Assembly: GCA_022826515.1 (NCBI GenBank)
Contig: JAJDUT010000110.1
Span: 1 to 64,000 of the forward strand
Direction of reading: 5' to 3'
DNA: 64,000 nt
DNA from: Candidatus Latescibacterota bacterium
Lineage (GTDB): Bacteria > Latescibacterota > UBA2968 > UBA8231
A program made the translations under genes and the position numbers. This document shows, piece by piece, positions 1-64,000 of the stretch (the first letter of the stretch is position 1; the number at the start of each line of letters is the position of its first letter). The notes under the pieces were generated by a model that worked only from the letters and a program-made list of their open reading frames with translations, did no database searches and had not been told where the DNA came from.

Positions 1-140
1 ATCGCAAAGCTCACGTCGCGCACCGCGTGCACTTCACGTCGGTCGGGCCGGAACAAGCCCTTCACCGCACCGGCCAGCCCCTTTTGCTTCCGAGTCACGC
101 GGAAGGTCTTGTAAACTCTCTCTAGCTCTATATGTGCCAT
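1..140 (-). CDS. ABC-2 type exporter ATP-binding protein (N-terminal fragment)
   Basis: Only the first 46 residues lie in the window; the gene runs off the left edge. The visible part starts MAHIELERVYKTF and reaches a REVHAVRDVSF segment, which is how the ATPase subunits of ABC-2 exporters begin, before the Walker A motif. It lies 3 nt downstream of the second of two ABC-2 permease genes on the same strand, so it should energise that pair. The substrate cannot be told. The Walker motifs are outside the window, so the call rests on the N-terminus and the context. Confidence 0.8.
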   Translation of the reverse strand, partial: MAHIELERVYKTFRVTRKQKGLAGAVKGLFRPDRREVHAVRDVSFA

Positions 141-143
141 GGC

Positions 144-959
144 CTACGACCCCGCGCTCTCGTAGCGGCGAAGGCCGGCGGCAAAGACGGCCAGCGCTAG
201 TACGAGCATGGCGATGCCTACAGCGGGGGTCCACAGGGCCACATCGAGGGGCAGGGAAGTGTTCGCGCTCTGGCCGAGGAAGTCGCAGGCGGGGTAGAAC
301 CCGATAAAGCCGAGAGGCAGCACAAAGGTCAGTAGTGCCTGCAGGGGCCACGGATAGACGGTCAGCGGGTAGAACGTGCCACGCGCCATCAGTTCTAGGC
401 TGGCGTCCACGAGGGGCTGGCTGCGCATGGTCCAGAACGCGATGGAACTGATGAGGGTGAGGTAGGACCAGTAGATCAGGGTTCCGCCGGCAATGACGAG
501 GAGAACCTCGGCGACGTGCAGCGGCGTCCAGACAAAGCCAGACAGCCGAGCCCCGTAGAGGAAGTAGCCCGTGCCGATGCCCAGATGCACGAGGCCGACC
601 ACATTGATTCGGTGGCAGGAGAAGTGGAAGGTGACCTCTAGGGGTCTGAGAAGCATCAAGTCGAACTCGCCGCGTGTGACAAAGCGATCGATCAGCCGCG
701 ACTGAAATGACAGGATGGACATGACGCCACGGCTCATCAGGCTCAGCCCAAACAGGAACGCGAGCTGGGGGAAGGTCCATCCCGATAGCGGCTGGAACCG
801 GTCGACTAGCACCTTCAGGGCGACGCCAATCCAGACGTAGTTCAAGCCCAAGCCAAGGCAGATGCTCAGCAATGAAAAGGGATACTCCAACGCCCGTTGC
901 GTCGACAGGCGGCCATACAAGACTGCAACGGACAAGTGATGACGAATGTCGGCGATCAT
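144..959 (-). CDS. ABC-2 family exporter permease (second permease)
   Basis: This 271-aa integral membrane protein has about six hydrophobic segments. The motif RGEFDLMLLRPLE at about residues 98-110 is the cytoplasmic signature of the ABC2_membrane_6 (formerly DUF990) permeases. An AAGGAGG ribosome binding site precedes the ATG at 959. It lies between a second permease of the same family (7 nt gap) and the ATPase gene (3 nt gap), which is the usual permease-permease-ATPase layout of these exporters. The heterodimer probably exports a lipid-like or sugar-like compound, but nothing in the sequence identifies the substrate. Confidence 0.85.
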   Translation of the reverse strand: MIADIRHHLSVAVLYGRLSTQRALEYPFSLLSICLGLGLNYVWIGVALKVLVDRFQPLSGWTFPQLAFLFGLSLMSRGVMSILSFQSRLIDRFVTRGEFDLMLLRPLEVTFHFSCHRINVVGLVHLGIGTGYFLYGARLSGFVWTPLHVAEVLLVIAGGTLIYWSYLTLISSIAFWTMRSQPLVDASLELMARGTFYPLTVYPWPLQALLTFVLPLGFIGFYPACDFLGQSANTSLPLDVALWTPAVGIAMLVLALAVFAAGLRRYESAGS

Positions 960-966
960 GGACTAC

Positions 967-1758
967 CTATCCTCCTTGCACGAAGACCCGCCGCTGGGCG
1001 CGCGTCCAGACGAGACCTACGAGCAGGGCGAAGACTACGACCCAGAGAGCCTGAACGGAGAGGCTGTAGACGACCTCTTGGGCGGAGACGCGGCCGATGT
1101 AGATCTCCAGCGGCACTTGGAACATGTACTGGAAGGGCAGCCACCGCGATACATCGGCGATGAGGTCGGGGAACAGCCACATTGGCACCAATCGTCCCGA
1201 TAGGGCAAAGACGAGGCTGTTTTTCACTGTGCTCACATCCCATAAGTCAGTGACCCAAAAGGCCGTCATGCCCACCAAGACGCTAAGCAACCACAGCAGC
1301 AGGAAGCTCAGCGCACAGCTCGGCAGAAACAGCACCCCCGCTCCCACCCCCGCTGGCAGCGGTGGAGCCACAAAGAGGAGCGAGATGGCTAGCAGAGGCA
1401 GGGCGAACTGCGTGACTGCCGCCAGTGAACGCCCCACGTCCTCGGTCATCCAGTACCAGACGAGATTCACCGGCCGGATTAGGTCGAGCGCGATCTCACC
1501 TGCGCGGATCTTGGCGAAAAGCTCGTTGTCGATGCTGACAGTGAAGCATGCATTCATCAGCACGGCGACGACGGCGTAGGTGACCATCTGCGCCTCAGTG
1601 ACACCGGCGACTTGGTCGATCCCGCGATACGCGGTGCGCCAGAGGAAGACGGAGCCAAGGAGGAAAAACAAATTCCGCCCAATGGAGGACAGATACTCGA
1701 AGCGGTAGGCCAGCGCGTTGAGCAGTTGGAGCTTTAGCAGGTAGGTGTATAGGCGCAT
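967..1758 (-). CDS. ABC-2 family exporter permease (first permease)
   Basis: This is a 263-aa membrane protein with about six hydrophobic segments and the family motif IRAGEIALDLIRPV near residue 90, equivalent to the RGEFDLMLLRPL motif of the next gene. It is the first of two DUF990-type permeases. A GGAGGAG ribosome binding site lies inside the end of the upstream hypothetical gene, whose stop codon is 2 nt before this ATG, so the genes are translationally linked. The two permeases and the ATPase should form one exporter complex in the inner membrane. The substrate is unknown. Confidence 0.85.
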   Translation of the reverse strand: MRLYTYLLKLQLLNALAYRFEYLSSIGRNLFFLLGSVFLWRTAYRGIDQVAGVTEAQMVTYAVVAVLMNACFTVSIDNELFAKIRAGEIALDLIRPVNLVWYWMTEDVGRSLAAVTQFALPLLAISLLFVAPPLPAGVGAGVLFLPSCALSFLLLWLLSVLVGMTAFWVTDLWDVSTVKNSLVFALSGRLVPMWLFPDLIADVSRWLPFQYMFQVPLEIYIGRVSAQEVVYSLSVQALWVVVFALLVGLVWTRAQRRVFVQGG

Positions 1759-1760
1759 GA

Positions 1761-3311
1761 TTACTCCTCCAGTGGGTATTCCCGCATCGCGCCCGGTGTC
1801 AGCTCAACGCGTTGCCAGTCTGCCGTCCCGGCCATGCGCCACCCCAGCGCCTGCCCCTCCTCGCCCCCATTGTAAAGCAGCACGGTGCCCGGTCCACTGA
1901 CCGGCGGTTGCAGAAGCGCCAGGATCTGCTCGGGCAGATGGCCTGCGGCCCACTCGACCAGCGGCACCACCGCGCCCTGTATCTCGCGCGTGCCCATCAA
2001 CAACGGCCCATAGCAACCCGTCACCGCCCCGCAGCCCCAGTTGCGCCCGTGTCCCGCGGCCACTGAGCAAATCGCCCCACCCATATCGGCGTGCTCGCGC
2101 CCGCCGCGCAACACCCGCCGCGCCATTGCAAATTTGGCCGCCGCCGCTCCCAGCGCCCGCCGGGCCATGGTCCACTCGCCCGTCAATTGATACCCCAGCG
2201 CCAATGCCGCCGTACTCGGCTCGCGCGAGGGCTGCACTGCGCCATCTTCCGCCCAATGGCCCCAGTAAATCATGTCGCTGCGCTTGCCCACCCCCGGCTC
2301 GCGACACTTTCGCTCTTGGGGAAAGACCATCGCCCACGGTGCTTCCGACTCGGCGGGTTGTCGCGCCAGCACCGCGCACATGGCGTCGTCCAGCGAGGAA
2401 TCGGCGAAGGTGTGGCGATAGTAGGAGAGCGCGGCGGCAGCCGGGTCGGCGTAGGGATCGAGCAGTTCGCCGACTAGCGGCTCGACGATTCTCTTTGCCG
2501 CGCGGCGAAAGATGTCGTCGCCCTCCAGCAAAAAGAGATCGCCCAGCGCGTGGACTGCGCCCGACGCCAGCAGATTTTCGATACCAGCAAGCGGGTCGGC
2601 GGCGATGTGGTGGTTATCACCGGCCATCCCCCGCTCTGCGCGGGTCTGCAAATCCTCCGGCTGCAATCCACGCCCGTCCAGATCCCACAACACGGGCATG
2701 GGTTCGTCCGCCGCGAGCAACCGCTCGGCTCGCTTGCGCCCATAGCGCAACGCCCAGTCGCAATAGCGCGCCTCGCCCGTGATGCGATAGGCGGCCAGCG
2801 CAATGTGCAAGAAACGGAAGTGCTCGGCTAACTCGCGGTCGCCGTGCATCCCGCCGACGGTCCGCGTGCCGATCCAATAGCTCAAAAAGACGTCGCGCGT
2901 CCAGTCGTACCAAGCGGGCACATCCTCGATCCAGTTGCCGATGTGGTGTGCTGCGTCGTCGAGCAGGGCGGCGGCTTCTTTGTCGTCGGGAAAAAGTCCC
3001 AGATAGCGGGGCAGAAACAGCAAGAAAGGCTCGGTGCCGTGGTGGGCCTCGGCTTCCGGCTCGTACCCGTGCAGGCACTCGGCTCTAACCCAGGCCTTGA
3101 GGTCATTGGCCAGCGAGCGCAACCGCGTCTCAATCCGTTCGTCGCCGCTGACCAGATAATGTGGAAAGAAGGCCAACGCGAAATTGGCTTCGTCCTCGCC
3201 GCCTTGGTTTTGGTCCGGCCCGTCGCGGCGAATGCTCTGCTCGACCCACAGCGAGAGTTCGCGCCGCAAGGCCACATAGTGCGCGCATGTCTGCGCCAGT
3301 TCGTCGATCAT
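1761..3311 (-). CDS. Hypothetical alpha/alpha-barrel (six-hairpin glycosidase-like) protein
   Basis: A 516-aa soluble protein rich in amphipathic helices and aromatic residues (WYDWTRDVFLSYWIG, AGDNHHIAADPLAGIENL, GCYGPLLMGTREIQGA), with the look of an (alpha/alpha)6 barrel as in six-hairpin glycosidases and related hypothetical proteins. There is no signal peptide. The frame stays open upstream to 3410, but that extension runs through a strong inverted repeat and has no family-like sequence, so the ATG at 3311 (MIDELAQTC) is preferred. It is first in an operon with an ABC-2 exporter and may act on the same glycoside or glycolipid. That link is inference from position; the exact enzyme is not recognised. 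Confidence 0.6.
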   Translation of the reverse strand: MIDELAQTCAHYVALRRELSLWVEQSIRRDGPDQNQGGEDEANFALAFFPHYLVSGDERIETRLRSLANDLKAWVRAECLHGYEPEAEAHHGTEPFLLFLPRYLGLFPDDKEAAALLDDAAHHIGNWIEDVPAWYDWTRDVFLSYWIGTRTVGGMHGDRELAEHFRFLHIALAAYRITGEARYCDWALRYGRKRAERLLAADEPMPVLWDLDGRGLQPEDLQTRAERGMAGDNHHIAADPLAGIENLLASGAVHALGDLFLLEGDDIFRRAAKRIVEPLVGELLDPYADPAAAALSYYRHTFADSSLDDAMCAVLARQPAESEAPWAMVFPQERKCREPGVGKRSDMIYWGHWAEDGAVQPSREPSTAALALGYQLTGEWTMARRALGAAAAKFAMARRVLRGGREHADMGGAICSVAAGHGRNWGCGAVTGCYGPLLMGTREIQGAVVPLVEWAAGHLPEQILALLQPPVSGPGTVLLYNGGEEGQALGWRMAGTADWQRVELTPGAMREYPLEE

Positions 3312-3354
3312 TTCAGTGCGGGGTTGCACAAGTGCTTGAAAAAAGCCAGATATG

Positions 3355-3390
3355 ACAAGCCCCCGAGGAGGCGGCCCCCTGGGGGCTTGT
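3355..3390 (-). terminator. Strong inverted repeat, possible terminator of the tRNA-Met gene
   Basis: ACAAGCCCCC at 3355-3364 pairs perfectly with GGGGGCTTGT at 3381-3390 around a 16-nt loop. It sits between the tRNA-Met gene and the start of the minus-strand operon. It could end the tRNA transcript, but there is no U-run directly after the stem on the minus strand, so it may instead be a REP-like palindrome. Confidence 0.5.
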
Positions 3391-3428
3391 GTTAAACAGC
3401 AAACCGCCAAAGTTAGCGGCGGGAAATA

Positions 3429-3505
3429 TGGTAGCGGCGAAGGGACTCGAACCCCCGACCCATGGATTATGATTCCACTGCTCTAACCAACTGAGCTACG
3501 CCGCC
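3429..3505 (-). tRNA. tRNA-Met (CAT), probably elongator
   Basis: A 77-nt cloverleaf on the minus strand with an encoded CCA end. The acceptor stem is GGCGGCG/CGCCGCT, the D-arm TAGCTCAGTTGGTTAGAGC, and the T-loop carries GGTTCGAGTCC. The seven-base anticodon loop contains CAT at positions 34-36. A CAT anticodon is shared by initiator and elongator tRNA-Met and by lysidine-modified tRNA-Ile2. The body resembles elongator tRNA-Met, and a second CAT tRNA at 48467-48543 looks more like Ile2. Confidence 0.92.
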
Positions 3506-3554
3506 AAAAACCTGTTTAAAAGCTAGACGGCAGAGCGCTTCTTGTCAACAGGCA

Positions 3555-6443
3555 TCAAAAGGCAAAGAGCGCGTCGAGGCCCAGTTCGACGATCTCGCCC
3601 TGCGCTGCTAGAGCCTCTAGGTCCATTTTGCTCTTATCGCCGGTGATCGAAATCAGCTTGGGGCGTCCTTGGACGTGTTGGCGGTAGAATTCGAGCACTT
3701 CGTCGAGGTCGCTGGCTTGGAGTTGCTCAAAGCGCCAAGAGCGCGGATCGCCGGTCAGCCCCTTGCGCTCCCAGCCGCGCACGGTCCCCAGTACTGAGCG
3801 GAAGCCGAGCCGTTCTGTGCGGTACTTGTTGAGCACTGAAAGTTGGGCGGCGGCAAAGCGCTCGGGCGAGGAGGGAATGTCGTCGAGCAGGCCGGCGAAG
3901 GCCGCAACCGCTTCGGGCGTCTTGTCGGCTTGCGTGCCCATGGCGCCGACCATGAAGTTGTAGTCGGCTTTGTCGCGGCCGTTGAAGTAGAGAGCACCCA
4001 CCGAGTAGGCCAAGGCCCGCGCTTCGCGAATCTCTTGGAATACGATGCCGGCCATGCCGCCGTAGAAGTAGTCGTTGAACAACTCGACGGCTGGCTCGAG
4101 CGCCGCTTGGTAGGGCACGTCCACGTATTCGATCCTCACTAGGGCTTGGGCCATTTCCTTGTCAAAGAAGTATATCTGGGTTTTTTCGGGCTGGGTAAAT
4201 TCTAACACCTGATAGGGCGGCGGCTCGACCGGGGACTGAGGTAGCGGGTAGTGCTGGGTGAGGATGGCTTGTACGTCCTCCATGGTTTGCGACCCAGTGT
4301 AGCTGAGAGTCTGGCGATAGGAGAGCAAGCCGCTGAGTAGGTCGATAAGTTCTTGACGCCCCAGTGCGCGAACTTCCTCGTTGGAGGGGACTCGGCGGTA
4401 GTACGCCATGTCGCCTAAGCGGTGGTAGCGGTAGAGAGCTTCGTGAATGGTGCGGTGATCCTTGAGCGCGTCGTCGCGTCGAGCGATGATGATGGACTGA
4501 AGCTCGGCGAGCGTAGCGTCGTCGGTGGTCGGACCGTGCATTAGCTCGGACAAAAGTGCGAGCGACGCGGCGAAATTTTCGTCGAGGCCCGCAATGGAAA
4601 TCGTGGTTTCTTGGTCGCCGACGCTCATCCTAAAGTCGGTGCCCAGCTTGTACCACTCCTTTTTCAACTCTTCGGAGGTAAAGCGCGGGGTGCCCGACTT
4701 GTCGAGCAGTTCGCGAGCCACGGGTAGGCGCTTTTCGGTTAGGGAGCCGATATCGATCGCGATAGAAAAGTTGAAGAGATCGTTGAGTGGGTTGCGGGCG
4801 TAGTAGAGCTTGCTGCCGCCCGCTAGTTCGCGGGTGGTGAAGTCGCGCTCGGACACGAGGTACGCTGGCTCAATTTCCTCAAAGGGCATGGCCATGACCC
4901 CGGCGAAAAAGGCCGATTGGCGCGAGGCGTCGATGTCGATTTTGTCGATGGGCGGCTTGGCGATCTCGGGTATGTCCTGTTCGCCGTCGCGGCGGTAGCC
5001 AGCGACATACGCGCCGTTGAAGTACTTATTGGCGGCTTCGACGATGTCGTGTTTCTCGAGCTCGGCCATGCGGTCTAAGGCGCGCACCGCGTGGCTCCAT
5101 TCCTCGAACCCGAGATACGCATCGCGCATGAAGCCGACCCGAGAATTGTTGTTTTCCAACCCCTGCTTTACGCTCTTTTTGAAATCCGTGACAATAGCCG
5201 GGATGATCCAATCGTCGAATTGCCCCTGCTTAATCAGGTCAATCTGCTCCAAGAGCAGGGTTTCGACTTCCTCAAGGGTCTGGTCCTGTTTGGGGATGCC
5301 CCACAAGTACTGGGCACCATAGTCGTTGAGTAGATAGGGGTAGGAGCCGGCTTCGCGCACCTTCTGCTGCTGATTGAGGTTGAGATTGATCAGCCCGGCC
5401 GTGGCGTTGTCGAGGATCATGTCGAGGATTTGCAGGGTCTCGGCGTCCTCGTGCGACCGCTCAGCCGTGCGAAAAGCCAACAGCACGTATTCCTCGCCGG
5501 GATAATTGACCTCGGTCCGTTCCACTTTGTCGATCGCAGGCTCTTGGTACTCGGGGAATTGGGGCAGTTCCCTGCGCTCCCAGAGAGAAAATTCGCGGTC
5601 GATGAGCTGGATGGTTTCGTCGATGTCGATGTCGCCGGAGATGAAGATCGCCATGTTGTTGGGCACGTAATACGTGTTGTAAAACTCGTACATGCGCTCT
5701 AGCGAAGGGTTTTTCAGGTGCTCTACTGTGCCTAGCGTGGTGATGCGATAGGGATGGACCTTGTAGAATTGCTCCTGTACGGCTTTGTGGATGACGCGGC
5801 CCTTGTTGTCGAGGGAGCGGTTTTTTTCCTCATAGACGGTTTCCAGTTCGGTTTGGAAGAGGCGGAAGACCGGCTCGTGAAAGCGCTCGGCCTCGACCTT
5901 GGCCCATTGCGCTAGGCGATTGGCCGGCAGTTCCACTTTATAGACCGTTTCCTCAACCCAGGTGTGGGCGTTGAGGCCGCGCTCGCCCATTGCGGTGTAG
6001 AGGCGGTCGAGTTCATTGGGAATGGCGTATTGGGCGGCGAGTTGGTTTTCGGCGTTGATCTGCGCGTAGATTGCGGCCCTTTTTTCCGGGTCGGTCTCGA
6101 CAAAGTGCTGCTCGTAGAGCGCTTCGATGCGGTCGAGGTGGATCTGCTCCTTTTCGTAGTCGAGGGTGCCGATTTTTTGGCTACCCTTGAAGAGCATGTG
6201 CTCTAGGTAATGGGCGATGCCGGTGGCGTCTTGGGGGTCGTGCTTGGAACCGGCGCGGACGGCGATTTCGGCGTAGAAGCGCGGCTCTTCCCGGTTTTCG
6301 GTTAGATAGACTGTCAGGCCGTTGTCCAATTGGTAGATATGGGCCGCCATGGGGTCTTTGGGATCCGGGCCGTGGAGTAGGTTGTACTCGGCGGGAAGAG
6401 TCTCGGCCAAGGCGAGAAAGACGAGCGCGTACAGCAAAGGCAT
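3555..6443 (-). CDS. Secreted M16-family zinc metallopeptidase (pitrilysin/PqqL type)
   Basis: A 962-aa protein with an N-terminal signal sequence (MPLLYALVFLALAETLPA). The inverted zinc motif HYLEH is at residues 78-82, inside DATGIAHYLEHMLFKGS. The third ligand region follows near ELETVYEEKNR. The length and the two-fold repeat of M16 domains (active N-half, then an inactive C-half with a MAGIVFQEIREARALAYS segment) match the long periplasmic M16 peptidases of Bacteroidetes-like bacteria. It should degrade peptides in the periplasm or outside the cell. An AAAGGA site precedes the ATG. It is transcribed toward tRNA-Met and divergently from the ComF-like gene. Confidence 0.93.
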   Translation of the reverse strand: MPLLYALVFLALAETLPAEYNLLHGPDPKDPMAAHIYQLDNGLTVYLTENREEPRFYAEIAVRAGSKHDPQDATGIAHYLEHMLFKGSQKIGTLDYEKEQIHLDRIEALYEQHFVETDPEKRAAIYAQINAENQLAAQYAIPNELDRLYTAMGERGLNAHTWVEETVYKVELPANRLAQWAKVEAERFHEPVFRLFQTELETVYEEKNRSLDNKGRVIHKAVQEQFYKVHPYRITTLGTVEHLKNPSLERMYEFYNTYYVPNNMAIFISGDIDIDETIQLIDREFSLWERRELPQFPEYQEPAIDKVERTEVNYPGEEYVLLAFRTAERSHEDAETLQILDMILDNATAGLINLNLNQQQKVREAGSYPYLLNDYGAQYLWGIPKQDQTLEEVETLLLEQIDLIKQGQFDDWIIPAIVTDFKKSVKQGLENNNSRVGFMRDAYLGFEEWSHAVRALDRMAELEKHDIVEAANKYFNGAYVAGYRRDGEQDIPEIAKPPIDKIDIDASRQSAFFAGVMAMPFEEIEPAYLVSERDFTTRELAGGSKLYYARNPLNDLFNFSIAIDIGSLTEKRLPVARELLDKSGTPRFTSEELKKEWYKLGTDFRMSVGDQETTISIAGLDENFAASLALLSELMHGPTTDDATLAELQSIIIARRDDALKDHRTIHEALYRYHRLGDMAYYRRVPSNEEVRALGRQELIDLLSGLLSYRQTLSYTGSQTMEDVQAILTQHYPLPQSPVEPPPYQVLEFTQPEKTQIYFFDKEMAQALVRIEYVDVPYQAALEPAVELFNDYFYGGMAGIVFQEIREARALAYSVGALYFNGRDKADYNFMVGAMGTQADKTPEAVAAFAGLLDDIPSSPERFAAAQLSVLNKYRTERLGFRSVLGTVRGWERKGLTGDPRSWRFEQLQASDLDEVLEFYRQHVQGRPKLISITGDKSKMDLEALAAQGEIVELGLDALFAF

Positions 6444-6620
6444 GATTGATCCTTTGTTCGGAGTGTGAGTTGTATAACGGAATTATCGGAAATACGAGAA
6501 AGGAGTGAATTATAGCAAGTCCGCAAGGAAGTGGACGGCGCGTTGGGTTGGCACGTTTTTTTCTTTGTCATACGTAGCGCACTACAGCGCGCCAATGATG
6601 TGGTCTTTGGGTAACGAGCA

Positions 6621-7298
6621 GTGGGCAAAATAGAAACACTACAGACGTGGGGCCGCGCCCTGTTGGACTTTGCCTATCCACCGCACTGCGCGGTTTGCGC
6701 AGCGGACATCGAGGCCGCCGAACTGCTGTGTGGATCGTGTTGGGCGGAGATTGTGCCGCGCCATCCACGTTCTCGGGCCGAAGATGGAGAACGCGCGTTT
6801 GAACAGGTCATCGACCTAGGGCCGTTCACCGGCGCGCTGCAACAGGCCATTTACGCGCTTAAATTTCGCAACCAAGTGCGGCTAGGGAGGGCGTTGGGCG
6901 AGCGCATGGGGGAGTGCTTGGCTGAGCAACTCGCTCCGCTGGACTGCTTGTTGCCCGTGCCCTTGCACCCGGCTCGGCAGCGGGAGCGCGGGTTCAATCA
7001 GAGTGCGGAAATCGCCGCTGGGTTGGGGGCTGTGCTCGGCGTGCCCGTATGCCACGGAGTCGTGCGGCGGCGGAGAAATACGCGGCAGCAAGCCCTTTTG
7101 TCGGCCGAGGAACGCCGCGCCAATCTCCGCGATGCCTTTGCGTCCGTGGCCGCGCTGCCCGCAAGCGTTCGGATCGGGATAGTAGATGACGTGTGGACGA
7201 CCGGCGAGACTATGGCCGCCTGTGCCCAAGCCGTGGGGAGCGACCGTCTGTGGGCCGTTGTTTTGGCGCGCTCGGGCGCGGACGATCTATTGACCTAA
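6621..7298 (+). CDS. ComF family phosphoribosyltransferase-like protein
   Basis: This 225-aa protein has an N-terminal double-zinc-ribbon part (CAVCAADIEAAELLCGSC, about residues 23-40) and a phosphoribosyltransferase-like domain with the PRPP-loop motif IVDDVWTTGETM near residue 190. That combination defines the ComF/GntX family. In naturally competent bacteria ComF helps single-stranded DNA uptake; elsewhere its role is unclear. The start is a GTG at 6621 without a clear ribosome binding site. It is divergent from the M16 peptidase and lies about 90 nt before pfk. Confidence 0.88.
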   Translation: MGKIETLQTWGRALLDFAYPPHCAVCAADIEAAELLCGSCWAEIVPRHPRSRAEDGERAFEQVIDLGPFTGALQQAIYALKFRNQVRLGRALGERMGECLAEQLAPLDCLLPVPLHPARQRERGFNQSAEIAAGLGAVLGVPVCHGVVRRRRNTRQQALLSAEERRANLRDAFASVAALPASVRIGIVDDVWTTGETMAACAQAVGSDRLWAVVLARSGADDLLT

Positions 7299-7387
7299 TT
7301 CTAACAAATTCCTACATTTAGGCGCTTTTGGAATCCCCCATACTCCAAGCTGTACTCAGAGTTAGCCGCGAGCCAAGGAGTCCGAAT

Positions 7388-8437
7388 ATGGCCGAAAAGA
7401 CGATCGGCATATTGACCGGAGGAGGCGACTGTCCGGGCCTCAACGCCGTCATTCGCGCTGTGGTGCGCAAGGGCATTACTGCCTACCGATACCGCTTTCG
7501 CGGCATTCTCAAGGGCTGGAAGGGGATGATGGAGTGCGACTGGGAGCCGTTGGGACTGGAGGAAATTTCCGGCATTTTGCCCAAGGGCGGCACCATCCTC
7601 GGCACGTCGCGGACCAACCCGTTCAAAGAGGAAGACGGCGGCGAAATTGTCATCGATAACATGCGACGGATGAAATTAGATGCGCTGGTGGCCATCGGCG
7701 GCGAGGACACACTCGGGGTAGCCAACAAGCTGACGAGTATGGGCGTGCCGGTCATAGGCGTGCCCAAGACCATTGACAACGACCTGAGCGGCACGGACTA
7801 CACGTTTGGTTTTGACACGGCGGTCAATATCGTCACCGAGGCCATCGACCGAATTCACACCACGGCTGAATCGCACAACCGAGTGATGGTCATCGAGGTC
7901 ATGGGGCGACACAGCGGTTGGATTGCCCTTTATGCTGGCTTGGCCGGTGGCGCGGATATGATCCTCATTCCCGAGCAGAAATACACCATTGAGGAAATCG
8001 TCAGCACCATCCGCAAACGACACGAGCGCGGCAAGGATTTTTCGATCGTGGTAGTGGCCGAGGGGGCACAGATTTCAGCGGAAGGCAAGGAGAACGAATA
8101 CGTGGTCTCCGAAGGGGGACTCGACGAATTCGGCCACGTCAAGTTAGGTGGTGTCGGTCAACTCGTCGCCAACGCGGTCGAGGAGGCAACTAGCTATGAG
8201 ACGCGGGTTACGGTGCTCGGGCACTTGCAGCGCGGGGGGACGCCCACGGCCTTCGACCGCGTCTTGGGCACGCGCTTTGGCATTGCCGCTATCGACTTGG
8301 TGCACGCCGGCGACTTCGGCAAGATGGTGAGTCTGCAAGGCAATGAAATCGTGGCGATTCCACTCGCCGATGCAGTCAATCAGCTCAAGGTAGTTGACCA
8401 AGAGCTATACGATTTAGCGACGGTATTCTTCGGTTAA
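7388..8437 (+). CDS. pfkA: 6-phosphofructokinase (group III; ATP or pyrophosphate donor unclear)
   Basis: A 349-aa phosphofructokinase of glycolysis. It shows GGGDCPGLNAVIR at 11-23, GGEDTLG at 104-110, PKTIDND at 126-132 and VMGRHSGW near 180. The start at 7388 follows AAGGAG at 7375-7380; an upstream in-frame ATG at 7328 has no ribosome binding site. GGEDT with Lys in PKTIDND is the pattern of group III enzymes, known from actinobacteria. Related enzymes with these residues use either ATP or pyrophosphate, so the donor cannot be assigned. It stands directly before pgk (4 nt gap) and tpiA in a glycolytic operon. Confidence 0.95.
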   Translation: MAEKTIGILTGGGDCPGLNAVIRAVVRKGITAYRYRFRGILKGWKGMMECDWEPLGLEEISGILPKGGTILGTSRTNPFKEEDGGEIVIDNMRRMKLDALVAIGGEDTLGVANKLTSMGVPVIGVPKTIDNDLSGTDYTFGFDTAVNIVTEAIDRIHTTAESHNRVMVIEVMGRHSGWIALYAGLAGGADMILIPEQKYTIEEIVSTIRKRHERGKDFSIVVVAEGAQISAEGKENEYVVSEGGLDEFGHVKLGGVGQLVANAVEEATSYETRVTVLGHLQRGGTPTAFDRVLGTRFGIAAIDLVHAGDFGKMVSLQGNEIVAIPLADAVNQLKVVDQELYDLATVFFG

Positions 8438-8441
8438 TCTC

Positions 8442-9647
8442 ATGGCTAAGCGCACCATCAGGGACCTCGATGTAGCTGGCAAGCGGATCCTCGTGCGAGT
8501 GGACTTCAACGTGCCGCTCGACGACGAGGACGGCCGGATCATCGACGACACGCGGATTCGCTCCGCTCTGCCAACGATTGAGCACTTGTTGGCGCAGGGT
8601 GCGTCCGTAATTCTGATGTCGCACTTGGGCCGCCCTCGCGGCCAGCGAGTACCCGCGCTGTCGCTGGCTCCGGTAGCCGAGCGCCTTCGCCAGTTGTTGG
8701 GCCGCGCGGTGGGCATGGCTCCAGACTGCGTCGGTGCCGAAGTCGCGGCCCAAGCCGCTGCCTTGCAGCCGGGGCAAGTCCTGCTCTTGGAGAACGTGCG
8801 CTTCCACCCGGAAGAAGAGCAGAACGAGCAGACTTTTGCCCGGCAATTGGCCGAGTTGGGCGATGCGTACGTCAACGACGCCTTCGGGGTAGCGCACCGG
8901 GCGCACGCCTCGACTGAGGGGATGCCGCGCTGTATGGGCGCGGGGGTCAGCGGCCTGTTGATGGAGCGGGAAATTTCCTATCTCGACGAGGCTCTGCGCC
9001 GTCCGCAGCGGCCATTTACCGCCATCTTGGGCGGTGCCAAAATTTCGGGCAAGATCGAGTTGATTGAGCACTTGCTCAACCAGGTGGATGCCCTGCTCAT
9101 CGGTGGTGGCATGGCCTATACCTTTTTCAAAGCTATGGGGCTAGAGATCGGGGATTCGCTGCTCGAAGAGGATTGCCTAGATACGGCCCGGCAGCTATTG
9201 ACCCGAGTAGAAGATGAGGGATTGGATCTCCAGCTTCCCGCGGATTGCGTAGTCGCCGACCGCTTTGCTGCCGACGCCCAAGCGCAAGTGGTCACCTGCG
9301 ACGCCATACCACGCGGTTGGCAGGGCATGGACATCGGCCCCCAGACCCGGCAGCGCTACGCCGACCAGATCGCTCGGGGAGGTACCATAGTGTGGAATGG
9401 CCCACTTGGAGTGTGCGAGATGGCCCCTTTTGCCCAAGGGACCCAACAGATCGCCCAAGCTCTAGCGGTCGCCACCCGCGAGGGTGCCGTGAGCATTATT
9501 GGCGGCGGGGATACGGCCGCGGCTGTAGCCCAAGCCGGACTGGTCCAAGCGATGACCCATATCTCCACAGGGGGTGGAGCTTCGCTAGAGTGCATGAGTG
9601 GGCGGGTTTTGCCCGGGGTGGCGATTTTAGACGACGAGGAAAGCTGA
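8442..9647 (+). CDS. pgk: Phosphoglycerate kinase
   Basis: A 401-aa monomer of typical length. The substrate-binding segment LVRVDFNVPL is at about 17-26, SHLGRPRG near 60, and the nucleotide-binding glycine-rich segment IIGGGDTAAAVAQAG is in the C-terminal third. It converts 1,3-bisphosphoglycerate and ADP to 3-phosphoglycerate and ATP in the cytoplasm. It follows pfk by 4 nt and ends 1 nt before the tpiA start, so the three glycolytic genes are probably one transcript. No gap gene is in the cluster. Confidence 0.98.
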   Translation: MAKRTIRDLDVAGKRILVRVDFNVPLDDEDGRIIDDTRIRSALPTIEHLLAQGASVILMSHLGRPRGQRVPALSLAPVAERLRQLLGRAVGMAPDCVGAEVAAQAAALQPGQVLLLENVRFHPEEEQNEQTFARQLAELGDAYVNDAFGVAHRAHASTEGMPRCMGAGVSGLLMEREISYLDEALRRPQRPFTAILGGAKISGKIELIEHLLNQVDALLIGGGMAYTFFKAMGLEIGDSLLEEDCLDTARQLLTRVEDEGLDLQLPADCVVADRFAADAQAQVVTCDAIPRGWQGMDIGPQTRQRYADQIARGGTIVWNGPLGVCEMAPFAQGTQQIAQALAVATREGAVSIIGGGDTAAAVAQAGLVQAMTHISTGGGASLECMSGRVLPGVAILDDEES

Positions 9648-9648
9648 G

Positions 9649-10401
9649 ATGCGCCGACCCATTGTCGCTGGCAACTGGAAGATGCACAAGACTGCTGCTG
9701 AGGCCGTCGAACTGGTCGAAGGGATCAAGTCCCTCGTAGCGGGACTCGACGTAGAAGTAGTAGTCTGCCCGCCTTTCACTGGCCTGCAAGCTGTGTGCGC
9801 CGTCCTTGCCGACAGCGCCATTGGGCTGGGGGGCCAGAACATGCACTGGGAGCGGCAGGGAGCTTTCACCGGGGAAATATCCGCCGATATGCTCTTGGCG
9901 GCTGGTTGCTCTTACGTGTTGTTAGGGCATTCCGAGCGAAGACAGTTTTGCGGCGAGGACGACTCGCTGGTCAACCGCAAGCTAGCCTGCGCCCTCCAAG
10001 CTGGCCTGCGTCCAATCGTCTGCGTCGGCGAGACCCTGCAAGAGCGCGAAGCTGGCCGAATTGAAGAGGTCGTCCTCGGCCAAGTAGGCGGTGCCCTAGC
10101 CGGGATTGAGGCGGGTGCAGCTAGCGCGGTAGTGTGGGCGTACGAGCCTGTTTGGGCGATTGGTACCGGCGTAACGGCGACGGCCGCGCAAGCCGAAGAG
10201 GTCCATGCGATGATCCGCCACTTCCTTGGGGAACACCTGGGAAAAGCAGCCGCCGCCGAGGTGCGTATCCAGTACGGCGGCAGCGTCAAACCCGAAAACG
10301 CGGCCGAACTTTTTGCCCAAGACAATATCGACGGAGGCTTGATCGGCGGTGCCGCGTTGGACGCCGGGCAGTTCGCCGCTATTGTGAAGGCCGCCCTTTA
10401 A
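9649..10401 (+). CDS. tpiA: Triose-phosphate isomerase
   Basis: A 250-aa TIM barrel with all catalytic residues: Lys11 in NWKMH, His94 in LLGHSERR and Glu166 in [12 protein letters not shown]. The C-terminal phosphate-binding segments [11 protein letters not shown] and GGLIGGAAL are present. It interconverts dihydroxyacetone phosphate and glyceraldehyde 3-phosphate. It starts 1 nt after the pgk stop, so translation is probably coupled. An unusual AT-rich hairpin follows before secG. Confidence 0.98.
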
Positions 10402-10416
10402 CCTTAAATTTATATC

Positions 10417-10484
10417 AATTAGGAATTAGGAATTACCGTATCCAATTCGTAATTCCTAATTCCTAATTCGTAATTCCTAATTCC
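10417..10484. repeat. AATTAGG-type repeat hairpin between tpiA and secG
   Basis: A 19-nt arm (AATTAGGAATTAGGAATTA, 10417-10435) and its perfect reverse complement (10450-10468) enclose a 14-nt loop. A further partial copy TAATTCCTAATTCC follows at 10471-10484. Each arm is itself a tandem repeat of a 7-nt unit. The very low G+C content contrasts with both flanking genes. It could act as a weak terminator or mRNA stabiliser before secG. Confidence 0.85.
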
Positions 10485-10494
10485 GAGAAAGATT

Positions 10495-10887
10495 ATGTTT
10501 GAGATTCTATTTACAATTTTTCACGTGCTGATTTGCGTGCTCCTAGTCGTGACCGTGCTCTTGCAGGCGGGCAAGGGGGGCGGCTTGGCTGGCTCGATCG
10601 GCGGTGGCTTAGCCTCTTCCTCGGTGTTGGGCGGCCGTACCGCAGCCACGTTTCTGACCAAGGCCACGACCGTTTTGGCCACAGCTTTTATGCTTAGCTG
10701 TTTGGTGCAGTCGGTGGCCTTTCAGACGGCCGAGACCACTCCGACGACGGCGACGCAACGCACAATGGCCGAGGAACAGGCGATGCCAGCAGTGCCCGCC
10801 ATCCCGGAAGCAGAGCATCTGCTGGGCGAGCAGGAAGAGGCAGCTGAGACCTCGACTGCTGAGGAGTCGCCGACCGAGGCTCAGTAG
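10495..10887 (+). CDS. secG: Protein translocase subunit SecG
   Basis: A 130-aa protein with two transmembrane helices. The first (FEILFTIFHVLICVLLVVTVLLQ) is followed by the SecG hallmark KGGGLAGSIGGG at about 26-37. The second helix (about 55-75) is followed by an acidic, Thr/Glu-rich tail. SecG supports the SecYEG channel during protein export. As in many bacteria, it follows the pgk-tpiA cluster and precedes a tRNA-Leu gene. Confidence 0.93.
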   Translation: MFEILFTIFHVLICVLLVVTVLLQAGKGGGLAGSIGGGLASSSVLGGRTAATFLTKATTVLATAFMLSCLVQSVAFQTAETTPTTATQRTMAEEQAMPAVPAIPEAEHLLGEQEEAAETSTAEESPTEAQ

Positions 10888-10907
10888 CAAGCTAGCCTAG
10901 TTTTTGT

Positions 10908-10992
10908 GCCGAAGTGGTGAAATTGGTAGACACGCTGTCTTGAGGGGGCAGTGCCTTCGGGCGTCGGGGTTCGAATCCCCGCTTCGGCACCA
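10908..10992 (+). tRNA. tRNA-Leu (GAG)
   Basis: An 85-nt class II tRNA with acceptor stem GCCGAAG/CTTCGGC and encoded CCA. The anticodon stem CTGTC/GGCAG encloses loop TTGAGGG, giving anticodon GAG (reads CUC and CUU). A long variable arm precedes the T-arm GGGGTTCGAATCCCC. It lies 20 nt after secG and ahead of a clear terminator. Confidence 0.96.
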
Positions 10993-11006
10993 TAATGTAA
11001 GTTGGC

Positions 11007-11039
11007 AAAGGGACTGTATAAGCGCACAGTCCCTTTTTT
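11007..11039 (+). terminator. Rho-independent terminator after tRNA-Leu
   Basis: AAAGGGACTGT pairs with ACAGTCCCTTT around an 8-nt loop and is followed by a T-run. It should end the pfk-pgk-tpiA-secG-tRNA-Leu transcription unit. Confidence 0.92.
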
Positions 11040-11048
11040 GTGCGGGCG

Positions 11049-11297
11049 CTAGCGGAGTGGAATGGCCTCGTCGAGAAGCAGGATGGGGATTTCGTCCTGG
11101 ATCGGATAGAGGTACGCGCCATCTGTGCGCACTAGGCCGCCGTCGATCTTGCCTTCTACGGTTTTACCGGCCCGGTTTTTGACTTCCCCGCGCGCAATGC
11201 GGCTGTTGAGTTCGGCGATGAGTTCTTCCTCGGCGAGCGCGACCGGCTCTTTAGTCTCAGGGCAGGCGAGAATTGCCAACAATTCTTGGTCGATCAT
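11049..11297 (-). CDS. Trm112-like protein (UPF0434 family)
   Basis: An 82-aa small protein beginning MIDQELLAILACPETKEPV and ending in a GAYLYPIQDEIPILLLDEAI segment, which is the Trm112/UPF0434 pattern. Family members activate methyltransferases in eukaryotes and archaea; the bacterial role is less clear. The usual second cysteine of the CPxC pair is replaced (CPETK), so metal binding is doubtful. The start at 11297 follows a GAGGAG site; an upstream in-frame ATG lacks one. Confidence 0.85.
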   Translation of the reverse strand: MIDQELLAILACPETKEPVALAEEELIAELNSRIARGEVKNRAGKTVEGKIDGGLVRTDGAYLYPIQDEIPILLLDEAIPLR

Positions 11298-11596
11298 CTG
11301 ATTAGCTCCTCGGCAAAAAATCAAAGATAGACCGGTCTATTTCCAGAGACAAGTTCGCCGTGCAGGCGGGTGTGGTCTGTTTTGTAAACGGTGTATAACA
11401 AATTCTCTTTTTGTAAATAAAATAATAATAAAATGTTATAAAAATGGCCTCTTCTTTGGGACATTGACAGCCCTTTTTGAATTGGCTATGCTTCACCCGA
11501 GGCGATGCCCTTCCCTAGGCAGTCTGGCCCGTTGTTCGGCCATATTTTCTAAGCTCAAAGATCTTTTACTAGCGCATACAGGTAGCGGAGGTGATC
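11298..11596. promoter_or_regulatory. Divergent AT-rich intergenic region between the Trm112-like gene and dnaE
   Basis: About 299 nt without a gene. It is strongly AT-rich around 11395-11450 and contains ATGTTATAAAAAT at 11433-11445, a sequence seen almost unchanged upstream of the lamin-tail gene at 45228. It should hold promoters for both flanking genes; exact -35 and -10 boxes are not clear. Confidence 0.5.
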
Positions 11597-14500
11597 ATGG
11601 CTTCGGCTGATTTCGTCCATTTACACGGTCACAGCGAATACAGTCTGCTCGATGGAGCGTGCCGGGTCGGCGCGATGGCCGAGTCGGCGGCCGAGCAGGG
11701 CATGCCGGCCTTGGCTATCACAGATCACGGCAACCTCTTCGGCGTCATTGAGCACTACAAGGCCTGCCAAGACGCCGGTATTAAGCCCATCATCGGCTGC
11801 GAAGTTTATGTGGCGATTGATAGCCGCCATGCGCGCCAGGCCGCTCGCGGCCTAACCCACGCCTCCAACCACTTGGTCTTGCTGGCCAAAGACGCCACCG
11901 GCTACCGCAATCTGACCAAGCTCGTCTCCAAGGGCTATCTCGAAGGTTACTACTACAATCCCCGCATAGACAAGGAGCTTTTGCGCGAACACGCCGAGGG
12001 CCTGATTTGCACGTCGGCCTGCATCGGCGGCGAGATTCCGCACCTGATCCAGCGCGAGGGGTTAGCCGCAGCCGAAAAGGTCGTCCGCGAGTTTATGGAC
12101 ATCTTCGGCGATGACTACTACTTGGAGATCCAGCGCCACGACATTGACCCTGAAGCCAAGGTGAACGACGGCCTGCTCAAGCTGCACCGCAAGCTGGGCG
12201 TGCCATTGGTGGCCACCAATGACTTCCACTTCCTGCACGCCACCGACCACGACGCCCACGATGCCCTGATCTGCATCCAGACCAACAAGACGGTTGACGA
12301 GAAAAATCGCATGTGCTATCCCGACGGACTCTACATGAAGAGTCCCGAAGAGATGCGAACGCTGTTTGCGGATTTGCCCGACGCGCTGGAGCGGACTCTC
12401 GAAATTGCCGACAAGTGCAACGTCGAACTCGAGTTCGGGAAAACCTATATGCCGGATTTTCCGATCCCGGCTGGCTACGCCTCCAGCGACGACTATCTGA
12501 CGCAACTGGCGCAGGAGGGTTTGGAGCAGCGCTACGGCACTGTCGATCCGGCCGTGCAAGATCGGCTCGACTACGAGCTAAGCGTCATCACCAGCCAGGA
12601 TTTTTCCGGCTACTTCCTCATCGTCTGGGATCTGGTCAACCACGCCCGTAATCAGGGCATTTCCGTGGGGCCGGGGCGCGGCTCGGCCGCTGGCTGCTTG
12701 GCCTCGTATTGTCTCGGCATTACCAATGTAGATCCGATCAAGTACGACCTGATCTTCGAGCGCTTCCTCAATCCCGAACGCATTGAGCCACCCGATATCG
12801 ACGTCGATTTTGACGACACCCGGCGCGACGAAGTGCTGCGCTATGTAGTGGATAAGTACGGCAAGGACAACGTCTCACAGGTCATCACGTTTGGGACTAT
12901 GGGGGCTAAAGCGGTGGTGCGCGATGTCGGGCGGGTTTTGGGCATGTCCTTTGGCGAGGTAGATCGCATCGCCAAGCAGGTGCCGACCGAACTGAAAATT
13001 ACCCTCGAAAAGGCCATCGAGCGGGTGCCCGAGCTACAACAGGTGGCCCAAGCGCCCGGCAACGAAGGCAAGCTGATCGAATACGCCCGCAAGCTGGAGG
13101 GCATGGCGCGTCACGCCTCGGTCCACGCCTGCGCGGTCATCATCGCTCCCGGCGAACTGACCAACTACGTGCCACTCTATCGCTCCCCCAAAAACGGGAC
13201 TATAACTACCCAGTTCGTCGGCGAGACCTGCATGGACATCGGCTTGCTGAAGATGGACATCTTGGGCTTAAAGGAGCTGTCGCTGGTCGAGGAGGCCTTG
13301 CGCCTGATTCGACTCAAGGAGCCGAACTTTGATTTGGAAGCGATTCCGTGGGACGATCGGGCCACGTTCGACCTGTTTGGCCGCGGCGAGACGATCGGCG
13401 TTTTCCAGTTTGAGTCCGCAGGGATGCGCGAATACCTGAGCAAGCTCAGGCCGGACACCATCGAAGACATTATCGCCATGAACGCCCTCTACCGCCCAGG
13501 GCCGATGGACAATATCCCGACCTTCATCGCCCGCAAGCACGGCGAAGAGGCCGTCGCCTACGATCACCCCAAGTTGGAGTCGATTTTGGAGCCGACCTAT
13601 GGGATTATGGTCTATCAGGAGCAGGTCATGCGCATCGCCCAAGAGCTGGCCGGTTTCACCCTCGGCCAAGCCGATATTTTGCGCAAGGCGATGGGCAAGA
13701 AAAAGCCCGAGGAAATGGCCAAGGTCAAAAAGGACTTCGTCGGCGGCTGCACTGCAAGCGGGGTGAAAAAGACATTGGCTAACAAGCTCTTCGGCGAGAT
13801 CGAAATTTTTGCCGGCTACGCCTTCAATAAGTCGCACTCGGTCTGCTATGCCGAAGGTGCGTACAAAAATGCTTATCTCAAAACTCATTATCCCCAAGAA
13901 TACATGGCCGCCAGCCTGACTCTTGAGCGCAAAGATACCGACCGGTTGACCGTCTTACTCGACGACTGCCGCCGCATGGGCATTTCTGCCCTGCCGCCGG
14001 ACGTCAACCAGAGTACGCTCAATTTTACGCCTACGGACGAGGGCATTCGCTACGGCTTGGCGGCGATCAAGAACGTCGGCGAGGGCGCGGCACAGAGTAT
14101 AGTCGATACGCGGATTGCCGAAGGCCCTTTTACGACCCTCTTCGAGTTCTGCGAGCGCATCGACTCGCGCGCAGTCAACCGGCGCGTGGTCGAGAGTCTG
14201 ATTGCTGCTGGCGCATTGGACGGTCTGGAAGGCCATCGCGCACAGCAAATGGAAGCACTAGAGCTGGCGTTAAAGGCCGCAGGCAAGGCCCAAGAAGACC
14301 GCGAGAGGGGGCAGATTAGCCTCTTCGACGGCGGCGGCTCGTCCGAACTGATAGTGCAGGAACTGCCCCAGATCGAGGAGTGGTCCGAGCGCGAAAAGCT
14401 GGCCAAGGAACGCGACCTGTTAGGTCTCTATATCTCCAGCCATCCACTCAAGCCCTACGCCCGCGATCTCAAAAACTTCGCGCGACCTCTAAGCGAGATA

Positions 14501-15067
14501 GATGAGCAGCTCGACGGTGCACGGCTACGAGTCGGCGGCCTAGTCGAGGAGGTGCGCAAGCTCTTTGACCGCCGAGGCAATCCCTTTGCCTTTGTCACGC
14601 TCAAAGACCTCAATAGTACGGGCGATATCGCGTTTTTCTCCGAAGTCTTCGCCCGCCACCAACAGCTACTCGTGGAAGGCGAAACCATCCTCGTAGAGGG
14701 CCGCGTTTGCGAGCGCAACGGACGCCTGAGTTTACAGGCCGACAGTGCGCTGCCCCTCAAATCGGCGCGAGCGCAACTGACCGAGTCGATCACTTTGTCG
14801 CTGCCCTACCATAAAGTGGGCGACCCCCTGCTCAGGCGGTTGCGCCAACTGTGCGAGCGCTACACGGGCGATTGCGAGTTGTGGCTCCAGCTCCAAAACG
14901 GCGATGAGCAGGACAAGATGGTGCGCTCAAAAACCATTCGCGTAGATCCCTGCGACGATCTGCTGATCGGTATTGAGGAACAGATCGGCCCTCACTCCAT
15001 TCGGCTGCAGCCCAAAAGGCAAATAGCCGTGCCCTCCTCGGCCACTCCAGTTAAGTACAGAACGTGA
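11597..15067 (+). CDS. dnaE: DNA polymerase III alpha subunit
   Basis: A 1156-aa replicative polymerase. The N-terminal PHP domain starts at FVHLHGHSEYSLLDG (6-20). The polymerase core has the catalytic aspartates PPDIDVDFDDTRR near residues 400-404. The fingers and beta-binding regions and an OB domain near 970-1060 follow in the DnaE1 order. The ATG at 11597 has a GGAGG site 5 nt upstream; a GTG two codons earlier overlaps that site and is less likely. The next gene starts within a few nt of its stop. Confidence 0.98.
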   Translation: MASADFVHLHGHSEYSLLDGACRVGAMAESAAEQGMPALAITDHGNLFGVIEHYKACQDAGIKPIIGCEVYVAIDSRHARQAARGLTHASNHLVLLAKDATGYRNLTKLVSKGYLEGYYYNPRIDKELLREHAEGLICTSACIGGEIPHLIQREGLAAAEKVVREFMDIFGDDYYLEIQRHDIDPEAKVNDGLLKLHRKLGVPLVATNDFHFLHATDHDAHDALICIQTNKTVDEKNRMCYPDGLYMKSPEEMRTLFADLPDALERTLEIADKCNVELEFGKTYMPDFPIPAGYASSDDYLTQLAQEGLEQRYGTVDPAVQDRLDYELSVITSQDFSGYFLIVWDLVNHARNQGISVGPGRGSAAGCLASYCLGITNVDPIKYDLIFERFLNPERIEPPDIDVDFDDTRRDEVLRYVVDKYGKDNVSQVITFGTMGAKAVVRDVGRVLGMSFGEVDRIAKQVPTELKITLEKAIERVPELQQVAQAPGNEGKLIEYARKLEGMARHASVHACAVIIAPGELTNYVPLYRSPKNGTITTQFVGETCMDIGLLKMDILGLKELSLVEEALRLIRLKEPNFDLEAIPWDDRATFDLFGRGETIGVFQFESAGMREYLSKLRPDTIEDIIAMNALYRPGPMDNIPTFIARKHGEEAVAYDHPKLESILEPTYGIMVYQEQVMRIAQELAGFTLGQADILRKAMGKKKPEEMAKVKKDFVGGCTASGVKKTLANKLFGEIEIFAGYAFNKSHSVCYAEGAYKNAYLKTHYPQEYMAASLTLERKDTDRLTVLLDDCRRMGISALPPDVNQSTLNFTPTDEGIRYGLAAIKNVGEGAAQSIVDTRIAEGPFTTLFEFCERIDSRAVNRRVVESLIAAGALDGLEGHRAQQMEALELALKAAGKAQEDRERGQISLFDGGGSSELIVQELPQIEEWSEREKLAKERDLLGLYISSHPLKPYARDLKNFARPLSEIDEQLDGARLRVGGLVEEVRKLFDRRGNPFAFVTLKDLNSTGDIAFFSEVFARHQQLLVEGETILVEGRVCERNGRLSLQADSALPLKSARAQLTESITLSLPYHKVGDPLLRRLRQLCERYTGDCELWLQLQNGDEQDKMVRSKTIRVDPCDDLLIGIEEQIGPHSIRLQPKRQIAVPSSATPVKYRT

Positions 15068-15069
15068 CT

Positions 15070-15627
15070 ATGCGCGCAATGGCGATCAAAGGGCTTGTGA
15101 GCGGGTTGGCACTTCTAGCGTTGGGCTGCGGCTCTCCCGAGCCGCAAGGGGACAAGCTCTTTCCCCCGCAGGCTGCTAGGTGGAACGACTATCAGGGCCA
15201 GAGCGTAGATTTGCGCGATTACGAGGGCAAGGTCGTCTTGGTCAACTTCTGGGCGACGTGGTGCGGCCCGTGTCGCTACGAGATTCCAGCCTTAGTCGAG
15301 ATGAGCAATGAGTACGATCCCGAAAAGGTGGCGATCATTGGCATTTCCCTAGATCAAGGTCCCCCCGAGCACGTCCTACCCCTGATAGGCGAGTTCGTCG
15401 AGCGCCTGGCCATCAACTACCCGGTGGTTCACGATGGCCAAGCCGAGTTACTCCGCGCCTTCTACAAAGAAAATTTGGCGCAAGTAGGCGTGCCGCTCAC
15501 CTTTATTTTTGATCGTCAAGGCCGCGTGTACAAGAGGCACCTAGGCGTGCCGCGCGACAAAAGTGGCCGGCTCAATCCCCAAGGGGTATTCAGCGAGGAT
15601 ATCGAGACCTTGTTGGCTCGCTCGTAG
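15070..15627 (+). CDS. TlpA-like thioredoxin-fold lipoprotein
   Basis: About 185 aa. The N-terminus has a short hydrophobic segment ending LLALGCGSPEP, a plausible lipoprotein signal with a somewhat unusual lipobox. The thioredoxin active site FWATWCGPC is at about residue 60, followed by IIGISLDQGP and a VPLTFIFDRQGRV segment typical of TlpA/ResA redox proteins. It probably reduces or relays disulfides in the periplasm. The start is uncertain: GTG 15064, ATG 15070 or ATG 15079 are all in frame. It is tightly coupled to dnaE, which is an unusual neighbour. Confidence 0.88.
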   Translation: MRAMAIKGLVSGLALLALGCGSPEPQGDKLFPPQAARWNDYQGQSVDLRDYEGKVVLVNFWATWCGPCRYEIPALVEMSNEYDPEKVAIIGISLDQGPPEHVLPLIGEFVERLAINYPVVHDGQAELLRAFYKENLAQVGVPLTFIFDRQGRVYKRHLGVPRDKSGRLNPQGVFSEDIETLLARS

Positions 15628-15644
15628 GACGGCGGCATATAGCA

Positions 15645-15683
15645 AAAGAAGGGATGGTCCGCATCGGACCATCCCTTCTTTGC
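15645..15683. terminator. Bidirectional intrinsic terminator
   Basis: AGAAGGGATGGTCCG and CGGACCATCCCTTCT form a long perfect stem around a 3-nt loop, with A- and T-runs on the two sides. It lies between the TlpA-like gene (plus) and the convergent 97-aa gene (minus) and can serve both. Confidence 0.92.
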
Positions 15684-15705
15684 ATGTAGGTGATTGGGCG
15701 TTGTT

Positions 15706-15999
15706 TTAGTAGTTGGAGTAGTGCTCCGCTAAGACTTCCTCGCCGTGGCGCTGGACCAGCACTTCTTTGAATTTGGCGATGGAGTCGCCAGCGCGCAGAT
15801 GCGCTAGCATCTCGCTCTTGGACATGACCATCAGCGTGCCATTTTTGTAGTCGGGGAAACGACAAAAGCTGAACTCAACTGGCTCGCCAGTGACGCAGCA
15901 GGTGTCTTCCATTTCCAACTCGATCTGCGTGCCGGGATCAAACGGAAATTCAGCGTTATCGTCGTCGCCGTTGGATTGGACTTTTTTCGGCCTTGCCAT
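15706..15999 (-). CDS. Conserved-looking small protein of unknown function
   Basis: A 97-aa soluble protein. The first 17 residues are basic then acidic (MARPKKVQSNGDDDN). The central part contains two cysteines in DTCCVTGEPVEF and one in FCRFPDY, and the C-terminus is helical (LAHLRAGDSIAKFKEVL). The ATG at 15999 has an AAGGAG site 6-7 nt upstream, which decides against the longer frame. The CC and C spacing might bind a metal, but no family is recognised. It is convergent with the TlpA-like gene. Confidence 0.7.
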   Translation of the reverse strand: MARPKKVQSNGDDDNAEFPFDPGTQIELEMEDTCCVTGEPVEFSFCRFPDYKNGTLMVMSKSEMLAHLRAGDSIAKFKEVLVQRHGEEVLAEHYSNY

Positions 16000-16056
16000 G
16001 CTGTTCTCCTTGTGAGATGAACTCAAAAAATAAGAAAATGCCGCCGCTGAGCAAGT

Positions 16057-16818
16057 TCAGTACGGCAAATCGGCAAAGCGCGACAGCACGTCCGGCCCGT
16101 CGTGGGTGACGGCTACGGTGTGTTCGTATTGGGCCGAGAGCTTGCCGTCGGTGGTGACGGCCGTCCAGTCGTCGTCGAGTACGCGCGTGTCGTGTGCGCC
16201 CTCGTTGACCATCGGCTCAATGGTAAAGACCATGCCGTTTTGCAGGCGGCGACCCGTGCCAGCCTTGCCGTAGTGGAGCAATTGGGGTTCCTCGTGGAAG
16301 TTGCGGCCAATGCCGTGGCCGCAATACGTGCGCACGATGGAAAAGCCGTGCGCTTCGACATAGCTTTGGATGGCGTGGCCAATGTCGCCGAGGCGTCGCC
16401 CGGGCGTGCAGAAGGCCAACCCTTCCTCCAAGCTCTGGCGCGTGGCGTCGAGCAGGCGCTGGGCCTTGGAGGTTACGCAGCCGACTTTCATGGTGACGTT
16501 CATGTCGCCGTGAAAGCCATCTTTTTTAACGGCAATGTCAACGGCGAGGATGTCCCCTTCTTGCAGGACGCGGTCTCCGGGAATGCCGTGGACGACTTCG
16601 TCGTTGACCGAGACGCAGATGCTGCGGGGAAAGCCGCGGTAGCCCAAGGCACTGGCGACTGCTCCTTGGCTGCGGATGTAGCGGTCGGCTATTTGATCGA
16701 GGTGGAGGGTAGTGACTCCGGGTGCGAGGGCCTCTTCGACGCGGAGCATGGCTTCGGCGGCGATGCGGCAACTAGCGCGGATGCGGTCGATTTCCAAGGG
16801 AGATTTGAGATGTATCAT
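16057..16818 (-). CDS. map: Methionine aminopeptidase type I
   Basis: A 253-aa enzyme that removes the initiator methionine from nascent proteins. The metal ligands are visible: Asp94 and Asp105 (VDIAVKKDGFHGD), His168 (CGHGIG), Glu201 (FTIEPM) and Glu232 (YEHTV), with substrate-side His77 (EVVHGIP). The length fits type I without an N-terminal extension. There is no ribosome binding site upstream of the ATG; the mRNA-sense sequence reads TTTAATCTTTATATG, so the transcript could be leaderless. Confidence 0.97.
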   Translation of the reverse strand: MIHLKSPLEIDRIRASCRIAAEAMLRVEEALAPGVTTLHLDQIADRYIRSQGAVASALGYRGFPRSICVSVNDEVVHGIPGDRVLQEGDILAVDIAVKKDGFHGDMNVTMKVGCVTSKAQRLLDATRQSLEEGLAFCTPGRRLGDIGHAIQSYVEAHGFSIVRTYCGHGIGRNFHEEPQLLHYGKAGTGRRLQNGMVFTIEPMVNEGAHDTRVLDDDWTAVTTDGKLSAQYEHTVAVTHDGPDVLSRFADLPY

Positions 16819-16885
16819 ATAAAGATTAAAAATCGGGCATGGAGCGAAAGCATGTCAAGCTCTTATACCTAACGACTGTGAAAAT

Positions 16886-16941
16886 GTAACCCACTAGCGA
16901 CCATGAAAAACGAAAACGTAACCCACTAGCGACCATGAAAA
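16886..16941 (+). repeat. Tandem 32-nt repeat that includes the start codon of the GT2 gene
   Basis: GTAACCCACTAGCGACCATG plus AAAA occurs at 16886-16909 and again at 16918-16941, a period of 32 nt. The second copy carries the ATG of the glycosyltransferase gene. The first carries an identical ATG that opens an 8-codon frame (MKNENVTH) ending at a TAG inside the second copy. A degenerate third copy lies just upstream, at about 16868-16885. Confidence 0.9.
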
Positions 16942-17957
16942 CGCCTCGCGTATCCATACTACTGCCCGTGTTCAATGCAGCCGCCACGCTGGCGGAAACG
17001 CTAGCGAGCATCCAAGCGCAAAGCTGCGAAGATTTCGAGGTCGTAGCCGTAGATGATGGCTCGGAGGACGACAGCGGCGACATGCTGTTGGAATGGAGTC
17101 GTCGCGATCGTCGCTTTAGGGTGTTGCTGTCCGACCACCGAGGCATTGTCGAGGCTCCCAACCGAGGCTTGGCCTTGTGTCGGGGCGCGTACGTAGCGCG
17201 CATGGACGCCGACGACCGGATGCACCCGGCGCGCTTGGAAAAACAACTCGCGTGGTTGGAAGGAGATCCTAGCTTAAGTGTCGTGAGTTGTTTGGTGGAG
17301 ATCTTTCCGCGCGCGGAGACCGGGGAGGGGATGTTGGTGTACGAGGCTTGGTTAAACGGCTTGGTGAATAGCGCGGCGATTGAACGAGAGTTTTTCGTCG
17401 AGAGTCCCATCGCCAATCCGTCGGCTATGATGCGCCGCGAGGAATTGGTGGCCTTGGGAGGCTACCAAGATCGGGGATGGCCAGAAGACTACGATTTGTG
17501 GTTGCGCTATCGGGCGGCGGGCCGGCGCTTTGCCAAGGTGCCAGAGGTCTTGCACTACTGGCGCGAACACACCGACCGGGCGACCCATACCAATAGCCGC
17601 TACTCAGTGGAGAATTTTCTCCGCGCCAAAGCGCACTATCTTTGCGCCGGGCCGCTGCAAGAGCGGGACGGACTAGTCGTCTGGGGTGCGGGCAAGACCG
17701 GTCGGCGGCTCGCCAAGCACCTAGAGCGCAAAGGCCGTGCTCCCGATGTATTTGTCGATATTGCGCCCAAGAAAATCGGCGGCACCTTGCGGCGCAAGCC
17801 CGTGATCGGACCGGATGACTTGCCGACGTGGTGGACGCGCTACGACTGCCCGATCCTCTTGGCGGCCGTGGCATCGCGGGGGGCGCGGGCGCTGATTCGG
17901 GAGGCGTTGGGTGAATTGGGATGGGTAGAGGGTAGAGATTTTTTATGTGTAGCTTAA
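16935..17957 (+). CDS. Family 2 glycosyltransferase with C-terminal Rossmann-like domain
   Basis: A 340-aa protein. The GT-A fold begins RVSILLPVFNAAATL, with VAVDDGSEDDS near 38-47 and the metal-binding DADD at 91-94 (YVARMDADDRMHP). After a WPEDYDLWLRY acceptor-side motif near 178, a distinct domain starts at about 235 with VVWGAGKTGRRLAKHL, a nucleotide- or sugar-binding Rossmann pattern seen at the end of some bacterial GT2 enzymes. There are no transmembrane segments. It probably builds cell-surface glycans. Its start lies within a tandem repeat and lacks a clear ribosome binding site. Confidence 0.9.
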   Translation: MKTPRVSILLPVFNAAATLAETLASIQAQSCEDFEVVAVDDGSEDDSGDMLLEWSRRDRRFRVLLSDHRGIVEAPNRGLALCRGAYVARMDADDRMHPARLEKQLAWLEGDPSLSVVSCLVEIFPRAETGEGMLVYEAWLNGLVNSAAIEREFFVESPIANPSAMMRREELVALGGYQDRGWPEDYDLWLRYRAAGRRFAKVPEVLHYWREHTDRATHTNSRYSVENFLRAKAHYLCAGPLQERDGLVVWGAGKTGRRLAKHLERKGRAPDVFVDIAPKKIGGTLRRKPVIGPDDLPTWWTRYDCPILLAAVASRGARALIREALGELGWVEGRDFLCVA

Positions 17958-17973
17958 CGAGAAAGGAAGCAAC

Positions 17974-18783
17974 ATGACGGTGCAATACGCGCTCAACACA
18001 TCGACGATTCGCCCGGCGTCGCTGATGGAGAAAATCCGCATTGCCGGACAGACCGGCTATCGGGGCATTGAGCTGTGGAACGATGACTTGACCGCGCACG
18101 AGCAGCAGGGCGGCTCGCTCGCAGACGTGCGGCAGGCATTGGCCGACTACGGATTGGCAGTGCCGACCGTCATTGCACTCCACGGCTGGTTGGGGGCTGA
18201 GGGCGCGTCGCGGGCGCAGGCATTGGAAGAGGTGCGGCGGCGGATGGCGCAAGCAGTAGCGGTGGGGGCCGAGTTTATCGTCGCCAGCCCGCCGCGAGAC
18301 CTCTGTGACCTGAGCCGAGGCGGGGCTGATTATCGCGAATTGTTGGAGATCGGCCAAGAAATCGGCGTGCGCCCGGCGATGGAGTACTTAGGCTTTGTGC
18401 AAAGCGTGTACACCATTGACCAAGCTTGGCAGATCGCCACCGACGCCGACCATTTAGATGCCAGTTTGATTATGGATCCGTTCCACATCCTGCGTGGCGG
18501 CGGCCCCATTGCGAGCATCGCTAAGGTGCCCGGCGACAAGGTCGCGGTCTGGCACTGGAACGATGCCCCGAGCGACAAGCCCTTTGCCGAACAAAGCGAC
18601 GCCGACCGAGTGATGCCGGGCGATGGAGTCGGGCCATTGCGCGAGATCGAGCGGCTGGCGCAAGCGCAGGGATACGAGGGGTTTGTGTCGCTGGAACTGT
18701 TCAATCCGGGGCTATGGGAGCAAGATCCGGCGGAAGTCGCGCGGATTGGTCTGGAGAAGATGCGGGCGTATTTCGCTGGCTAA
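17974..18783 (+). CDS. Sugar phosphate isomerase/epimerase (xylose isomerase-like TIM barrel)
   Basis: A 269-aa protein of the AP-endonuclease-2/xylose-isomerase-like family. It shows GYRGIELWNDD near the N-terminus, the metal-ligand region AMEYLGF near 132, SLIMDPFHILRGG near 165, VAVWHWNDAP near 190 and FVSLELFNPGLW near 232. These carry the Glu, Asp/His, His and Glu residues that bind the metal ion. The substrate is unknown, probably a ketose or inositol derivative. An AAAGGAA site precedes the ATG; it lies 16 nt after the glycosyltransferase and is likely cotranscribed. Confidence 0.88.
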   Translation: MTVQYALNTSTIRPASLMEKIRIAGQTGYRGIELWNDDLTAHEQQGGSLADVRQALADYGLAVPTVIALHGWLGAEGASRAQALEEVRRRMAQAVAVGAEFIVASPPRDLCDLSRGGADYRELLEIGQEIGVRPAMEYLGFVQSVYTIDQAWQIATDADHLDASLIMDPFHILRGGGPIASIAKVPGDKVAVWHWNDAPSDKPFAEQSDADRVMPGDGVGPLREIERLAQAQGYEGFVSLELFNPGLWEQDPAEVARIGLEKMRAYFAG

Positions 18784-18800
18784 ACGCAGCTTGCCCCGCG

Positions 18801-19304
18801 TTAAAGCCCTAAAATCTCGCGCGTTCTTCGCGGCAGCGCGCGCCAATTGGCGATTAGATAGCGGTTGCCATCGACATCCTCGATGACGGCCCGGCTGCCG
18901 GAGAGCATGCGCACATTGGTGCGATAGCCGCGGATTTCGAGTTGGCGGGGACCGCTGGTAGTTTCGATCTGGCCGCGCAGCACCCCGAATTCCTCGTCGA
19001 GACTATTGAAAGCGAGGATCTGCGGTTGAAAGTAGATCTTGTCGAGTTCGTCTCGCAGCGCTTGGCGGCTTTGGTCGTCGAGCTGCTGCGGATCTTCGAT
19101 TATGCCGAGTTCTTGGTCTTCAGCGGCAAAGACGCCGATGTAGCGGTCGGACTCTTCTAATGGGAAGGCGCGGCGGATCTTAATGTCGGTGTACTCCTCG
19201 CCATCGAGCATGAGGATCAAGCTACCGCGCTCGGAGCGGCCGAAACGCATCTTTTTGGGGTCTAGCAGAAAATCCTCGTACGAATAACCGCGTGTCTCGC
19301 TCAT
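18801..19304 (-). CDS. DUF1854 family protein linked to an ABC exporter
   Basis: A 167-aa protein matching the DUF1854 pattern: YIGVFAAEDQELGIIEDPQQLDD near 55 and IYFQPQILAFNSLDEEFGVL near 90, ending in a VEDVDGNRYLIANW-like segment. DUF1854 proteins are known mainly as small partners encoded next to ABC exporters, some near cyanophycin genes. Here its ATG overlaps the stop of the ABC exporter by 4 nt (ATGA), so translation is coupled. No cyanophycin synthetase is in the window. The molecular role is unknown. Confidence 0.88.
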   Translation of the reverse strand: MSETRGYSYEDFLLDPKKMRFGRSERGSLILMLDGEEYTDIKIRRAFPLEESDRYIGVFAAEDQELGIIEDPQQLDDQSRQALRDELDKIYFQPQILAFNSLDEEFGVLRGQIETTSGPRQLEIRGYRTNVRMLSGSRAVIEDVDGNRYLIANWRALPRRTREILGL

Positions 19305-21592
19305 AGCGCCCGCACTTTCGCCATTTCGGTTTGCATATCGACCAGCCGGCGATAGACGCCGTCCTCCTTGTTGAGCAACTCTTCGTGGGTGCCGACCTCG
19401 GCGACGCGCCCTCTTTCCAACACCAGCAGTCGGTCGGCGTTTTTAAGCGTCGAGAGCCGGTGGGCAATGGCAAAGGTGGTGCGGCCGGCTACTAACCGTT
19501 CGAGCGCCTCTTGGATTTCGTATTCGGTCTGGGTATCGACTGAGGCGGTGGCTTCGTCGAGGATCAGGATGCGCGGGTTGCCGATCAGGGCGCGGGCAAT
19601 GGAGATGCGCTGGCGCTCGCCGCCGGAGAGCCGACCGCCGCGCTCGCCGACTTGGGTGTCGTAGCCATCGGGAAAATTCATGATGAACTTGTGGGCGTTG
19701 GCCGTACGGGCCGCCTCGATGACCTCTTGGCGCGTGGCGTCGGGGTGGCCGTAGGCGATATTGCTGGCGATAGAGCCTTGGAACAGCAGCGGCTCTTGCA
19801 AGACCACGCCGATTTGGTTGCGCAGTGCCTGCTGTTTGAGCCGGGTAATGGGCTGGCCGTCGATGCGGACTTGGCCGTCGGTGGCGTCGTAGAACCGCGA
19901 GATGAGGTTGACCAAGGTCGATTTGCCCGCGCCGCTGGGGCCAACGATGCCGATCATCTCGCCGGGCGTGGTCTTAAAGTGGATGCGGTCGAGAATGCGC
20001 GCCGAGCCGTCGTACGTGAAGCTGACGTTGCGGAATTCTACCGCGCCGGTAAGCACGCCAGGATCTATGGCGTCGGGGTCGTCTTGGACTTCGGGCTCAG
20101 TGTCGATGATCTCAAAGACGCGCTCGGCCGTCGTCGCCGCGGTCTCTAGCTGCTCGGTGAGGTTACACAGCGAGCGCACCGGCGCGTAGAACATGACCAT
20201 GTACGAGATAAAAGCCTGCAAGTCGCCCAAGGTCAGCGTGTTGCCGAGCACCCGGTTGCCGCCAAACCACCACAGGACGATCGAGCCGACCGAGGTTATA
20301 AAAGCGATCGTCGGGATGTAATAGGAACGCATCTTGAAGGCGGTCATCTGCGATTCGCGCAGATCGACGTTACGCTCGTTGAAACGATCGAGCTCGCGGT
20401 TTTCTTGGGCAAACGCCTTTACTACTTTGACGCCGGGGATGGAGTCGGCGAGCATGGCGTTGAGGGTAGAAATGCGACGCCATATCCGGTGGAAAATCCA
20501 GTGGATGCGATTGCGGTAGATGATGGTGCCGACGATCATGAAAGGAATTGGGATCAGCGACAAAAATGCCAACTCCCAATTCATTACAAAGAGCATCGCG
20601 CAGATGCCGACGATGGTCAGCCCGTCGATGACAATGTCTTGAAACCCCGAGGTGATAAAGCTGCGCATGCGCTCGGTATCGCTGGTGACTCGGGTCATGA
20701 TTCGACCGGTGCTGAGCTTGTTGTAAAACGTCAGCGACAGCAATTGCAAATGTTGGAAAATTTGCATCTGCAAATCGTACACGACGCGCTGGCCGAGCCA
20801 CCCTAGGGCGTACATCCGCACGCCGCTGATGATGCCGCGGCTGATATAGATACCGAGCAGGCCGAGCACGACCAACAGCAGGAGTTGGACGCTCGCGGCA
20901 GGGGGCGTGGTCGCCTCGCCCTCGGCGATGCCAGCGGCTTCGTATTGGACGAGGACCGGGACGACGACATCGTCGATGAGGATGCGGTTGAGCTGGGGCG
21001 GCAGCAGGCTGATGACCGTCAGCAAGATCGTCAGCGTAAACCCGAGCAGTGCCTGGGTTTTATAGGGCTTGATATAGGAAAACAACCGCCAGAAGGTCTC
21101 GGTCTGGCGCAGGCAGTTGGGGCAGACTTTGGAGCCGGAGCGCAGGGCGCGGCCGCAGGTGGGGCAGTGCTCTACTGTTTTGACGGGATCGACATGCAGC
21201 GCCCCGTCCTCGTCTGCGTCTTCTTCCTCGACTAGGCCAGCGCCCTCAATGGCTTGGGGCACGCCGGAGAATTTGTAGTACGCACTCTGCGAAAAGCGCA
21301 GCAGCTCGACGGTCTCATCCTCCAGTTCGACGACGAGCGCACCGCTGCCCACGTAGTTGCGGGTCTGGATGCCTTGCACTTCGTCCAAACCGAGGCGCAC
21401 GGTCTCGGGCGTATCTGCGCCATTGGGGTGGAAGACGAGTATCCGCTCGTCGGTGAGAGCAAACCAAGAGTCGCCGTATTGCCCGTCGGGGCGAATGTCC
21501 GCGGCGAGAAGGACGATGAGCAGCTCGCCGGGTTGCAATTCGCCGCGAATGTGGGGCAATAGGCGTTCGGGTATAGGTTCGACTAGATCCAA
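19301..21592 (-). CDS. ABC exporter with N-terminal PH-like domain and zinc ribbon
   Basis: A 763-aa fused transporter. Residues 1-120 look like a small PH/GRAM-type beta domain (ERILVFHPN, LDEVQGIQTRNYVGSGALVVEL). A zinc ribbon follows with Cys143, Cys146, Cys157 and Cys160. Then come six transmembrane helices and an ATPase domain with GPSGAGKST near 550, LSGGERQRISIARAL and ILILDEATASVD. It is a type IV homodimeric exporter. No ATG start fits; the frame opens with TTG at 21592. It is coupled to DUF1854 downstream, an arrangement known from cyanophycin-associated transporters. The substrate is unknown. Confidence 0.93.
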   Translation of the reverse strand: MDLVEPIPERLLPHIRGELQPGELLIVLLAADIRPDGQYGDSWFALTDERILVFHPNGADTPETVRLGLDEVQGIQTRNYVGSGALVVELEDETVELLRFSQSAYYKFSGVPQAIEGAGLVEEEDADEDGALHVDPVKTVEHCPTCGRALRSGSKVCPNCLRQTETFWRLFSYIKPYKTQALLGFTLTILLTVISLLPPQLNRILIDDVVVPVLVQYEAAGIAEGEATTPPAASVQLLLLVVLGLLGIYISRGIISGVRMYALGWLGQRVVYDLQMQIFQHLQLLSLTFYNKLSTGRIMTRVTSDTERMRSFITSGFQDIVIDGLTIVGICAMLFVMNWELAFLSLIPIPFMIVGTIIYRNRIHWIFHRIWRRISTLNAMLADSIPGVKVVKAFAQENRELDRFNERNVDLRESQMTAFKMRSYYIPTIAFITSVGSIVLWWFGGNRVLGNTLTLGDLQAFISYMVMFYAPVRSLCNLTEQLETAATTAERVFEIIDTEPEVQDDPDAIDPGVLTGAVEFRNVSFTYDGSARILDRIHFKTTPGEMIGIVGPSGAGKSTLVNLISRFYDATDGQVRIDGQPITRLKQQALRNQIGVVLQEPLLFQGSIASNIAYGHPDATRQEVIEAARTANAHKFIMNFPDGYDTQVGERGGRLSGGERQRISIARALIGNPRILILDEATASVDTQTEYEIQEALERLVAGRTTFAIAHRLSTLKNADRLLVLERGRVAEVGTHEELLNKEDGVYRRLVDMQTEMAKVRAL

Positions 21593-21792
21593 AACGGCCC
21601 TATGTATTGGTTAAACAGCGATTTGTGTTGGGGGCTGTGAGGCTTTGAGGAGGGGCAAAAGGTTGTGTGGGTCTCACTACGTAAAAGTTAAGGGATTTTA
21701 GCAAAAGGGCAAACGCGGTGTGCCCGAAGTGAATGATGGGTTTGCCCGGTGGTTGTTTAATAGTTGTATTGAAAGCAAAAAAGAGGAAAGCT

Positions 21793-22797
21793 ATGACTAT
21801 TAGCCGAGAGGAACTAAAAGAGCGGTTGGCCGCCTTGCCGCGATTGCAGCTAGCGTCCTTGCCGACGCCCTTGGAGGAACTAAAACGCCTCAGCGCCCAT
21901 CTAGCCGGTCCGCAAATTTGGGTCAAGCGCGACGATTTGACCGGCTTGGCTTTTGGTGGCAACAAGATCCGCGAATTTGAATACCAAATCGCCCAAGCCG
22001 TAGAGCAGGGCTGCGATGTGCTGGTACACTCAGCCGCCGCCCAGTCGAATCAATCGCGGCAGACGGCCGCAGTGGCCGCAAAATTAGGACTGTCTGCGGT
22101 GGTCGTCGGTCGCGACGACGCTCACGCACAGACGCAAGGGAACCTGCTGTTGACTCGCCTTTTTGGCGCGGAGGTGGACCTGCCAGCACCTAAGGAGCAA
22201 TCGAGAGCCGTGGCCGCGAAGATGGCCGCGCTGACCGCGGCTGGGCACCACCCCTTCCACACCAGCTCGGACGCGCGCATCTTCCGCAGTGTAGCGTACG
22301 TCGATGGAGCGTTAGAACTTTTGGCCCAATGCGAAGAACAGGGCGTTGAGCCAGCGGCGATCTACCTGTGTTCGGGGGCGCATACCCACGTGGGGCTAGT
22401 GGTGGCGTTCAAGGCGCTGGGCATTGATATGCGGGTGGTGGGCATCAGCCCCTCGCCGCGCGACGATCGCGAAGCCGCTGAGGGGCATCTCGCGCTGGCG
22501 TGGGAATGCGCCGAGATCCTAGGGCTAGACCTCTCGCTGAAGGTAGAGGATTTCGAGAGTTACGCCGCGTTTGTCGGCCCGGACTATGGTGTGGTCACTC
22601 CAGAGGGCTGCGAAGCTCTGCACCTGTTAGCGCAGCAGGAAGGACTGTTGCTCGATCCTTCCTACACCAGCAAAGCCATGGCCGGGCTTTTGGCGCATGT
22701 GCGGGCGGGTTGGTGGCGTCCCGAGCAGAGCCTTATCTTTCTCCATACCGGCGGCACACCCGCGCTTTTTGCGTACGCCAAAGACTTGGGCTATTAA
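21793..22797 (+). CDS. PLP-dependent D-cysteine desulfhydrase / ACC deaminase family enzyme
   Basis: A 334-aa fold-type II PLP enzyme. IWVKRDDLTGLAFGGNKIREFEY holds the PLP lysine (Lys58, GGNK). SAAAQSNQSRQTAAVAAKLG binds cofactor and substrate. A glycine loop is in CSGAHTHVGLV and the C-terminal LHTGGTPALFAY closes the site. These match D-cysteine desulfhydrase and ACC deaminase; the substrate cannot be settled. The start at 21793 follows AGAGGAAAG; the longer frame from 21733 lacks a site. The gene ends at a terminator before higBA. Confidence 0.9.
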   Translation: MTISREELKERLAALPRLQLASLPTPLEELKRLSAHLAGPQIWVKRDDLTGLAFGGNKIREFEYQIAQAVEQGCDVLVHSAAAQSNQSRQTAAVAAKLGLSAVVVGRDDAHAQTQGNLLLTRLFGAEVDLPAPKEQSRAVAAKMAALTAAGHHPFHTSSDARIFRSVAYVDGALELLAQCEEQGVEPAAIYLCSGAHTHVGLVVAFKALGIDMRVVGISPSPRDDREAAEGHLALAWECAEILGLDLSLKVEDFESYAAFVGPDYGVVTPEGCEALHLLAQQEGLLLDPSYTSKAMAGLLAHVRAGWWRPEQSLIFLHTGGTPALFAYAKDLGY

Positions 22798-22804
22798 TCA
22801 CGAT

Positions 22805-22840
22805 AAGAGCCGCTTGCAACGGCTGGAGCGGCTCTTGTCT
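22805..22840 (+). terminator. Intrinsic terminator after the PLP enzyme gene
   Basis: AAGAGCCGCT pairs with AGCGGCTCTT around a 12-nt loop, followed by a short T-containing tail. It lies 8 nt after the stop codon. Confidence 0.8.
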
Positions 22841-22847
22841 ATGCCTA

Positions 22848-22884
22848 TTGACAAGTGACAGGCGACACTGTGGGATACCAGTGT
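22848..22884 (+). promoter_or_regulatory. higBA promoter and candidate HigA operator
   Basis: TTGACA at 22848-22853 is followed after 17 nt by a weak -10 (TGGGAT, 22871-22876). An inverted repeat ACACTG...CAGTGT (22865-22870 and 22879-22884) spans the -10 region and reaches into the GTG start of higB. This is where an autoregulatory antitoxin would bind. The site is read from sequence only. Confidence 0.5.
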
Positions 22885-23161
22885 GATAGTATCATTCAAG
22901 CATCGGGGACTCGGGGCGCTCTACAATGGTCAAGGGGCGCGGAGAGTAGCACCAGAGCACGTCCGTAAGTTGAGAGATATTCTTGCGGCGCTTGATCGGA
23001 GTCGGACACCACAGGATATGAACTTGCCAGGCTTCAGGCTCCATCAGCTAAAAGGCCAGTTGAGGGGGCACTATGCTATCTCGGTGTCGGGAAATTGGCG
23101 CGTGACCTTCCGATTCCAAGATGGTCACGCGGTCGATGTGGACTACATAGACTATCACTAA
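22883..23161 (+). CDS. higB: HigB-type RelE-family toxin
   Basis: A 92-aa RelE/HigB mRNA interferase. The sequence opens MIVSFKHRGLGALY and contains DMNLPGFRLHQLKG near 45-58, SVSGNWRVTFRF near 67-78 and the C-terminal DVDYIDYH, all diagnostic for the HigB-1 plasmid-maintenance killer family. It should cleave translated mRNA on ribosomes when free of antitoxin. The start is GTG at 22883 inside an inverted repeat and without a ribosome binding site. The toxin gene precedes the antitoxin, as usual in higBA. Confidence 0.93.
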   Translation: MIVSFKHRGLGALYNGQGARRVAPEHVRKLRDILAALDRSRTPQDMNLPGFRLHQLKGQLRGHYAISVSGNWRVTFRFQDGHAVDVDYIDYH

Positions 23162-23175
23162 ATGGGAGTGGAAAT

Positions 23176-23478
23176 ATGGCAATGCACGATCCTCCGCATC
23201 CAGGTGGAATCGTACGACGACAGTGTCTGCAGCCGCTTGGTCTGTCCGTGACTAGGGCGGCGGAAGGTCTGGGCGTAACCCGTCAGGCGCTGTCCGATCT
23301 TGTAAACGAGAGGAGGGGCATCTCGACCGAGATGGCCATTCGCCTATCCAAGGCGTTCGGCTCTACGCCGGAGACTTGGCTCGGAATGCAGATGGCCTAC
23401 GATCTCTGGCAGGCCCGCGAACGCGCCGAGCAGATTGAGACCGAAATGTTTGAGATGCCGGCGGCGACGGGCCGCTAG
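23176..23478 (+). CDS. higA: HigA-type HTH antitoxin
   Basis: A 100-aa helix-turn-helix protein opening MAMHDPPHPGGIVRRQCLQPLG with the XRE fold VTRAAEGLGVTRQALSDLVNERRGIS and the HigA signature PETWLGMQMAYDLWQAR. It neutralises HigB and represses its own operon. The start at 23176 follows a GGGAGTGGA site 14 nt after the higB stop. A longer open frame back to 23095 overlaps higB and is not needed. Confidence 0.93.
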   Translation: MAMHDPPHPGGIVRRQCLQPLGLSVTRAAEGLGVTRQALSDLVNERRGISTEMAIRLSKAFGSTPETWLGMQMAYDLWQARERAEQIETEMFEMPAATGR

Positions 23479-23511
23479 GGTATAGGAACTCCACAGAAAG
23501 AGGCTTGTATC

Positions 23512-23688
23512 ATGTCCAACAATCAGCAGTATGAAGCGGAAATCCGCGAAGTGCAACGCAGTTTATACGGCCTTATGAACAGCATAGCGTCGGATAATCT
23601 AGGGGATAAGGACGAATGTTTAGAAAATCTTAGGACTGCTGTAGAATATCTTGGCTGGGCGATAGATAAGTTGAAAGAGGACGACTAG
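23512..23688 (+). CDS. Small 58-aa acidic helical protein, unknown function
   Basis: An ORF of 58 codons plus stop with a GAGG-type site about 9 nt before the ATG. The product (MSNNQQYEAEIREVQRSLYG ... WAIDKLKEDD) is acidic, almost fully helical and has heptad-like spacing that could form a helical hairpin. It lies 33 nt after higA in the same direction and ends 9 nt before the broken oxidase gene. Its codon use looks less G+C-rich than the neighbours, as does the local DNA, which suggests recent acquisition with higBA. No family recognised. Confidence 0.6.
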   Translation: MSNNQQYEAEIREVQRSLYGLMNSIASDNLGDKDECLENLRTAVEYLGWAIDKLKEDD

Positions 23689-23697
23689 TTACTAATA

Positions 23698-24249
23698 ATG
23701 CAACTTCCCAAACCCGACTCCACCCGATTCAAGCGACGCGGAGACCTCATCAGTCGTCTGCTTGAACACCTGCGCGCCGATCAGATTATTCACCACCGCG
23801 AGGACGTAGTCGCCTATGAATGCGACGGCCTGTCGGCGTATCGCCAGCGGCCCATGCTGGTCGCCTTACCGGATAGCACCGAGCAGGTCGCGGCCGTACT
23901 CCGGTCGTGCTCCCAACTCGACATTCCCATCGTCCCTTGGGGCGCTGGCACCGGACTTTCAGGGGATGCCCTGCCGAGGGAATATGGAGTCGTGTTGAGC
24001 ACGGCGCGGATGCGAGCGGTCCTCGACATTGACTTGGAAAACCGCGCGGTGACCGTGCAGCCGGGCGTGACCAACCAAGCTGTGACCGAAGCGGTGGAGC
24101 AGAGCGGTTTCTACTACGCGCCCGATCCTTCGAGTTGGAACGGTTCTAAGGCGGCGAGTCTGCCGCCAATTACAGGCACAAAAATCACCGAGGAGGCGAT
24201 GCATGGCTACGGCCTTTGCCCTAGTGGGCGACCGCTATCACACGTCTGA
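23698..24249 (+). pseudogene. Truncated FAD-linked oxidase (GlcD-like) remnant
   Basis: The first about 146 residues match the FAD-binding N-terminus of glycolate oxidase subunit GlcD-type enzymes: HHREDVVAYECDGLSAYRQ, VPWGAGTGLSGDALP (FAD pyrophosphate binding) and QPGVTNQAVTEAVEQSGFYYAPDPSS. In intact enzymes the glycine-rich segment after APDPSS continues for over 300 residues. Here the sequence leaves the family at about 24135 and runs in an unrelated frame to a stop at 24249, overlapping the ThuA-like gene. A deletion has probably joined it to the next gene's upstream region. It is not expected to be active. Confidence 0.8.
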
Positions 24250-24931
24250 TTACATCCGCACGGCTTTGGGCCGCACCTTGGTCCAAGGCATGGGGTTGTC
24301 CATTGACTTTACCGACGAACTTACCCTGCTCAATGCCCAACATCTGTCGAGCTATCGGCTGCTGATCGTCTTCCGCGACGGCATGATCTGGCCCAATGGC
24401 TACGGAATAGAGGCTGCGTCCGTCAGCGAGCCGCCCGTCGAAGCGGAGGAATCCCGTCCCGTGCAGTGGATTACCGAGGATCAGGGCCGCGCCGTGCGGA
24501 ACTTTGTGGAGGCAGGTGGGGCGGCTCTTTTCTACCACAATTCCACGTACATCGCTCCAGGGAGCAGCGACTTCCGCCACGTGCTAGGTGCCGCTACGCA
24601 AGGACACCCGCCAGTGCGTCCCTACCGAGTGCACATCACGCGCACAGACCATCCCATAACGCGCGGTGTGGAGGACTTTGTCGTCGAGGACGAGCAGCAC
24701 TTCATGCAATACGACAAGGATCCAGCTCATGTCTTGGCCGTCAGCGTCAACGACGACGGGGACGCTTGGCAGGACTTGGGCACCATGTGTGAGGCGGCTT
24801 GGGCTTATGAGTACGGCGCGGGCCGCGTGTGCTATTTATCACCGGGACACACCATCCCCGCGCTGTGGAATCCATCCTACGAGAAGTTGCAGCAAAACGC
24901 CGTGCGCTGGCTGCTGCGCGACGACTTGTAG
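24203..24931 (+). CDS. ThuA-like (trehalose utilization) class I glutamine amidotransferase-like protein
   Basis: A 242-aa protein with the ThuA flavodoxin-like pattern: FALVGDRYHTSDYIR at the N-terminus, LLIVFRDGMIWP near 52, RNFVEAGGAALFYHNSTYIAPGSSDFRHVLGA near 100 and HPITRGVEDFVVEDEQHFMQYDKD near 150, ending in GRVCYLSPGHTIPALWNPSY. The catalytic cysteine of true amidotransferases is absent, as in other ThuA proteins. Family members occur in sugar catabolism clusters; the reaction is poorly defined. A good AGGAGG site lies 6 nt before the ATG. Confidence 0.87.
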   Translation: MATAFALVGDRYHTSDYIRTALGRTLVQGMGLSIDFTDELTLLNAQHLSSYRLLIVFRDGMIWPNGYGIEAASVSEPPVEAEESRPVQWITEDQGRAVRNFVEAGGAALFYHNSTYIAPGSSDFRHVLGAATQGHPPVRPYRVHITRTDHPITRGVEDFVVEDEQHFMQYDKDPAHVLAVSVNDDGDAWQDLGTMCEAAWAYEYGAGRVCYLSPGHTIPALWNPSYEKLQQNAVRWLLRDDL

Positions 24932-25011
24932 AGGTGATTGGCAGCTAACGTATCCTGCCAACCTTTCCCCAAGACAGTGGCGATTGATGAGGAACGCGTC
25001 GGTTTGTGGAA

Positions 25012-27186
25012 TCAATCGCTCGGCAGTGTCGATTCCAATGGAATGGCTTGTCCCGCTTCCATCACCGCGCCGACTTCGCCGCGCAGGCGCTCCTTGAGCG
25101 TGGTGTAGCGCTGGGCGACCTTGTCGTTGGCAATGGCCAGCTTGAGGGCCTTGGGAGTGCCGACGATGACGATCATTTGCTTGGCGCGGGTAATCGCCGT
25201 GTAGAGCAGGTTGCGCTGGAGCATCACGTAGTGCTGCGTCGTCAGCGGCAGCACCACCACGGGAAATTCCGACCCTTGAGAGCGGTGGATGCTGATGGCG
25301 TAGGCGAGGGTTAGCTGGTCGAGATCGACTTGATCGTATTCCAAGGTGTAGTCAAAGCGCACATAGAGCACCTGCTTGTCCGCGTCGAGCCGCTCGATTG
25401 TGCCGATGTCGCCGTTAAAAACGCCCTTGTCGTAGTTGTTTTTGACCTGCATGACCTTGTCGCCCACCCGGAATTCGGCTCCGCGATGGCTGTGCGCCTG
25501 CCCGTGCGGGTTGAGGCGCTGTTGCAGCTGCTGGTTGAGGTTGAGCGCGCCGGTCTCGCCGCGGTACATGGGCGAAAGCACTTGGATGTCGTCGCGCCGA
25601 TCCCACCCCCGATAGCTGGGCAGCCGCGTGGCGCACAACTCCTCCACTAGCTCGACCACCCGCTCTGGGTCGCCTTCTTGAATAAAGTAGAAATCCGCAT
25701 CCGCTTGGTTCTCGACGATGGGCATTTCGCCGCTGTTGATGCGGTGCGCATTGCGGATGATGTGGCTTTTTTGGGCTTGGCGAAAAATCTGCGTCAGGCG
25801 CACCACTGGCACTGCGGCGGAGTCAATGATGTCGCGGAGCACGTTGCCCGGTCCCACCGAGGGCAACTGGTCGATGTCGCCGACTAGCACTAACCGAGCG
25901 TGGTCGGGCAGGGCGCGTAGGAGCGCGTTCATCAGCACTACGTCGATCATGGAAGCCTCATCCACGATCAGCGCATCGACTTCGAGGAGGTCGTCGCGGC
26001 CTTTTTTGAATTGCCGCTCGCCCGGCTGAAATCCCAACAGCCGATGAATGGTCTTGGCCTCGCGCCCGCTGGCCTCGCTCAGCCGCTTGGCGGCGCGGCC
26101 CGTAGGCGAGCATAGCGCGACCTTAAGGCCGCCTTCCTCCAACAGGCGCAAGATGCGCCGCGTGACCGTGGTCTTGCCGGTGCCCGGCCCCCCAGTTAGC
26201 ACCAGCACCTTGCTGGTGGCGACCAGCTCCACGGCCTGTCTTTGCGCTGGGGCCAACTCCAGCTCGTCTTCTACTTCTGCGGGCATAGCCAATTCTGCGG
26301 CCAGCGCTTGTAAAAGCCGCTTTAGCGACGATGCGGCACCCACTTCGGCTCGGTGAAGCGGCGGCAGATAGTAGCGCATATCTTCGGTCACCACGCCATC
26401 GGTGGTGCGCAGGGCTTCCAATGCTGGCGGCAGCAACTCGGCGTTGATCTCCAAAATTTCGACAGCCCGCTCCATCATTTCGACGGCTGGTAGGTACACG
26501 TGGCCTTCGTCGGCCGCTTCGGAGAGCAGATAGCGGATGCCAGCTTGCACGCGCTCAGGCGCGTCGCGGCCTAGGCCCAAGCGCTGGGCAATGCGGTCGG
26601 CGATGCGGAAGCCGATCCCATCCACATCGCGCTCTAGGCGATAGGGATCGCTGCGGACCTTGTGGATAGCCTCTTGGCCGTAGGTCTTGAAAATTTTTAC
26701 CGCGTAGCCAGTGGTAATCCCATGCGACTGCAAAAAGACCATCACGTCCTTGATTTGTCGCTGCTCGTCCCAAGCCTCGGCAATTAGCTCGACCTTCTTC
26801 TTGCCCAACTTGGGCACTTCCGCTAGCTGTTGGGGATCCTCGTCGATGATGTCGAGCGTTTCCTCGCCAAAGTGCTCGACGATGCGCTTGGCCGACCTTG
26901 GCCCGATGCCCTTGATCAAACCGGACCCGAGGTACTTTTGCATGCCTTCGAGGGTCGAGGGATAAACGGACTTATAGCGATCCACCTTGAGCTGTTTGCC
27001 GTATTTGGGATGATTGGTCCACACGCCTTCGACTTCGATGCTCTCGCCTTCTTGGATGGAGGCAATTGCCCCCACGATGGCGATCCGCTCGCGCTGGCCC
27101 TCTATTACTAAGCGCGCGATGGTATAGCCGTTTTCCGGGTTGTGGTAGGTCAGGCGATCTATAAAGCCTTTATACGATTGGTTCAT
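25012..27186 (-). CDS. recD2: RecD2-type ATP-dependent DNA helicase
   Basis: A 724-aa SF1B 5'-3' helicase. The N-terminal OB-like part (YKGFIDRLTYHNPENGYTIARL) and helix-hairpin-helix region (LIKGIGPRSAKRIVEHFG) identify RecD2 rather than RecBCD RecD. Walker A LTGGPGTGKTTVTRR is near 332, Walker B LIVDEASMIDV near 407, and the C-terminal motif YAISIHRSQGSEFP near 640. RecD2 acts in DNA repair and replication restart. It is last in the long minus-strand gene run, 9 nt after the PAP2-like gene. Confidence 0.95.
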   Translation of the reverse strand: MNQSYKGFIDRLTYHNPENGYTIARLVIEGQRERIAIVGAIASIQEGESIEVEGVWTNHPKYGKQLKVDRYKSVYPSTLEGMQKYLGSGLIKGIGPRSAKRIVEHFGEETLDIIDEDPQQLAEVPKLGKKKVELIAEAWDEQRQIKDVMVFLQSHGITTGYAVKIFKTYGQEAIHKVRSDPYRLERDVDGIGFRIADRIAQRLGLGRDAPERVQAGIRYLLSEAADEGHVYLPAVEMMERAVEILEINAELLPPALEALRTTDGVVTEDMRYYLPPLHRAEVGAASSLKRLLQALAAELAMPAEVEDELELAPAQRQAVELVATSKVLVLTGGPGTGKTTVTRRILRLLEEGGLKVALCSPTGRAAKRLSEASGREAKTIHRLLGFQPGERQFKKGRDDLLEVDALIVDEASMIDVVLMNALLRALPDHARLVLVGDIDQLPSVGPGNVLRDIIDSAAVPVVRLTQIFRQAQKSHIIRNAHRINSGEMPIVENQADADFYFIQEGDPERVVELVEELCATRLPSYRGWDRRDDIQVLSPMYRGETGALNLNQQLQQRLNPHGQAHSHRGAEFRVGDKVMQVKNNYDKGVFNGDIGTIERLDADKQVLYVRFDYTLEYDQVDLDQLTLAYAISIHRSQGSEFPVVVLPLTTQHYVMLQRNLLYTAITRAKQMIVIVGTPKALKLAIANDKVAQRYTTLKERLRGEVGAVMEAGQAIPLESTLPSD

Positions 27187-27195
27187 GGGCTGCGC

Positions 27196-27810
27196 TCACC
27201 AGATGAAAGCACGGTACAGCAGGGCCATACTCCCCGCGCCCAGCGTGCCGCCCGCGCCGACCTGCATGGGAGTATGCGCCCGCAAGTAAAGCCGTGCCCA
27301 AGCGACGGCCGGCCAACTGAGCAAGAAGGGCCACGCCGCGCTGCCAACGCTGATCAACAATACACAGGTTGCCCCCCCGACACCAGCCGCGTGAATACTA
27401 ATCTTATAGAAGCGATTGATCCACCAGACCAAGAGCGTGTTGACGACACAGGACGCGGCCGTGACCAGCATCAGGGGCGGAGCGCCGATCCCGTAGAGGG
27501 CCGCACTTCCCAAGGCGTAGCAAAGAGCGCCCAGCAATAGCAGGGTAGCGCGCTTGTTGCGGTCGTCTGTATAGGCTTTGTCGAGATACCCCGAGCGCAC
27601 GAAGTGCCAGAGAAGCAGCCCAGGTACCAAGGAGAAGGTGCCGATCGCCACCGAGCCGGCGAGCCAGTCGCCCAGCACGTGGGCTTGGACGCCGAAGATT
27701 AACAGCGCCAACAGTGCGGGATTGAGCAAGTGGGAGAAAAAGTGTGCGACTGAGTGCAGACGAAAACAGGGACGAGCTAATTGCTCGCCCCTGTTTGTTT
27801 CTTTTGCCAT
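27196..27810 (-). CDS. PAP2-like integral membrane protein
   Basis: A 204-aa protein with about six transmembrane helices. The segments KISIHAAGVGG (near 136) and RLYLRAHTPMQVGAGGTLG (near 173) resemble the SxxxH and RxxxxxH motifs of the PAP2 phosphatase superfamily, while an upstream DDRNKR may stand for the K/R motif. The match is partial; a lipid phosphatase or an inactive homologue are both possible. It overlaps the PqqD-like gene by 34 nt, so it is translationally coupled to the transporter cluster. Confidence 0.65.
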   Translation of the reverse strand: MAKETNRGEQLARPCFRLHSVAHFFSHLLNPALLALLIFGVQAHVLGDWLAGSVAIGTFSLVPGLLLWHFVRSGYLDKAYTDDRNKRATLLLLGALCYALGSAALYGIGAPPLMLVTAASCVVNTLLVWWINRFYKISIHAAGVGGATCVLLISVGSAAWPFLLSWPAVAWARLYLRAHTPMQVGAGGTLGAGSMALLYRAFIW

Positions 27811-28226
27811 TTTTTTCCGCTGGCCACGCCGCGACCGGGCGGCCTCTCATCGTTTTCTAACACAAAGCCGATGAAGCGCTTCTGCCCAAGGGTCTTCAAA
27901 TACTGGAGCAGGGAGACCTCGGCCTCTTTGCGATTGAGCTGGTATTTGTCGCTGAGCTCTTCGATCATCCGGCCGACCGAGTTGCGACCGTTGCACATCC
28001 GCCAGACCTCGCTGCCGACCTCGTCGAGGGTAATTTTGCGCTGTCTAGGAATGTAGAAAAACTTGGACAGCAGCCGCACCCTCCAGGTCTCTTGGCGCTT
28101 TATTGAGACCTGAACCTCGCCGTTGTCGTTGTTTTCCCAGCGCAGGGACTCATTGCGCGTTGGCCGCGACGCCAGCATGGCGGCCCGGCTCAGCTTGGGT
28201 CCCTTGTTTTTTGATAAAATGCCCAT
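27777..28226 (-). CDS. PqqD-like (RRE-fold) protein
   Basis: A 149-aa protein whose central part matches PqqD: ITLDEVGSEVWRMCNGRNSVGRMIEELSDKY at about 65-95, then a helical segment with EVSLLQYLKTLGQKRFIGF. PqqD domains are peptide-chaperone (RRE) domains that usually work with a radical SAM enzyme on a precursor peptide. Neither is present nearby. The N-terminal 60 and last 25 residues are basic and specific to this protein. It overlaps the 330-aa gene by 77 nt and the PAP2-like gene by 34 nt. Confidence 0.8.
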   Translation of the reverse strand: MGILSKNKGPKLSRAAMLASRPTRNESLRWENNDNGEVQVSIKRQETWRVRLLSKFFYIPRQRKITLDEVGSEVWRMCNGRNSVGRMIEELSDKYQLNRKEAEVSLLQYLKTLGQKRFIGFVLENDERPPGRGVASGKKWQKKQTGASN

Positions 28227-29142
28227 CTACTACCTTGGCGACTAGATCTTCTGCTGCGTCTTTCTTGCGGTAGAGGTGCTCGACGATGAATATCTTGTCG
28301 ATGCTGGTATCGCGCCAGACGCGCCCCCGCAGATACAGGCGCGGCCTCGGGTTCATAAAGGGCAGGGGGCGCAGTAGCTGACGCCAGCGGCTGCGCGGCC
28401 GCCCCTCGACGAGAATGCCTTCATGTTCCTGCACATCTTCTGGCGCAATGTCCACCACGAAATCGCGCAAATTCTTTTTAAAAAAAACCGGATACCAGTC
28501 TTGAATGTGCGCATCTTTGAGCATAATCCGGGCCATGCTCAACCGATGCACCTTCAGAACTTGTTTGCCGAGGGAAAACTCTAGCTCGATGTGGCCCGAC
28601 TTGAGGGAATGGCTTTGTAGCTTGAGGTCGCTGGGCGCGAAAAACCGCAAGCCGTACACGCTCCACAGATACGCATCCTCGGCTTCTTGATCGACGAGCG
28701 AACTGAACACGGCCTCGGCTTGCTCGGGCAAAAACTCGTCTAGCTTGGCCAGCACTCGCAGGAGCACTACCCGCCCGGACTTCAAGGCGAGCGCTAGGTT
28801 GTAGGCGCGGAAGTCGGCCTCCCAGATGAAGACCTCGTATTCGCGGCCTTCGAGGAACTTCTTGTTTTTGAGGAATCGGGCGCGGCGCTGGACCTCAAAG
28901 GGAGCATCGACCTTTTGGGCCTTCTTTTGCAGGTTGGCTAGGTAGCGATCTACCAACTCAGTCAGACGCAGGGCCTCGCCGCGGCCTTTGAGCCGCCGCC
29001 ATTCGATCTCGGCGCGCACGATCTCGGCGTCGTCGAGGCGGGCATAGCCCTTTTCAAAATCCCCGTCAACTCGGCCGAGGTTCCAATCGTCGGGCACGGA
29101 CATCCGCAGCCCTTGCCAAGCGAAATCCACCCAGTCGCTCAT
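28150..29142 (-). CDS. Unknown 330-aa protein of the transporter cluster
   Basis: A soluble protein of 330 aa without signal peptide. It begins WVDFAWQGLRMSVPDDWNLGRVDGDFEKGY, a pattern reminiscent of the small PsbP/DcrB-like folds, and contains a second beta-rich part (IELEFSLGKQVLKVHRLSMAR, near 195) that might repeat it. A basic C-terminal region (RPRSRWRQLLRPLPFMNPRPR) could touch the membrane. I do not recognise a family. It lies 1 nt after the OPT-like transporter gene and overlaps the PqqD-like gene by 77 nt, so it belongs to the same operon. Confidence 0.75.
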   Translation of the reverse strand: MSDWVDFAWQGLRMSVPDDWNLGRVDGDFEKGYARLDDAEIVRAEIEWRRLKGRGEALRLTELVDRYLANLQKKAQKVDAPFEVQRRARFLKNKKFLEGREYEVFIWEADFRAYNLALALKSGRVVLLRVLAKLDEFLPEQAEAVFSSLVDQEAEDAYLWSVYGLRFFAPSDLKLQSHSLKSGHIELEFSLGKQVLKVHRLSMARIMLKDAHIQDWYPVFFKKNLRDFVVDIAPEDVQEHEGILVEGRPRSRWRQLLRPLPFMNPRPRLYLRGRVWRDTSIDKIFIVEHLYRKKDAAEDLVAKVVDGHFIKKQGTQAEPGRHAGVAANAQ

Positions 29143-29143
29143 G

Positions 29144-31570
29144 CTAGAAGATCAACACGGAGACCGATTTCTGGATCAGGGCGATCCCCACCGACGCCAT
29201 CCCCATCAGTGCCATGCCGCAGGCGAAGCCCACCGCCAGAACCGGGGCAAACTGCCGCCACTCCTGCCGCCCGTACTTGTTCCAAAAGTAGTAGCGAGCC
29301 AAGAGCGCGCCGATGATCTCGGTCACCACGTAATGCGGCAGAATCGTCAGCGAGCGCACGAAGCCAAAGATCAACAGGATCGGCAGCCCGAGTATAGAGA
29401 GCAGAATGAAGCTCACCACCCCGAAGCCGGCACCAAAGGCAATGACCTCAAGTTTCAGCGCCCTAAAGAGCCAAGGCACGTCGCTGGAGCGCTGGATCCA
29501 AGAACTGGTAAAGAGCGGATCGGTATCGACTTCAAAGTAGAAAGACCACCCCGCCGGTACGGCTCGTTCGACCTGAACTTCGAGGGTCGGGCGGGGATCG
29601 CGGATGATGGCGTCCATCGCTGGCCCTAATGGCGCAATCGCCGGTAGGCCCTCGACAACTTGCTCTTCGGCTAGCTGCTCGTCGCGCAGGTAGCGCTCGG
29701 CGACGATGTCGGGTGCCCCCTGATCGAAGTACGAGTAGAAGACTTGGGTCGGCATCCACGGGCCGACTTGACCGCGCTTGCCGTTGGAGTCCAGCCATTC
29801 CTGATCCACTAGCCGCACTCGCCAGTACCACCATTCGTTTTCGATCAGGTTAGCTGGAGTCCATCCCGCCTGATCTTTGTCTATGGCCAGTTCGCTGCGC
29901 ATGGTGCCGGTGATAAAAAGGCATTGCTGGTAGGCGCGCAGACGCCACATGAGCTGAGCATAGGGGTAGGAAGCCGACGGGATCGGTGCCAGTTTCCAGA
30001 TATAGGAGCCGTAGAGAAAACTGGTAAAGAGCACGATGGGCACCATGAAAATCTCGGCGCGGATGATGCTGGTAAACTGGGTGCCGGTCAATTCGATTTC
30101 GCGGAACTTCTGGGTCTGGGCACCGTAGTTGCCCAAGGGAAACGGAATGAACCAGATGTCAACACCGCGATACCCAGAGAGAATAATCGTGGCCTCGCGC
30201 ACAAAGGGAACGTCCACCGTCTGCCCTACCATCCCGACTAGGCGAGCGTTGACAAACGACTGAAAAGGCGTGAATACGAAACCAAAGAAGAGGAAGAACC
30301 ATATAAATTGGGCAATGCCCGGCAGCAGCCAAGCGGCGATGCCGATCAGGCCGGCCGTGGCCAAGGCGTATAGTGCCAACGCCACCCAGATGGGGAAATC
30401 GCCGCGGCCGGCAGGGGTGGCGAAGCCGCGCTTGGGACTGCCATCGTTTCCATTGCCGTTGTTAGCCCTAGCCTTGCGCACGCTCTGAACTATCTGGTAG
30501 ATGCCGATGGCGGCGATGGCGAAGGTAGTGCCGAGGCCGAAACTCATCCAGAAATCGACGTAGTTGACGAAGTAGGTCTCGATCGTGCCCATGCCTTGCT
30601 GCCACAAGTTCAGGTACGGCTCCTCGCGCCACGAAGGCGTCCAGGTGTAGAGCAGCGGGTTGGCAATGGAGGCGACGAGTACGCCGATAAAGGTGCCAAC
30701 CACGCCCCAGAACGGCACCACCAGCCCGGCAAAGATCGGTCCCAAGTGCGCGGTAAATCCCAGTGGAGTAGCCGGGATAAAATTGCCGGTGACTTGGGTG
30801 AAATCGATAAAGGGAATGGGTATGAGTTGGATCGGCTCGGTCAGCAGCGCGCCCGTAATCGCCGGCAAGGCCACGTAGATCGTGCCAAAGACCAAGCCGA
30901 TCATCGCCCCGGCCGAAAATACCCGCCAGCGCCACGTCTCAACCCCTTGGGTGGTCTCGGCCAGTGCCGTAGCGCCTTGGGCGTTTACGGGCGCGAAGGG
31001 AAAGGGTAGGCGCTCGTAGTCGGAGGTGAGCCGGAAGAGCGCGTACGACATGGTGAACCAGTTGATGCGCCAGATGATCATCCCCAAGACTAGGAGGACG
31101 ATCGGCATCGCCCAATCCGAGTGCAGGAAGGTCCGTTCGATGATGGCCGACGAGTCGGGCTGCGGTGCCACCCAGCCGGGGATCAGCTTGGCGATGCCAA
31201 ACTGCTTGGCCGCTGGCGATTGCACCAAGTACTGGTTGTAGAGCAAGCCTTCAAAGGCACCAGTCTCCGCGGCAATCAGCGAGCCGGCCACGTAGAACAG
31301 CACATAGACTTCTTGGCGCCGGAGCGAAGAAAAGGAGCGCTTGGTGATTTCGGCGAAGAGGATGATGGTCACCCACTCGGCCGCTGCTCCCAAAGAGCCG
31401 CCGATCATCAGGCTCAAGTACATGTTGCCCGGCACCATGATGAAGGCGACGAAGAGCACGCCGAGGATGGCCTTGATCGTAAAGCCGTTCTCGAAGCGGT
31501 CCGGGACCTGCATTAGGTCCCGATATTCTTCGATCTCTTGGTTCGGGTTTCTGTTTTTGCTTCCGAGCAC
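29144..31570 (-). CDS. OPT-like polytopic membrane protein (808 aa)
   Basis: A large membrane protein with about 14 hydrophobic segments. It shares layout and local motifs with the DUF6785-type transporter at 36350-38305: the paired-helix WVTIILFAEITKR region, the segment SYALFRLTSDYERLPFPFAPVNAQG, where the paralogue has RQWVERERLVYPLVQVPLAM, and the late hydrophobic repeats. These are distant relatives of oligopeptide transporters. An insert of about 200 residues (near 545-725) is extracytoplasmic-looking. The start is GTG at 31570 with a GGGAGGA site. It lies 13 nt after the giant M28/FtsX gene. Confidence 0.78.
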   Translation of the reverse strand: MLGSKNRNPNQEIEEYRDLMQVPDRFENGFTIKAILGVLFVAFIMVPGNMYLSLMIGGSLGAAAEWVTIILFAEITKRSFSSLRRQEVYVLFYVAGSLIAAETGAFEGLLYNQYLVQSPAAKQFGIAKLIPGWVAPQPDSSAIIERTFLHSDWAMPIVLLVLGMIIWRINWFTMSYALFRLTSDYERLPFPFAPVNAQGATALAETTQGVETWRWRVFSAGAMIGLVFGTIYVALPAITGALLTEPIQLIPIPFIDFTQVTGNFIPATPLGFTAHLGPIFAGLVVPFWGVVGTFIGVLVASIANPLLYTWTPSWREEPYLNLWQQGMGTIETYFVNYVDFWMSFGLGTTFAIAAIGIYQIVQSVRKARANNGNGNDGSPKRGFATPAGRGDFPIWVALALYALATAGLIGIAAWLLPGIAQFIWFFLFFGFVFTPFQSFVNARLVGMVGQTVDVPFVREATIILSGYRGVDIWFIPFPLGNYGAQTQKFREIELTGTQFTSIIRAEIFMVPIVLFTSFLYGSYIWKLAPIPSASYPYAQLMWRLRAYQQCLFITGTMRSELAIDKDQAGWTPANLIENEWWYWRVRLVDQEWLDSNGKRGQVGPWMPTQVFYSYFDQGAPDIVAERYLRDEQLAEEQVVEGLPAIAPLGPAMDAIIRDPRPTLEVQVERAVPAGWSFYFEVDTDPLFTSSWIQRSSDVPWLFRALKLEVIAFGAGFGVVSFILLSILGLPILLIFGFVRSLTILPHYVVTEIIGALLARYYFWNKYGRQEWRQFAPVLAVGFACGMALMGMASVGIALIQKSVSVLIF

Positions 31571-31583
31571 TCGTTATCCTCCC

Positions 31584-34500
31584 TTACGCCGACACTTCGC
31601 TGCGCAGCCCTTGTAGAATTTCCTCGCCCTGTTGGCGGTAGCCTTCTTTGGCCTCGGCATCTACCGTGCGCCAGATGAGGAACTGTTTGCGGATGACGTT
31701 CATAAAGCGCTGGTTGACCCGCCGCCACGAGGCGTCCTCGCCGCTGAGCCGCTTGATTTGTAGGCTGACCGCGTAAATGTTGTGCTCGGCCTCTGGCATG
31801 GCCCGCACAGTGACGTGTTGGCTGACGCCCAAATCGAACGGAGCCAGCCAGATATTCATGTCGATAATGTATCCTTCGCCATTGGGCGTTTCTTCGCGGT
31901 TTAGCTGGGCACCGTCGGTGTAGAAGGTGCCGATGGACTCTTCGCTGTAGGAGTCGAAGTAGCCGATGAGAAATACGCTCAAGCCCAAGACCTCGTGGCC
32001 ACTGACTGTAAAGGGGAACTCGAAATCCCACTGGTCGCCGTCGGGCGGCGGCAGCTTCCACTTGCGGGTCACGTCCGGCACGGCCATTTGCGAAGCCTTG
32101 CGCGCCGGATAAATCGTCGAGAGCATGACCACGGCCATCACCAGCATACAGGAGAGCACCGCGGCCACTGAGGAGTAGTTGAGCGTGAAGCCGCCCAAAA
32201 GGTCAAATTCGATCAGCACTTTGGCGATTACTTGGCCGCTGAGATAACCGGCGACCACGCCCAGTACCGAATAGACGCAACTCTCGGCGATAAAAAGCCA
32301 TGAGATGTGGCCGGGGGCTAGGCCCACCGAAGAGTAGATGCCGATCTCGCGGAAGCGCTCATACACGCTGCCCATCATGGTGTTGAGCACGATTAGTGAG
32401 GCGATCAGCATGGGGATGAACAAATTGCTCATCCCGGAAAAGGAGGTCATGCCCAGCGATGAGTAGATCGACACCTTGATGTATTCATCGCCGGCCTCCT
32501 TGACTCCGGCGAACAGCGTTACCGCGAGGCGCGAGAGGAACTCCTCGACCTCGCCGCGCACATCGCTGCCTGCGGGGAAGCGCACGGCTACCGACTGTAG
32601 CGGGTTGCCGCTGCCGACGTTGCGCAACGTGTGGTAGGGAATAATCAGGGTGTTGGCTGGCTCTATGTGGACGAAGGGCTTGATGACGACCTTGGCGTCC
32701 TCCAGCCCTTGTTTCTCGCGCTGTTCTTCTTCGGCTATTTCTTGCACTGCCTGACCGCCGGTGACGGCGAAGTCGGCTGGCGTCAGAATTTCGTCGTCGA
32801 GGTCTTTGAGGTCCTTCATGCGCTTGGAGTCGATGACGCCCACCACCGTGAACAAGTCGCCGAAGACCCTGACTTGCGCTTGACCAACGTCGGCCAAATC
32901 GACATCAAGATGGGATTCCTTGACCATGTCGATGGGCAGGATACAGGCCTTGTCCTCGCCCGGCTCAAACCAGCGTCCGGCGACTAGGGCTTGGTTGAGC
33001 CGAGTAACTTGAGTCTCTGCGGGTGCTAACCCTAGGACACCGAGCGCGTTATGGGCTTTGTCTCCGTGCTTTATTTTGATGTGTGCTTTGGCCTTGTTGC
33101 TGTACCAACTGCGCGGCGCGACTGCGGCCCGATCACCGAAATTGCTGCGGGCGTATTCGAGGACTGAATCCTCCATCGGATTCCACGCCTTGCTGCGGAT
33201 GAGGATGCCCTCGTAGAGACCCTCGTTGTCGCGACTGATTTGGTTGAACCGCAAGCCCGTGCGGATGGAGGTAAAAGAGAGCACTGTGAACGTTAGCAGC
33301 AAGAGCGTGGTAAAGGTGAGCACCGTACGCGTCTTGCGCCGCTTCATGTTGGAAATCCCGAGCTGGAAGGCCGTCAGCGAGGCCGAAGAGCGGCTGACGT
33401 CCGTGTCGTGGATCACGGCTACTTCGGTGCGCAGCTTCTTCATCTGCTCGTTAAAGCGGCCGGAAATAATCGACATCACCAGCACTGCCAAGGCGATGAT
33501 GATAAAGGCCAGCAGAATGACGAAGGGATTGGATAGCTGAAAGGCCGGATGCACCAGCCACAACACGATCCAGATCGCCAGGAAAACCCCGGCGAATCCG
33601 ATGATCTGATTGCGGATCGTGGCGGCCGTAAAAATGAGCCGCTCGGTGAAAAAGGCGCAGGGAATGACGAGGGCCATGAAGAAGATAATGCCCTGAATGA
33701 CGTCGTTTTGGGTGGATTTGACGTCTGGATAGGCGCGCGATTCCAACCCGAAGGCCGCGCGCGTGTGGCGCACGAAATCGCCCCAGCGCTGCTCGGTCTC
33801 AGCCTCGGAGGCTTGGGCCAACTCGGCTTCGGCGCGATAGTGGAGGTCGTTGAGGCGCTGGTTTTCAATGGCAAAGCTCCGCAGCTCGCGCATTCGCGAC
33901 TCGTCGAGATTCCACATGTCTTGGGCGGCTTGGAAGGTCGTGCGGGCAAAGGAAGTACCGGGGCGGATCTCAAAGCCCTCGCCCTCGGCCTTTTCCTTGT
34001 CGGTTACGCTGGTGGCGTTGAGCAGGAGCGAGCGGAATCCCAGCAGGCCGGCACCGAATCCCATCTTGATGTGCGAACCGGGCCGTGCGAAGAGCACCCC
34101 GACCGGCTCGTTTTGGGCCGAAGGGCCCTCGCCGATGGTATAACCGTACTCCACAGGTGGACCGTTCGTTTCGTCGAAGACCTGCACGTTGGACAGCTTG
34201 GTCAGATAGCGCGGATCGACGATGTCGAAGAAGTTGTAGGGTACGCAGGGGAAGAGGATGACCATCCATTGCTTATCGCGCCAGTCCATGGCGACCCGCA
34301 TGGGGTAGCTTTCGTCGCCTTGCACGCCGCGGTCGGGGGCGTAGGTGATGCGGCCGGTGATCGGGTCCATGTAGTAGCCCTCAATCTGCACGTTGTTGAC
34401 CCGCACCCGATTTACGTAGAAGGCCCCCTTATCATCTACTACTTCGTAGTACTCGCCGCGCACGCCTTTATACGACTTTTTCTTGCCGTTGCGCACCACG

Positions 34501-36335
34501 GCTACGGCGTCTGCACGCGGCAAGTCGGGGATGATGCTGCGGCGTGGAAAGACCATAGTCCGACCGCGCAGCGAGCGCAGCGTGTCGCGCAAGCGCATTT
34601 TGAAGTCCGGGAATAGCTCTGGGTCTGCAAAGGCCATCTCGAACATGCCGGAGAGCACCCGGATTTGTTTGGCGAGGTTGGCGTAGTTGACGTGCTCAGC
34701 CCGGTCTAAGGGCGTATCGACGAGGAAGCGCGCGTCGTTGACAGTGACAAAGGCCAATGCTGGCGTACCGGTCGCCAACACCAATTCGCTATTGACCGAT
34801 ATTTCGCCTGGTACAAAGGTCTGCCAACTCATCCCGCCTTCGGGGCTGATGCCATTGACCAGCACATCGCGCCGCTGATAATTCAACTCGCGGCTGATCT
34901 TGCGCGCATACCCCATGAAGTTCTTGCCGAAGGGTGCGAAGTAGCGCTTGTAGTAAAAGCTGGTATTGCTATTCCACACTCCGAGTTCGTCGGTTTGCGA
35001 CGAAAGGTCGAGGCTGATAAAGAGCTTGACCGCGAGCGAATCCACTTTGGGATCGACCCAAGTTTTGAAGAGCGCGAGGCGCAAGTCATCGTCCGAGCGC
35101 AATTCGTCAACCAGTTCGCGGCGATCTTTGAATTGCTCGTCGGCGAGGTGTAGTGCGCCTCCTTCTTGGCTCAGCAGCCCTTCGGCGAGTGCAGCGTCGG
35201 CAACGCGCGCGGCCAAGTCGGTGCGCCCTTCGGCAACGCCCCGCACGAGGGCTTCCTTACCGGCGAACTCCTCCTCGCCGATGGCGTAGTGGATGCCGTC
35301 TTGGGCGATCATGTTCCGCGCGAGTGCAGCATCGACGACCCGCCTCACCAGCATGTGCTCGATGAAGGGCTCCTCTTTGCGCAAATAGCGTTGGATGAAA
35401 TCATCAATCCCGCGCAAGCCCAAGTGGTGGGCCGAAGTGGCGAGGAATACGACCGTGCGCGCTGGTGGATTTTCGCGAAAGTAGCGAGCCAGCTCTAACA
35501 GCGCAGTAATGCCGGAGGCTTGCTCGGCACCTGGGGCAAGGGCTGGCACCACGGACATGGCGTCGTAGTACGCTTCTAGCACGATCACGTCCTCTTTTAG
35601 CAAGGGATCGTATCCCGGGATCGTGCCGAGGATATTCCAAGCGGGACGCCGCTCCCAATCCATGCGGTACTGCAGGTGAAGCGTCTGCTCGCCCTCGGTC
35701 GCCAATTGGCGGCGCAAGTGCTGACCGACTTGGCGATTGACCCAAAACCTCGGCAGGTCGAGCGGCATGGTGAGGAATTTCTTCTCGCCCTCCAAGTACA
35801 CGGTGGAGTCCGGCTCGATAAAGAGGATAGCTTGCGCCCCGAGGTAGGCGGCATTGAGCCAGGCGTCGCCCGAATTGAAGTCCATCAGAGCGACGGAGCC
35901 TTCGACTTGCTTGCCGTCCATGTCCGCGTACTCACCCGCGCCCGCGTCGATCAAGCGCTTGGTCACCCCGTCTTCGGGCAGCGTCGAGGTTTTGACGAGA
36001 TTGGGCCACAGGCCGTGGATTGGCACTTGTTCGTCGCTGCCAACTACTTGCAGAAATCCGCCCTTATCGACCGGAATAGATACATCGTATTCGTGTACTG
36101 TGACGTCGTCGAGGCCGATGGCGCGGAAGCGTTCCTGCACGATCTGGGCCGCTTGGTCGGCACCTTGATAGCCGGCAACTCTAGACCCCAAGCCGGCAAA
36201 GGTGTCCATCGTTTGCTGCACGCGCTTGACCGGGGCCGTGCGCGCCAGCTCGGCAAAATCGACTTCGGTCCAAGCCGGTGCTGCGCCGACCAAACTCCAG
36301 CCGAAGGCCATCCATCGCATCGCGAACTTAGGCAT
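31584..36335 (-). CDS. Giant fusion: degenerate M28 peptidase domain plus FtsX/MacB-type permease
   Basis: A 1583-aa protein. After a signal sequence (MPKFAMRWMAFGWSLVGAAP) comes an M28-like domain with a PA-type insert (about 30-320). Its metal and catalytic residues are altered: the HxD becomes Tyr256-x-Asp258, GADDNASG becomes GAEQASG, and the Glu-Glu pair becomes His303-His304. A long extracytoplasmic region follows, then two or three helices near 920-1000 and an FtsX/MacB unit with a first helix near 1040, a periplasmic domain and three late helices (FIPMLIASLIVLNTMMGSVYERFREIGIYSS near 1350). The start at 36335 replaces an upstream extension to 36515 that overlaps the preceding gene. 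No ABC ATPase is encoded beside it. Confidence 0.85.
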   Translation of the reverse strand: MPKFAMRWMAFGWSLVGAAPAWTEVDFAELARTAPVKRVQQTMDTFAGLGSRVAGYQGADQAAQIVQERFRAIGLDDVTVHEYDVSIPVDKGGFLQVVGSDEQVPIHGLWPNLVKTSTLPEDGVTKRLIDAGAGEYADMDGKQVEGSVALMDFNSGDAWLNAAYLGAQAILFIEPDSTVYLEGEKKFLTMPLDLPRFWVNRQVGQHLRRQLATEGEQTLHLQYRMDWERRPAWNILGTIPGYDPLLKEDVIVLEAYYDAMSVVPALAPGAEQASGITALLELARYFRENPPARTVVFLATSAHHLGLRGIDDFIQRYLRKEEPFIEHMLVRRVVDAALARNMIAQDGIHYAIGEEEFAGKEALVRGVAEGRTDLAARVADAALAEGLLSQEGGALHLADEQFKDRRELVDELRSDDDLRLALFKTWVDPKVDSLAVKLFISLDLSSQTDELGVWNSNTSFYYKRYFAPFGKNFMGYARKISRELNYQRRDVLVNGISPEGGMSWQTFVPGEISVNSELVLATGTPALAFVTVNDARFLVDTPLDRAEHVNYANLAKQIRVLSGMFEMAFADPELFPDFKMRLRDTLRSLRGRTMVFPRRSIIPDLPRADAVAVVRNGKKKSYKGVRGEYYEVVDDKGAFYVNRVRVNNVQIEGYYMDPITGRITYAPDRGVQGDESYPMRVAMDWRDKQWMVILFPCVPYNFFDIVDPRYLTKLSNVQVFDETNGPPVEYGYTIGEGPSAQNEPVGVLFARPGSHIKMGFGAGLLGFRSLLLNATSVTDKEKAEGEGFEIRPGTSFARTTFQAAQDMWNLDESRMRELRSFAIENQRLNDLHYRAEAELAQASEAETEQRWGDFVRHTRAAFGLESRAYPDVKSTQNDVIQGIIFFMALVIPCAFFTERLIFTAATIRNQIIGFAGVFLAIWIVLWLVHPAFQLSNPFVILLAFIIIALAVLVMSIISGRFNEQMKKLRTEVAVIHDTDVSRSSASLTAFQLGISNMKRRKTRTVLTFTTLLLLTFTVLSFTSIRTGLRFNQISRDNEGLYEGILIRSKAWNPMEDSVLEYARSNFGDRAAVAPRSWYSNKAKAHIKIKHGDKAHNALGVLGLAPAETQVTRLNQALVAGRWFEPGEDKACILPIDMVKESHLDVDLADVGQAQVRVFGDLFTVVGVIDSKRMKDLKDLDDEILTPADFAVTGGQAVQEIAEEEQREKQGLEDAKVVIKPFVHIEPANTLIIPYHTLRNVGSGNPLQSVAVRFPAGSDVRGEVEEFLSRLAVTLFAGVKEAGDEYIKVSIYSSLGMTSFSGMSNLFIPMLIASLIVLNTMMGSVYERFREIGIYSSVGLAPGHISWLFIAESCVYSVLGVVAGYLSGQVIAKVLIEFDLLGGFTLNYSSVAAVLSCMLVMAVVMLSTIYPARKASQMAVPDVTRKWKLPPPDGDQWDFEFPFTVSGHEVLGLSVFLIGYFDSYSEESIGTFYTDGAQLNREETPNGEGYIIDMNIWLAPFDLGVSQHVTVRAMPEAEHNIYAVSLQIKRLSGEDASWRRVNQRFMNVIRKQFLIWRTVDAEAKEGYRQQGEEILQGLRSEVSA

Positions 36336-36349
36336 AGTTGGTGCCTTTC

Positions 36350-38305
36350 TCAGATCCAGAAGACCACATTGTCGGTCATGCCCGTAAAAAAGTCGATAAT
36401 CAACCAGAGCCCCGCGATGAAAAACTGGCCTATGATTAGGCCTAAAAAGAAAGGACGCGCCCGGCGAAAAAGACTGGGGCCGCCGTATTTCATCGCCAAC
36501 AACTTTAAGAGCCAAGCGATGGCAATGCTAAACCACAACTGGTCCATCAGCCATACGGCACCAATCGGGTAACCGATGGGATGCAGAGGCCACCACAAGA
36601 GCCGCTGGCGCGCCCACATGAGCAGGGCCATGATGCCCCCGCCGACAAAAGTGTGAATCCAGCCATCGATATTCGGCTCGGTGGGCGCACTTAACTTGGT
36701 GGTAATATAATCAAAAGGGGCGCGAGTTCCACCTCCAAAAAACCACGGGTTGAGGTTGATGCCGCCGTATTCGTAGGCGAGGTACAAAATCGCGGCGACC
36801 GAGCCGACGATGCTAACGACAATCGCCAGCAGCATGTACCAAAAAAGCGGGCGCAGCCTCGACCCTAATCCCTCGCCCAACTTGAGGCCGTGTGCGCAGG
36901 AAGCCATGACAAAGGTGCGGATATCAGCCGCCCACACGAATGTGTATGCAAGGCCGACCATACCGGCCGGGCCGATCGCCGAAGAGCCGACAGCCGAGAC
37001 CAAGACCGTCGGAGAGATCATCGGTCCGACCGCCGCGGCCACACCTCCTTCTACTACCACTCGAGTTAGGCCGACGAAGATAAGGATGGCCAGCATCACG
37101 GTCAAAAAGGCCGCCCACAGCGGCAGGCCGGACTGCCACAGCCAGATGGTCATTACTGCGACGCCGGAGAGCCAAGTTAAGACCGCTGCCCGATAGGAGA
37201 GCATCTCGCCGCGGTCGTCGATGCGGTCGTCGCCGCGGAATGCTTTGCGCAGCACATCGCGCAGGTGCTCGCGGCCGACCCACAGGCCGAAAAACACTAG
37301 GACGATCATCGCGCCCTGTCCCTGATGGGCGAGGATCGGCTCGCTAGCAGCGCCGTAAACGAGCTTTTCGGTGCTGCCAACCCCTAAAACTCCCAGCCCC
37401 CCTCGGATCAGCTTGGCGATGGTGTTGAAAAACCACAGACTGAAGGCGATGTCGAGGTTGATCAGATAGGCAAATCCGATCATGGGAAAGCTCAGGCGGA
37501 AGATCAGGCTGACGGTGTTGCGCAGGATCGGAATCGAAGAGACGAGCTGGATGGCGGGGATGAAGTTGAAGTACGCGTGTAGGGCGTTGAGGCTACTGAC
37601 GAGCACGGGCAGGGCAAAGCCGACCCACATGATTGGATTTTTGAAGAAAGGACCTAGGGCTTCTCCGCGGCCTCCGCTCTGCACCATGGCCAAGGGCACT
37701 TGCACCAGCGGATAAACTAGCCGCTCCCGCTCTACCCACTGGCGACGCATAATGACCATAGACGAGATCATCACCAAATACAGGGCTACAATGAGAATGG
37801 CCCAATAGCACAGCGGGCCGCTCCAAGTGGCCCAGGGAACCCCAATGGTGCGCGGTGCTCCTTCGTAAAACCACTTGATCGCTTCGGGATCCTGCGGTGC
37901 GATCCACTCGGGAAGGTGCGGCAGGATGAGCAAGGCCCACTCGTTTTCCGGGGTGGCGTAGTACTGGGCACCGGTGATGATCGTCAGCCAGTACTCACTG
38001 AGGCCCATCGTGGGGATGGCCGAGGCCGTGAGCATCATAATGTACGCCACGATGAGCTCGCAGCGTCCGAGGGCCACAGAAACGGCAAAGCGCGCCAGCA
38101 AGGCGTTGAACAAGCCCGTCAATAAAAAGAAAAGGAACAGGGCACCCGCGGCGCTGAAATCAATCGACATGTAGGAGCCGCGGATGACCATGTTGCCGTA
38201 CGGTGCTCCCACGGCGATGCACAGCGACCCTAGGGTGCCCGCCACCAGCGCTTTGGCGCTAAAGACCGGCTCGGTTTGCAAGGTAGGCTTTTGGGGCAAG
38301 TCCAT
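36350..38305 (-). CDS. OPT-like transporter of the DUF6785 type
   Basis: A 651-aa integral membrane protein with about 14 helices. The conserved segments ELIVAYIMMLTASAIPTMGLSEYW (near 83) and RQWVERERLVYPLVQVPLAMV (near 187), and the C-terminal GYPIGAVWLMDQLWFSI, match the DUF6785/DUF6784 proteins of Planctomycetes, Poribacteria and Latescibacteria. They are distant relatives of oligopeptide transporters with no known substrate. It is immediately upstream of the M28/FtsX gene (14 nt). The helix-rich core suggests uptake or release of a peptide or peptide-like compound; that is inference. Confidence 0.85.
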   Translation of the reverse strand: MDLPQKPTLQTEPVFSAKALVAGTLGSLCIAVGAPYGNMVIRGSYMSIDFSAAGALFLFFLLTGLFNALLARFAVSVALGRCELIVAYIMMLTASAIPTMGLSEYWLTIITGAQYYATPENEWALLILPHLPEWIAPQDPEAIKWFYEGAPRTIGVPWATWSGPLCYWAILIVALYLVMISSMVIMRRQWVERERLVYPLVQVPLAMVQSGGRGEALGPFFKNPIMWVGFALPVLVSSLNALHAYFNFIPAIQLVSSIPILRNTVSLIFRLSFPMIGFAYLINLDIAFSLWFFNTIAKLIRGGLGVLGVGSTEKLVYGAASEPILAHQGQGAMIVLVFFGLWVGREHLRDVLRKAFRGDDRIDDRGEMLSYRAAVLTWLSGVAVMTIWLWQSGLPLWAAFLTVMLAILIFVGLTRVVVEGGVAAAVGPMISPTVLVSAVGSSAIGPAGMVGLAYTFVWAADIRTFVMASCAHGLKLGEGLGSRLRPLFWYMLLAIVVSIVGSVAAILYLAYEYGGINLNPWFFGGGTRAPFDYITTKLSAPTEPNIDGWIHTFVGGGIMALLMWARQRLLWWPLHPIGYPIGAVWLMDQLWFSIAIAWLLKLLAMKYGGPSLFRRARPFFLGLIIGQFFIAGLWLIIDFFTGMTDNVVFWI

Positions 38306-38336
38306 TGAAACGAGCTAAAGTCTATACATTTAACAT

Positions 38337-38861
38337 TTATAACTGGCCTTGGTCCAACCAGCCTATTTTCGCCAATTGTTCCAAGGTAAACCAAGCCAAC
38401 AGGCCGATCGCCCCCCCGCTCACCAAAGCGCTGAACAAGGCCAGCGGCAAAAGCGCGAATAGACCGCTGTGGCCGATATAGCCAGTGGCGAGAACGAGTT
38501 GGCTGAGTTGATGCGCCAACGCGCCCCAGATGCTCAGGCCCACGACGCTGAAAAGCCGCGCTCCCATGCGGCGCACCGCAACCATGACCAACCAACTCGC
38601 CAAGCCAGCCCCGCCGCCAATGACAAAGGCCGGACCGGCAAACCCCCCGCTGAGCAAGCCGCCAACTACCAGCTTGATGGCACTAACGGCCAATGCCGGG
38701 CCGCCGCCAAAGCTCACTAGCGCGACCAAAACCGGCAAATTGCCGAGTCCCAACTTCATCCAAGGCAAGGGTTTGGGCACCAGCGATTCAAAGGTGAAGA
38801 GCACAATTGCCGCACTGGCCATAAGCCCCAAACGAGCCACGTCTCTAGGGCGCGCAAACAT
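38337..38861 (-). CDS. Gx transporter family membrane protein
   Basis: A 174-aa protein with about five helices. VPKPLPWMKLGLGNLPVLVAL (near 28), GFAGPAFVIGGGAGL (near 70) and the glycine-rich helices match the Gx transporter family, ECF S-component-like proteins once annotated as heptaprenyl diphosphate synthase component I. The start at 38861 overlaps the stop of the NusG_II gene (TGATG). The pair is a conserved couple in many anaerobic bacteria. The substrate is unknown. Confidence 0.85.
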   Translation of the reverse strand: MFARPRDVARLGLMASAAIVLFTFESLVPKPLPWMKLGLGNLPVLVALVSFGGGPALAVSAIKLVVGGLLSGGFAGPAFVIGGGAGLASWLVMVAVRRMGARLFSVVGLSIWGALAHQLSQLVLATGYIGHSGLFALLPLALFSALVSGGAIGLLAWFTLEQLAKIGWLDQGQL

Positions 38862-39250
38862 CAGTGAATCATCGCGTCTATGGGCGCGTCCCCAGCGATC
38901 CTCAGCACTAGGCCATTGGGCACGCATGCGGCCACGTCGCCTGCCCGCTGTATCCAGCCCCGCCGCATGCAAATTTTGTGGACGCAGGGTGCGGAAAGTA
39001 CGCGTGCGCCCTTGGGGGCGATCTCGATCTGGCTCTCACCCAAAGGTCCTACAACCGGCAAGATTCCGTAGTCGGAGAGAGCATGCGTAGCGGGCGCAGC
39101 TCCGGCCAACTCGACGATGAGCGCGCCGCCGACTTCGGCTGTATAGCGGCCGTAGAGTATCAGCCCGATCGCACTCAAACCCACGACGAGTGCGAGGATT
39201 TTATCTGCTCGCGTCAGCGCTGGTGCGTTTTCGGTGTTTAGCCTCCGCAT
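38861..39250 (-). CDS. NusG domain II-containing protein
   Basis: A 129-aa protein with one N-terminal membrane helix (ILALVVGLSAIGLILYGRY) and an extracytoplasmic NusG_II-type beta domain: ESQIEIAPKGARVLSAPCVHKICMRRGWI near 72-100, then AACVPNGLVLRIAG. The Cys pair in PCVHKIC and the third Cys in ACVPN are the family pattern. Such proteins are paired with Gx transporters; the exact role is unknown. It opens the long minus-strand run and is divergent from rel. Confidence 0.88.
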   Translation of the reverse strand: MRRLNTENAPALTRADKILALVVGLSAIGLILYGRYTAEVGGALIVELAGAAPATHALSDYGILPVVGPLGESQIEIAPKGARVLSAPCVHKICMRRGWIQRAGDVAACVPNGLVLRIAGDAPIDAMIH

Positions 39251-39396
39251 CCTACATCCCTTTCTCTTTCCATTTTAATTTAACTTCTGCCGCGCGTGCA
39301 AACGAGCGTGAAACTTCTGCTTGATTATGTACTTGTTTTTTTTTTATATGCTTGTTTATATTGACGTTGACGGGCGAGTACATAGCCAAAGATCCC

Positions 39397-41580
39397 ATGA
39401 CTGAAACCATTCCCACATCTTTTGCAGACCTGCCAAACACCTACTTGGACGAACTTGTCGAGCAGGGGGGCGACGAACTGCGGCTGTCAATGTTGCTGAT
39501 CGAGGTCGCCTCCTGCAACGACCAAGCCGATTTCGCGCTGATCAATCGCGCCTACCACTTTGCCAAGGAGCATCACAAGGACCAGGTCCGCAAGTCCGGC
39601 GAGCCATTCATAGCCCATTGCGTCGAAGTGGCCCGAATTTTAGCGCAACTCCGCATGGACCACACTACGGTCGCCGCCGGGCTCTTGCACGACGTCATCG
39701 AGGATACGCCAGCCACGTATGCAGAGGTCGCCGAACAATTCGGCGAAGAGATCGCCGAACTGATTAACGGGGTTACCAAAATCGATCAGATAACCTGCGA
39801 AAGCCGCGAGGAGCGCCAAGCCGAGACCTACCGCAAGTTGCTGATCTCCATGTTCAAGGACATTCGCGTCATATTCATTAAGCTGGCTGATCGATTGCAC
39901 AACATGCGCACGCTCCAATACCTAAGCCTCCAATCCCGCGAGCGCACGGCACGGGAAACGCTCGAAGTGTACGCGCCGCTGGCTCGTCGCTTTGGGTTTG
40001 CGCTGATCCGCTGGCAACTGGAGGACCAAAGCCTCAAGTTTCTCGAACCCGAAATGTACCAAGAGTTGCGCAACAAGGTGGCTATGACGCGCCAAGAGCG
40101 CGAAGACGATATAAAGGAATTTCAGATACCTCTCGAGGAACGCCTGCACGCCGATGGCATTAAGGCCGAATTTACGAGCCGCGCCAAGAACTTCTACAGT
40201 ATCTATAATAAGATGAAGGTACGCGGCAAGTCCTTTGAGGAAATCTACGACCTGCTGGCCGTGCGCATCATCACCGACACCGTGGGCGAATGCTATCAAA
40301 TCCTCGGTTTGGTCCACAACATTTACACCCCCAACAACAAGCGCTTCAAAGACTATATATCGACACCCAAGAGCAATATGTACCAGTCGCTGCACACGTC
40401 GGTGCTCGGCCCCAAAGGTCAATACGTCGAAGTGCAAATCCGCACCGCGCAGATGCACGACACGGCTGAAATCGGCATCGCCGCCCACTGGCGCTACAAA
40501 TCCAACAACAAGATGCCCGGTGCCTTCAATTTGAGTTGGCTGAAACAATTTGGTGACTGGGAACAGGAGGCCCCCAACCCGCTCGAATTTATGGAAAACC
40601 TGAAGGCCGAGTTGGCGTCTCAGGACGAGATTTTCGTCTTTACCCCCAAAGGCGACCTACATCAGCTACCCAAGGGGGCCACGCCGATCGACTTCGCCTT
40701 TGCCATCCACACCGACATTGGGCTGCACTGCGAGAGGGCCAAGGTAAACGACCAAGTCGTGCCACTAAGTACGACGTTGAGCAGCGGCGAAATCGTGGAG
40801 ATTGTCACGAAGCCGCAGCAAAAACCCAAACTCGCTTGGCTGGACCAAGTCAAGACCGCCAAGGCCCGCCAAGCTATCCGCCGCTGGCTACGGGAGGAGC
40901 AATACGACCACAACGTGCGCCTTGGCAAGGATGAGCTCGACAGAGGGTTGAAGTCCTATCGGGCCGCCGGCTCACCTGACCTCGATGCCGTGGCTAAGGA
41001 GTTTGGGTTCAGCGACGCCGAGCACCTTTATGCTGCCCTCGGCAATGGGGACCTGTCAATCGGCAAGGTTATCGGCCGCATAGCCCCGCTCAAGCCTATG
41101 CGGCGTGCGTTCCGTCCCCTAGACCGCAGAGACATTCGCATCCAGGGGATGCAAAACCTGATGATCCGCTTTGGCAAGTGTTGTGGTCCCATCCCGGGCG
41201 ATGAGATTGTCGGCTTAGTTACCCGAGGCCGCGGCGTTACGGTCCACCGCACCGACTGCCCCAACATCGGCCGGATTTCCGCCGAGCCAGACCGCCTGCT
41301 CACGGTTGAGTGGGAAATGGAAGATGAACCGATCTTTACCGTTCATCTGCGCACTCGTAGCCGGGACCGCACGTACTTGCTGGCGGACATTTCGAAGGCG
41401 ATCAGCGACGCTGGCTCGAACATCCGCGACGCCACGACCAGCACCGGTGGCCGCATCGCCGAACAGGACTTCTGGATTGACGTCGCTGACAACGAGCAAC
41501 TGCGCCAAGCCATAGACCAAATCGAGCACATCGAGGGCGTTTTGGAAGTGCTGCGCGTAGATAAGCCGACAAACAGTTAG
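39397..41580 (+). CDS. rel: Bifunctional (p)ppGpp synthetase/hydrolase Rel
   Basis: A 727-aa long RSH enzyme that makes and degrades the alarmone (p)ppGpp. The HD hydrolase domain has His74 (FIAHCVEVAR) and the pair His98-Asp99 (GLLHDVIEDT), so hydrolase activity should be intact. The synthetase domain follows (YQSLHTSV, RTAQMHDTAEIGIAAHW), then TGS (DEIFVFTPKGDLHQLPKGAT), a helical zinc-finger-like region with RFGKCCGPIPGDEIVG, and a C-terminal ACT domain. The ATG at 39397 is preferred to a TTG at 39352. An AT-rich region precedes it. Confidence 0.96.
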   Translation: MTETIPTSFADLPNTYLDELVEQGGDELRLSMLLIEVASCNDQADFALINRAYHFAKEHHKDQVRKSGEPFIAHCVEVARILAQLRMDHTTVAAGLLHDVIEDTPATYAEVAEQFGEEIAELINGVTKIDQITCESREERQAETYRKLLISMFKDIRVIFIKLADRLHNMRTLQYLSLQSRERTARETLEVYAPLARRFGFALIRWQLEDQSLKFLEPEMYQELRNKVAMTRQEREDDIKEFQIPLEERLHADGIKAEFTSRAKNFYSIYNKMKVRGKSFEEIYDLLAVRIITDTVGECYQILGLVHNIYTPNNKRFKDYISTPKSNMYQSLHTSVLGPKGQYVEVQIRTAQMHDTAEIGIAAHWRYKSNNKMPGAFNLSWLKQFGDWEQEAPNPLEFMENLKAELASQDEIFVFTPKGDLHQLPKGATPIDFAFAIHTDIGLHCERAKVNDQVVPLSTTLSSGEIVEIVTKPQQKPKLAWLDQVKTAKARQAIRRWLREEQYDHNVRLGKDELDRGLKSYRAAGSPDLDAVAKEFGFSDAEHLYAALGNGDLSIGKVIGRIAPLKPMRRAFRPLDRRDIRIQGMQNLMIRFGKCCGPIPGDEIVGLVTRGRGVTVHRTDCPNIGRISAEPDRLLTVEWEMEDEPIFTVHLRTRSRDRTYLLADISKAISDAGSNIRDATTSTGGRIAEQDFWIDVADNEQLRQAIDQIEHIEGVLEVLRVDKPTNS

Positions 41581-41582
41581 TC

Positions 41583-42650
41583 GTGTCGGACCTGTTCCGC
41601 CCCAATATCGCCCGCCTGCGCGGGTACGTTCCTGGGGAACAGCCCCGCGAAAAGGGCTATATCAAGCTCAATACTAACGAAAACCCCTATCCACCCTCCC
41701 CCTTAGTACTCGCGCGGCTGCGCGAGGCCTGCTCCGCTGATCTGCGCCTTTATCCCGACCCAGACGCTTGGGCCTTGCGCCGCAAATTGGGCGAGGTATT
41801 CGCCATCGCCCCTCAGCAGATTATGGCCGGCAATGGCTCAGATGAGCTGCTCAACGTCATCATCCGCAGCTTCGCCGGCGAAGGCGACAAGATCGCTTAT
41901 CCCCATCCCACGTACGGCTACTACAAGCCGCTGATCGATATCCAAGGAGCGGAGGCGGTTCCGGTCGAGTTCGGCGAGGATTTCTCCCTGCCCGAGGGCC
42001 GCCTAGCTGTGTCCGGAGCCCGCATCACCTTTCTCGCCAATCCCAACGCGCCCTCGGGCACTCTCGTGCCCTACGATGCAGTTGCCACGCTCTGTGCGCG
42101 GGTTGACGGCGTTTTGGTCATAGATGAAGCGTATGTCGATTTTTCGCAGGGTGGCTGCGTTCCGCTCATCGAAGAGCATCCCAACGCCATCGTCGTGCGC
42201 ACCATGTCCAAGTCCTTCTCTCTCGCTGGCATGCGCATTGGTTTTGCCTTTGCCCCGGCCGCGCTAATCGAGGGGATGTGGAAGGTCAAGGACCACTACA
42301 ATCTCAATCGGCTGAGCTTAGTGGCCGCCGAGGCTGCCCTAGAAGATATCGACGCAATGCGCGCAAACGCCGCCCGCGTCTGCGCGACGCGCGCACGCCT
42401 GTGTGCTGAGTTGCGGACGCTGGGTTTTTACGTGTGGGATTCGCAGGCGAACTTCGTGCTCGCTAGGCTCGGCGAGCGCTGGGCTAGCTGTACCGCTGCC
42501 GAACTCTATGCGGAACTCAAGGAGCGCCGAATCTTGGTGCGCTACTTTGCTTCGCCGCCGCGCTTGGCCGATTGCCTGCGTATCTCGGTGGGCACGGACG
42601 AGGAGATCGCCGCGTTGCTGGCGGCCCTAAAGGAGCTATCACCCGTTTAA
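41583..42650 (+). CDS. hisC: Histidinol-phosphate aminotransferase
   Basis: A 355-aa fold-type I PLP enzyme with KLNTNENPYPPSP near 28-40, GNGSDELL near 83-90, the PLP-contact FLANPNAPSGT near 150-160, DEAYVDF near 181-187 and the Schiff-base Lys210 in RTMSKSFSLAG. It transfers an amino group to imidazole-acetol phosphate in histidine synthesis; some homologues also act on aromatic amino acids. It starts with GTG, 2 nt after rel, and its last 12 nt overlap the convergent glycosyltransferase gene. Confidence 0.92.
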   Translation: MSDLFRPNIARLRGYVPGEQPREKGYIKLNTNENPYPPSPLVLARLREACSADLRLYPDPDAWALRRKLGEVFAIAPQQIMAGNGSDELLNVIIRSFAGEGDKIAYPHPTYGYYKPLIDIQGAEAVPVEFGEDFSLPEGRLAVSGARITFLANPNAPSGTLVPYDAVATLCARVDGVLVIDEAYVDFSQGGCVPLIEEHPNAIVVRTMSKSFSLAGMRIGFAFAPAALIEGMWKVKDHYNLNRLSLVAAEAALEDIDAMRANAARVCATRARLCAELRTLGFYVWDSQANFVLARLGERWASCTAAELYAELKERRILVRYFASPPRLADCLRISVGTDEEIAALLAALKELSPV

Positions 42651-43607
42651 GCGCTCGGCAATGCGCGGGGTGCGTCCGCCGCGCTGGTGCATGCTGGCGA
42701 TCATGTCTCCTAAGAAGCCGATGGAGAAGCACTGAATGCCGACGATGATCAGCAGAATGCCCAGCATGAGCAGGGGATGGCGGTTTTGGATGTTGCCGTG
42801 CTCGTAGCGCAGCAAGGCCACATAGGCGCAGATGACCGATCCGCACAGCGTAGAGCCAAGCCCCAAGCTGCCGAAGACGTGCATGGGCGTGGTCATAAAG
42901 CGCACGACAAAGGTCACGGTCAGCAGATCTAAAAAACCGTTTAGCAACCGCTTGGTCCCGAATTTGGAATGGCCGAAGCGGCGGGGATGGTGCTGCACCG
43001 GGATCTCGCCGACTCGATAGCCCATCCAGTGGGCCACGGCGGGCAAAAACCGATACAATTCTCCGTATAGATACGGCAGTGCGTCTTCGGCCACCTCGCG
43101 CCGATACGCCTTGAGGCCACAGTTGAAATCGCGCAGGCGCACCCCGGAAACTAGCGAGGTGATCCAATTGAACAAGCGGGAGGGGAGGGTCTTGCTCAGA
43201 GGGTCGCGGCGCTTGGCCTTCCAGCCCGATATTAAGTCGTAATCGCGGTCTAGCTCGTCCAGCAGCCGGGGGATTTCGCGGGGGTCGTCTTGCAGGTCGG
43301 CGTCCATGGTGACGATGACTTGGCCGCGCGCCTGCTTAAAGCCAGCGGCGAGGGCTGCGGCTTTGCGGTAGTTGCGGCGGAAGCGCAAGGCGCACACCTG
43401 CGGATGCTGTTTGGCCAACTCGCCCAAGACGGCAAACGAGCCGTCTGTGCTGCCGTCGTCCACGAAAATGGCCTCCCAAGCCCATTCCGCGGTTGCCAGA
43501 GCACTCTCAATCTGGACCCACAGATGAGGCAGGCTTTCTTCTTCGTTGAAAACGGGAATGACGAGGGACAGAAAAATCTCCTCTGCCGCTTCTTTTTCTT
43601 GGCCCAT
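42639..43607 (-). CDS. Family 2 glycosyltransferase, polyprenol-phosphate sugar type
   Basis: A 322-aa membrane-attached glycosyltransferase. The GT-A domain starts LSLVIPVFNEEESLPHLW and has VDDGSTDGS near 49-57 and the metal motif DADLQDDP at 102-109. Two C-terminal helices (FVVRFMTTPMHVFGSLGLG and LLMLGILLIIVGIQCF) mark the DPM/ArnC-like group that attaches sugars to polyprenol phosphate. The ATG at 43607 has an AGAGGAG site; upstream in-frame codons overlap mpl and are not used. It is divergent from mpl and convergent with hisC. Confidence 0.9.
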   Translation of the reverse strand: MGQEKEAAEEIFLSLVIPVFNEEESLPHLWVQIESALATAEWAWEAIFVDDGSTDGSFAVLGELAKQHPQVCALRFRRNYRKAAALAAGFKQARGQVIVTMDADLQDDPREIPRLLDELDRDYDLISGWKAKRRDPLSKTLPSRLFNWITSLVSGVRLRDFNCGLKAYRREVAEDALPYLYGELYRFLPAVAHWMGYRVGEIPVQHHPRRFGHSKFGTKRLLNGFLDLLTVTFVVRFMTTPMHVFGSLGLGSTLCGSVICAYVALLRYEHGNIQNRHPLLMLGILLIIVGIQCFSIGFLGDMIASMHQRGGRTPRIAERLNG

Positions 43608-43683
43608 GGTCTCCTCTCTTGCAAGCAAGTGCCCCCACAATAAAACAATCGACGATTGCCGCGCACAAACCGGCCTATTACCC

Positions 43684-43718
43684 TTGACACCTGAATCGCC
43701 CCAACGGTATATACGGTC
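43684..43718 (+). promoter_or_regulatory. mpl promoter, apparently leaderless
   Basis: TTGACA at 43684-43689 and TATATA at 43708-43713, spacing 18. Only 5 nt separate the -10 from the ATG at 43719, so transcription would start at or next to the start codon. No ribosome binding site is present. Confidence 0.65.
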
Positions 43719-45146
43719 ATGCAGCTTCCCTTGGGTTCCCACATTCATCTGATCGCCGCTTGCGGCACGGCCATGGGGTCTTTGGCCGGTATGCTGCGCG
43801 AACAGGGGTATCGCGTCACTGGGTCGGACAACCGCGTCTATCCGCCGATGAGCACCATGCTTGAGGATTTGGGGATCGACGTGCGGGTTGGCTTCTCGGC
43901 GGATCACCTAGTGCCAGCGCCGGATTTGGTCGTCATTGGCAATGCCATCTCGCGTGGCAATCCAGAGGCCGAGGCCGTACTCTCGCGCCGGATTCCGTAT
44001 CTGTCGCTACCGGAAGTGTTGCGCGATTTCTTCATTCGCGGCAAGCGCTCGGTAGTGGTAACCGGAACCCACGGCAAAACTACCACTACCGCGCTCATCG
44101 CCCATCTCTTCACCGCTTGCGACTTGGACCCTTCCTTTCTCGTCGCCGGGGTGCCGCAAAACTTCGACCGCTCCTACCGGGTCGGCCAAGGTGTGCATTT
44201 CATCGTCGAAGGCGACGAATACGACAGCGCCTTTTTTGCCAAGTGGGCGAAGTTTTTCTACTACCTACCCGAGGTGCTAATCGTCAACAACATTGAATTC
44301 GACCACGCCGACATCTACCAAGACCTTGCCGAGATCGTCAAAGCCTTCCGCCAACTCGTCAACATGGTGCCGCAAAACGGTTTGATTCTAGCCAACGGCA
44401 CCGATCCCAATATCGCCGAACTCCTCCCCAACGCACCGGCACAGGTGGAGACCTTTGGCCTCGAAGAAGGCGCGTTTTGGCGCGCCACCGACCTCCAGGC
44501 CAGTGCCGAGGGCACGCGCTTCACCTTGTGCCGGGCGGGGCACGAGGTGGGGGCTTTCAACTTGCCGCTGAGCGGCGATTACAATGTCTGCAATGCACTC
44601 GCCAGCTTGGCCGCTGGTTTCCACGCTGGTCTGACTGCCGATGACCTACGCGCGGCCCTAGCCAACTTTGCTGGCGTCAAACGCCGACAAGAGCAGATTG
44701 GCCTGATTGACGACGTTCTCCTCATCGACGACTTCGCCCACCATCCCACCGCAGTCTCCCATACCCTAGCGGGACTGCGCCGATCTCATCCCGGCCGCAG
44801 GCTCATCGCGGTTTTTGAACCAGCCAGCGCAACCAACGCCCGCGCTATCTTTGAGGATCGCTATGTCGAGGCATTCGCCTTGGCCGACGCGTTCGTCGCA
44901 ACCGCGGTCCCCCGTCCCGAGCGCGCCCGGGAGGACGAGCCGTTCTCACCCGAGCGTGTAGTGGCGCGTCTCTGCGCCACCGGCAAGCCCGCGCATTACC
45001 TGCCCGACGCCGAATCGATGGCCGATTTTTTAGCTATGGAAGTCCGTCCAGGCGATTTGGTGGTTTTTATGAGCAATGGCGGTTTTGGCGGCTTGCAACA
45101 GAAGCTGTGCGCGGCACTCACAGCCCGTGCGCCCTGTATCGACTAG
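43719..45146 (+). CDS. mpl: UDP-MurNAc:tripeptide ligase Mpl
   Basis: A 475-aa Mur-ligase family enzyme that recycles the cell-wall tripeptide L-Ala-gamma-D-Glu-meso-DAP onto UDP-MurNAc. The N-terminus HIHLIAACGTAMGSLAGML distinguishes Mpl from MurC. The ATP loop VVTGTHGKTTTT is at 113-124, the EGDEYDSAFF motif near 163, and DDFAHHPTAV in the C-terminal third. This implies a DAP-type peptidoglycan with recycling. It is divergent from a GT2 gene. Confidence 0.93.
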   Translation: MQLPLGSHIHLIAACGTAMGSLAGMLREQGYRVTGSDNRVYPPMSTMLEDLGIDVRVGFSADHLVPAPDLVVIGNAISRGNPEAEAVLSRRIPYLSLPEVLRDFFIRGKRSVVVTGTHGKTTTTALIAHLFTACDLDPSFLVAGVPQNFDRSYRVGQGVHFIVEGDEYDSAFFAKWAKFFYYLPEVLIVNNIEFDHADIYQDLAEIVKAFRQLVNMVPQNGLILANGTDPNIAELLPNAPAQVETFGLEEGAFWRATDLQASAEGTRFTLCRAGHEVGAFNLPLSGDYNVCNALASLAAGFHAGLTADDLRAALANFAGVKRRQEQIGLIDDVLLIDDFAHHPTAVSHTLAGLRRSHPGRRLIAVFEPASATNARAIFEDRYVEAFALADAFVATAVPRPERAREDEPFSPERVVARLCATGKPAHYLPDAESMADFLAMEVRPGDLVVFMSNGGFGGLQQKLCAALTARAPCID

Positions 45147-45312
45147 GTGTCAGAACTGTTGCCGAATAGACGCACTGAGTACGGATAATACGCGCAGTGT
45201 AAATTTTGTATTTTTATATTTTACAATATGTTATAAAAAAATAGAAAATATAGGTACGCATATTGCATTAAGCGCATGGCAATTGCCATCTCACCTTAAC
45301 CTGGAGGCTGCC

Positions 45313-45987
45313 ATGCGTCCTTTTATTGCCTTTATCTTTCTTGCTCTCGCCGCACCTGTCGCGGCCCAACCCGGCCCGGTCGTCATATCCGAGTTGATGT
45401 GGTCGGGTAGTACGGCATCTACTGCCGACGAGTGGATCGAACTCTACAACCCCAGCGATGCGGCGATTGATCTGGCCGGCTGGGCTTTGACCTACCGCAG
45501 AGGCGACGAGGACAAGGTTATGTTCGTGCTCGACGCTGCGGTGATCCCCGCTGGACAGACCTTTCTCATCGCTAACTATGCCGCCAATCACAAAAACTCC
45601 CTCCTCGCCGTCGAGCCTCAGCGCGTTGACTCAGCCGTCTCGTTGCCCAATACCAAGCTGCTCTTGCATCTATACGACGGCGATCCGCAAGCTGGCGGCC
45701 AACTCATCGACATGGCCGACGATGGCCGCGGGGCTCCTTTCGCCGGTGACTCAGCCAGCAAAAGCGCCATGGTGCGCATTGCCTTTGACCAGCCCGGCGA
45801 TCAGCCCGAAAGCTGGGCAACGGCGACCGAACAAAGCGGCTGGGATGCGGGTGCCAGCGAGTTGGGTACGCCGGGAGCCATCCCCGCGTACCTGCTCCCG
45901 GAGAGGCAAGAAGACCCCGAGCCGGTCAGGGAAACGAACGTTTTACCGATGTCTTGGGCCTTGGTAAAACAGCATCTATATCCGTAG
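45313..45987 (+). CDS. Secreted lamin-tail-domain protein
   Basis: A 224-aa protein with a clear signal peptide (MRPFIAFIFLALAAPVAAQ) followed by a lamin-tail (LTD) domain: VVISELMWSGS, DEWIELYNPSDAAIDLAGWALTYR and AGQTFLIAN (about 25-105). Bacterial LTD proteins are exported or surface-attached, often with nucleases or carbohydrate enzymes; no enzymatic domain is present here. A CTGGAGG site precedes the ATG. The AT-rich upstream DNA contains ATGTTATAAAAAA at 45228, like the region before dnaE. A terminator follows. Confidence 0.85.
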   Translation: MRPFIAFIFLALAAPVAAQPGPVVISELMWSGSTASTADEWIELYNPSDAAIDLAGWALTYRRGDEDKVMFVLDAAVIPAGQTFLIANYAANHKNSLLAVEPQRVDSAVSLPNTKLLLHLYDGDPQAGGQLIDMADDGRGAPFAGDSASKSAMVRIAFDQPGDQPESWATATEQSGWDAGASELGTPGAIPAYLLPERQEDPEPVRETNVLPMSWALVKQHLYP

Positions 45988-46002
45988 CGCGGATTGCAGG
46001 AC

Positions 46003-46035
46003 AAAAGGCACCTACTTGCGGGTAGGTGCCTTTTT
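46003..46035 (+). terminator. Intrinsic terminator after the lamin-tail gene
   Basis: AAAAGGCACCTAC pairs with GTAGGTGCCTTTT around a 6-nt loop and ends in a T-run. Confidence 0.92.
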
Positions 46036-46041
46036 ATCGCT

Positions 46042-46084
46042 AAAAAAAGGCCGTGGAAGCTGAGATGCGCTTCATACGGCCTTT
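46042..46084 (-). terminator. Intrinsic terminator for tRNA-Val(CAC)
   Basis: AAAGGCCGT and ACGGCCTTT pair around a longer loop; read on the minus strand the stem is followed by a run of seven T. It lies just downstream of the tRNA gene. Confidence 0.8.
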
Positions 46085-46089
46085 ACCGA

Positions 46090-46166
46090 TGGTGGGCAAT
46101 CGCAGATTTGAACTGCGGACCTCCGGTATGTGAGACCGGCGCTCTAACCAACTGAGCTAATCGCCC
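46090..46166 (-). tRNA. tRNA-Val (CAC)
   Basis: A 77-nt tRNA with encoded CCA. The acceptor is GGGCGAT/ATTGCCC with one G-T pair. The anticodon stem CCGGT/ACCGG encloses loop CTCACAT, giving anticodon CAC, which reads GUG. The body is nearly identical to tRNA-Val(GAC) at 63903-63979, suggesting the two arose by duplication. Confidence 0.95.
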
Positions 46167-46204
46167 AAGAGCATTTTTTAAATTAGCCTCCGATGGCTAC
46201 TGGG

Positions 46205-48400
46205 TCAATGTCCGTTGCGCCCGGCGGCAAAGTGGAATTCCGGCAGGATCACTTCAGTCGCCGATGGGTGGCCCTCGCGCAGACGGTACGCACGGTCGAG
46301 CTTCAGCCCTGCCCAGCGCTGCGTCTGATGGGTCGCCGGCCAAATGATTTCCACGAAATCCACTGCCACAGCACCCCCTAGCCCGAGGTGCGGCGCGAGC
46401 GGGTTGGCCCCGAAGCTGCCACCCGAACCGATGAGGTGGTGGATGTCGCGAGTGCTGTCGTCTGGTCGCCGCACGCGCACGCGCACGCGACCGCCAATAG
46501 CCCCTCGATTCGACTGCACGCCTTGGGGAAACAGCCGCAGCCAGCGATTGCCGTGTCCGGGATTTTCGTAGAGTACGTTCTGGTAAAGGTCGCCCTCAAA
46601 AGCGCCGCCCATGACCTCAAAGACGTCTTGGTCTCCATCGTTGTCGAAGTCGGCAAAAGACACGCCGTGCCCTTTCTGTACGTTGCCGAAGCCGCCTGTG
46701 GTGGTGACGTCCAAAAACCGCGTGCCACCGTCATTGCGCAACATGCGGTTGGGCGTGAGCGAGCGCAGATCGGGGATCCCAGTGCCGACGTAGCAGTCGG
46801 GGAACCCATCGTTGTCCAAGTCGCCGTAGTTGGCACCCATAGCTAGGATGACTTGGCCAAAGCTCCCCAGCGCTTCGGTGACCTCGTCGAAGGTGCCGTC
46901 GCCGTTGTTGCGATACACGTGGGCGTGATCGGCGGCAAATTCCTCGCCGAGGTACGCGCGCGCCATGTCGCCGAGATCGTCCATGTTGTAGCCACCGGCG
47001 AACAAGTCGAGCCAGCCGTCGTTGTCGTAGTCCCAAAACCAAGTGGGAAAGCTCTCGTTTGGCCCCGGTGCGACGACCGTTGCCGCAAAGCGCCAGCCCG
47101 CTGGTGTGTCGCCGAGGTTGCGATAGAGGACGTTTTCTCGGTAGAACTGAGATATGTATAGGTCGATCAAGCCGTCGTTGTCTATATCGCCCCAGGCAAC
47201 ACCCTTCACAAAGCCCACGTGATCGACGCCGACTGCGGGGGCCACATCGACAAAACGGCCGTTCCCTTGGTTGCGAAACAACTGGCATGGGTGGGGCCGT
47301 TTGCCGGACTCATTGCCGACGAACAGATCTAACCGGCCATCGTTGTCGAAGTCAGCAAAGGCCGCTGCGTGGGTTGGGTGCAAGGAGAACAATCCGGTGC
47401 GCCGCGTTACGTCCACAAAGGTGCCGTCGCCGTTGTTGCGCAACAGAGAGTTCGGCATGCGGCCTTCTTCTCCCATCCAAGCACCGCGCAAAACGAGCAG
47501 ATCGACATCGCCGTCGTTGTCGTAGTCGGCCTGTTCGAGATTGATCCCCCCGATTTGCCCGGCTAGCCCGGCTGCTGTCGTGGCCTCGGTAAACGTGCCG
47601 TCGCCCTCGTTGTGGAAGTAGCGCAGTGGATCGCGCAGCCCCCACGAGGAGACCGCGATATCTAGCAGACCGTCGCCGTTGAAGTCCTCGACTGCGCTGC
47701 CGCCTGCTAGGCCTATAGCCGCGACTCCAGCCGCCGGTGCCACGTCGCGGAAGCGCTGGATCCCGCCGCTGTGGCCGTCGAATACGCGCGGGGGAATGCG
47801 CCAAGGCTCTGGCACCCCTTCCGGGTATTCGCCCAAGGTCATGTACGCCAAGTTCAACAGCCAGCGCGCTCCCAGATCGCTTGGGCGTTTGTTCAAGTTT
47901 ATGGTGTAGTGCTCGATGGCGCGGCGGGATCCTTCCTGCAAGCGGTGGATGCCGTCACCGCGGATCGGCAGCAAGCAGGAATCCGTGGTGTGGTTGTGCA
48001 GGCAGTTTTCTTGCTCACCAAGGCGCAGATAGGCGATGGCGAGTTGGTCGTGCAGCATATAGACGAAACCTTCGGTCGCCGGCACCTGCCCGGCCTCTAC
48101 GGCTGCCAGCACGCTTTGCATCTCTTCGATACCTGCACGCAAATCCCCGGCCCGCACCCGCTCTTGAGCAATACGCAGGCGCATGTTCAGCCGCTTGACC
48201 GCGCTCATCGGCTGCCCCAGCAGAGAACTGAGGCCCTCGACGCGGGCTTGGTTCAGATAGATGTTGGCAATGGGATCGGCCCGCTGGGCGAGGCGCGCTA
48301 GCACCGTCGCCATAAAACGCGAATCCCCCCGACCGACGCTGGCGTCCACCTGTCCCCAGACGGCTGTGGCCCATAGCAGGATGACTAGAATGATCTGCAT
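46205..48400 (-). CDS. Secreted FG-GAP/VCBS repeat protein with ASPIC/UnbV-like C-terminus
   Basis: About 731 aa. A signal peptide (MQIILVILLWATAVWG) is followed by a helical TPR-like region and then FG-GAP repeats with calcium-binding loops such as DFNGDGLLD, DYDNDGDVDLL, DFDNDGRLDLF and DLDNDGFPD. The C-terminus (RWLRLFPQGVQSNRGAIGGRVRVR ... DFVEIIWPATHQTQRW) is the ASPIC/UnbV (CRTAC) domain. Such beta-propeller proteins are exported and common in Planctomycetes and related phyla; the ligand is unknown. An upstream ATG at 48454 is also in frame, but the signal peptide supports 48400. Confidence 0.9.
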   Translation of the reverse strand: MQIILVILLWATAVWGQVDASVGRGDSRFMATVLARLAQRADPIANIYLNQARVEGLSSLLGQPMSAVKRLNMRLRIAQERVRAGDLRAGIEEMQSVLAAVEAGQVPATEGFVYMLHDQLAIAYLRLGEQENCLHNHTTDSCLLPIRGDGIHRLQEGSRRAIEHYTINLNKRPSDLGARWLLNLAYMTLGEYPEGVPEPWRIPPRVFDGHSGGIQRFRDVAPAAGVAAIGLAGGSAVEDFNGDGLLDIAVSSWGLRDPLRYFHNEGDGTFTEATTAAGLAGQIGGINLEQADYDNDGDVDLLVLRGAWMGEEGRMPNSLLRNNGDGTFVDVTRRTGLFSLHPTHAAAFADFDNDGRLDLFVGNESGKRPHPCQLFRNQGNGRFVDVAPAVGVDHVGFVKGVAWGDIDNDGLIDLYISQFYRENVLYRNLGDTPAGWRFAATVVAPGPNESFPTWFWDYDNDGWLDLFAGGYNMDDLGDMARAYLGEEFAADHAHVYRNNGDGTFDEVTEALGSFGQVILAMGANYGDLDNDGFPDCYVGTGIPDLRSLTPNRMLRNDGGTRFLDVTTTGGFGNVQKGHGVSFADFDNDGDQDVFEVMGGAFEGDLYQNVLYENPGHGNRWLRLFPQGVQSNRGAIGGRVRVRVRRPDDSTRDIHHLIGSGGSFGANPLAPHLGLGGAVAVDFVEIIWPATHQTQRWAGLKLDRAYRLREGHPSATEVILPEFHFAAGRNGH

Positions 48401-48466
48401 AAAAAATAAAAAACGGCTACAAAAATTGGCTGCCCAATCCTCGTAACCGCACATGTAAAAAAATAA

Positions 48467-48543
48467 TGGTGGGCCCAGTAGGACTCGAACCTACGACCGA
48501 CGGATTATGAGTCCGTTGCTCTAACCAACTGAGCTATAGGCCC
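48467..48543 (-). tRNA. tRNA with CAT anticodon, probably tRNA-Ile2 (lysidine)
   Basis: A 77-nt tRNA with CCA, acceptor GGGCCTA/TGGGCCC and anticodon loop CTCATAA. The CAT anticodon could be Met or Ile2. The start GGGCCTATAGCTCAGTTGG closely resembles known tRNA-Ile2 genes, in which tilS converts the C to lysidine to read AUA. The other CAT tRNA (3429-3505) then serves as Met. Confidence 0.8.
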
Positions 48544-48583
48544 CCGTGATGTAGTTAAAAACCTAGCATTTTTCCCAAGCAGG

Positions 48584-50410
48584 TCAAGAGCTTTGTTGGG
48601 CTGCGACCGCTTGGCGCTCTTGGTTGAGCGCGACCAGTTCGGCGCTGATACGCGCAATTTCGCCGTCATCGGATGCCGTTGCAAGGGCTTGCCGCGCATT
48701 GTCGATGCGCTTTTGCAGCGCATTTTTCTGAAAGTAAAGCAAATAGTCGCGCCATTGTCGCTCGACTTGTTCCTCATCGAAACCTTGAGCCGCGCATTGA
48801 GCGACTAGGCGTGCGAGTGCGTCGTCCTCTAGCTCGCTGATGATCATGCCAAGGTCGATAGCTTTGCCTTCGGCGTGGTGATCGAAGAGCCTGCGACATA
48901 GGGCCTGAGTGCGGGCATCGGTCAGCGCCTCCGGAGCGAATTCCTGCGCGGTAGCGGGTATGAACTGCGGGAAGTTGAGCAGTAAGCCCATGAATTCGAG
49001 CTCGTGGCGTGGTGGGTCGGGCGTGGCCGCTGGAGGCGGCTCGGCAGCTATATTGCGTGGTAGTTGGGGGGGGCGCATCGAGGCCTGTAGCTTGTCACGC
49101 AGGAATTTTTCGTCAACCGGGAGGCGCTGGGCGACGTTTCTCAGCAGCAGATCGCGGAAGACCAGATCTTCGGGTTTGTTCAGCTTAGCTATGAGCGGTT
49201 TGAACATTTCTACTGCACTACTCCTGCCTTCGAAGCTGGATAGGTCGTGCTGCTGGGCGAGCTGTTCGAGGTAGAAATCGAGAACCGACTGGGCTTTTTC
49301 GGCTCGTTTGAGCAGCGCGTCCGGGCCGTGCTCTTGCACGAAGCTGTCGGGATCGTACTCAGGCGGTAGAGAAACGAAGCGGACGTCTAGTCCTTTACTC
49401 AAGAGTCCTGCCAGGCTAGGTAGACCGGTCCCCAAAAGTACTGTTAGGCCGCGCATGGCAGCCGTGGAACCGGCTGCGTCGCCGTCGAACAGCAGCACGA
49501 CTTGGTGGGCATAGCGTGCGAGCGTGCGGCACTGGTCTTCGGTCAGGGCCGTGCCAGAGGTAGCCGCTACGTGTTCGATGCCGGCCTGTACTAGGCTGAG
49601 CAAATCCATGTAGCCTTCGACGACCAAGACGGTGTCGCGGCGGCGAATGGCGTCCCGGGTGTCGGACAGGCCATAAAGCACCCGACCCTTGTGATAAATG
49701 GGCGTCTCGGGCGAGTTGAGGTACTTGGGCTCTTGGTCGGGTTGGAGCGCACGTGCGCCGAAGGCAATGGTCCGATCGGAGAGATTGGCAATGGGAAAAG
49801 CGACTCGGTCGCGAAAGCGATCGTAGTGTCCGTTGCCTGTGGAGCGCGGCAGAGCCAACCCGGCTCGCTCCAAAATCTGGGGACTCAAGCCTCGGCGACC
49901 GGCTACTTTGAGCAGGGCGTCCCACTGCGGCGGCGCGTAGCCCAAGCCGAAGCGCTCGATGGTTTCGGCTGTGAGTCCGCGCGTCTGTAGATATGTTCGG
50001 GCACTAGCGCCGACATCATCGTTAAGCAGCAGATGGTGAAAGTACTTTTTCGCTAAGTCGTTGGCTCGGTAGAGTTCATCAGCGGCCGCGGCCTCTTCGC
50101 GCGACGGCCCCGAACGCTCGGGTAGGGCGATGCCGGTACGCTCGGCGAGGAATTTGACTGCTTCGACAAAAGTAACGCGGTCGATCTCTTGGATGAACTT
50201 GAATACATTTCCCCCGGCGCCACAGCCGAAGCAGTGGTAGAATTGGCGGTCGGGATCAACGCTGAACGAGGGGGTTTTTTCGTCGTGAAAAGGGCAGAGG
50301 CCGGAGTAGTTGCGGCCCTTCTTGACGAGCTGGACGTGTTCGGAGATCAAGTCGACGATGTCGGTGGCGTCGCGGATGCGTTGGAGGATGTCTTCGGGGA
50401 TACGTGGCAT
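48584..50410 (-). CDS. dnaG: DNA primase DnaG
   Basis: A 608-aa primase. The N-terminal CHC2 zinc finger has Cys39, His42, Cys60 and Cys63 (LCPFHDEKTPSF, FYHCFGCGAGG). The TOPRIM catalytic core includes VLVVEGYMDLLSLVQAG and LLFDGDAAGSTA. The C-terminal part is helical, as in the helicase-binding domain. It makes RNA primers for replication. No rpoD or rpsU neighbours are present; the gene stands alone between a tRNA and a secreted-protein pair. Confidence 0.97.
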   Translation of the reverse strand: MPRIPEDILQRIRDATDIVDLISEHVQLVKKGRNYSGLCPFHDEKTPSFSVDPDRQFYHCFGCGAGGNVFKFIQEIDRVTFVEAVKFLAERTGIALPERSGPSREEAAAADELYRANDLAKKYFHHLLLNDDVGASARTYLQTRGLTAETIERFGLGYAPPQWDALLKVAGRRGLSPQILERAGLALPRSTGNGHYDRFRDRVAFPIANLSDRTIAFGARALQPDQEPKYLNSPETPIYHKGRVLYGLSDTRDAIRRRDTVLVVEGYMDLLSLVQAGIEHVAATSGTALTEDQCRTLARYAHQVVLLFDGDAAGSTAAMRGLTVLLGTGLPSLAGLLSKGLDVRFVSLPPEYDPDSFVQEHGPDALLKRAEKAQSVLDFYLEQLAQQHDLSSFEGRSSAVEMFKPLIAKLNKPEDLVFRDLLLRNVAQRLPVDEKFLRDKLQASMRPPQLPRNIAAEPPPAATPDPPRHELEFMGLLLNFPQFIPATAQEFAPEALTDARTQALCRRLFDHHAEGKAIDLGMIISELEDDALARLVAQCAAQGFDEEQVERQWRDYLLYFQKNALQKRIDNARQALATASDDGEIARISAELVALNQERQAVAAQQSS

Positions 50411-50508
50411 TGCTAGCAGGGGGCTTTTTCTCTATATTAACAGCGCCATTGAGCAAGATATGGCGGCCCATTAACTGGGTCAAGAAAGTCAATTAGTGCG
50501 TTAATTCC

Positions 50509-50537
50509 TTGAGTTTACAGCGAACTGTTGGTATTAT
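50509..50537 (+). promoter_or_regulatory. Promoter of the FN3/dockerin-like gene pair
   Basis: TTGAGT (50509-50514) and TATTAT (50532-50537), spacing 17, lie about 83 nt before the ATG at 50621, which has a GAGGAGGA ribosome binding site. Confidence 0.55.
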
Positions 50538-50620
50538 TGATAAGTTAAACGCTTATTCATGGCCTATGCTGGGGCTAAATCAAAATTTGACCCATTGAGC
50601 ATTCAGAGGAGGAATCAGAT

Positions 50621-51283
50621 ATGTCGAAAGGCATAAAGGGAGCTATCGCGAGTTTGGCCTTGTTGGGACTCGGCGTTTTTCTGGGCGCGAGTCCGGCGGC
50701 AGCACAGGTGACGGTTTCTGAGTCGGCAGCGGATACTGACGACCTTGCACCTAGCCCGGTTGGCGGAGTACAGGCTGAGTTCAACGAAGGTGGAAGGAGC
50801 ATCACTGTCTCTTGGAGCTTATCCGTTGACGATGCTGTGCGCCAAGTCCCGACGAGTAGCGACTTTACGACGGGCGGCACCTATAAAGAAGTCAACGATG
50901 TGGCTGGTTACAATATATCGCGTCGTCTCGCCGATGGCTCCGGCACTCCGGCAATTTTTTCATTCCCTGCCGGCACGACGTCCTTTGTTGATGCCGATAT
51001 CAACGTGAGCCAAGGGAGCAGGCGATATTTCTATGAGGTCTCGGCAGTCGATGAAAGCGGCAACGAGAGCGCTCCTATCGAGTCTGCCGAAGTCAGGAAT
51101 ATGTTGCTTCTTGGCGACTTTGACTACGACGGCGATGTGGACCTTTCAGACTATGGCATTTTTCAAACCAACTTCGGCCACGCCAAATTCGATCCAGTTA
51201 CAGATATCGATGGCAACGGCATGGTTGACCTCGATGATTTTTTCCTTTGGGCCGATAACCTCGGCGCCGATTTGTACGAGTAG
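50621..51283 (+). CDS. Secreted FN3 protein with C-terminal dockerin-like domain
   Basis: A 220-aa exported protein: signal peptide (about 1-28, ending AAAQ), a fibronectin type III domain (about 43-157: SITVSWSLSVDD, YNISRR, YFYEVSAVDESGNES) and a dockerin-like pair of EF-hand loops, DFDYDGDVDLSD (166-177) and DIDGNGMVDLDD (195-206). Dockerin-like domains bind cohesins or simply calcium; no cohesin gene is in the window. It is followed by a paralogue 54 nt downstream without a terminator between them, so the two are probably cotranscribed. Confidence 0.85.
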   Translation: MSKGIKGAIASLALLGLGVFLGASPAAAQVTVSESAADTDDLAPSPVGGVQAEFNEGGRSITVSWSLSVDDAVRQVPTSSDFTTGGTYKEVNDVAGYNISRRLADGSGTPAIFSFPAGTTSFVDADINVSQGSRRYFYEVSAVDESGNESAPIESAEVRNMLLLGDFDYDGDVDLSDYGIFQTNFGHAKFDPVTDIDGNGMVDLDDFFLWADNLGADLYE

Positions 51284-51337
51284 GTACCGGCCGCAATATG
51301 GTTGTGTATTTTATCTTTTCACAAGGAGTATAGTCCG

Positions 51338-52021
51338 ATGAAAGAGTATATCCGCATCGTCGCGCTAGCTGCTTTTTGTGCTGCTCCCGCGGCCGCTCAG
51401 TTGACCACTTCTGATCCCGTAGCTTCTGTCGATAATATTCCTCCTGCACCTGTGACTGACCTACAAGCCACAGCGAGTGATGCGTCATCCGTGTCGCTCT
51501 CTTGGACGCTATCAACGGATGACGCTCGTTCGTTTACGACTTTTGGTAGTCAGGTGGTGCCTAGGGGCGACGTACACGGCTATCGCGTGTATCGCACGGA
51601 TTACTTTCCACCCGTGGACGATAGCGGCGAGATAGTACTCGGCTGGTTTACGCGCGAGGGGGATAAGGTTGACTTTGACGACTTCTTCCTCTTAGCTGAT
51701 CGCTTCGGCTCTTCTGACGCCGATGGGGATTTTGAGTTATTCTTCGACATAGTGCCCAATGGCCAAATTGATGTCGATGATTTTCTGCGCTTCGCCGATG
51801 ATTTCGGCAAGGCCGTAACTCAGGAACAGGGCAGCGAAAGGTTGATCGCCACGCTAGGGCCGGGCATCTCCGAATTCGTCGATAATGACGTCGTCAGTGG
51901 AGCCTCCTATGCCTATGACGTGCGAGCCTTTGACGGCGACAACGAAACTGGTGTTGTCGCCCCTTTTGCTTCCAATGAAGATATTGCCCGGATGGCGATG
52001 GCCGTCGGTGTCGATCAATAA
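51338..52021 (+). CDS. Secreted FN3/dockerin-like paralogue with rearranged domains
   Basis: A 227-aa protein with signal peptide (about 1-20, ending PAAA). It matches the upstream paralogue at the start of FN3 (PPAPVTDLQA, SVSLSWTLSTDD, GYRVYR) but then has a dockerin-like part at about 101-155 (EGDKVDFDDFFLLADRFG, NGQIDVDDFLRFADDFG) before the last FN3 strands (ISEFVDNDVVSGASYAYDVRAFDGDNETG). The calcium loops therefore seem inserted inside the FN3 domain. The first loop lacks the usual leading Asp residues. An AAGGAG site precedes the ATG; a terminator follows. Confidence 0.83.
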   Translation: MKEYIRIVALAAFCAAPAAAQLTTSDPVASVDNIPPAPVTDLQATASDASSVSLSWTLSTDDARSFTTFGSQVVPRGDVHGYRVYRTDYFPPVDDSGEIVLGWFTREGDKVDFDDFFLLADRFGSSDADGDFELFFDIVPNGQIDVDDFLRFADDFGKAVTQEQGSERLIATLGPGISEFVDNDVVSGASYAYDVRAFDGDNETGVVAPFASNEDIARMAMAVGVDQ

Positions 52022-52044
52022 AGGCACGAGAAGTTATGAGTTGT

Positions 52045-52086
52045 AAAGCTAGGACGCCCGCTTGTCGAGCGGGCGTCCTAGCTTTT
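52045..52086 (+). terminator. Strong intrinsic terminator after the FN3/dockerin-like pair
   Basis: An 18-bp perfect stem, AAAGCTAGGACGCCCGCT with its reverse complement around a 6-nt loop, ends in TTTTT. Confidence 0.93.
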
Positions 52087-52091
52087 TAGTA

Positions 52092-52124
52092 TAGTATGCC
52101 TTTAGTATGCCTTTAGTATGCCTT
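52092..52124 (+). repeat. Three tandem copies of an 11-nt unit overlapping a -35 box
   Basis: TAGTATGCCTT is repeated exactly three times, and the last TT forms the start of the TTGACA box of the presumed rho promoter. Confidence 0.85.
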
Positions 52125-52438
52125 GACAAACAAAGATATTATCTGTATCCTTTAATCTCTTTCGCATCTCTCCTTTTTAATTAAATACCTCAGCGGTTTA
52201 TTCCGCCCGAAATTCTACTCTCCTTTTAGAGATTCTTCGCGATAGATTTCCTGTAGCTATCAAAGAATTTTGCCAAGGTACGGCATACTTTAGGTAGGTT
52301 TTTAGTGTTTTAGCAGTACTACCGCATGTACTCCAATCCTCGTAATAGCTCTAGGTGCTTACAGTGCCGTAGTGCACTCGAATATTCCCTTTGTGTTCCT
52401 GCCCTCTAACCGCAAGCAAGAAAGGTTGCAAGGAAGAT
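52123..52438 (+). promoter_or_regulatory. Probable rho promoter and long 5' leader
   Basis: TTGACA at 52123-52128 and TATCCT at 52146-52151, spacing 17, would give a leader of about 280 nt before the rho ATG. The 418-nt gap between genes holds only the terminator, the 11-nt repeats and this leader. The leader is pyrimidine-rich with few stable G-rich stems. In other bacteria Rho represses itself in such a leader; that is inference here. Confidence 0.5.
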
Positions 52439-53713
52439 ATGCCACCTCTCAATAGAACGCAGAAAATGAATATTGTTGAACTCCAGCGCATGAACATCTT
52501 GGATCTCCAAGAGTTGGCCAAGAAACTGGAAGTTGTAGATTGCACTTCTTTGCGCAAGCAGGAGTTGATCTTCTCCATCCTCAAGCACCAGACCGAGCGC
52601 AGTGGGCTGATTTTTGCTCAAGGTACTTTGGAGGTGCTGGACGAGGGGTTCGGATTTCTCCGCTCGCCGAGCTACAACTACTTACCTGGTCCCGACGACA
52701 TTTACGTTTCTCATTCGCAGATTAAGCGATTTAGCTTGCGCACGGGCGATACGATCTCCGGTCAGATCCGCCCGCCGAAAAACGACGAGAAGTACTTTGC
52801 GCTGCTAAGAGTCGAGGCAATCAACTTCGACGACCCAGAAGTCACCAAGAACAAGACGATCTTTGAAAATCTGACGGCCTTGCATCCCACCGATCGCTTC
52901 AAGTTAGAGCACAATCCCAAGGACATGACGACGCGGATTCTCGACTTGCTCTCGCCCATCGGCAAAGGACAGCGCGGCCTAATTGTAGCGCCGCCCTTCA
53001 CCGGCAAAACCATGCTGCTGCAAAAGGTCGCCAACGCCATCACAACCAATCATCCCGAAGCGGTTCTCATCGTCTTACTCATTGACGAGCGCCCCGAGGA
53101 AGTCACCGATATGCTGCGTTCGGTGCAGGGCGAAGTCGTCAGTTCGACCTTTGACGAGTCGGCTACGCGGCACGTGCAGGTGGCGGATATGGTGATCGAG
53201 AAGGCTCGGCGTCTAGTCGAGCACAAGCGGGATGTGGTCATCCTGCTCGATAGCATCACGCGCTTGGCGCGGGCCTACAATACAGTGACGCCGCACTCGG
53301 GGCGGATTCTCACCGGCGGCGTTGACTCGACTGCTTTGCAGTGGCCGCGCCGCTTTTTCGCCGCCGCCCGCAATCTTGAAGAAGGCGGCAGCCTGACGAT
53401 TATCGCTACGGCTCTGGTAGAGACCGGAAGCCGCATGGACGAAGTGATCTTTGAAGAGTTCAAAGGCACGGGCAATATGCAGGTGCAACTAGATCGCCGG
53501 TTGAGCAACCGCCGGGTCTATCCGGCCATTGATGTGACGGCGACGAGTACGCGCAAAGAAGAATTGCTGCTGACGGAGTTTGAATTAAACCGCTCGTGGG
53601 TCCTGCGCCGCATACTCAATCAGATGGGAGTCGTTGAGGGCATGGAGTTCCTCCAAGAGCGCATGCAGGGCACGGAATCCAACGAGGAATTCCTCAAGGC
53701 CATGAATGACTAG
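52439..53713 (+). CDS. rho: Transcription termination factor Rho
   Basis: A 424-aa hexameric RNA helicase. It has an N-terminal helical Rho_N segment ([11 protein letters not shown]), an RNA-binding cold-shock-like domain ([22 protein letters not shown], near 71-92), Walker [11 protein letters not shown] near 184 and the helicase loops ([41 protein letters not shown]). There is no long insertion as in some actinobacteria. An AAGGAAG site precedes the ATG at 52439. It heads the order rho-rpmE-DUF1385-prfA-prmC seen in several phyla. Confidence 0.97.
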
Positions 53714-53798
53714 CCTCCTTGTCTTTTGAGTTTCAAGCCTCTATTTTTATTAACTCGATAGCCGAGTTTCAATCCCCAGAAAGCAGAGGAGTGTAAAG

Positions 53799-54059
53799 GT
53801 GCAAAAAGACATCCATCCCGAATATCGAACGGTTATCTTTCTCGATACTAGCTGTGACTACAAGATACTGTCGCGTTCGACGATGAAGTCCGAAGAGACG
53901 ATGGAGTGGGAAGACGGGAATTCCTATCCGGTAATCCGGGTCGAAATCAGTTCGGCGTCGCATCCTTTCTACACAGGCAAGCGCCAGCAGATCATGGATC
54001 GCGGCGGACGCATCGACCAGTTCAATCGCCGCTACGGCAAAAGCGAACAGCAAGCCTAG
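53799..54059 (+). CDS. rpmE2: 50S ribosomal protein L31 type B
   Basis: An 86-aa ribosomal protein: [28 protein letters not shown], then [20 protein letters not shown] and [12 protein letters not shown]. The zinc-binding CxxC pairs of type A L31 are absent, so this is the zinc-independent type B form. The start is GTG at 53799 with a GAGGAG site. It lies between rho and a DUF1385 gene, the classic rpmE position. Confidence 0.95.
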
Positions 54060-54136
54060 CAACCCATTCCGTGCGAAAAGGTGGTAGGACGTCCTTCCGA
54101 GGGCGATCGTATCGCCTTTTTCATGTACGCGAGTTC

Positions 54137-55087
54137 ATGGACAGAGAACAACTCACGCAAGATTTACCCGTTGGCGGTCAAGCCGTCATCGAAGGGGTGA
54201 TGATGCGCGTGCCCGGCAAAATCGTCACCGCGGTGCGGGCGGCTGACCACCAAATCGTGGTGCGCGAGGAAGCATACGATTCCCTAACGCGGCGCTATCG
54301 CCTGTTGGGTCTGCCTGTATTGCGCGGGGCCCTATCTTTTTTTGAAATGATGTTGATTGGGCTAAAGGCACTCAATTTCTCCGCCGATGTCGCCAGTCAG
54401 GAAGAGGGGCAGGTCGAGCGGCTGGAGGAGGGGAGTTGGCGGGAGCAATTGGCCTTGTGGGCGACGATGATCTTTTCCGTAGGGCTAGGCGTGGGCCTGT
54501 TCTTCTTTTTGCCACTGCTAGCTGCCCAACTCGTGGGCTTGCAGGAGAACGCGTTTGAATTCAACCTAGTGGCCGGTGCGGTGCGGGCGACGCTTTTGGT
54601 CCTCTATCTGTGGGCGATAAGCCAGTGGCGCGAAATCCAGCGAGTCTTTCAATACCACGGTGCCGAGCACAAAAGCATCTTCACCTTAGAGGCTGGTGCC
54701 GAGCTGACGGTGGCATCCGCACGGAGTTTCGGCCGGCTGCATCCGCGCTGCGGAACCAGCTTCATGCTGATCGTAGTGCTCTTTGCGATCTTGATCTTCG
54801 CCTGCGTGGATTCGCTGTTCCCGCTCGTCTTTGGGCATACGCAGAGCCTCTTTGAGCGCTTTGCCACCCATTTTGCAGTGCTGCCCTTTATCGCGGGGAC
54901 GAGCTTTGAGTTGCTCAAGTATTCGGGCAAGAAGCGCAATGCTCCGTTGGTTCGGTTGCTGAGTGCCCCAGGGCTGTGGTTGCAGCGCATTACGACCCGC
55001 GAGCCGGACGACGACCAGTTAGAGGTCGCCTTGTTCGCGTTGCACCGCGCCCTAAATGAAGAAGTCGAGGCCAATCCATCGTGTTAG
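54137..55087 (+). CDS. DUF1385 family membrane protein
   Basis: A 316-aa protein with the family signature PVGGQAVIEGVMMR near residues 11-24, helices at about 110-150 and 220-260, and the central motif FQYHGAEHKSIFTLE near 172. DUF1385 proteins lie beside rho, rpmE and prfA in Firmicutes and other phyla; their function is unknown. The start at 54137 is set by the signature; the frame is open much further upstream through rpmE. Its end overlaps prfA by 7 nt. Confidence 0.9.
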   Translation: MDREQLTQDLPVGGQAVIEGVMMRVPGKIVTAVRAADHQIVVREEAYDSLTRRYRLLGLPVLRGALSFFEMMLIGLKALNFSADVASQEEGQVERLEEGSWREQLALWATMIFSVGLGVGLFFFLPLLAAQLVGLQENAFEFNLVAGAVRATLLVLYLWAISQWREIQRVFQYHGAEHKSIFTLEAGAELTVASARSFGRLHPRCGTSFMLIVVLFAILIFACVDSLFPLVFGHTQSLFERFATHFAVLPFIAGTSFELLKYSGKKRNAPLVRLLSAPGLWLQRITTREPDDDQLEVALFALHRALNEEVEANPSC

Positions 55088-56148
55088 ATAAATTGAACGA
55101 ATACGAGCAGCGCTATGAGGAGCTAAGCGCGCTTATGGCCGATCAGGCCACCAGCCAAAACCCGACTCAGTACCAGAAGCTGGCGCGGGAAATGGGCGAC
55201 TTGCAAGAAGTGGTGAATTTAGCGGGCCAGTACCGCGCCGCACTGGAACAGCTTGCAGAGGCCGAGGAAATTATCGCCGATGGCAGCGATGCAGAGCTAG
55301 TCGAATTGGCCGCGGCCGAGCGAGACCAATTACGCGGAAAAGTGGGGCAGCTAGAAGAAACGCTCAAAGTGCTGTTGATTCCCAAAGATCCCAACGACAG
55401 CCGCAATGCCATCGTCGAGATCCGCGCCGGCACTGGCGGCGACGAAGCCGGACTTTTTGCCAGCGATCTATACCGCATGTACCACCGCTTCGCCGAGCGC
55501 AAGGGTTTGAAAACCGAGGAGCTTTCCTCCAGTCAGAATCCAGCCGGTGGCTTTAAGGAGGTGGTGTTCGTGGTGTCGGGCGCGGACGCTTTCGGCCAGC
55601 TCAAGTTCGAGAGCGGGGTTCACCGCGTGCAACGGGTCCCCAAAACCGAGGCTTCGGGCCGAATTCACACATCGGCGGCCTCGGTGGCGGTTCTACCCGA
55701 AGCCGAGGAGGTGGAGGTGGAAATCGCTCCCGACGATTTGAAAATCGAAGTGTACCGCTCCAGCGGGCCGGGCGGCCAGAGCGTCAATACCACGGATTCG
55801 GCCGTGAAAATCACCCATACCCCAACGGGCATTGTCGTCTCCTGTCAAGACGAGAAGTCGCAGCTAAAAAACAAGAACAAGGCTTTAAAGGTTCTCCGCG
55901 CCCGGCTCTACGACAAACTGCAAGCCGAGCAAAAGGCCGAGCGCGACGCCGCCCGCGCCGGTCAGATCGGCTCCGGCGACCGCAGCGCGAAAATTCGCAC
56001 CTACAACTTCCCGCAGGGCCGAGTTACCGATCACCGCATTGGCTTGTCCCTCTACCGCCTAGAGGAAATCCTCGATGGCGATTTTGAAAAATTCATAGAT
56101 CAATTGGCCCTCGCGTCGCAGCAGGACGCGCTGGCGGCGGACCGATGA
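55081..56148 (+). CDS. prfA: Peptide chain release factor 1
   Basis: A 355-aa class I release factor that reads UAA and UAG. It has the catalytic GGQ at 231-233 (RSSGPGGQSVNTTDSAVK), an N-terminal helical domain and RAGTGGDEAGLF near 120. The neighbour prmC, which methylates this Gln, and the length support RF1 rather than RF2, and no frameshift site is present. The start is GTG at 55081, inside the end of the DUF1385 gene, and the stop overlaps prmC by 4 nt. Confidence 0.96.
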   Translation: MLDKLNEYEQRYEELSALMADQATSQNPTQYQKLAREMGDLQEVVNLAGQYRAALEQLAEAEEIIADGSDAELVELAAAERDQLRGKVGQLEETLKVLLIPKDPNDSRNAIVEIRAGTGGDEAGLFASDLYRMYHRFAERKGLKTEELSSSQNPAGGFKEVVFVVSGADAFGQLKFESGVHRVQRVPKTEASGRIHTSAASVAVLPEAEEVEVEIAPDDLKIEVYRSSGPGGQSVNTTDSAVKITHTPTGIVVSCQDEKSQLKNKNKALKVLRARLYDKLQAEQKAERDAARAGQIGSGDRSAKIRTYNFPQGRVTDHRIGLSLYRLEEILDGDFEKFIDQLALASQQDALAADR

Positions 56149-57017
56149 GCGGACGCTCTTGGCGGCTGCTCGACATCCTCGAAAACACGAGCCGTTTCTT
56201 CGCATCAAAGGGATTGGAAAATGCTCGCCTACAAGCAGAGTTGTTGCTGGCCGCAGTGCTCGGCGTCAAACGCCTCGATCTCTACCTACAATTTGAACGC
56301 CCCTTGCACCGCAGTGAAGTGGACCGCTATCGGGAATACGTGCGCCAGCGGTTGCAGCGCGTGCCCGTGCAGTACATCACGGGCGTGGCCGCCTTTCGCC
56401 AGCTAGAGCTGACCGTGACGCCCGCAGTGTTGATCCCGCGCCCTGAGACCGAAGTACTCGTCGATGTGGCCTTGGAACTGTTGCCCGCAGATGGCCGGGT
56501 TCTCGACCTGTGTTGCGGCTCAGGCGCGGTCGCTCTGGCGCTGGCTCAAGAAGCGGCAGCGGTCGAGGTGGTGGCGGCTGACGTATCGGCTGCTGCTTTA
56601 GAAGTGGCGAAGGCCAACGGCCAGTACTGTGGGCTAGCCGAGCGCGTCGAGTGGCACTGCGGCGATCTGTTCGCGCCCCTTCGCGGCACCGAGCCTTTTG
56701 ACCTCGTCGCGGCTAATCCGCCGTATGTGCGCCGCAGCGATTTGGCGCAATTAGCGCCGGAAGTGCGCGACTACGAGCCGCATCTCGCGTTGGATGGGGG
56801 CGAGGATGGCTTGACGTATTATCGGCGCATCGCGCAGGAGGCCGCGGACTTTATTCGCCCCGGAGGCCACCTGCTGCTAGAAGTAGGAGACGGCCAAAGC
56901 GCGGCTGTGGAGGGCCTACTTGCGCGGTCTGCACGCTTGACTGAGGTTCAAATAAGACCGGATTTAAACCAGATTCCCCGAGTTGTTGTCGCGCGTGCGG
57001 CTGCTCAGACGAGTTGA
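56145..57017 (+). CDS. prmC: Release factor glutamine methyltransferase PrmC
   Basis: A 290-aa SAM-dependent methyltransferase that methylates the GGQ glutamine of release factors. The N-terminal five-helix bundle is followed by IPRPETEVLVD (97-107), SAM motif I DLCCGSGAVALAL (121-133) and the catalytic NPPY (191-194). It overlaps prfA by 4 nt (ATGA), consistent with the shared pathway, and is 3 nt from radA. Confidence 0.96.
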   Translation: MSGRSWRLLDILENTSRFFASKGLENARLQAELLLAAVLGVKRLDLYLQFERPLHRSEVDRYREYVRQRLQRVPVQYITGVAAFRQLELTVTPAVLIPRPETEVLVDVALELLPADGRVLDLCCGSGAVALALAQEAAAVEVVAADVSAAALEVAKANGQYCGLAERVEWHCGDLFAPLRGTEPFDLVAANPPYVRRSDLAQLAPEVRDYEPHLALDGGEDGLTYYRRIAQEAADFIRPGGHLLLEVGDGQSAAVEGLLARSARLTEVQIRPDLNQIPRVVVARAAAQTS

Positions 57018-57020
57018 GGC

Positions 57021-58394
57021 ATGGCCAAGAAGAACCGTTCTACTTACGTCTGCCAGTCCTGCGGCCACAGTGCGGCGCGCTGGTTTGGGCGCTGCGTGGC
57101 TTGCGGCGAGTGGAACACCTGCGTCGAAGAACGACCCCAAGCACCCGACAGTCGGCGCGAACATCTCACGGTATCGCCCCGCTCCCAATTGCAGCCCATT
57201 ACGCAAGTCGATGACCAAGACCACGAGCGGCTGCAAATCGGCATCTCCGAGTTCGACCGAGTCTTGGGCGGCGGCATCATGCCCGGTTCGGTCGTCTTAG
57301 TCGGTGGCGATCCCGGCATCGGCAAATCGACGCTCCTGTTGCAGATGGCCGGACAGCTAGCGGCCTCTGATTTTCGCATCGCGTACATTTCCGCCGAGGA
57401 ATCGGCCGCGCAAATCCGCCTGCGCGCCGGGCGCTTGGGGGCGTTGTGCGAAAGCCTGCACGTGATGGCCGAGACCAGCCTCACAGCTATTCTCGACCAG
57501 TTGCAATCCGCCGGCCCGCTGGCCATCATCATCGACTCGATCCAGACCATTTACATGCCCGAATTAGAGAGCGCACCCGGCAGCGTGACCCAAGTGCGCG
57601 AGTGCGCGGCGCGGCTGGTCTATTTGGCCAAAGAGAGCGGCATTCCCACGTTTTTGGTGGGGCACGTGACGAAAGAGGGCACGGTCGCGGGGCCGCGGGT
57701 GCTGGAGCACTTGGTCGATACCGTGCTCTATTTAGAGGGCGAGCGGCACCATCACTTCCGCATCCTGCGCGCCGCCAAAAATCGCTTTGGTTCGACCAAC
57801 GAGATCGGGATCTTTGAGATGCGGGATCAAGGGATGATAGAGGTTGCCAATCCTTCCAAAATTCTGCTGGCCGAGCGCGCCGAGGGCGTGTCGGGTTCGG
57901 CCATTGTCTGTAGTATGGAGGGCACGCGGCCGCTCTTGATCGAAATTCAGGCCCTCGTCTCGCGCTCTAGTTTTGGTTATCCGCAGCGGGTTGCCACTGG
58001 CATCGACGCCAAGCGGCTCTCGATTATTATCGCAGTGCTCGAAAAGCGCTGTGGTCACGACCTGTCGAGCGAGGATATTTTCGTCAATGTCGTAGGGGGC
58101 ATCCGCCTCGACGAGCCAGCGGTGGATATGGGGGTGGGGCTGGCGATTGTGTCGAGTTTCCGCAACAAGCCCATTGACGCGCAGACCGTGGCCATTGGCG
58201 AGATTGGGTTGGGGGGAGAGATCCGGCCGGTGAACCAGATTGACCGGCGGGTGGCCGAGGCGCGGAGTTTGGGGTTTGAGCAGTGTTTGGTGGCGCGGAG
58301 CAACCTACAGGGGTGGAAGCGTCCGGAGGGGATGGAGGTGGTTGGGGTAGGGGGGATGGAGGCAGCCGAAGCGCTCGCTTTTGGCTCAAGCTAG
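57021..58394 (+). CDS. radA: DNA repair protein RadA
   Basis: A 457-aa RecA-like helicase for recombination intermediates. The zinc finger has Cys11, Cys14, Cys25 and Cys28. Walker A GGDPGIGKST is near 94, the RadA-specific KNRFGSTNEIGIFEM near 252, and the C-terminal Lon-like domain has VGGIRLDEPAVDMGVGLAI. It starts 3 nt after prmC with an unremarkable GTTGAGGC upstream. recA follows after a 258-nt promoter gap. Confidence 0.96.
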   Translation: MAKKNRSTYVCQSCGHSAARWFGRCVACGEWNTCVEERPQAPDSRREHLTVSPRSQLQPITQVDDQDHERLQIGISEFDRVLGGGIMPGSVVLVGGDPGIGKSTLLLQMAGQLAASDFRIAYISAEESAAQIRLRAGRLGALCESLHVMAETSLTAILDQLQSAGPLAIIIDSIQTIYMPELESAPGSVTQVRECAARLVYLAKESGIPTFLVGHVTKEGTVAGPRVLEHLVDTVLYLEGERHHHFRILRAAKNRFGSTNEIGIFEMRDQGMIEVANPSKILLAERAEGVSGSAIVCSMEGTRPLLIEIQALVSRSSFGYPQRVATGIDAKRLSIIIAVLEKRCGHDLSSEDIFVNVVGGIRLDEPAVDMGVGLAIVSSFRNKPIDAQTVAIGEIGLGGEIRPVNQIDRRVAEARSLGFEQCLVARSNLQGWKRPEGMEVVGVGGMEAAEALAFGSS

Positions 58395-58566
58395 TCCCTT
58401 TTCTTTACAGCACTGTTTCGCGTAGTTGCCAATTTTTGCTTTTCGCATCGTTCTTCTTCTTTTCCTAACATATTATTAAACAATAAATTGCGCGTTTTTC
58501 TGCCGCTTGGCACGGTATTTGTTATAAGCAGGTAGAGCAGTTTAATCTGCTTCAATTAAAAAATAC

Positions 58567-58615
58567 TTGACACCTGAACATTGATTCACTATTTTTTTGT
58601 TCAGGTCGTTCAGGT
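58567..58615 (+). promoter_or_regulatory. recA promoter with SOS-like dyad
   Basis: TTGACA (58567-58572) and TATTTT (58590-58595), spacing 17. Between them lies GAACATTGATTC (58576-58587), one base off the GAAC-N4-GTTC core of LexA boxes. ACCTGAAC (58572-58579) is repeated inverted as GTTCAGGT twice (58599-58606 and 58608-58615). The position suggests a LexA-type operator; no lexA gene is in the window. Confidence 0.5.
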
Positions 58616-58652
58616 AGTGGCGTAGTAAACATCTCCACGCGAGGAGGAAATC

Positions 58653-59762
<1,110 letters not shown>

Positions 59763-59846
59763 CCTCTGCGCTCTCGCGGGTCGAGGTGCGGCTTTGGTGC
59801 CCCCACGCCAAGGTGGCCACAGCGCCTCGCACCCGCGCGTACTCCT

Positions 59847-59867
59847 GGGCGGGTTTGAAACCCGCCC
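59847..59867. repeat. GGGCGGGTTT palindrome downstream of recA
   Basis: GGGCGGGTTT, a single G, then AAACCCGCCC: a perfect 10-bp palindrome in the 125-nt gap between recA and the next ORF. No T-run follows. Its compact, G+C-rich shape resembles dispersed REP-like palindromes rather than a normal terminator. Confidence 0.75.
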
Positions 59868-59887
59868 CTCCCCCAAGGAGGTGAATC

Positions 59888-60145
59888 ATGCAGACTACCA
59901 TACTAAGCCCCGCGGCCATCCCCTTGCAGGCGCGCATTGAGCAAGCCCGCTCTTGGGCTGACTTGGAGTTGTTGTGCGAGCACATCGACGCTGCCTATCA
60001 GCGCGGCGAGCTCAGTTCGTCCAGTGCCGACGAACTGAGTGTCTTGGTTGCTGCTACTGCTCTGAAGGTGCCCGAGCAACCGAGCATCCCCGCTGAGGCG
60101 CTCTTAGGTCGGGAGCCGGAAATCAACACCCGTCAAGCCGCCTGA
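59888..60145 (+). CDS. Small 85-aa protein, unknown function
   Basis: An ORF with a strong AAGGAGG site 6 nt before the ATG. The product MQTTILSPAAIPLQARIEQ ... is predicted helical, with RSWADLELLCEHIDAAYQRGELS and SADELSVLVAATAL forming a possible helical hairpin, and a Pro/Glu-rich tail. No membrane segment or signal peptide. I do not recognise it. It stands alone between recA and hpt, ending before a palindromic element. Confidence 0.65.
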   Translation: MQTTILSPAAIPLQARIEQARSWADLELLCEHIDAAYQRGELSSSSADELSVLVAATALKVPEQPSIPAEALLGREPEINTRQAA

Positions 60146-60170
60146 TCAGGCCGCCACACAAACCGCCTTT

Positions 60171-60238
60171 AGAAGCTGTCTGGGTTCCGGGTGCGCCCCG
60201 TGCGCACGAAGGCCACTAGGGGGTTTCAGACAGCTTCT
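60171..60238. repeat. 68-bp element with 12-bp terminal inverted repeats
   Basis: AGAAGCTGTCTG (60171-60182) and CAGACAGCTTCT (60227-60238) are perfect inverted ends of a 68-bp segment with no ORF. The ends resemble those of small IS-derived elements. It follows the 85-aa ORF and precedes a terminator. Confidence 0.75.
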
Positions 60239-60255
60239 TAGGGCGGGCCAACATG

Positions 60256-60285
60256 GGCATCGGAGTTTTTGCTCCGGTGCCTTTT
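60256..60285 (+). terminator. Intrinsic terminator upstream of hpt
   Basis: GGCATCGGAG pairs with CTCCGGTGCC (one G-T pair) around a 6-nt T-rich loop and is followed by TTTT. It separates the 85-aa ORF from hpt. Confidence 0.75.
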
Positions 60286-60286
60286 G

Positions 60287-60322
60287 TTTGCAAAAAACAG
60301 CCCATGCCGTATAATCAAAGAC
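60287..60322 (+). promoter_or_regulatory. hpt promoter, apparently leaderless
   Basis: TTTGCA (60287-60292) and a perfect TATAAT (60310-60315), spacing 17. The ATG at 60323 is only 7 nt after the -10 box and there is no ribosome binding site, so the transcript probably starts at the start codon. Confidence 0.7.
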
Positions 60323-60886
60323 ATGCCCCGCAGTCCGTTGGAAACCCCTGTCTTAAAGGTGCTGATCGAGCGCCAGCAAGTAGAACGGCGCATCGGCGAG
60401 TTGGCCCAGGAACTGGCCGCCGACTACGCTGGGTCGTCTCCCTTATTTATCGGCCTGCTCAACGGAGCGGTGCAGTTTATGATGGCTCTGATAGACCGCT
60501 TGCCCGAGGAGCTGTTGGCGCGGTTGGACTACGATTTTGTCGGTGTTTCGAGCTATCAGGGCACGGAGAGTACCGGACAGGTCGAGTTGACCAAAAACCT
60601 CGTCGTCGCAGCGGCCGGACGGGACGTACTAATCGTCGATGGCATTGTCGATACGGGCCGATCGCTAGATTTTGTGCTGGCCAAGGTAAAGTCGCAACAA
60701 CCCCTTTCGCTCAGAGTGTGTACCTTGCTCAACAAGCCCGCCCGCAGGGAGTTTCCAGTGCCGGTAGATTACTGTGGTTTTGAAATTGAAGACGCATTCG
60801 TCGTTGGCTACGGCATGGATTGCGACCACCGCTATCGCGCCCTGCGCCACATTGCTGTAATCGAACACGCCAGAGGAGAACCTTAG
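60323..60886 (+). CDS. hpt: Hypoxanthine phosphoribosyltransferase
   Basis: A 187-aa purine salvage enzyme. IGLLNGAVQFMMALIDRLP carries the pyrophosphate loop, SSYQGTEST the flexible loop, and DVLIVDGIVDTGRSL the PRPP loop (near 100-115). The usual acidic pair before IVDTG is Asp-Gly here rather than Glu-Asp, which is unusual. CTLLNKPARREFPVPVDYCGFEI and FVVGYGMD complete the fold. The start at 60323 agrees with a TATAAT box 7 nt upstream and no ribosome binding site. The epimerase gene follows by 2 nt. Confidence 0.93.
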   Translation: MPRSPLETPVLKVLIERQQVERRIGELAQELAADYAGSSPLFIGLLNGAVQFMMALIDRLPEELLARLDYDFVGVSSYQGTESTGQVELTKNLVVAAAGRDVLIVDGIVDTGRSLDFVLAKVKSQQPLSLRVCTLLNKPARREFPVPVDYCGFEIEDAFVVGYGMDCDHRYRALRHIAVIEHARGEP

Positions 60887-60888
60887 CC

Positions 60889-61707
60889 ATGGCCCCCAAG
60901 AAAGTCTTAATTACCGGCGTCTGCGGATTGATCGCCGGAGCCGTGTATCGGCATTTGCAAACCCAACCTGATCGCTATGATCTCTACGGCATAGCGCGGC
61001 GGTCCCAACTTTCGGAGCGGACGGCCAAAGGCGCAGAGTTGGGAATTCCCGAGGAGAAATTCATCCTCGCAGACCTGACCGACTACAACGCGATTGCCGA
61101 GGCCGTCGCGGGCATGGATGTGGTCGTGCAACTGGCGGCCGATCCGCGGCCAGACGCTAGTTGGGAGAGTCTGCTCGGCAGCAATATCGTTGGGCCGCGC
61201 AATGTGCTGGAGGCTGCGCGCCGTGCTGGCGTCGGGCGCGTGGTCTTCGCCAGTTCAATCATGGTGTCTTGGGGCTACCAGCAAGAAGACCCGTACAAGG
61301 CCATCTCCGAAGGGCACTTCGACGCGGTCGATGCCGGTCAGGTACAGATCGTGACCCACGAGTGGCCGCATCGGCCCACGGGTCTCTATCCAGCGACCAA
61401 GATCTGGGGCGAAGCCCTAGCGCGTTACTACGCCGACGTACACAATATGTCGGTGCCTTGTCTGCGCATTGGCTGGGTCAATGCCGAGGATCATCCGCGC
61501 GATGAGCGGGGCGGAGCCATCTGGTGCAGCCAGCGCGACGTGGTTCAGCTCGTACAGCGCGCCATCGAAGCGCCTGCGGACTTGCGCTTTGATATTTTTT
61601 ACGGCGTGTCCAACAACCGCTGGCGCTGGGTCGATATTGACCATCCGCGCCAAGTCTTGGGCTATATCCCCGTAGATAGCGCCGAAGAGAAGTTAGGGCT
61701 GGCCTGA
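60889..61707 (+). CDS. NAD-dependent epimerase/dehydratase (extended SDR)
   Basis: A 272-aa Rossmann enzyme with the coenzyme loop LITGVCGLIAGAVYRHL (6-22), DLTDYNAI near 65, VQLAADPRPDASWESLLGSNIVG and the active-site Tyr-x3-Lys in LYPATKIWGEALARYY. Family members act on sugar nucleotides; this one may be a uronate dehydrogenase-like enzyme, but that is uncertain. An AGAGGAGA site precedes the ATG at 60889, 2 nt after hpt, so both are one operon. Confidence 0.9.
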   Translation: MAPKKVLITGVCGLIAGAVYRHLQTQPDRYDLYGIARRSQLSERTAKGAELGIPEEKFILADLTDYNAIAEAVAGMDVVVQLAADPRPDASWESLLGSNIVGPRNVLEAARRAGVGRVVFASSIMVSWGYQQEDPYKAISEGHFDAVDAGQVQIVTHEWPHRPTGLYPATKIWGEALARYYADVHNMSVPCLRIGWVNAEDHPRDERGGAIWCSQRDVVQLVQRAIEAPADLRFDIFYGVSNNRWRWVDIDHPRQVLGYIPVDSAEEKLGLA

Positions 61708-61713
61708 GCCAAA

Positions 61714-62268
61714 ATGGGCCGAGAGCCTAAAGCCAAAACGGACCTATGGTCCGTCAAGCTGTTCTTCGTCGTTTTAGGGGCTATTGTCGCCTACAATGTC
61801 GTCAATTGGATGCGCGGCGAGCCAGAATGGGAGGAGCGGATCTATGAGCCAGGGGCTTTCGCAGTGCAGACGGCTGGCCGGCCCAATCTGCGCAAGCTGC
61901 GCGAGCCGTTGTCCTTTGGCGAGGTAGAGTTCCAATACCTGATGTTCGAATGCGCCGACGTGCAGTATGCCGTTGCCTACGGCGATGTGCCCGAGGCCGT
62001 TCAAGCCGATAGCGCGATCGCTGCGCGCCGAGATGCCATCTTGCAGAAGGTGCAGGGGACGATTCTGTCGGAGGCCGCCGTTGAGATGGACGGGCATCCC
62101 GCTTGGCAGACGCAGATACAAGCGGCCGACGAAAGCCTGTTGCGGATGCAGAGCCTACAGGTGGGCCAGCGGCTCTACAGCTTGATGGCGGTCGGAGCAC
62201 CCTACGCGTTTGACGACTCCGCGGATATCGAGCGATTTTTCGCGTCTTTCAAGCTCGTCAAGCCCTGA
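61714..62268 (+). CDS. Membrane-anchored protein of unknown function (184 aa)
   Basis: A protein with an N-terminal helix (LFFVVLGAIVAYNVVNWM, about 15-32) and an extracytoplasmic domain that includes FQYLMFECADVQYAVAYGDVP near 75 and a C-terminal RLYSLMAVGAPYAFDDSADIERFFASFKL, a pattern typical of small periplasmic solute- or stress-related domains in which a final FF-xSF helix packs on a sheet. It starts 6 nt after the epimerase. No family assigned with confidence. Confidence 0.75.
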   Translation: MGREPKAKTDLWSVKLFFVVLGAIVAYNVVNWMRGEPEWEERIYEPGAFAVQTAGRPNLRKLREPLSFGEVEFQYLMFECADVQYAVAYGDVPEAVQADSAIAARRDAILQKVQGTILSEAAVEMDGHPAWQTQIQAADESLLRMQSLQVGQRLYSLMAVGAPYAFDDSADIERFFASFKLVKP

Positions 62269-62573
62269 TGATAAGGAGTATCAAGTGAAGCTGCTCAAAA
62301 AGCTATGCGAATCACCCCCTCGGGAGGGTAGAACACAACATGGTGTAGGAGCTAGGCGATGGTTCATTGGACGTTGCGCCAACGCCAATCATTGACTGAT
62401 GTTACGCAGCCTTCTATGGTCTGCCGCTTTCGGTGCCCCCTAGTGTCATTCCCGCGCAAGCGGGAATCCACGCCGTCGGCCCCCGCCCGGCCCGCTGGAC
62501 GCCCGCTTGCGCGGGCGTGACGGAGCAGGAAGCAGTAGTGCGTAACATCAGTAACTGACGTTACGCGGCGACC
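62269..62573. other. Repeat-rich intergenic region after the 184-aa gene
   Basis: About 305 nt. It holds an AAGGAG site and a 36-codon open frame (62285-62395, GTG start, MKLLKKLCESPPREGR ...) whose stop lies at the left end of the palindromic element at 62395. This may be the start of a gene cut by insertion. The rest is the 158-bp element and the inverted repeat before the Rpn gene. Confidence 0.5.
62395..62552. mobile_element. 158-bp MITE-like palindromic element
   Basis: A 13-bp perfect inverted repeat, ACTGATGTTACGC (62395-62407) and GCGTAACATCAGT (62540-62552), bounds it. Inside are two related hairpins, ATTCCCGCGCAAGCGGGAAT (62448-62467) and ACGCCCGCTTGCGCGGGCGT (62499-62518), themselves arms of a larger palindrome. 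No ORF. The outer ends differ by one base from the inverted repeats around the neighbouring Rpn gene. Confidence 0.7.
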
Positions 62574-63689
62574 CTACTCGGCGGCATCTAACAGAGGCCG
62601 AAAGGCTTCGAGGCTGGGCACCTGTATGGCCGCTCGGAACAACTGCTTGAGGCGCTGCACATCGTCAATGGCCGCAATGCGGGTGGCCAACGGATCCGAC
62701 GCGGCCAGCTCAAAGCGAATCTCCAGTGCATCGAGCAGATCTTCGACGGCGCGTTCTCGGCCTCCTTGCTCAATGCCTTGCTCAATGCCTTGCTCAATGC
62801 CTTGCTCAATGCCTTGCTCCCACGCTCGCTTGCGCAAAGTCTCAAGTAACGGAAACTCAGTCATAATCTCCTCCGATATGAGAGAAAAAATGGTCGATTC
62901 CTCGCACACCAACGAACTCAACACCCCCATGTGCGCCAACACACTCGCTTTGACTGCACGCGGGGCAGCCAATTCCTCGGTCGTCTCCACGCACCGACGC
63001 AACCACGCCTCCACATCCATCCCTTCAGGACGACCCATCAGTGGCGTGAACGGTAGGACGCCCACATTGCCCGACGCCAAATGCGCCAGCCCATCCAGTT
63101 CGGTCAGCCGGATCACCTTGTAGCGCAGCACCACCTCATAACCGACAGCCTCTTGGATGTATTGCCCCGGATCGTGCCGACCCGCGTCGGCACGCAAGTA
63201 GATCACGTGCGAAAACAGGCGCAAGCCATACTCGGCCAGGCAGCGTCCCATGTAGCGAGCCATCCGCAGCGGCATGGACAAGGCCGTGCTGTCGGTGGTC
63301 TGAAACTCGCAGTGAACTAACGCCTCCTGTCCGTTGATCTGCACCCGCAGCAGACTGTCCATCACCTGCGTCTCAACGGTGGTCTGCTCCGGGTTGAGCA
63401 TATCCAGCATCTGCACCTTTGAATGCCCGAGCAGAAAGGCCAAAAAGTCGTGCGGATAGGTGCTGATCAGGGACTTGGAAACACTATCAAAAGCGGCCAT
63501 CCGAGCCTTGCTGCTAAGCGCTGACGCGCTGGAGAGAATATATCCAATTGGGATACAAATACAAACACAGCTAAGCAAAAATCGGGCCACGGTAGCGGTT
63601 CAGAGAGAAGGAGGAGATCGCAGGTGCTGGAGTGTCGCGGAAAGGATACAGCGATGGGAAGTAAGCGACGAAAACTACGTAACGTCAGT
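62554..63689. mobile_element. Rpn nuclease cassette bounded by 12-bp inverted repeats
   Basis: ACTGACGTTACG (62554-62565) and its reverse complement CGTAACGTCAGT (63678-63689) bracket the Rpn-family gene, a span of 1136 bp. The same motif with T in place of C bounds the MITE-like element just to the left. The shared ends suggest that the small element is moved by this or a related nuclease. Confidence 0.6.
62574..63500 (-). CDS. Rpn family recombination-promoting nuclease / putative transposase
   Basis: A 308-aa PD-(D/E)XK-type protein. FDSVSKSLISTYPHDFLAFLLG opens the domain. The active-site order is the Asp in VMDSLLRVQ followed by the ExQ motif in ALVHCEFQTTD. MPLRMARYMGR and HVIYLRADAGRHDPG match the Rpn/PDDEXK_2 pattern. 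The C-terminal region has an EQGI repeat (four copies, encoded by a 12-nt unit near 62765-62820) and a helical tail. The longer frame to 63590 starts with a membrane-like leader and is not preferred. It is flanked by inverted repeats. Confidence 0.82.
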   Translation of the reverse strand: MAAFDSVSKSLISTYPHDFLAFLLGHSKVQMLDMLNPEQTTVETQVMDSLLRVQINGQEALVHCEFQTTDSTALSMPLRMARYMGRCLAEYGLRLFSHVIYLRADAGRHDPGQYIQEAVGYEVVLRYKVIRLTELDGLAHLASGNVGVLPFTPLMGRPEGMDVEAWLRRCVETTEELAAPRAVKASVLAHMGVLSSLVCEESTIFSLISEEIMTEFPLLETLRKRAWEQGIEQGIEQGIEQGIEQGGRERAVEDLLDALEIRFELAASDPLATRIAAIDDVQRLKQLFRAAIQVPSLEAFRPLLDAAE

Positions 63690-63703
63690 CAGTAAGGAAT
63701 AAT

Positions 63704-63859
63704 CTAAGTACACGACAGTAGAGTGGTATGGGATGCTTCGCTTCGCTCAGCATGACACCATAGGCGTCAGCACCGGTCATGCTGAGCGGAGCAAAGCGGA
63801 GTCGAAGCATCTCAGCGTTCCCATGCCTAACGTCCACTGGGTTACTGTCGTGTACTTAG
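63704..63859. mobile_element. 156-bp palindromic MITE-like element
   Basis: CTAAGTACACGACAGT (63704-63719) and ACTGTCGTGTACTTAG (63844-63859) are perfect 16-bp inverted ends. Inside, GATGCTTCG and CTCAGCATGAC are matched by GTCATGCTGAG and CGAAGCATC as a second stem. No ORF. It lies between the Rpn cassette and the tRNA-Val terminator. Its length is close to that of the 158-bp element to the left. Confidence 0.75.
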
Positions 63860-63861
63860 GG

Positions 63862-63896
63862 AATAAAAAAGAAAGCCCCTGAAAAATCAGGGGCTT
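63862..63896 (-). terminator. Intrinsic terminator for tRNA-Val(GAC)
   Basis: AAGCCCCTGA (63873-63882) pairs with TCAGGGGCTT (63887-63896) around a 4-nt loop. On the minus strand it follows the tRNA and ends in a T-rich tail. Confidence 0.85.
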
Positions 63897-63902
63897 AGAA
63901 GA

Positions 63903-63979
63903 TGGTGGGCAATCGCAGACTTGAACTGCGGACCTCCTGCATGTCAAGCAGGCGCTCTAGCCAGCTGAGCTAATCGCCC
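63903..63979 (-). tRNA. tRNA-Val (GAC)
   Basis: A 77-nt tRNA with encoded CCA, acceptor GGGCGAT/ATTGCCC and anticodon stem CCTGC/GCAGG around loop TTGACAT, giving anticodon GAC (reads GUC and GUU). It is nearly identical to tRNA-Val(CAC) at 46090-46166 outside the anticodon arm. Confidence 0.95.
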
Positions 63980-64000
63980 TAAAATTTTTTGGATTTTTGT

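Follow-up and report, generated by a model that had tools for sequence, protein, structure and literature searches.

Seven genes lie on the minus strand between positions 25012 and 38305 of the window, the 64,000-nucleotide stretch of DNA from an uncultured Latescibacterota bacterium that was analysed as a whole (Table 1). As given in a preliminary description of the sequence, and correct by the coordinates, the spacings, which depend on the start codons chosen, are tight: 14 nt separate the stop of the DUF6785 gene (36350) from the ATG of M28-FtsX (36335), 13 nt lie between M28-FtsX and OPTL and 1 nt between OPTL and U330, while U330 overlaps the PqqD-like gene by 77 nt and the latter overlaps the PAP2-like gene by 34 nt. 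The recD2 gene follows after 9 nt. For M28-FtsX, the list of open reading frames also held a longer form with a TTG start at 36515; the ATG at 36335, which has a purine-rich stretch upstream, is the better choice.

Table 1 Features of the cluster and its neighbours in the window
Feature	Position	Strand	Basis
DUF6785+DUF6784 multi-span membrane protein, 651 aa	36350..38305	-	PF20581 E 2e-123, PF20580 E 2e-31
M28-FtsX, 1583 aa	31584..36335	-	Pfam, hydropathy, alignments, model, PDB matches
M28+PA-type fold with rewritten active site, residues 25-560 of M28-FtsX	34656..36263	-	
FtsX permease core with its MacB-like domain in the periplasm, residues 1003-1412 of M28-FtsX	32100..33329	-	PF12704, PF02687
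OPTL, OPT-like multi-span transporter, 808 aa, C-terminal insertion	29144..31570	-	
U330, two PsbP/Mog1/DcrB-like domains, 330 aa	28150..29142	-	model, PDB matches
PqqD-like winged-helix (RRE-type) protein, 149 aa	27777..28226	-	PF05402 E 1.5e-10
PAP2-like membrane protein, neighbour only	27196..27810	-	PF01569 E 0.0026, under cut-off
recD2 helicase, neighbour only	25012..27186	-	Pfam, clear RecD2 match

All seven genes had been counted as cluster members. However, among 40 loci read, recD2 stood beside the cluster in only four and the PAP2-like protein was matched (BLASTP E<=1e-5) in only four, all of the window's own family; the PAP2-like assignment itself falls below its cut-off (PF01569, 18 bits versus 27.2). 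The conserved set consists of DUF6785, M28-FtsX, OPTL, U330 and the PqqD-like protein, and the other two are mere neighbours. This set recurs across families and outside Latescibacterota, the observation by which the preliminary description had proposed to recognize a functional unit. Since the same gene order and the same members reappear in other families and beyond the phylum, its clustering exceeds chance. The grouping of the two transporters with the large permease is likewise borne out by triads repeated within one genome and by one direct fusion.

The M28-FtsX protein and its partners

Pfam places Peptidase_M28, MacB_PCD (29.2 bits, cut-off 27) and FtsX (PF02687, over cut-off) on the single chain of M28-FtsX, in which an extracytoplasmic M28-type domain and about three transmembrane helices precede an FtsX-type permease with a MacB-like ectodomain. 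Profile searches of the PDB matched the permease core to YtrF, MacB and LolC. The cytosolic C-terminus was considered as a homologue of U330 and rejected (hhalign found nothing, E 0.11).

Comparison with PDB structures indicated that the M28 domain retains the aminopeptidase fold. However, all 141 aligned sequences have substitutions at the catalytic Glu and at two or more zinc ligands: the position equivalent to the ligand Glu152 is never Glu (0/141), that of His256 is always Asp (141/141), and that of His97 is Tyr or Phe in 139. The two-zinc site therefore cannot form in the known way. A working extracytoplasmic peptidase, as implied by the preliminary description, is thus not supported, and sequence comparison makes it very probable that this is a pseudo-peptidase domain without a peptidase active site. 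A peptide importer whose M28 domain cuts peptides for the OPT-like transporters could appeal to the intact fold, to the first His kept in 2 of 141 sequences, to the one Asp ligand kept in all 141, and to an Aeromonas aminopeptidase that carries His in place of the catalytic Glu and is titled 'functional' in the PDB (2anp); set against the replacements listed above, it is hardly credible. The M28 part probably works as a receptor. Annotations of 'M28 family peptidase' in such genomes can thus be non-catalytic. In excerpts of an earlier study of Latescibacteria, M28 is counted among nutritional peptidases (PMC4454575), although the M28 proteins of that study may differ in kind.

The DUF6785 protein is assigned clearly (PF20581, 413 bits, cut-off 25), and it is a distant homologue of OPTL across 576 columns (hhalign E 4.8e-7). 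In genome G005, which holds at least seven M28-FtsX loci (scoring covered 8 of the 30 first-look candidates), DUF6785 adjoins or is fused to M28-FtsX in 7/7 loci read. The OPTL protein of the window matched no Pfam family and scored far under the cut-off against the NCBIfam model OPT_sfam (E 3e-4, 19 bits, cut-off 128). PF03169 matched 2 of 17 OPTL members, the window's own not among them (best E 4.9e-6), and for 15 of 17 neither library contained an OPT model that matched at E<=0.01. Searches of the PDB with the profiles of OPTL and DUF6785 gave no chain at E<=1, and the OPT link therefore rests on the hhalign homology and the OPT profile matches, which weakly suggest membership of OPTL in that family. 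Outside the phylum, OPTL directly follows M28-FtsX in 10/12 genomes; in the other two (G175 and G311) it does not adjoin the M28-FtsX loci read. One OPTL copy (locus L098) carries PDZ domains.

U330 belongs to no Pfam family. Its predicted model (pLDDT 84.8) matched PDB structures of the PsbP/Mog1/DcrB-like fold with both halves, which settles the internal duplication better than the sequence comparison (Prob 67, E 5e-5), suggestive only. With no transmembrane segment by hydropathy, U330 is presumably cytosolic. The PqqD-like protein exceeds its cut-off (PF05402, 41.7 bits versus 23.4) and matched TbiB1 and PqqD in a profile search of the PDB; in relatives, its gene adjoins U330 or a short FtsX gene.

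Recurrence of the unit and its parts outside the window

Gene order outside the phylum revealed two parts that the window lacks: a short FtsX permease and a LolD/MacB-type ATPase. Four loci (L137, L113, L114 and L115) show the complete order M28-FtsX > OPTL > U330 > PqqD > short FtsX > ATPase, and a fifth (L142) holds all six parts and DUF6785 in a different order. These two parts complete the unit, and the preliminary description missed them because they lie beyond the window. In the window's lineage or its nearest relatives, the short FtsX and the ATPase form an adjacent pair at another locus; within the window, the match closest to the dedicated ATPase, at 82 bits, belongs to a distant ABC protein. 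Open reading frames of 236-250 aa before M28-FtsX in L113 and L114, considered as candidate ATPases, proved to be TPR proteins.

The short FtsX proteins lack an extracytoplasmic domain, with a TM1-TM2 loop of 22-53 residues in 14/14 read (by hydropathy only). PF02687 was over cut-off in those scanned, and the ATPase matched PF00005. The closest PDB relatives were MacB and LolF for the short FtsX, and MJ0796, MacB and LolD for the ATPase. The two genes were adjacent in 25/26 short-FtsX loci read, including those of all 12 out-of-phylum genomes and the pairs of L142 and G311; in the sole exception, G043, they lie on different contigs. Within the phylum, the ATPase was found at E<=8.4e-130 in 55/64 genomes, the next match (2.5e-111) being a second paralogue, and it adjoins the short FtsX on the same contig in 54 of those 55. 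This recurrent ATPase beside the short FtsX rules out an ATPase-less, ADOP-like permease.

Among 386 genomes, M28-FtsX was detected in 68, short FtsX in 66 and the PqqD-like protein in 62. Outside Latescibacterota, M28-FtsX occurs in 12/326 genomes from 10 families. Short FtsX was found in exactly these 12; the PqqD-like protein was detected in 10 of the 326, every one a carrier of M28-FtsX, and the other 314 had neither; some of these matches arise by construction, as 4/12 short-FtsX and 7/10 PqqD genomes contributed sequences to the profiles. No out-of-phylum genome contributed to the U330 profile, which was built inside the phylum and detected U330 in 8/12 carriers. Four of the 12 thus have no detectable U330 and two no PqqD-like protein. 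Likewise, 5/56 carriers within the phylum miss a detected part, namely short FtsX (G017, G056), PqqD (G026, G043, G056, G062) or U330 (G026, G043, G062). Therefore, either some parts are dispensable or the draft genomes are incomplete. The absences hold at the thresholds used, considering that E-value cut-offs differed between parts and that large first-look lists were partly scored. Fisher p values (4e-22 and 2e-17) were set aside since they ignore shared ancestry.

A proposed envelope machine and its relation to known systems

The full unit comprises M28-FtsX, the OPT-like transporter, U330, the PqqD-like protein, the short FtsX and the LolD/MacB-type ATPase, often with DUF6785, and we are highly confident of this composition and of the family assignments. 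We give a probability of about one half to the reading that the cluster encodes most of a split Type VII (MacB/LolCDE-like) ABC machine with a pseudo-peptidase receptor and OPT-like partners. The ATPase would drive a permease pair in which the short FtsX, devoid of an ectodomain, joins the large M28-FtsX, a heteromeric arrangement that we consider fairly likely, and the ATP-driven movement would be passed on to the extracytoplasmic side. There, the pseudo-M28 domain may bind a ligand, a peptide or similar oligomer, and load it onto, or release it to, the OPT-like/DUF6785 secondary transporter for passage across the membrane, with U330 and the PqqD-like protein as putative adaptors or regulators on the cytoplasmic face. 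Uptake through the OPT-like partner is a tentative assignment of direction, and a peptide substrate is hinted at by the PqqD domain, by the descent of the receptor from M28 proteins and by the weak link to OPT transporters.

As a pair, the PqqD-like protein and U330 would suit the loading of a cargo for export no less than they would suit import. A machine for export or membrane extraction, akin to LolCDE or MacB, is a possible though less favoured alternative: the pair would bind a cytosolic peptide or transmembrane cargo, FtsX and the ATPase would extract it from the membrane, the M28-like ectodomain would hold it outside, and the OPT-like proteins would be partners in envelope assembly. It is unlikely that the complex is regulatory in the manner of FtsEX or BceAB. 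In that case, the ATPase and FtsX would connect the pseudo-M28 ectodomain with PqqD/U330 in the cytosol, relaying force or a sensing signal, and would thereby govern either enzymes of the envelope or the OPT-like transporters. A GGDEF neighbour was confirmed, but in two loci only; no kinase or regulator was seen to recur, and the tight link with transporter-like genes points to the movement of solutes.

In large genomes, a single short FtsX and its one or two ATPase paralogues may together serve several M28-FtsX receptors. The split Type VII machine might then be modular, a common short-FtsX/ATPase motor working with interchangeable giant receptor-permeases, all of them pseudo-peptidases, that each feed their own OPT-like transporter, although we regard this extension as doubtful. 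Two ATPase paralogues occur in groups f3 and f4 of the phylum and in three genomes outside it (G247, G102 and G378), which argues against one motor being strictly shared. The second of them is found immediately upstream of the triad of DUF6785, M28-FtsX and OPTL in one f3 genome and in five of f4 (L196-L201). If true, the modular arrangement would amount to ATP-driven loading of secondary transporters, which to our knowledge is known for no ABC system.

We found no description of the M28-FtsX/OPTL/short-FtsX/ATPase unit in the literature searched, and thus regard it as a putative, so far undescribed ATP-driven cell-envelope machine that recurs in several bacterial groups. It adds a partner set, present in ten families outside Latescibacterota, to the Type VII ABC systems, and with every component now named and locatable, direct testing is possible.

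According to excerpts of two publications, Type VII ABC systems act extracytoplasmically, typically without substrate passage over the inner membrane, and their function is defined by partner proteins (PMC12646458, PMC5985334). The unit resembles MacB, LolCDE and FtsEX in its FtsX permease core, the MacB-like periplasmic domain of M28-FtsX and the LolD/MacB-type ATPase. In contrast to these systems, one permease carries a pseudo-M28 domain and extra transmembrane helices, an extracytoplasmic domain is missing from the other, and the partners are OPT-like, PqqD-like and double PsbP-fold proteins. Among the genes read, none encoded a partner of the MacA, TolC or LolA type. YbbAP-TesA of Escherichia coli, as portrayed in excerpts of one of these publications (PMC12646458), likewise combines a Type VII permease with a hydrolase-fold partner outside the inner membrane, whereas here the hydrolase fold is of the M28 family, lacks an active site and is fused to the permease, and a separate short FtsX is present. 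M28-FtsX also weakly matches the orphan FtsX permeases of the ADOP type (TIGR03434, 33 bits, cut-off 622), and in the window the permease gene lies apart from its ATPase as in that group, but a dedicated co-occurring ATPase and a second permease exist for it. With OPT transporters (PF03169, TIGR00728), OPTL shares a multi-span architecture and weak profile matches in 2/17 members. Finally, known M28/PA-fold receptors with an altered zinc site have a receptor-type role. The transferrin receptor and the nicalin/nicastrin group resemble M28-FtsX in combining an M28 fold with a lost or altered zinc site, but the domain of M28-FtsX is fused to a bacterial ABC permease, and several of its pocket residues stay invariant.

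Composition of the cluster and its recurrence in the phylum

The coordinates confirmed seven genes on the minus strand of the window, with the gaps and overlaps claimed in the preliminary description. Domain scans identified DUF6785/DUF6784, a fusion of M28, MacB_PCD and FtsX (M28-FtsX), PqqD and RecD2, while the PAP2 match was sub-threshold. They assigned no family to the 808-aa OPT-like membrane protein (OPTL), which gave a weak OPT signal, and none to the 330-aa protein (U330). The nearest genome, G001, has 54% of the window's sampled words in common with it. Genes for a Hpre_diP_synt_I-type membrane protein and a NusG domain II protein lie immediately upstream of the cluster, and the NusG domain II gene has the same position in G001 (gene map). 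Relatives with 93-98% identical U330 (8 loci) were MAGs labelled Latescibacterota, Latescibacteria or Gemmatimonadetes/Gemmatimonadota. Further features are listed in the table; the GlcD-like ORF looks like a truncated gene.

Features in the window and in compared loci
Feature	Location	Remarks
Seven-gene cluster	window 25012-38305	minus strand
Distant ABC protein	window 19304-21610
Tandem small ORFs, RelE/HigB-like and HigA-like	window 22883-23478	which we take to resemble a toxin-antitoxin pair
183-aa ORF	window 23698-24249	resembles the initial part of GlcD, a glycolate-oxidase subunit; cut short
ThuA-like ORF (presumed)	window 24203-24931	overlaps the GlcD-like ORF
Hpre_diP_synt_I-type membrane protein and NusG domain II protein	window 38337-39250	domain scan
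M28-FtsX fused to DUF6785	L100:6190-12456 (G005)	single 2088-aa protein; fusion confirmed by Pfam
M28-FtsX relative	L143:6192-13280	2362 aa, LysM match
OPT-like protein	L098:6986-10213	1075 aa, PDZ domains
Main cluster of G005	607957-618422
Short FtsX/ATPase pair of G005	810516-811214 and 811290-812015	about 192 kb from main cluster

Within the phylum, 64 genomes were searched. U330 was found in 56, as a single copy except for two fragments in G037, and the PqqD-like protein also in 56, including a weak match in G053 (E 5e-5). All 64 gave M28-FtsX matches, which were weak in the four genomes of family f6 (best E 3e-12); in these four, U330, OPTL, DUF6785 and close matches to the short FtsX and ATPase described below were not found. 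In 55 of 60 relatives the search found OPTL or a paralogue of it. DUF6785 was greatly expanded, being carried by 59/64 phylum genomes and by 0/14 control genomes. The single 6.27-Mb contig of G005 encodes 50 copies, all above cut-off, of this transporter-like and uncharacterised family.

Two modules repeated over families emerged from gene maps of 40 loci, the DUF6785/M28-FtsX/OPTL triad and a U330-PqqD pair. Among the loci read, the pair came after OPTL for families f1, f5, f8 and f9 and lay elsewhere for f3 and f4. In G005, the triad occurred as at least seven paralogous loci, with DUF6785 adjoining or fused to M28-FtsX in 7/7 and OPTL present in 4/7.

Recurrence outside the phylum and co-occurrence of parts

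The preliminary description had proposed a peptide or peptide-like transport or release complex, with recurrence across phyla as the test for a functional unit. A search of 386 genomes, of which 60 belong to the phylum and 326 do not, detected M28-FtsX in 68 at E<=1e-60: 56 phylum members and 12 outside genomes representing 10 families. A U330 profile made from phylum members only matched 8 of these 12. Gene maps of the 12 showed the genes clustered outside the phylum too: OPTL immediately followed M28-FtsX in 10/12, with U330 and/or PqqD next in seven (L136, L137, L143, L145, L146, L147 and, after one extra ORF, L144) and upstream instead in L142. A short FtsX lay inside four of the 12 clusters (L136, L137, L142, L147) and an ATPase inside seven (the same four plus L143, L145, L146); Pfam confirmed FtsX and ABC_tran in the members scanned. 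All six genes stood in one row in L137 and, inside the phylum, in L113, L114 and L115. In L136 and L137, from different families, a GAF-GGDEF protein comes after the ATPase gene.

The short FtsX (E<=1e-35) was present in 66/386 genomes: 54 in the phylum and exactly the same 12 outside as M28-FtsX, four of which (G101, G138, G246, G280) contributed to the profile and match by construction. The PqqD-like protein (E<=1e-15) was present in 62, of which 52 are in the phylum; the other 10 belong to the same set of 12 outside genomes, where only G188 and G324 lack it, and seven of these ten (all but G175, G311 and G353) match by construction. At these thresholds, neither was found in any M28-FtsX-negative genome of the 386, and absence from the 314 other outside genomes is unaffected by profile membership. 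Within the phylum, the drafts G017 and G056 lacked a short-FtsX match, and the drafts G026, G043, G056 and G062 a PqqD match; G026, G043 and G062 were also without U330. That the parts form one unit is best supported by their co-occurrence rather than by individual neighbourhoods, with counts that ignore kinship among genomes. Among the best 120 of 7961 short-FtsX proteins, labels such as Latescibacteria, Desantisbacteria and Zixibacteria occur.

Location of the short FtsX and ATPase

In the 64 phylum genomes, the short-FtsX profile (A5, to which 2 of the matching genomes contributed sequences) matched 56 at E<=6e-65, the next match being 5.6e-23. The ATPase profile (A4), built without any phylum sequence, matched 55 at E<=8.4e-130; the next match, at 2.5e-111, was a second paralogue. 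The two genes adjoin in 54/55 phylum genomes, lying on different contigs in G043, and in 25 of 26 short-FtsX loci read, including all 12 outside genomes. A PqqD-like gene is next to the pair in 11 of the 26 (L110, L113, L114, L115, L136, L137, L142, L147, L186, L187, L202). A profile search of the window found neither the short FtsX nor the family ATPase; its only ATPase match was the distant ABC protein (82 bits, versus 360-520 for the family).

The second ATPase paralogue is more distant (308-361 bits; L196-L201, L203, L206). Scoring 349-361 bits, it lies 0.7-1.9 kb upstream of the triad start in L196, L197, L199, L200 and L201, near the triad in L198, 8 kb away in L203 (G031), and not near M28-FtsX in L206 (G005). 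Genomes of f4 and some of f3 have it beside the triad; G005 does not.

Permeases and a possible mechanism

By hydropathy, M28-FtsX has about three TM segments (877-963) after its ectodomain; domain scan and hydropathy then place FtsX TM1, a MacB-like ectodomain (about 1026-1290), the other FtsX TMs and a cytosolic tail. The short FtsX (208-251 aa in loci read) has a TM1-TM2 loop of just 22-53 residues in 14/14 examined, and no large ectodomain is hidden upstream because open frames at close matches span 168-321 aa. OPTL is homologous to DUF6785 across 576 columns (hhalign Prob 92.5, E 4.8e-7), and OPT models matched 2/17 OPTL members in each of two libraries. Scanning ten neighbour genes at six sampled G005 loci with DUF6785 away from M28-FtsX yielded two sulfatases, one family-5 solute-binding protein and others of other or no family; a sulfatase adjoins DUF6785 in 2/6. 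These neighbours are compatible with solute uptake, ten being too few for proof.

A full-text literature search, with most subscription journals outside its scope, found no paper on DUF6785, on PqqD together with FtsX, on an FtsX-like permease with peptidase M28, or on three or more of M28, pseudo-peptidase, ABC transporter permease and catalytic residues together.

For an export machine, which we consider a less likely alternative, the strongest point is the PqqD/U330 pair; a signalling complex appears less probable still. We favour a receptor working with a transporter, by analogy with known systems. Among solved structures, the short FtsX is closest to MacB and LolF, and the ATPase to MJ0796, MacB and LolD. 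In PMC12646458 and PMC5985334, Type VII ABC complexes are described as turning ATP hydrolysis into movements used on the extracytoplasmic side, typically without passing substrate across the inner membrane. By extension from such complexes, the ATPase, short FtsX and M28-FtsX may form motor and receptor; the receptor would act on a ligand that its OPT-like partner would then move.
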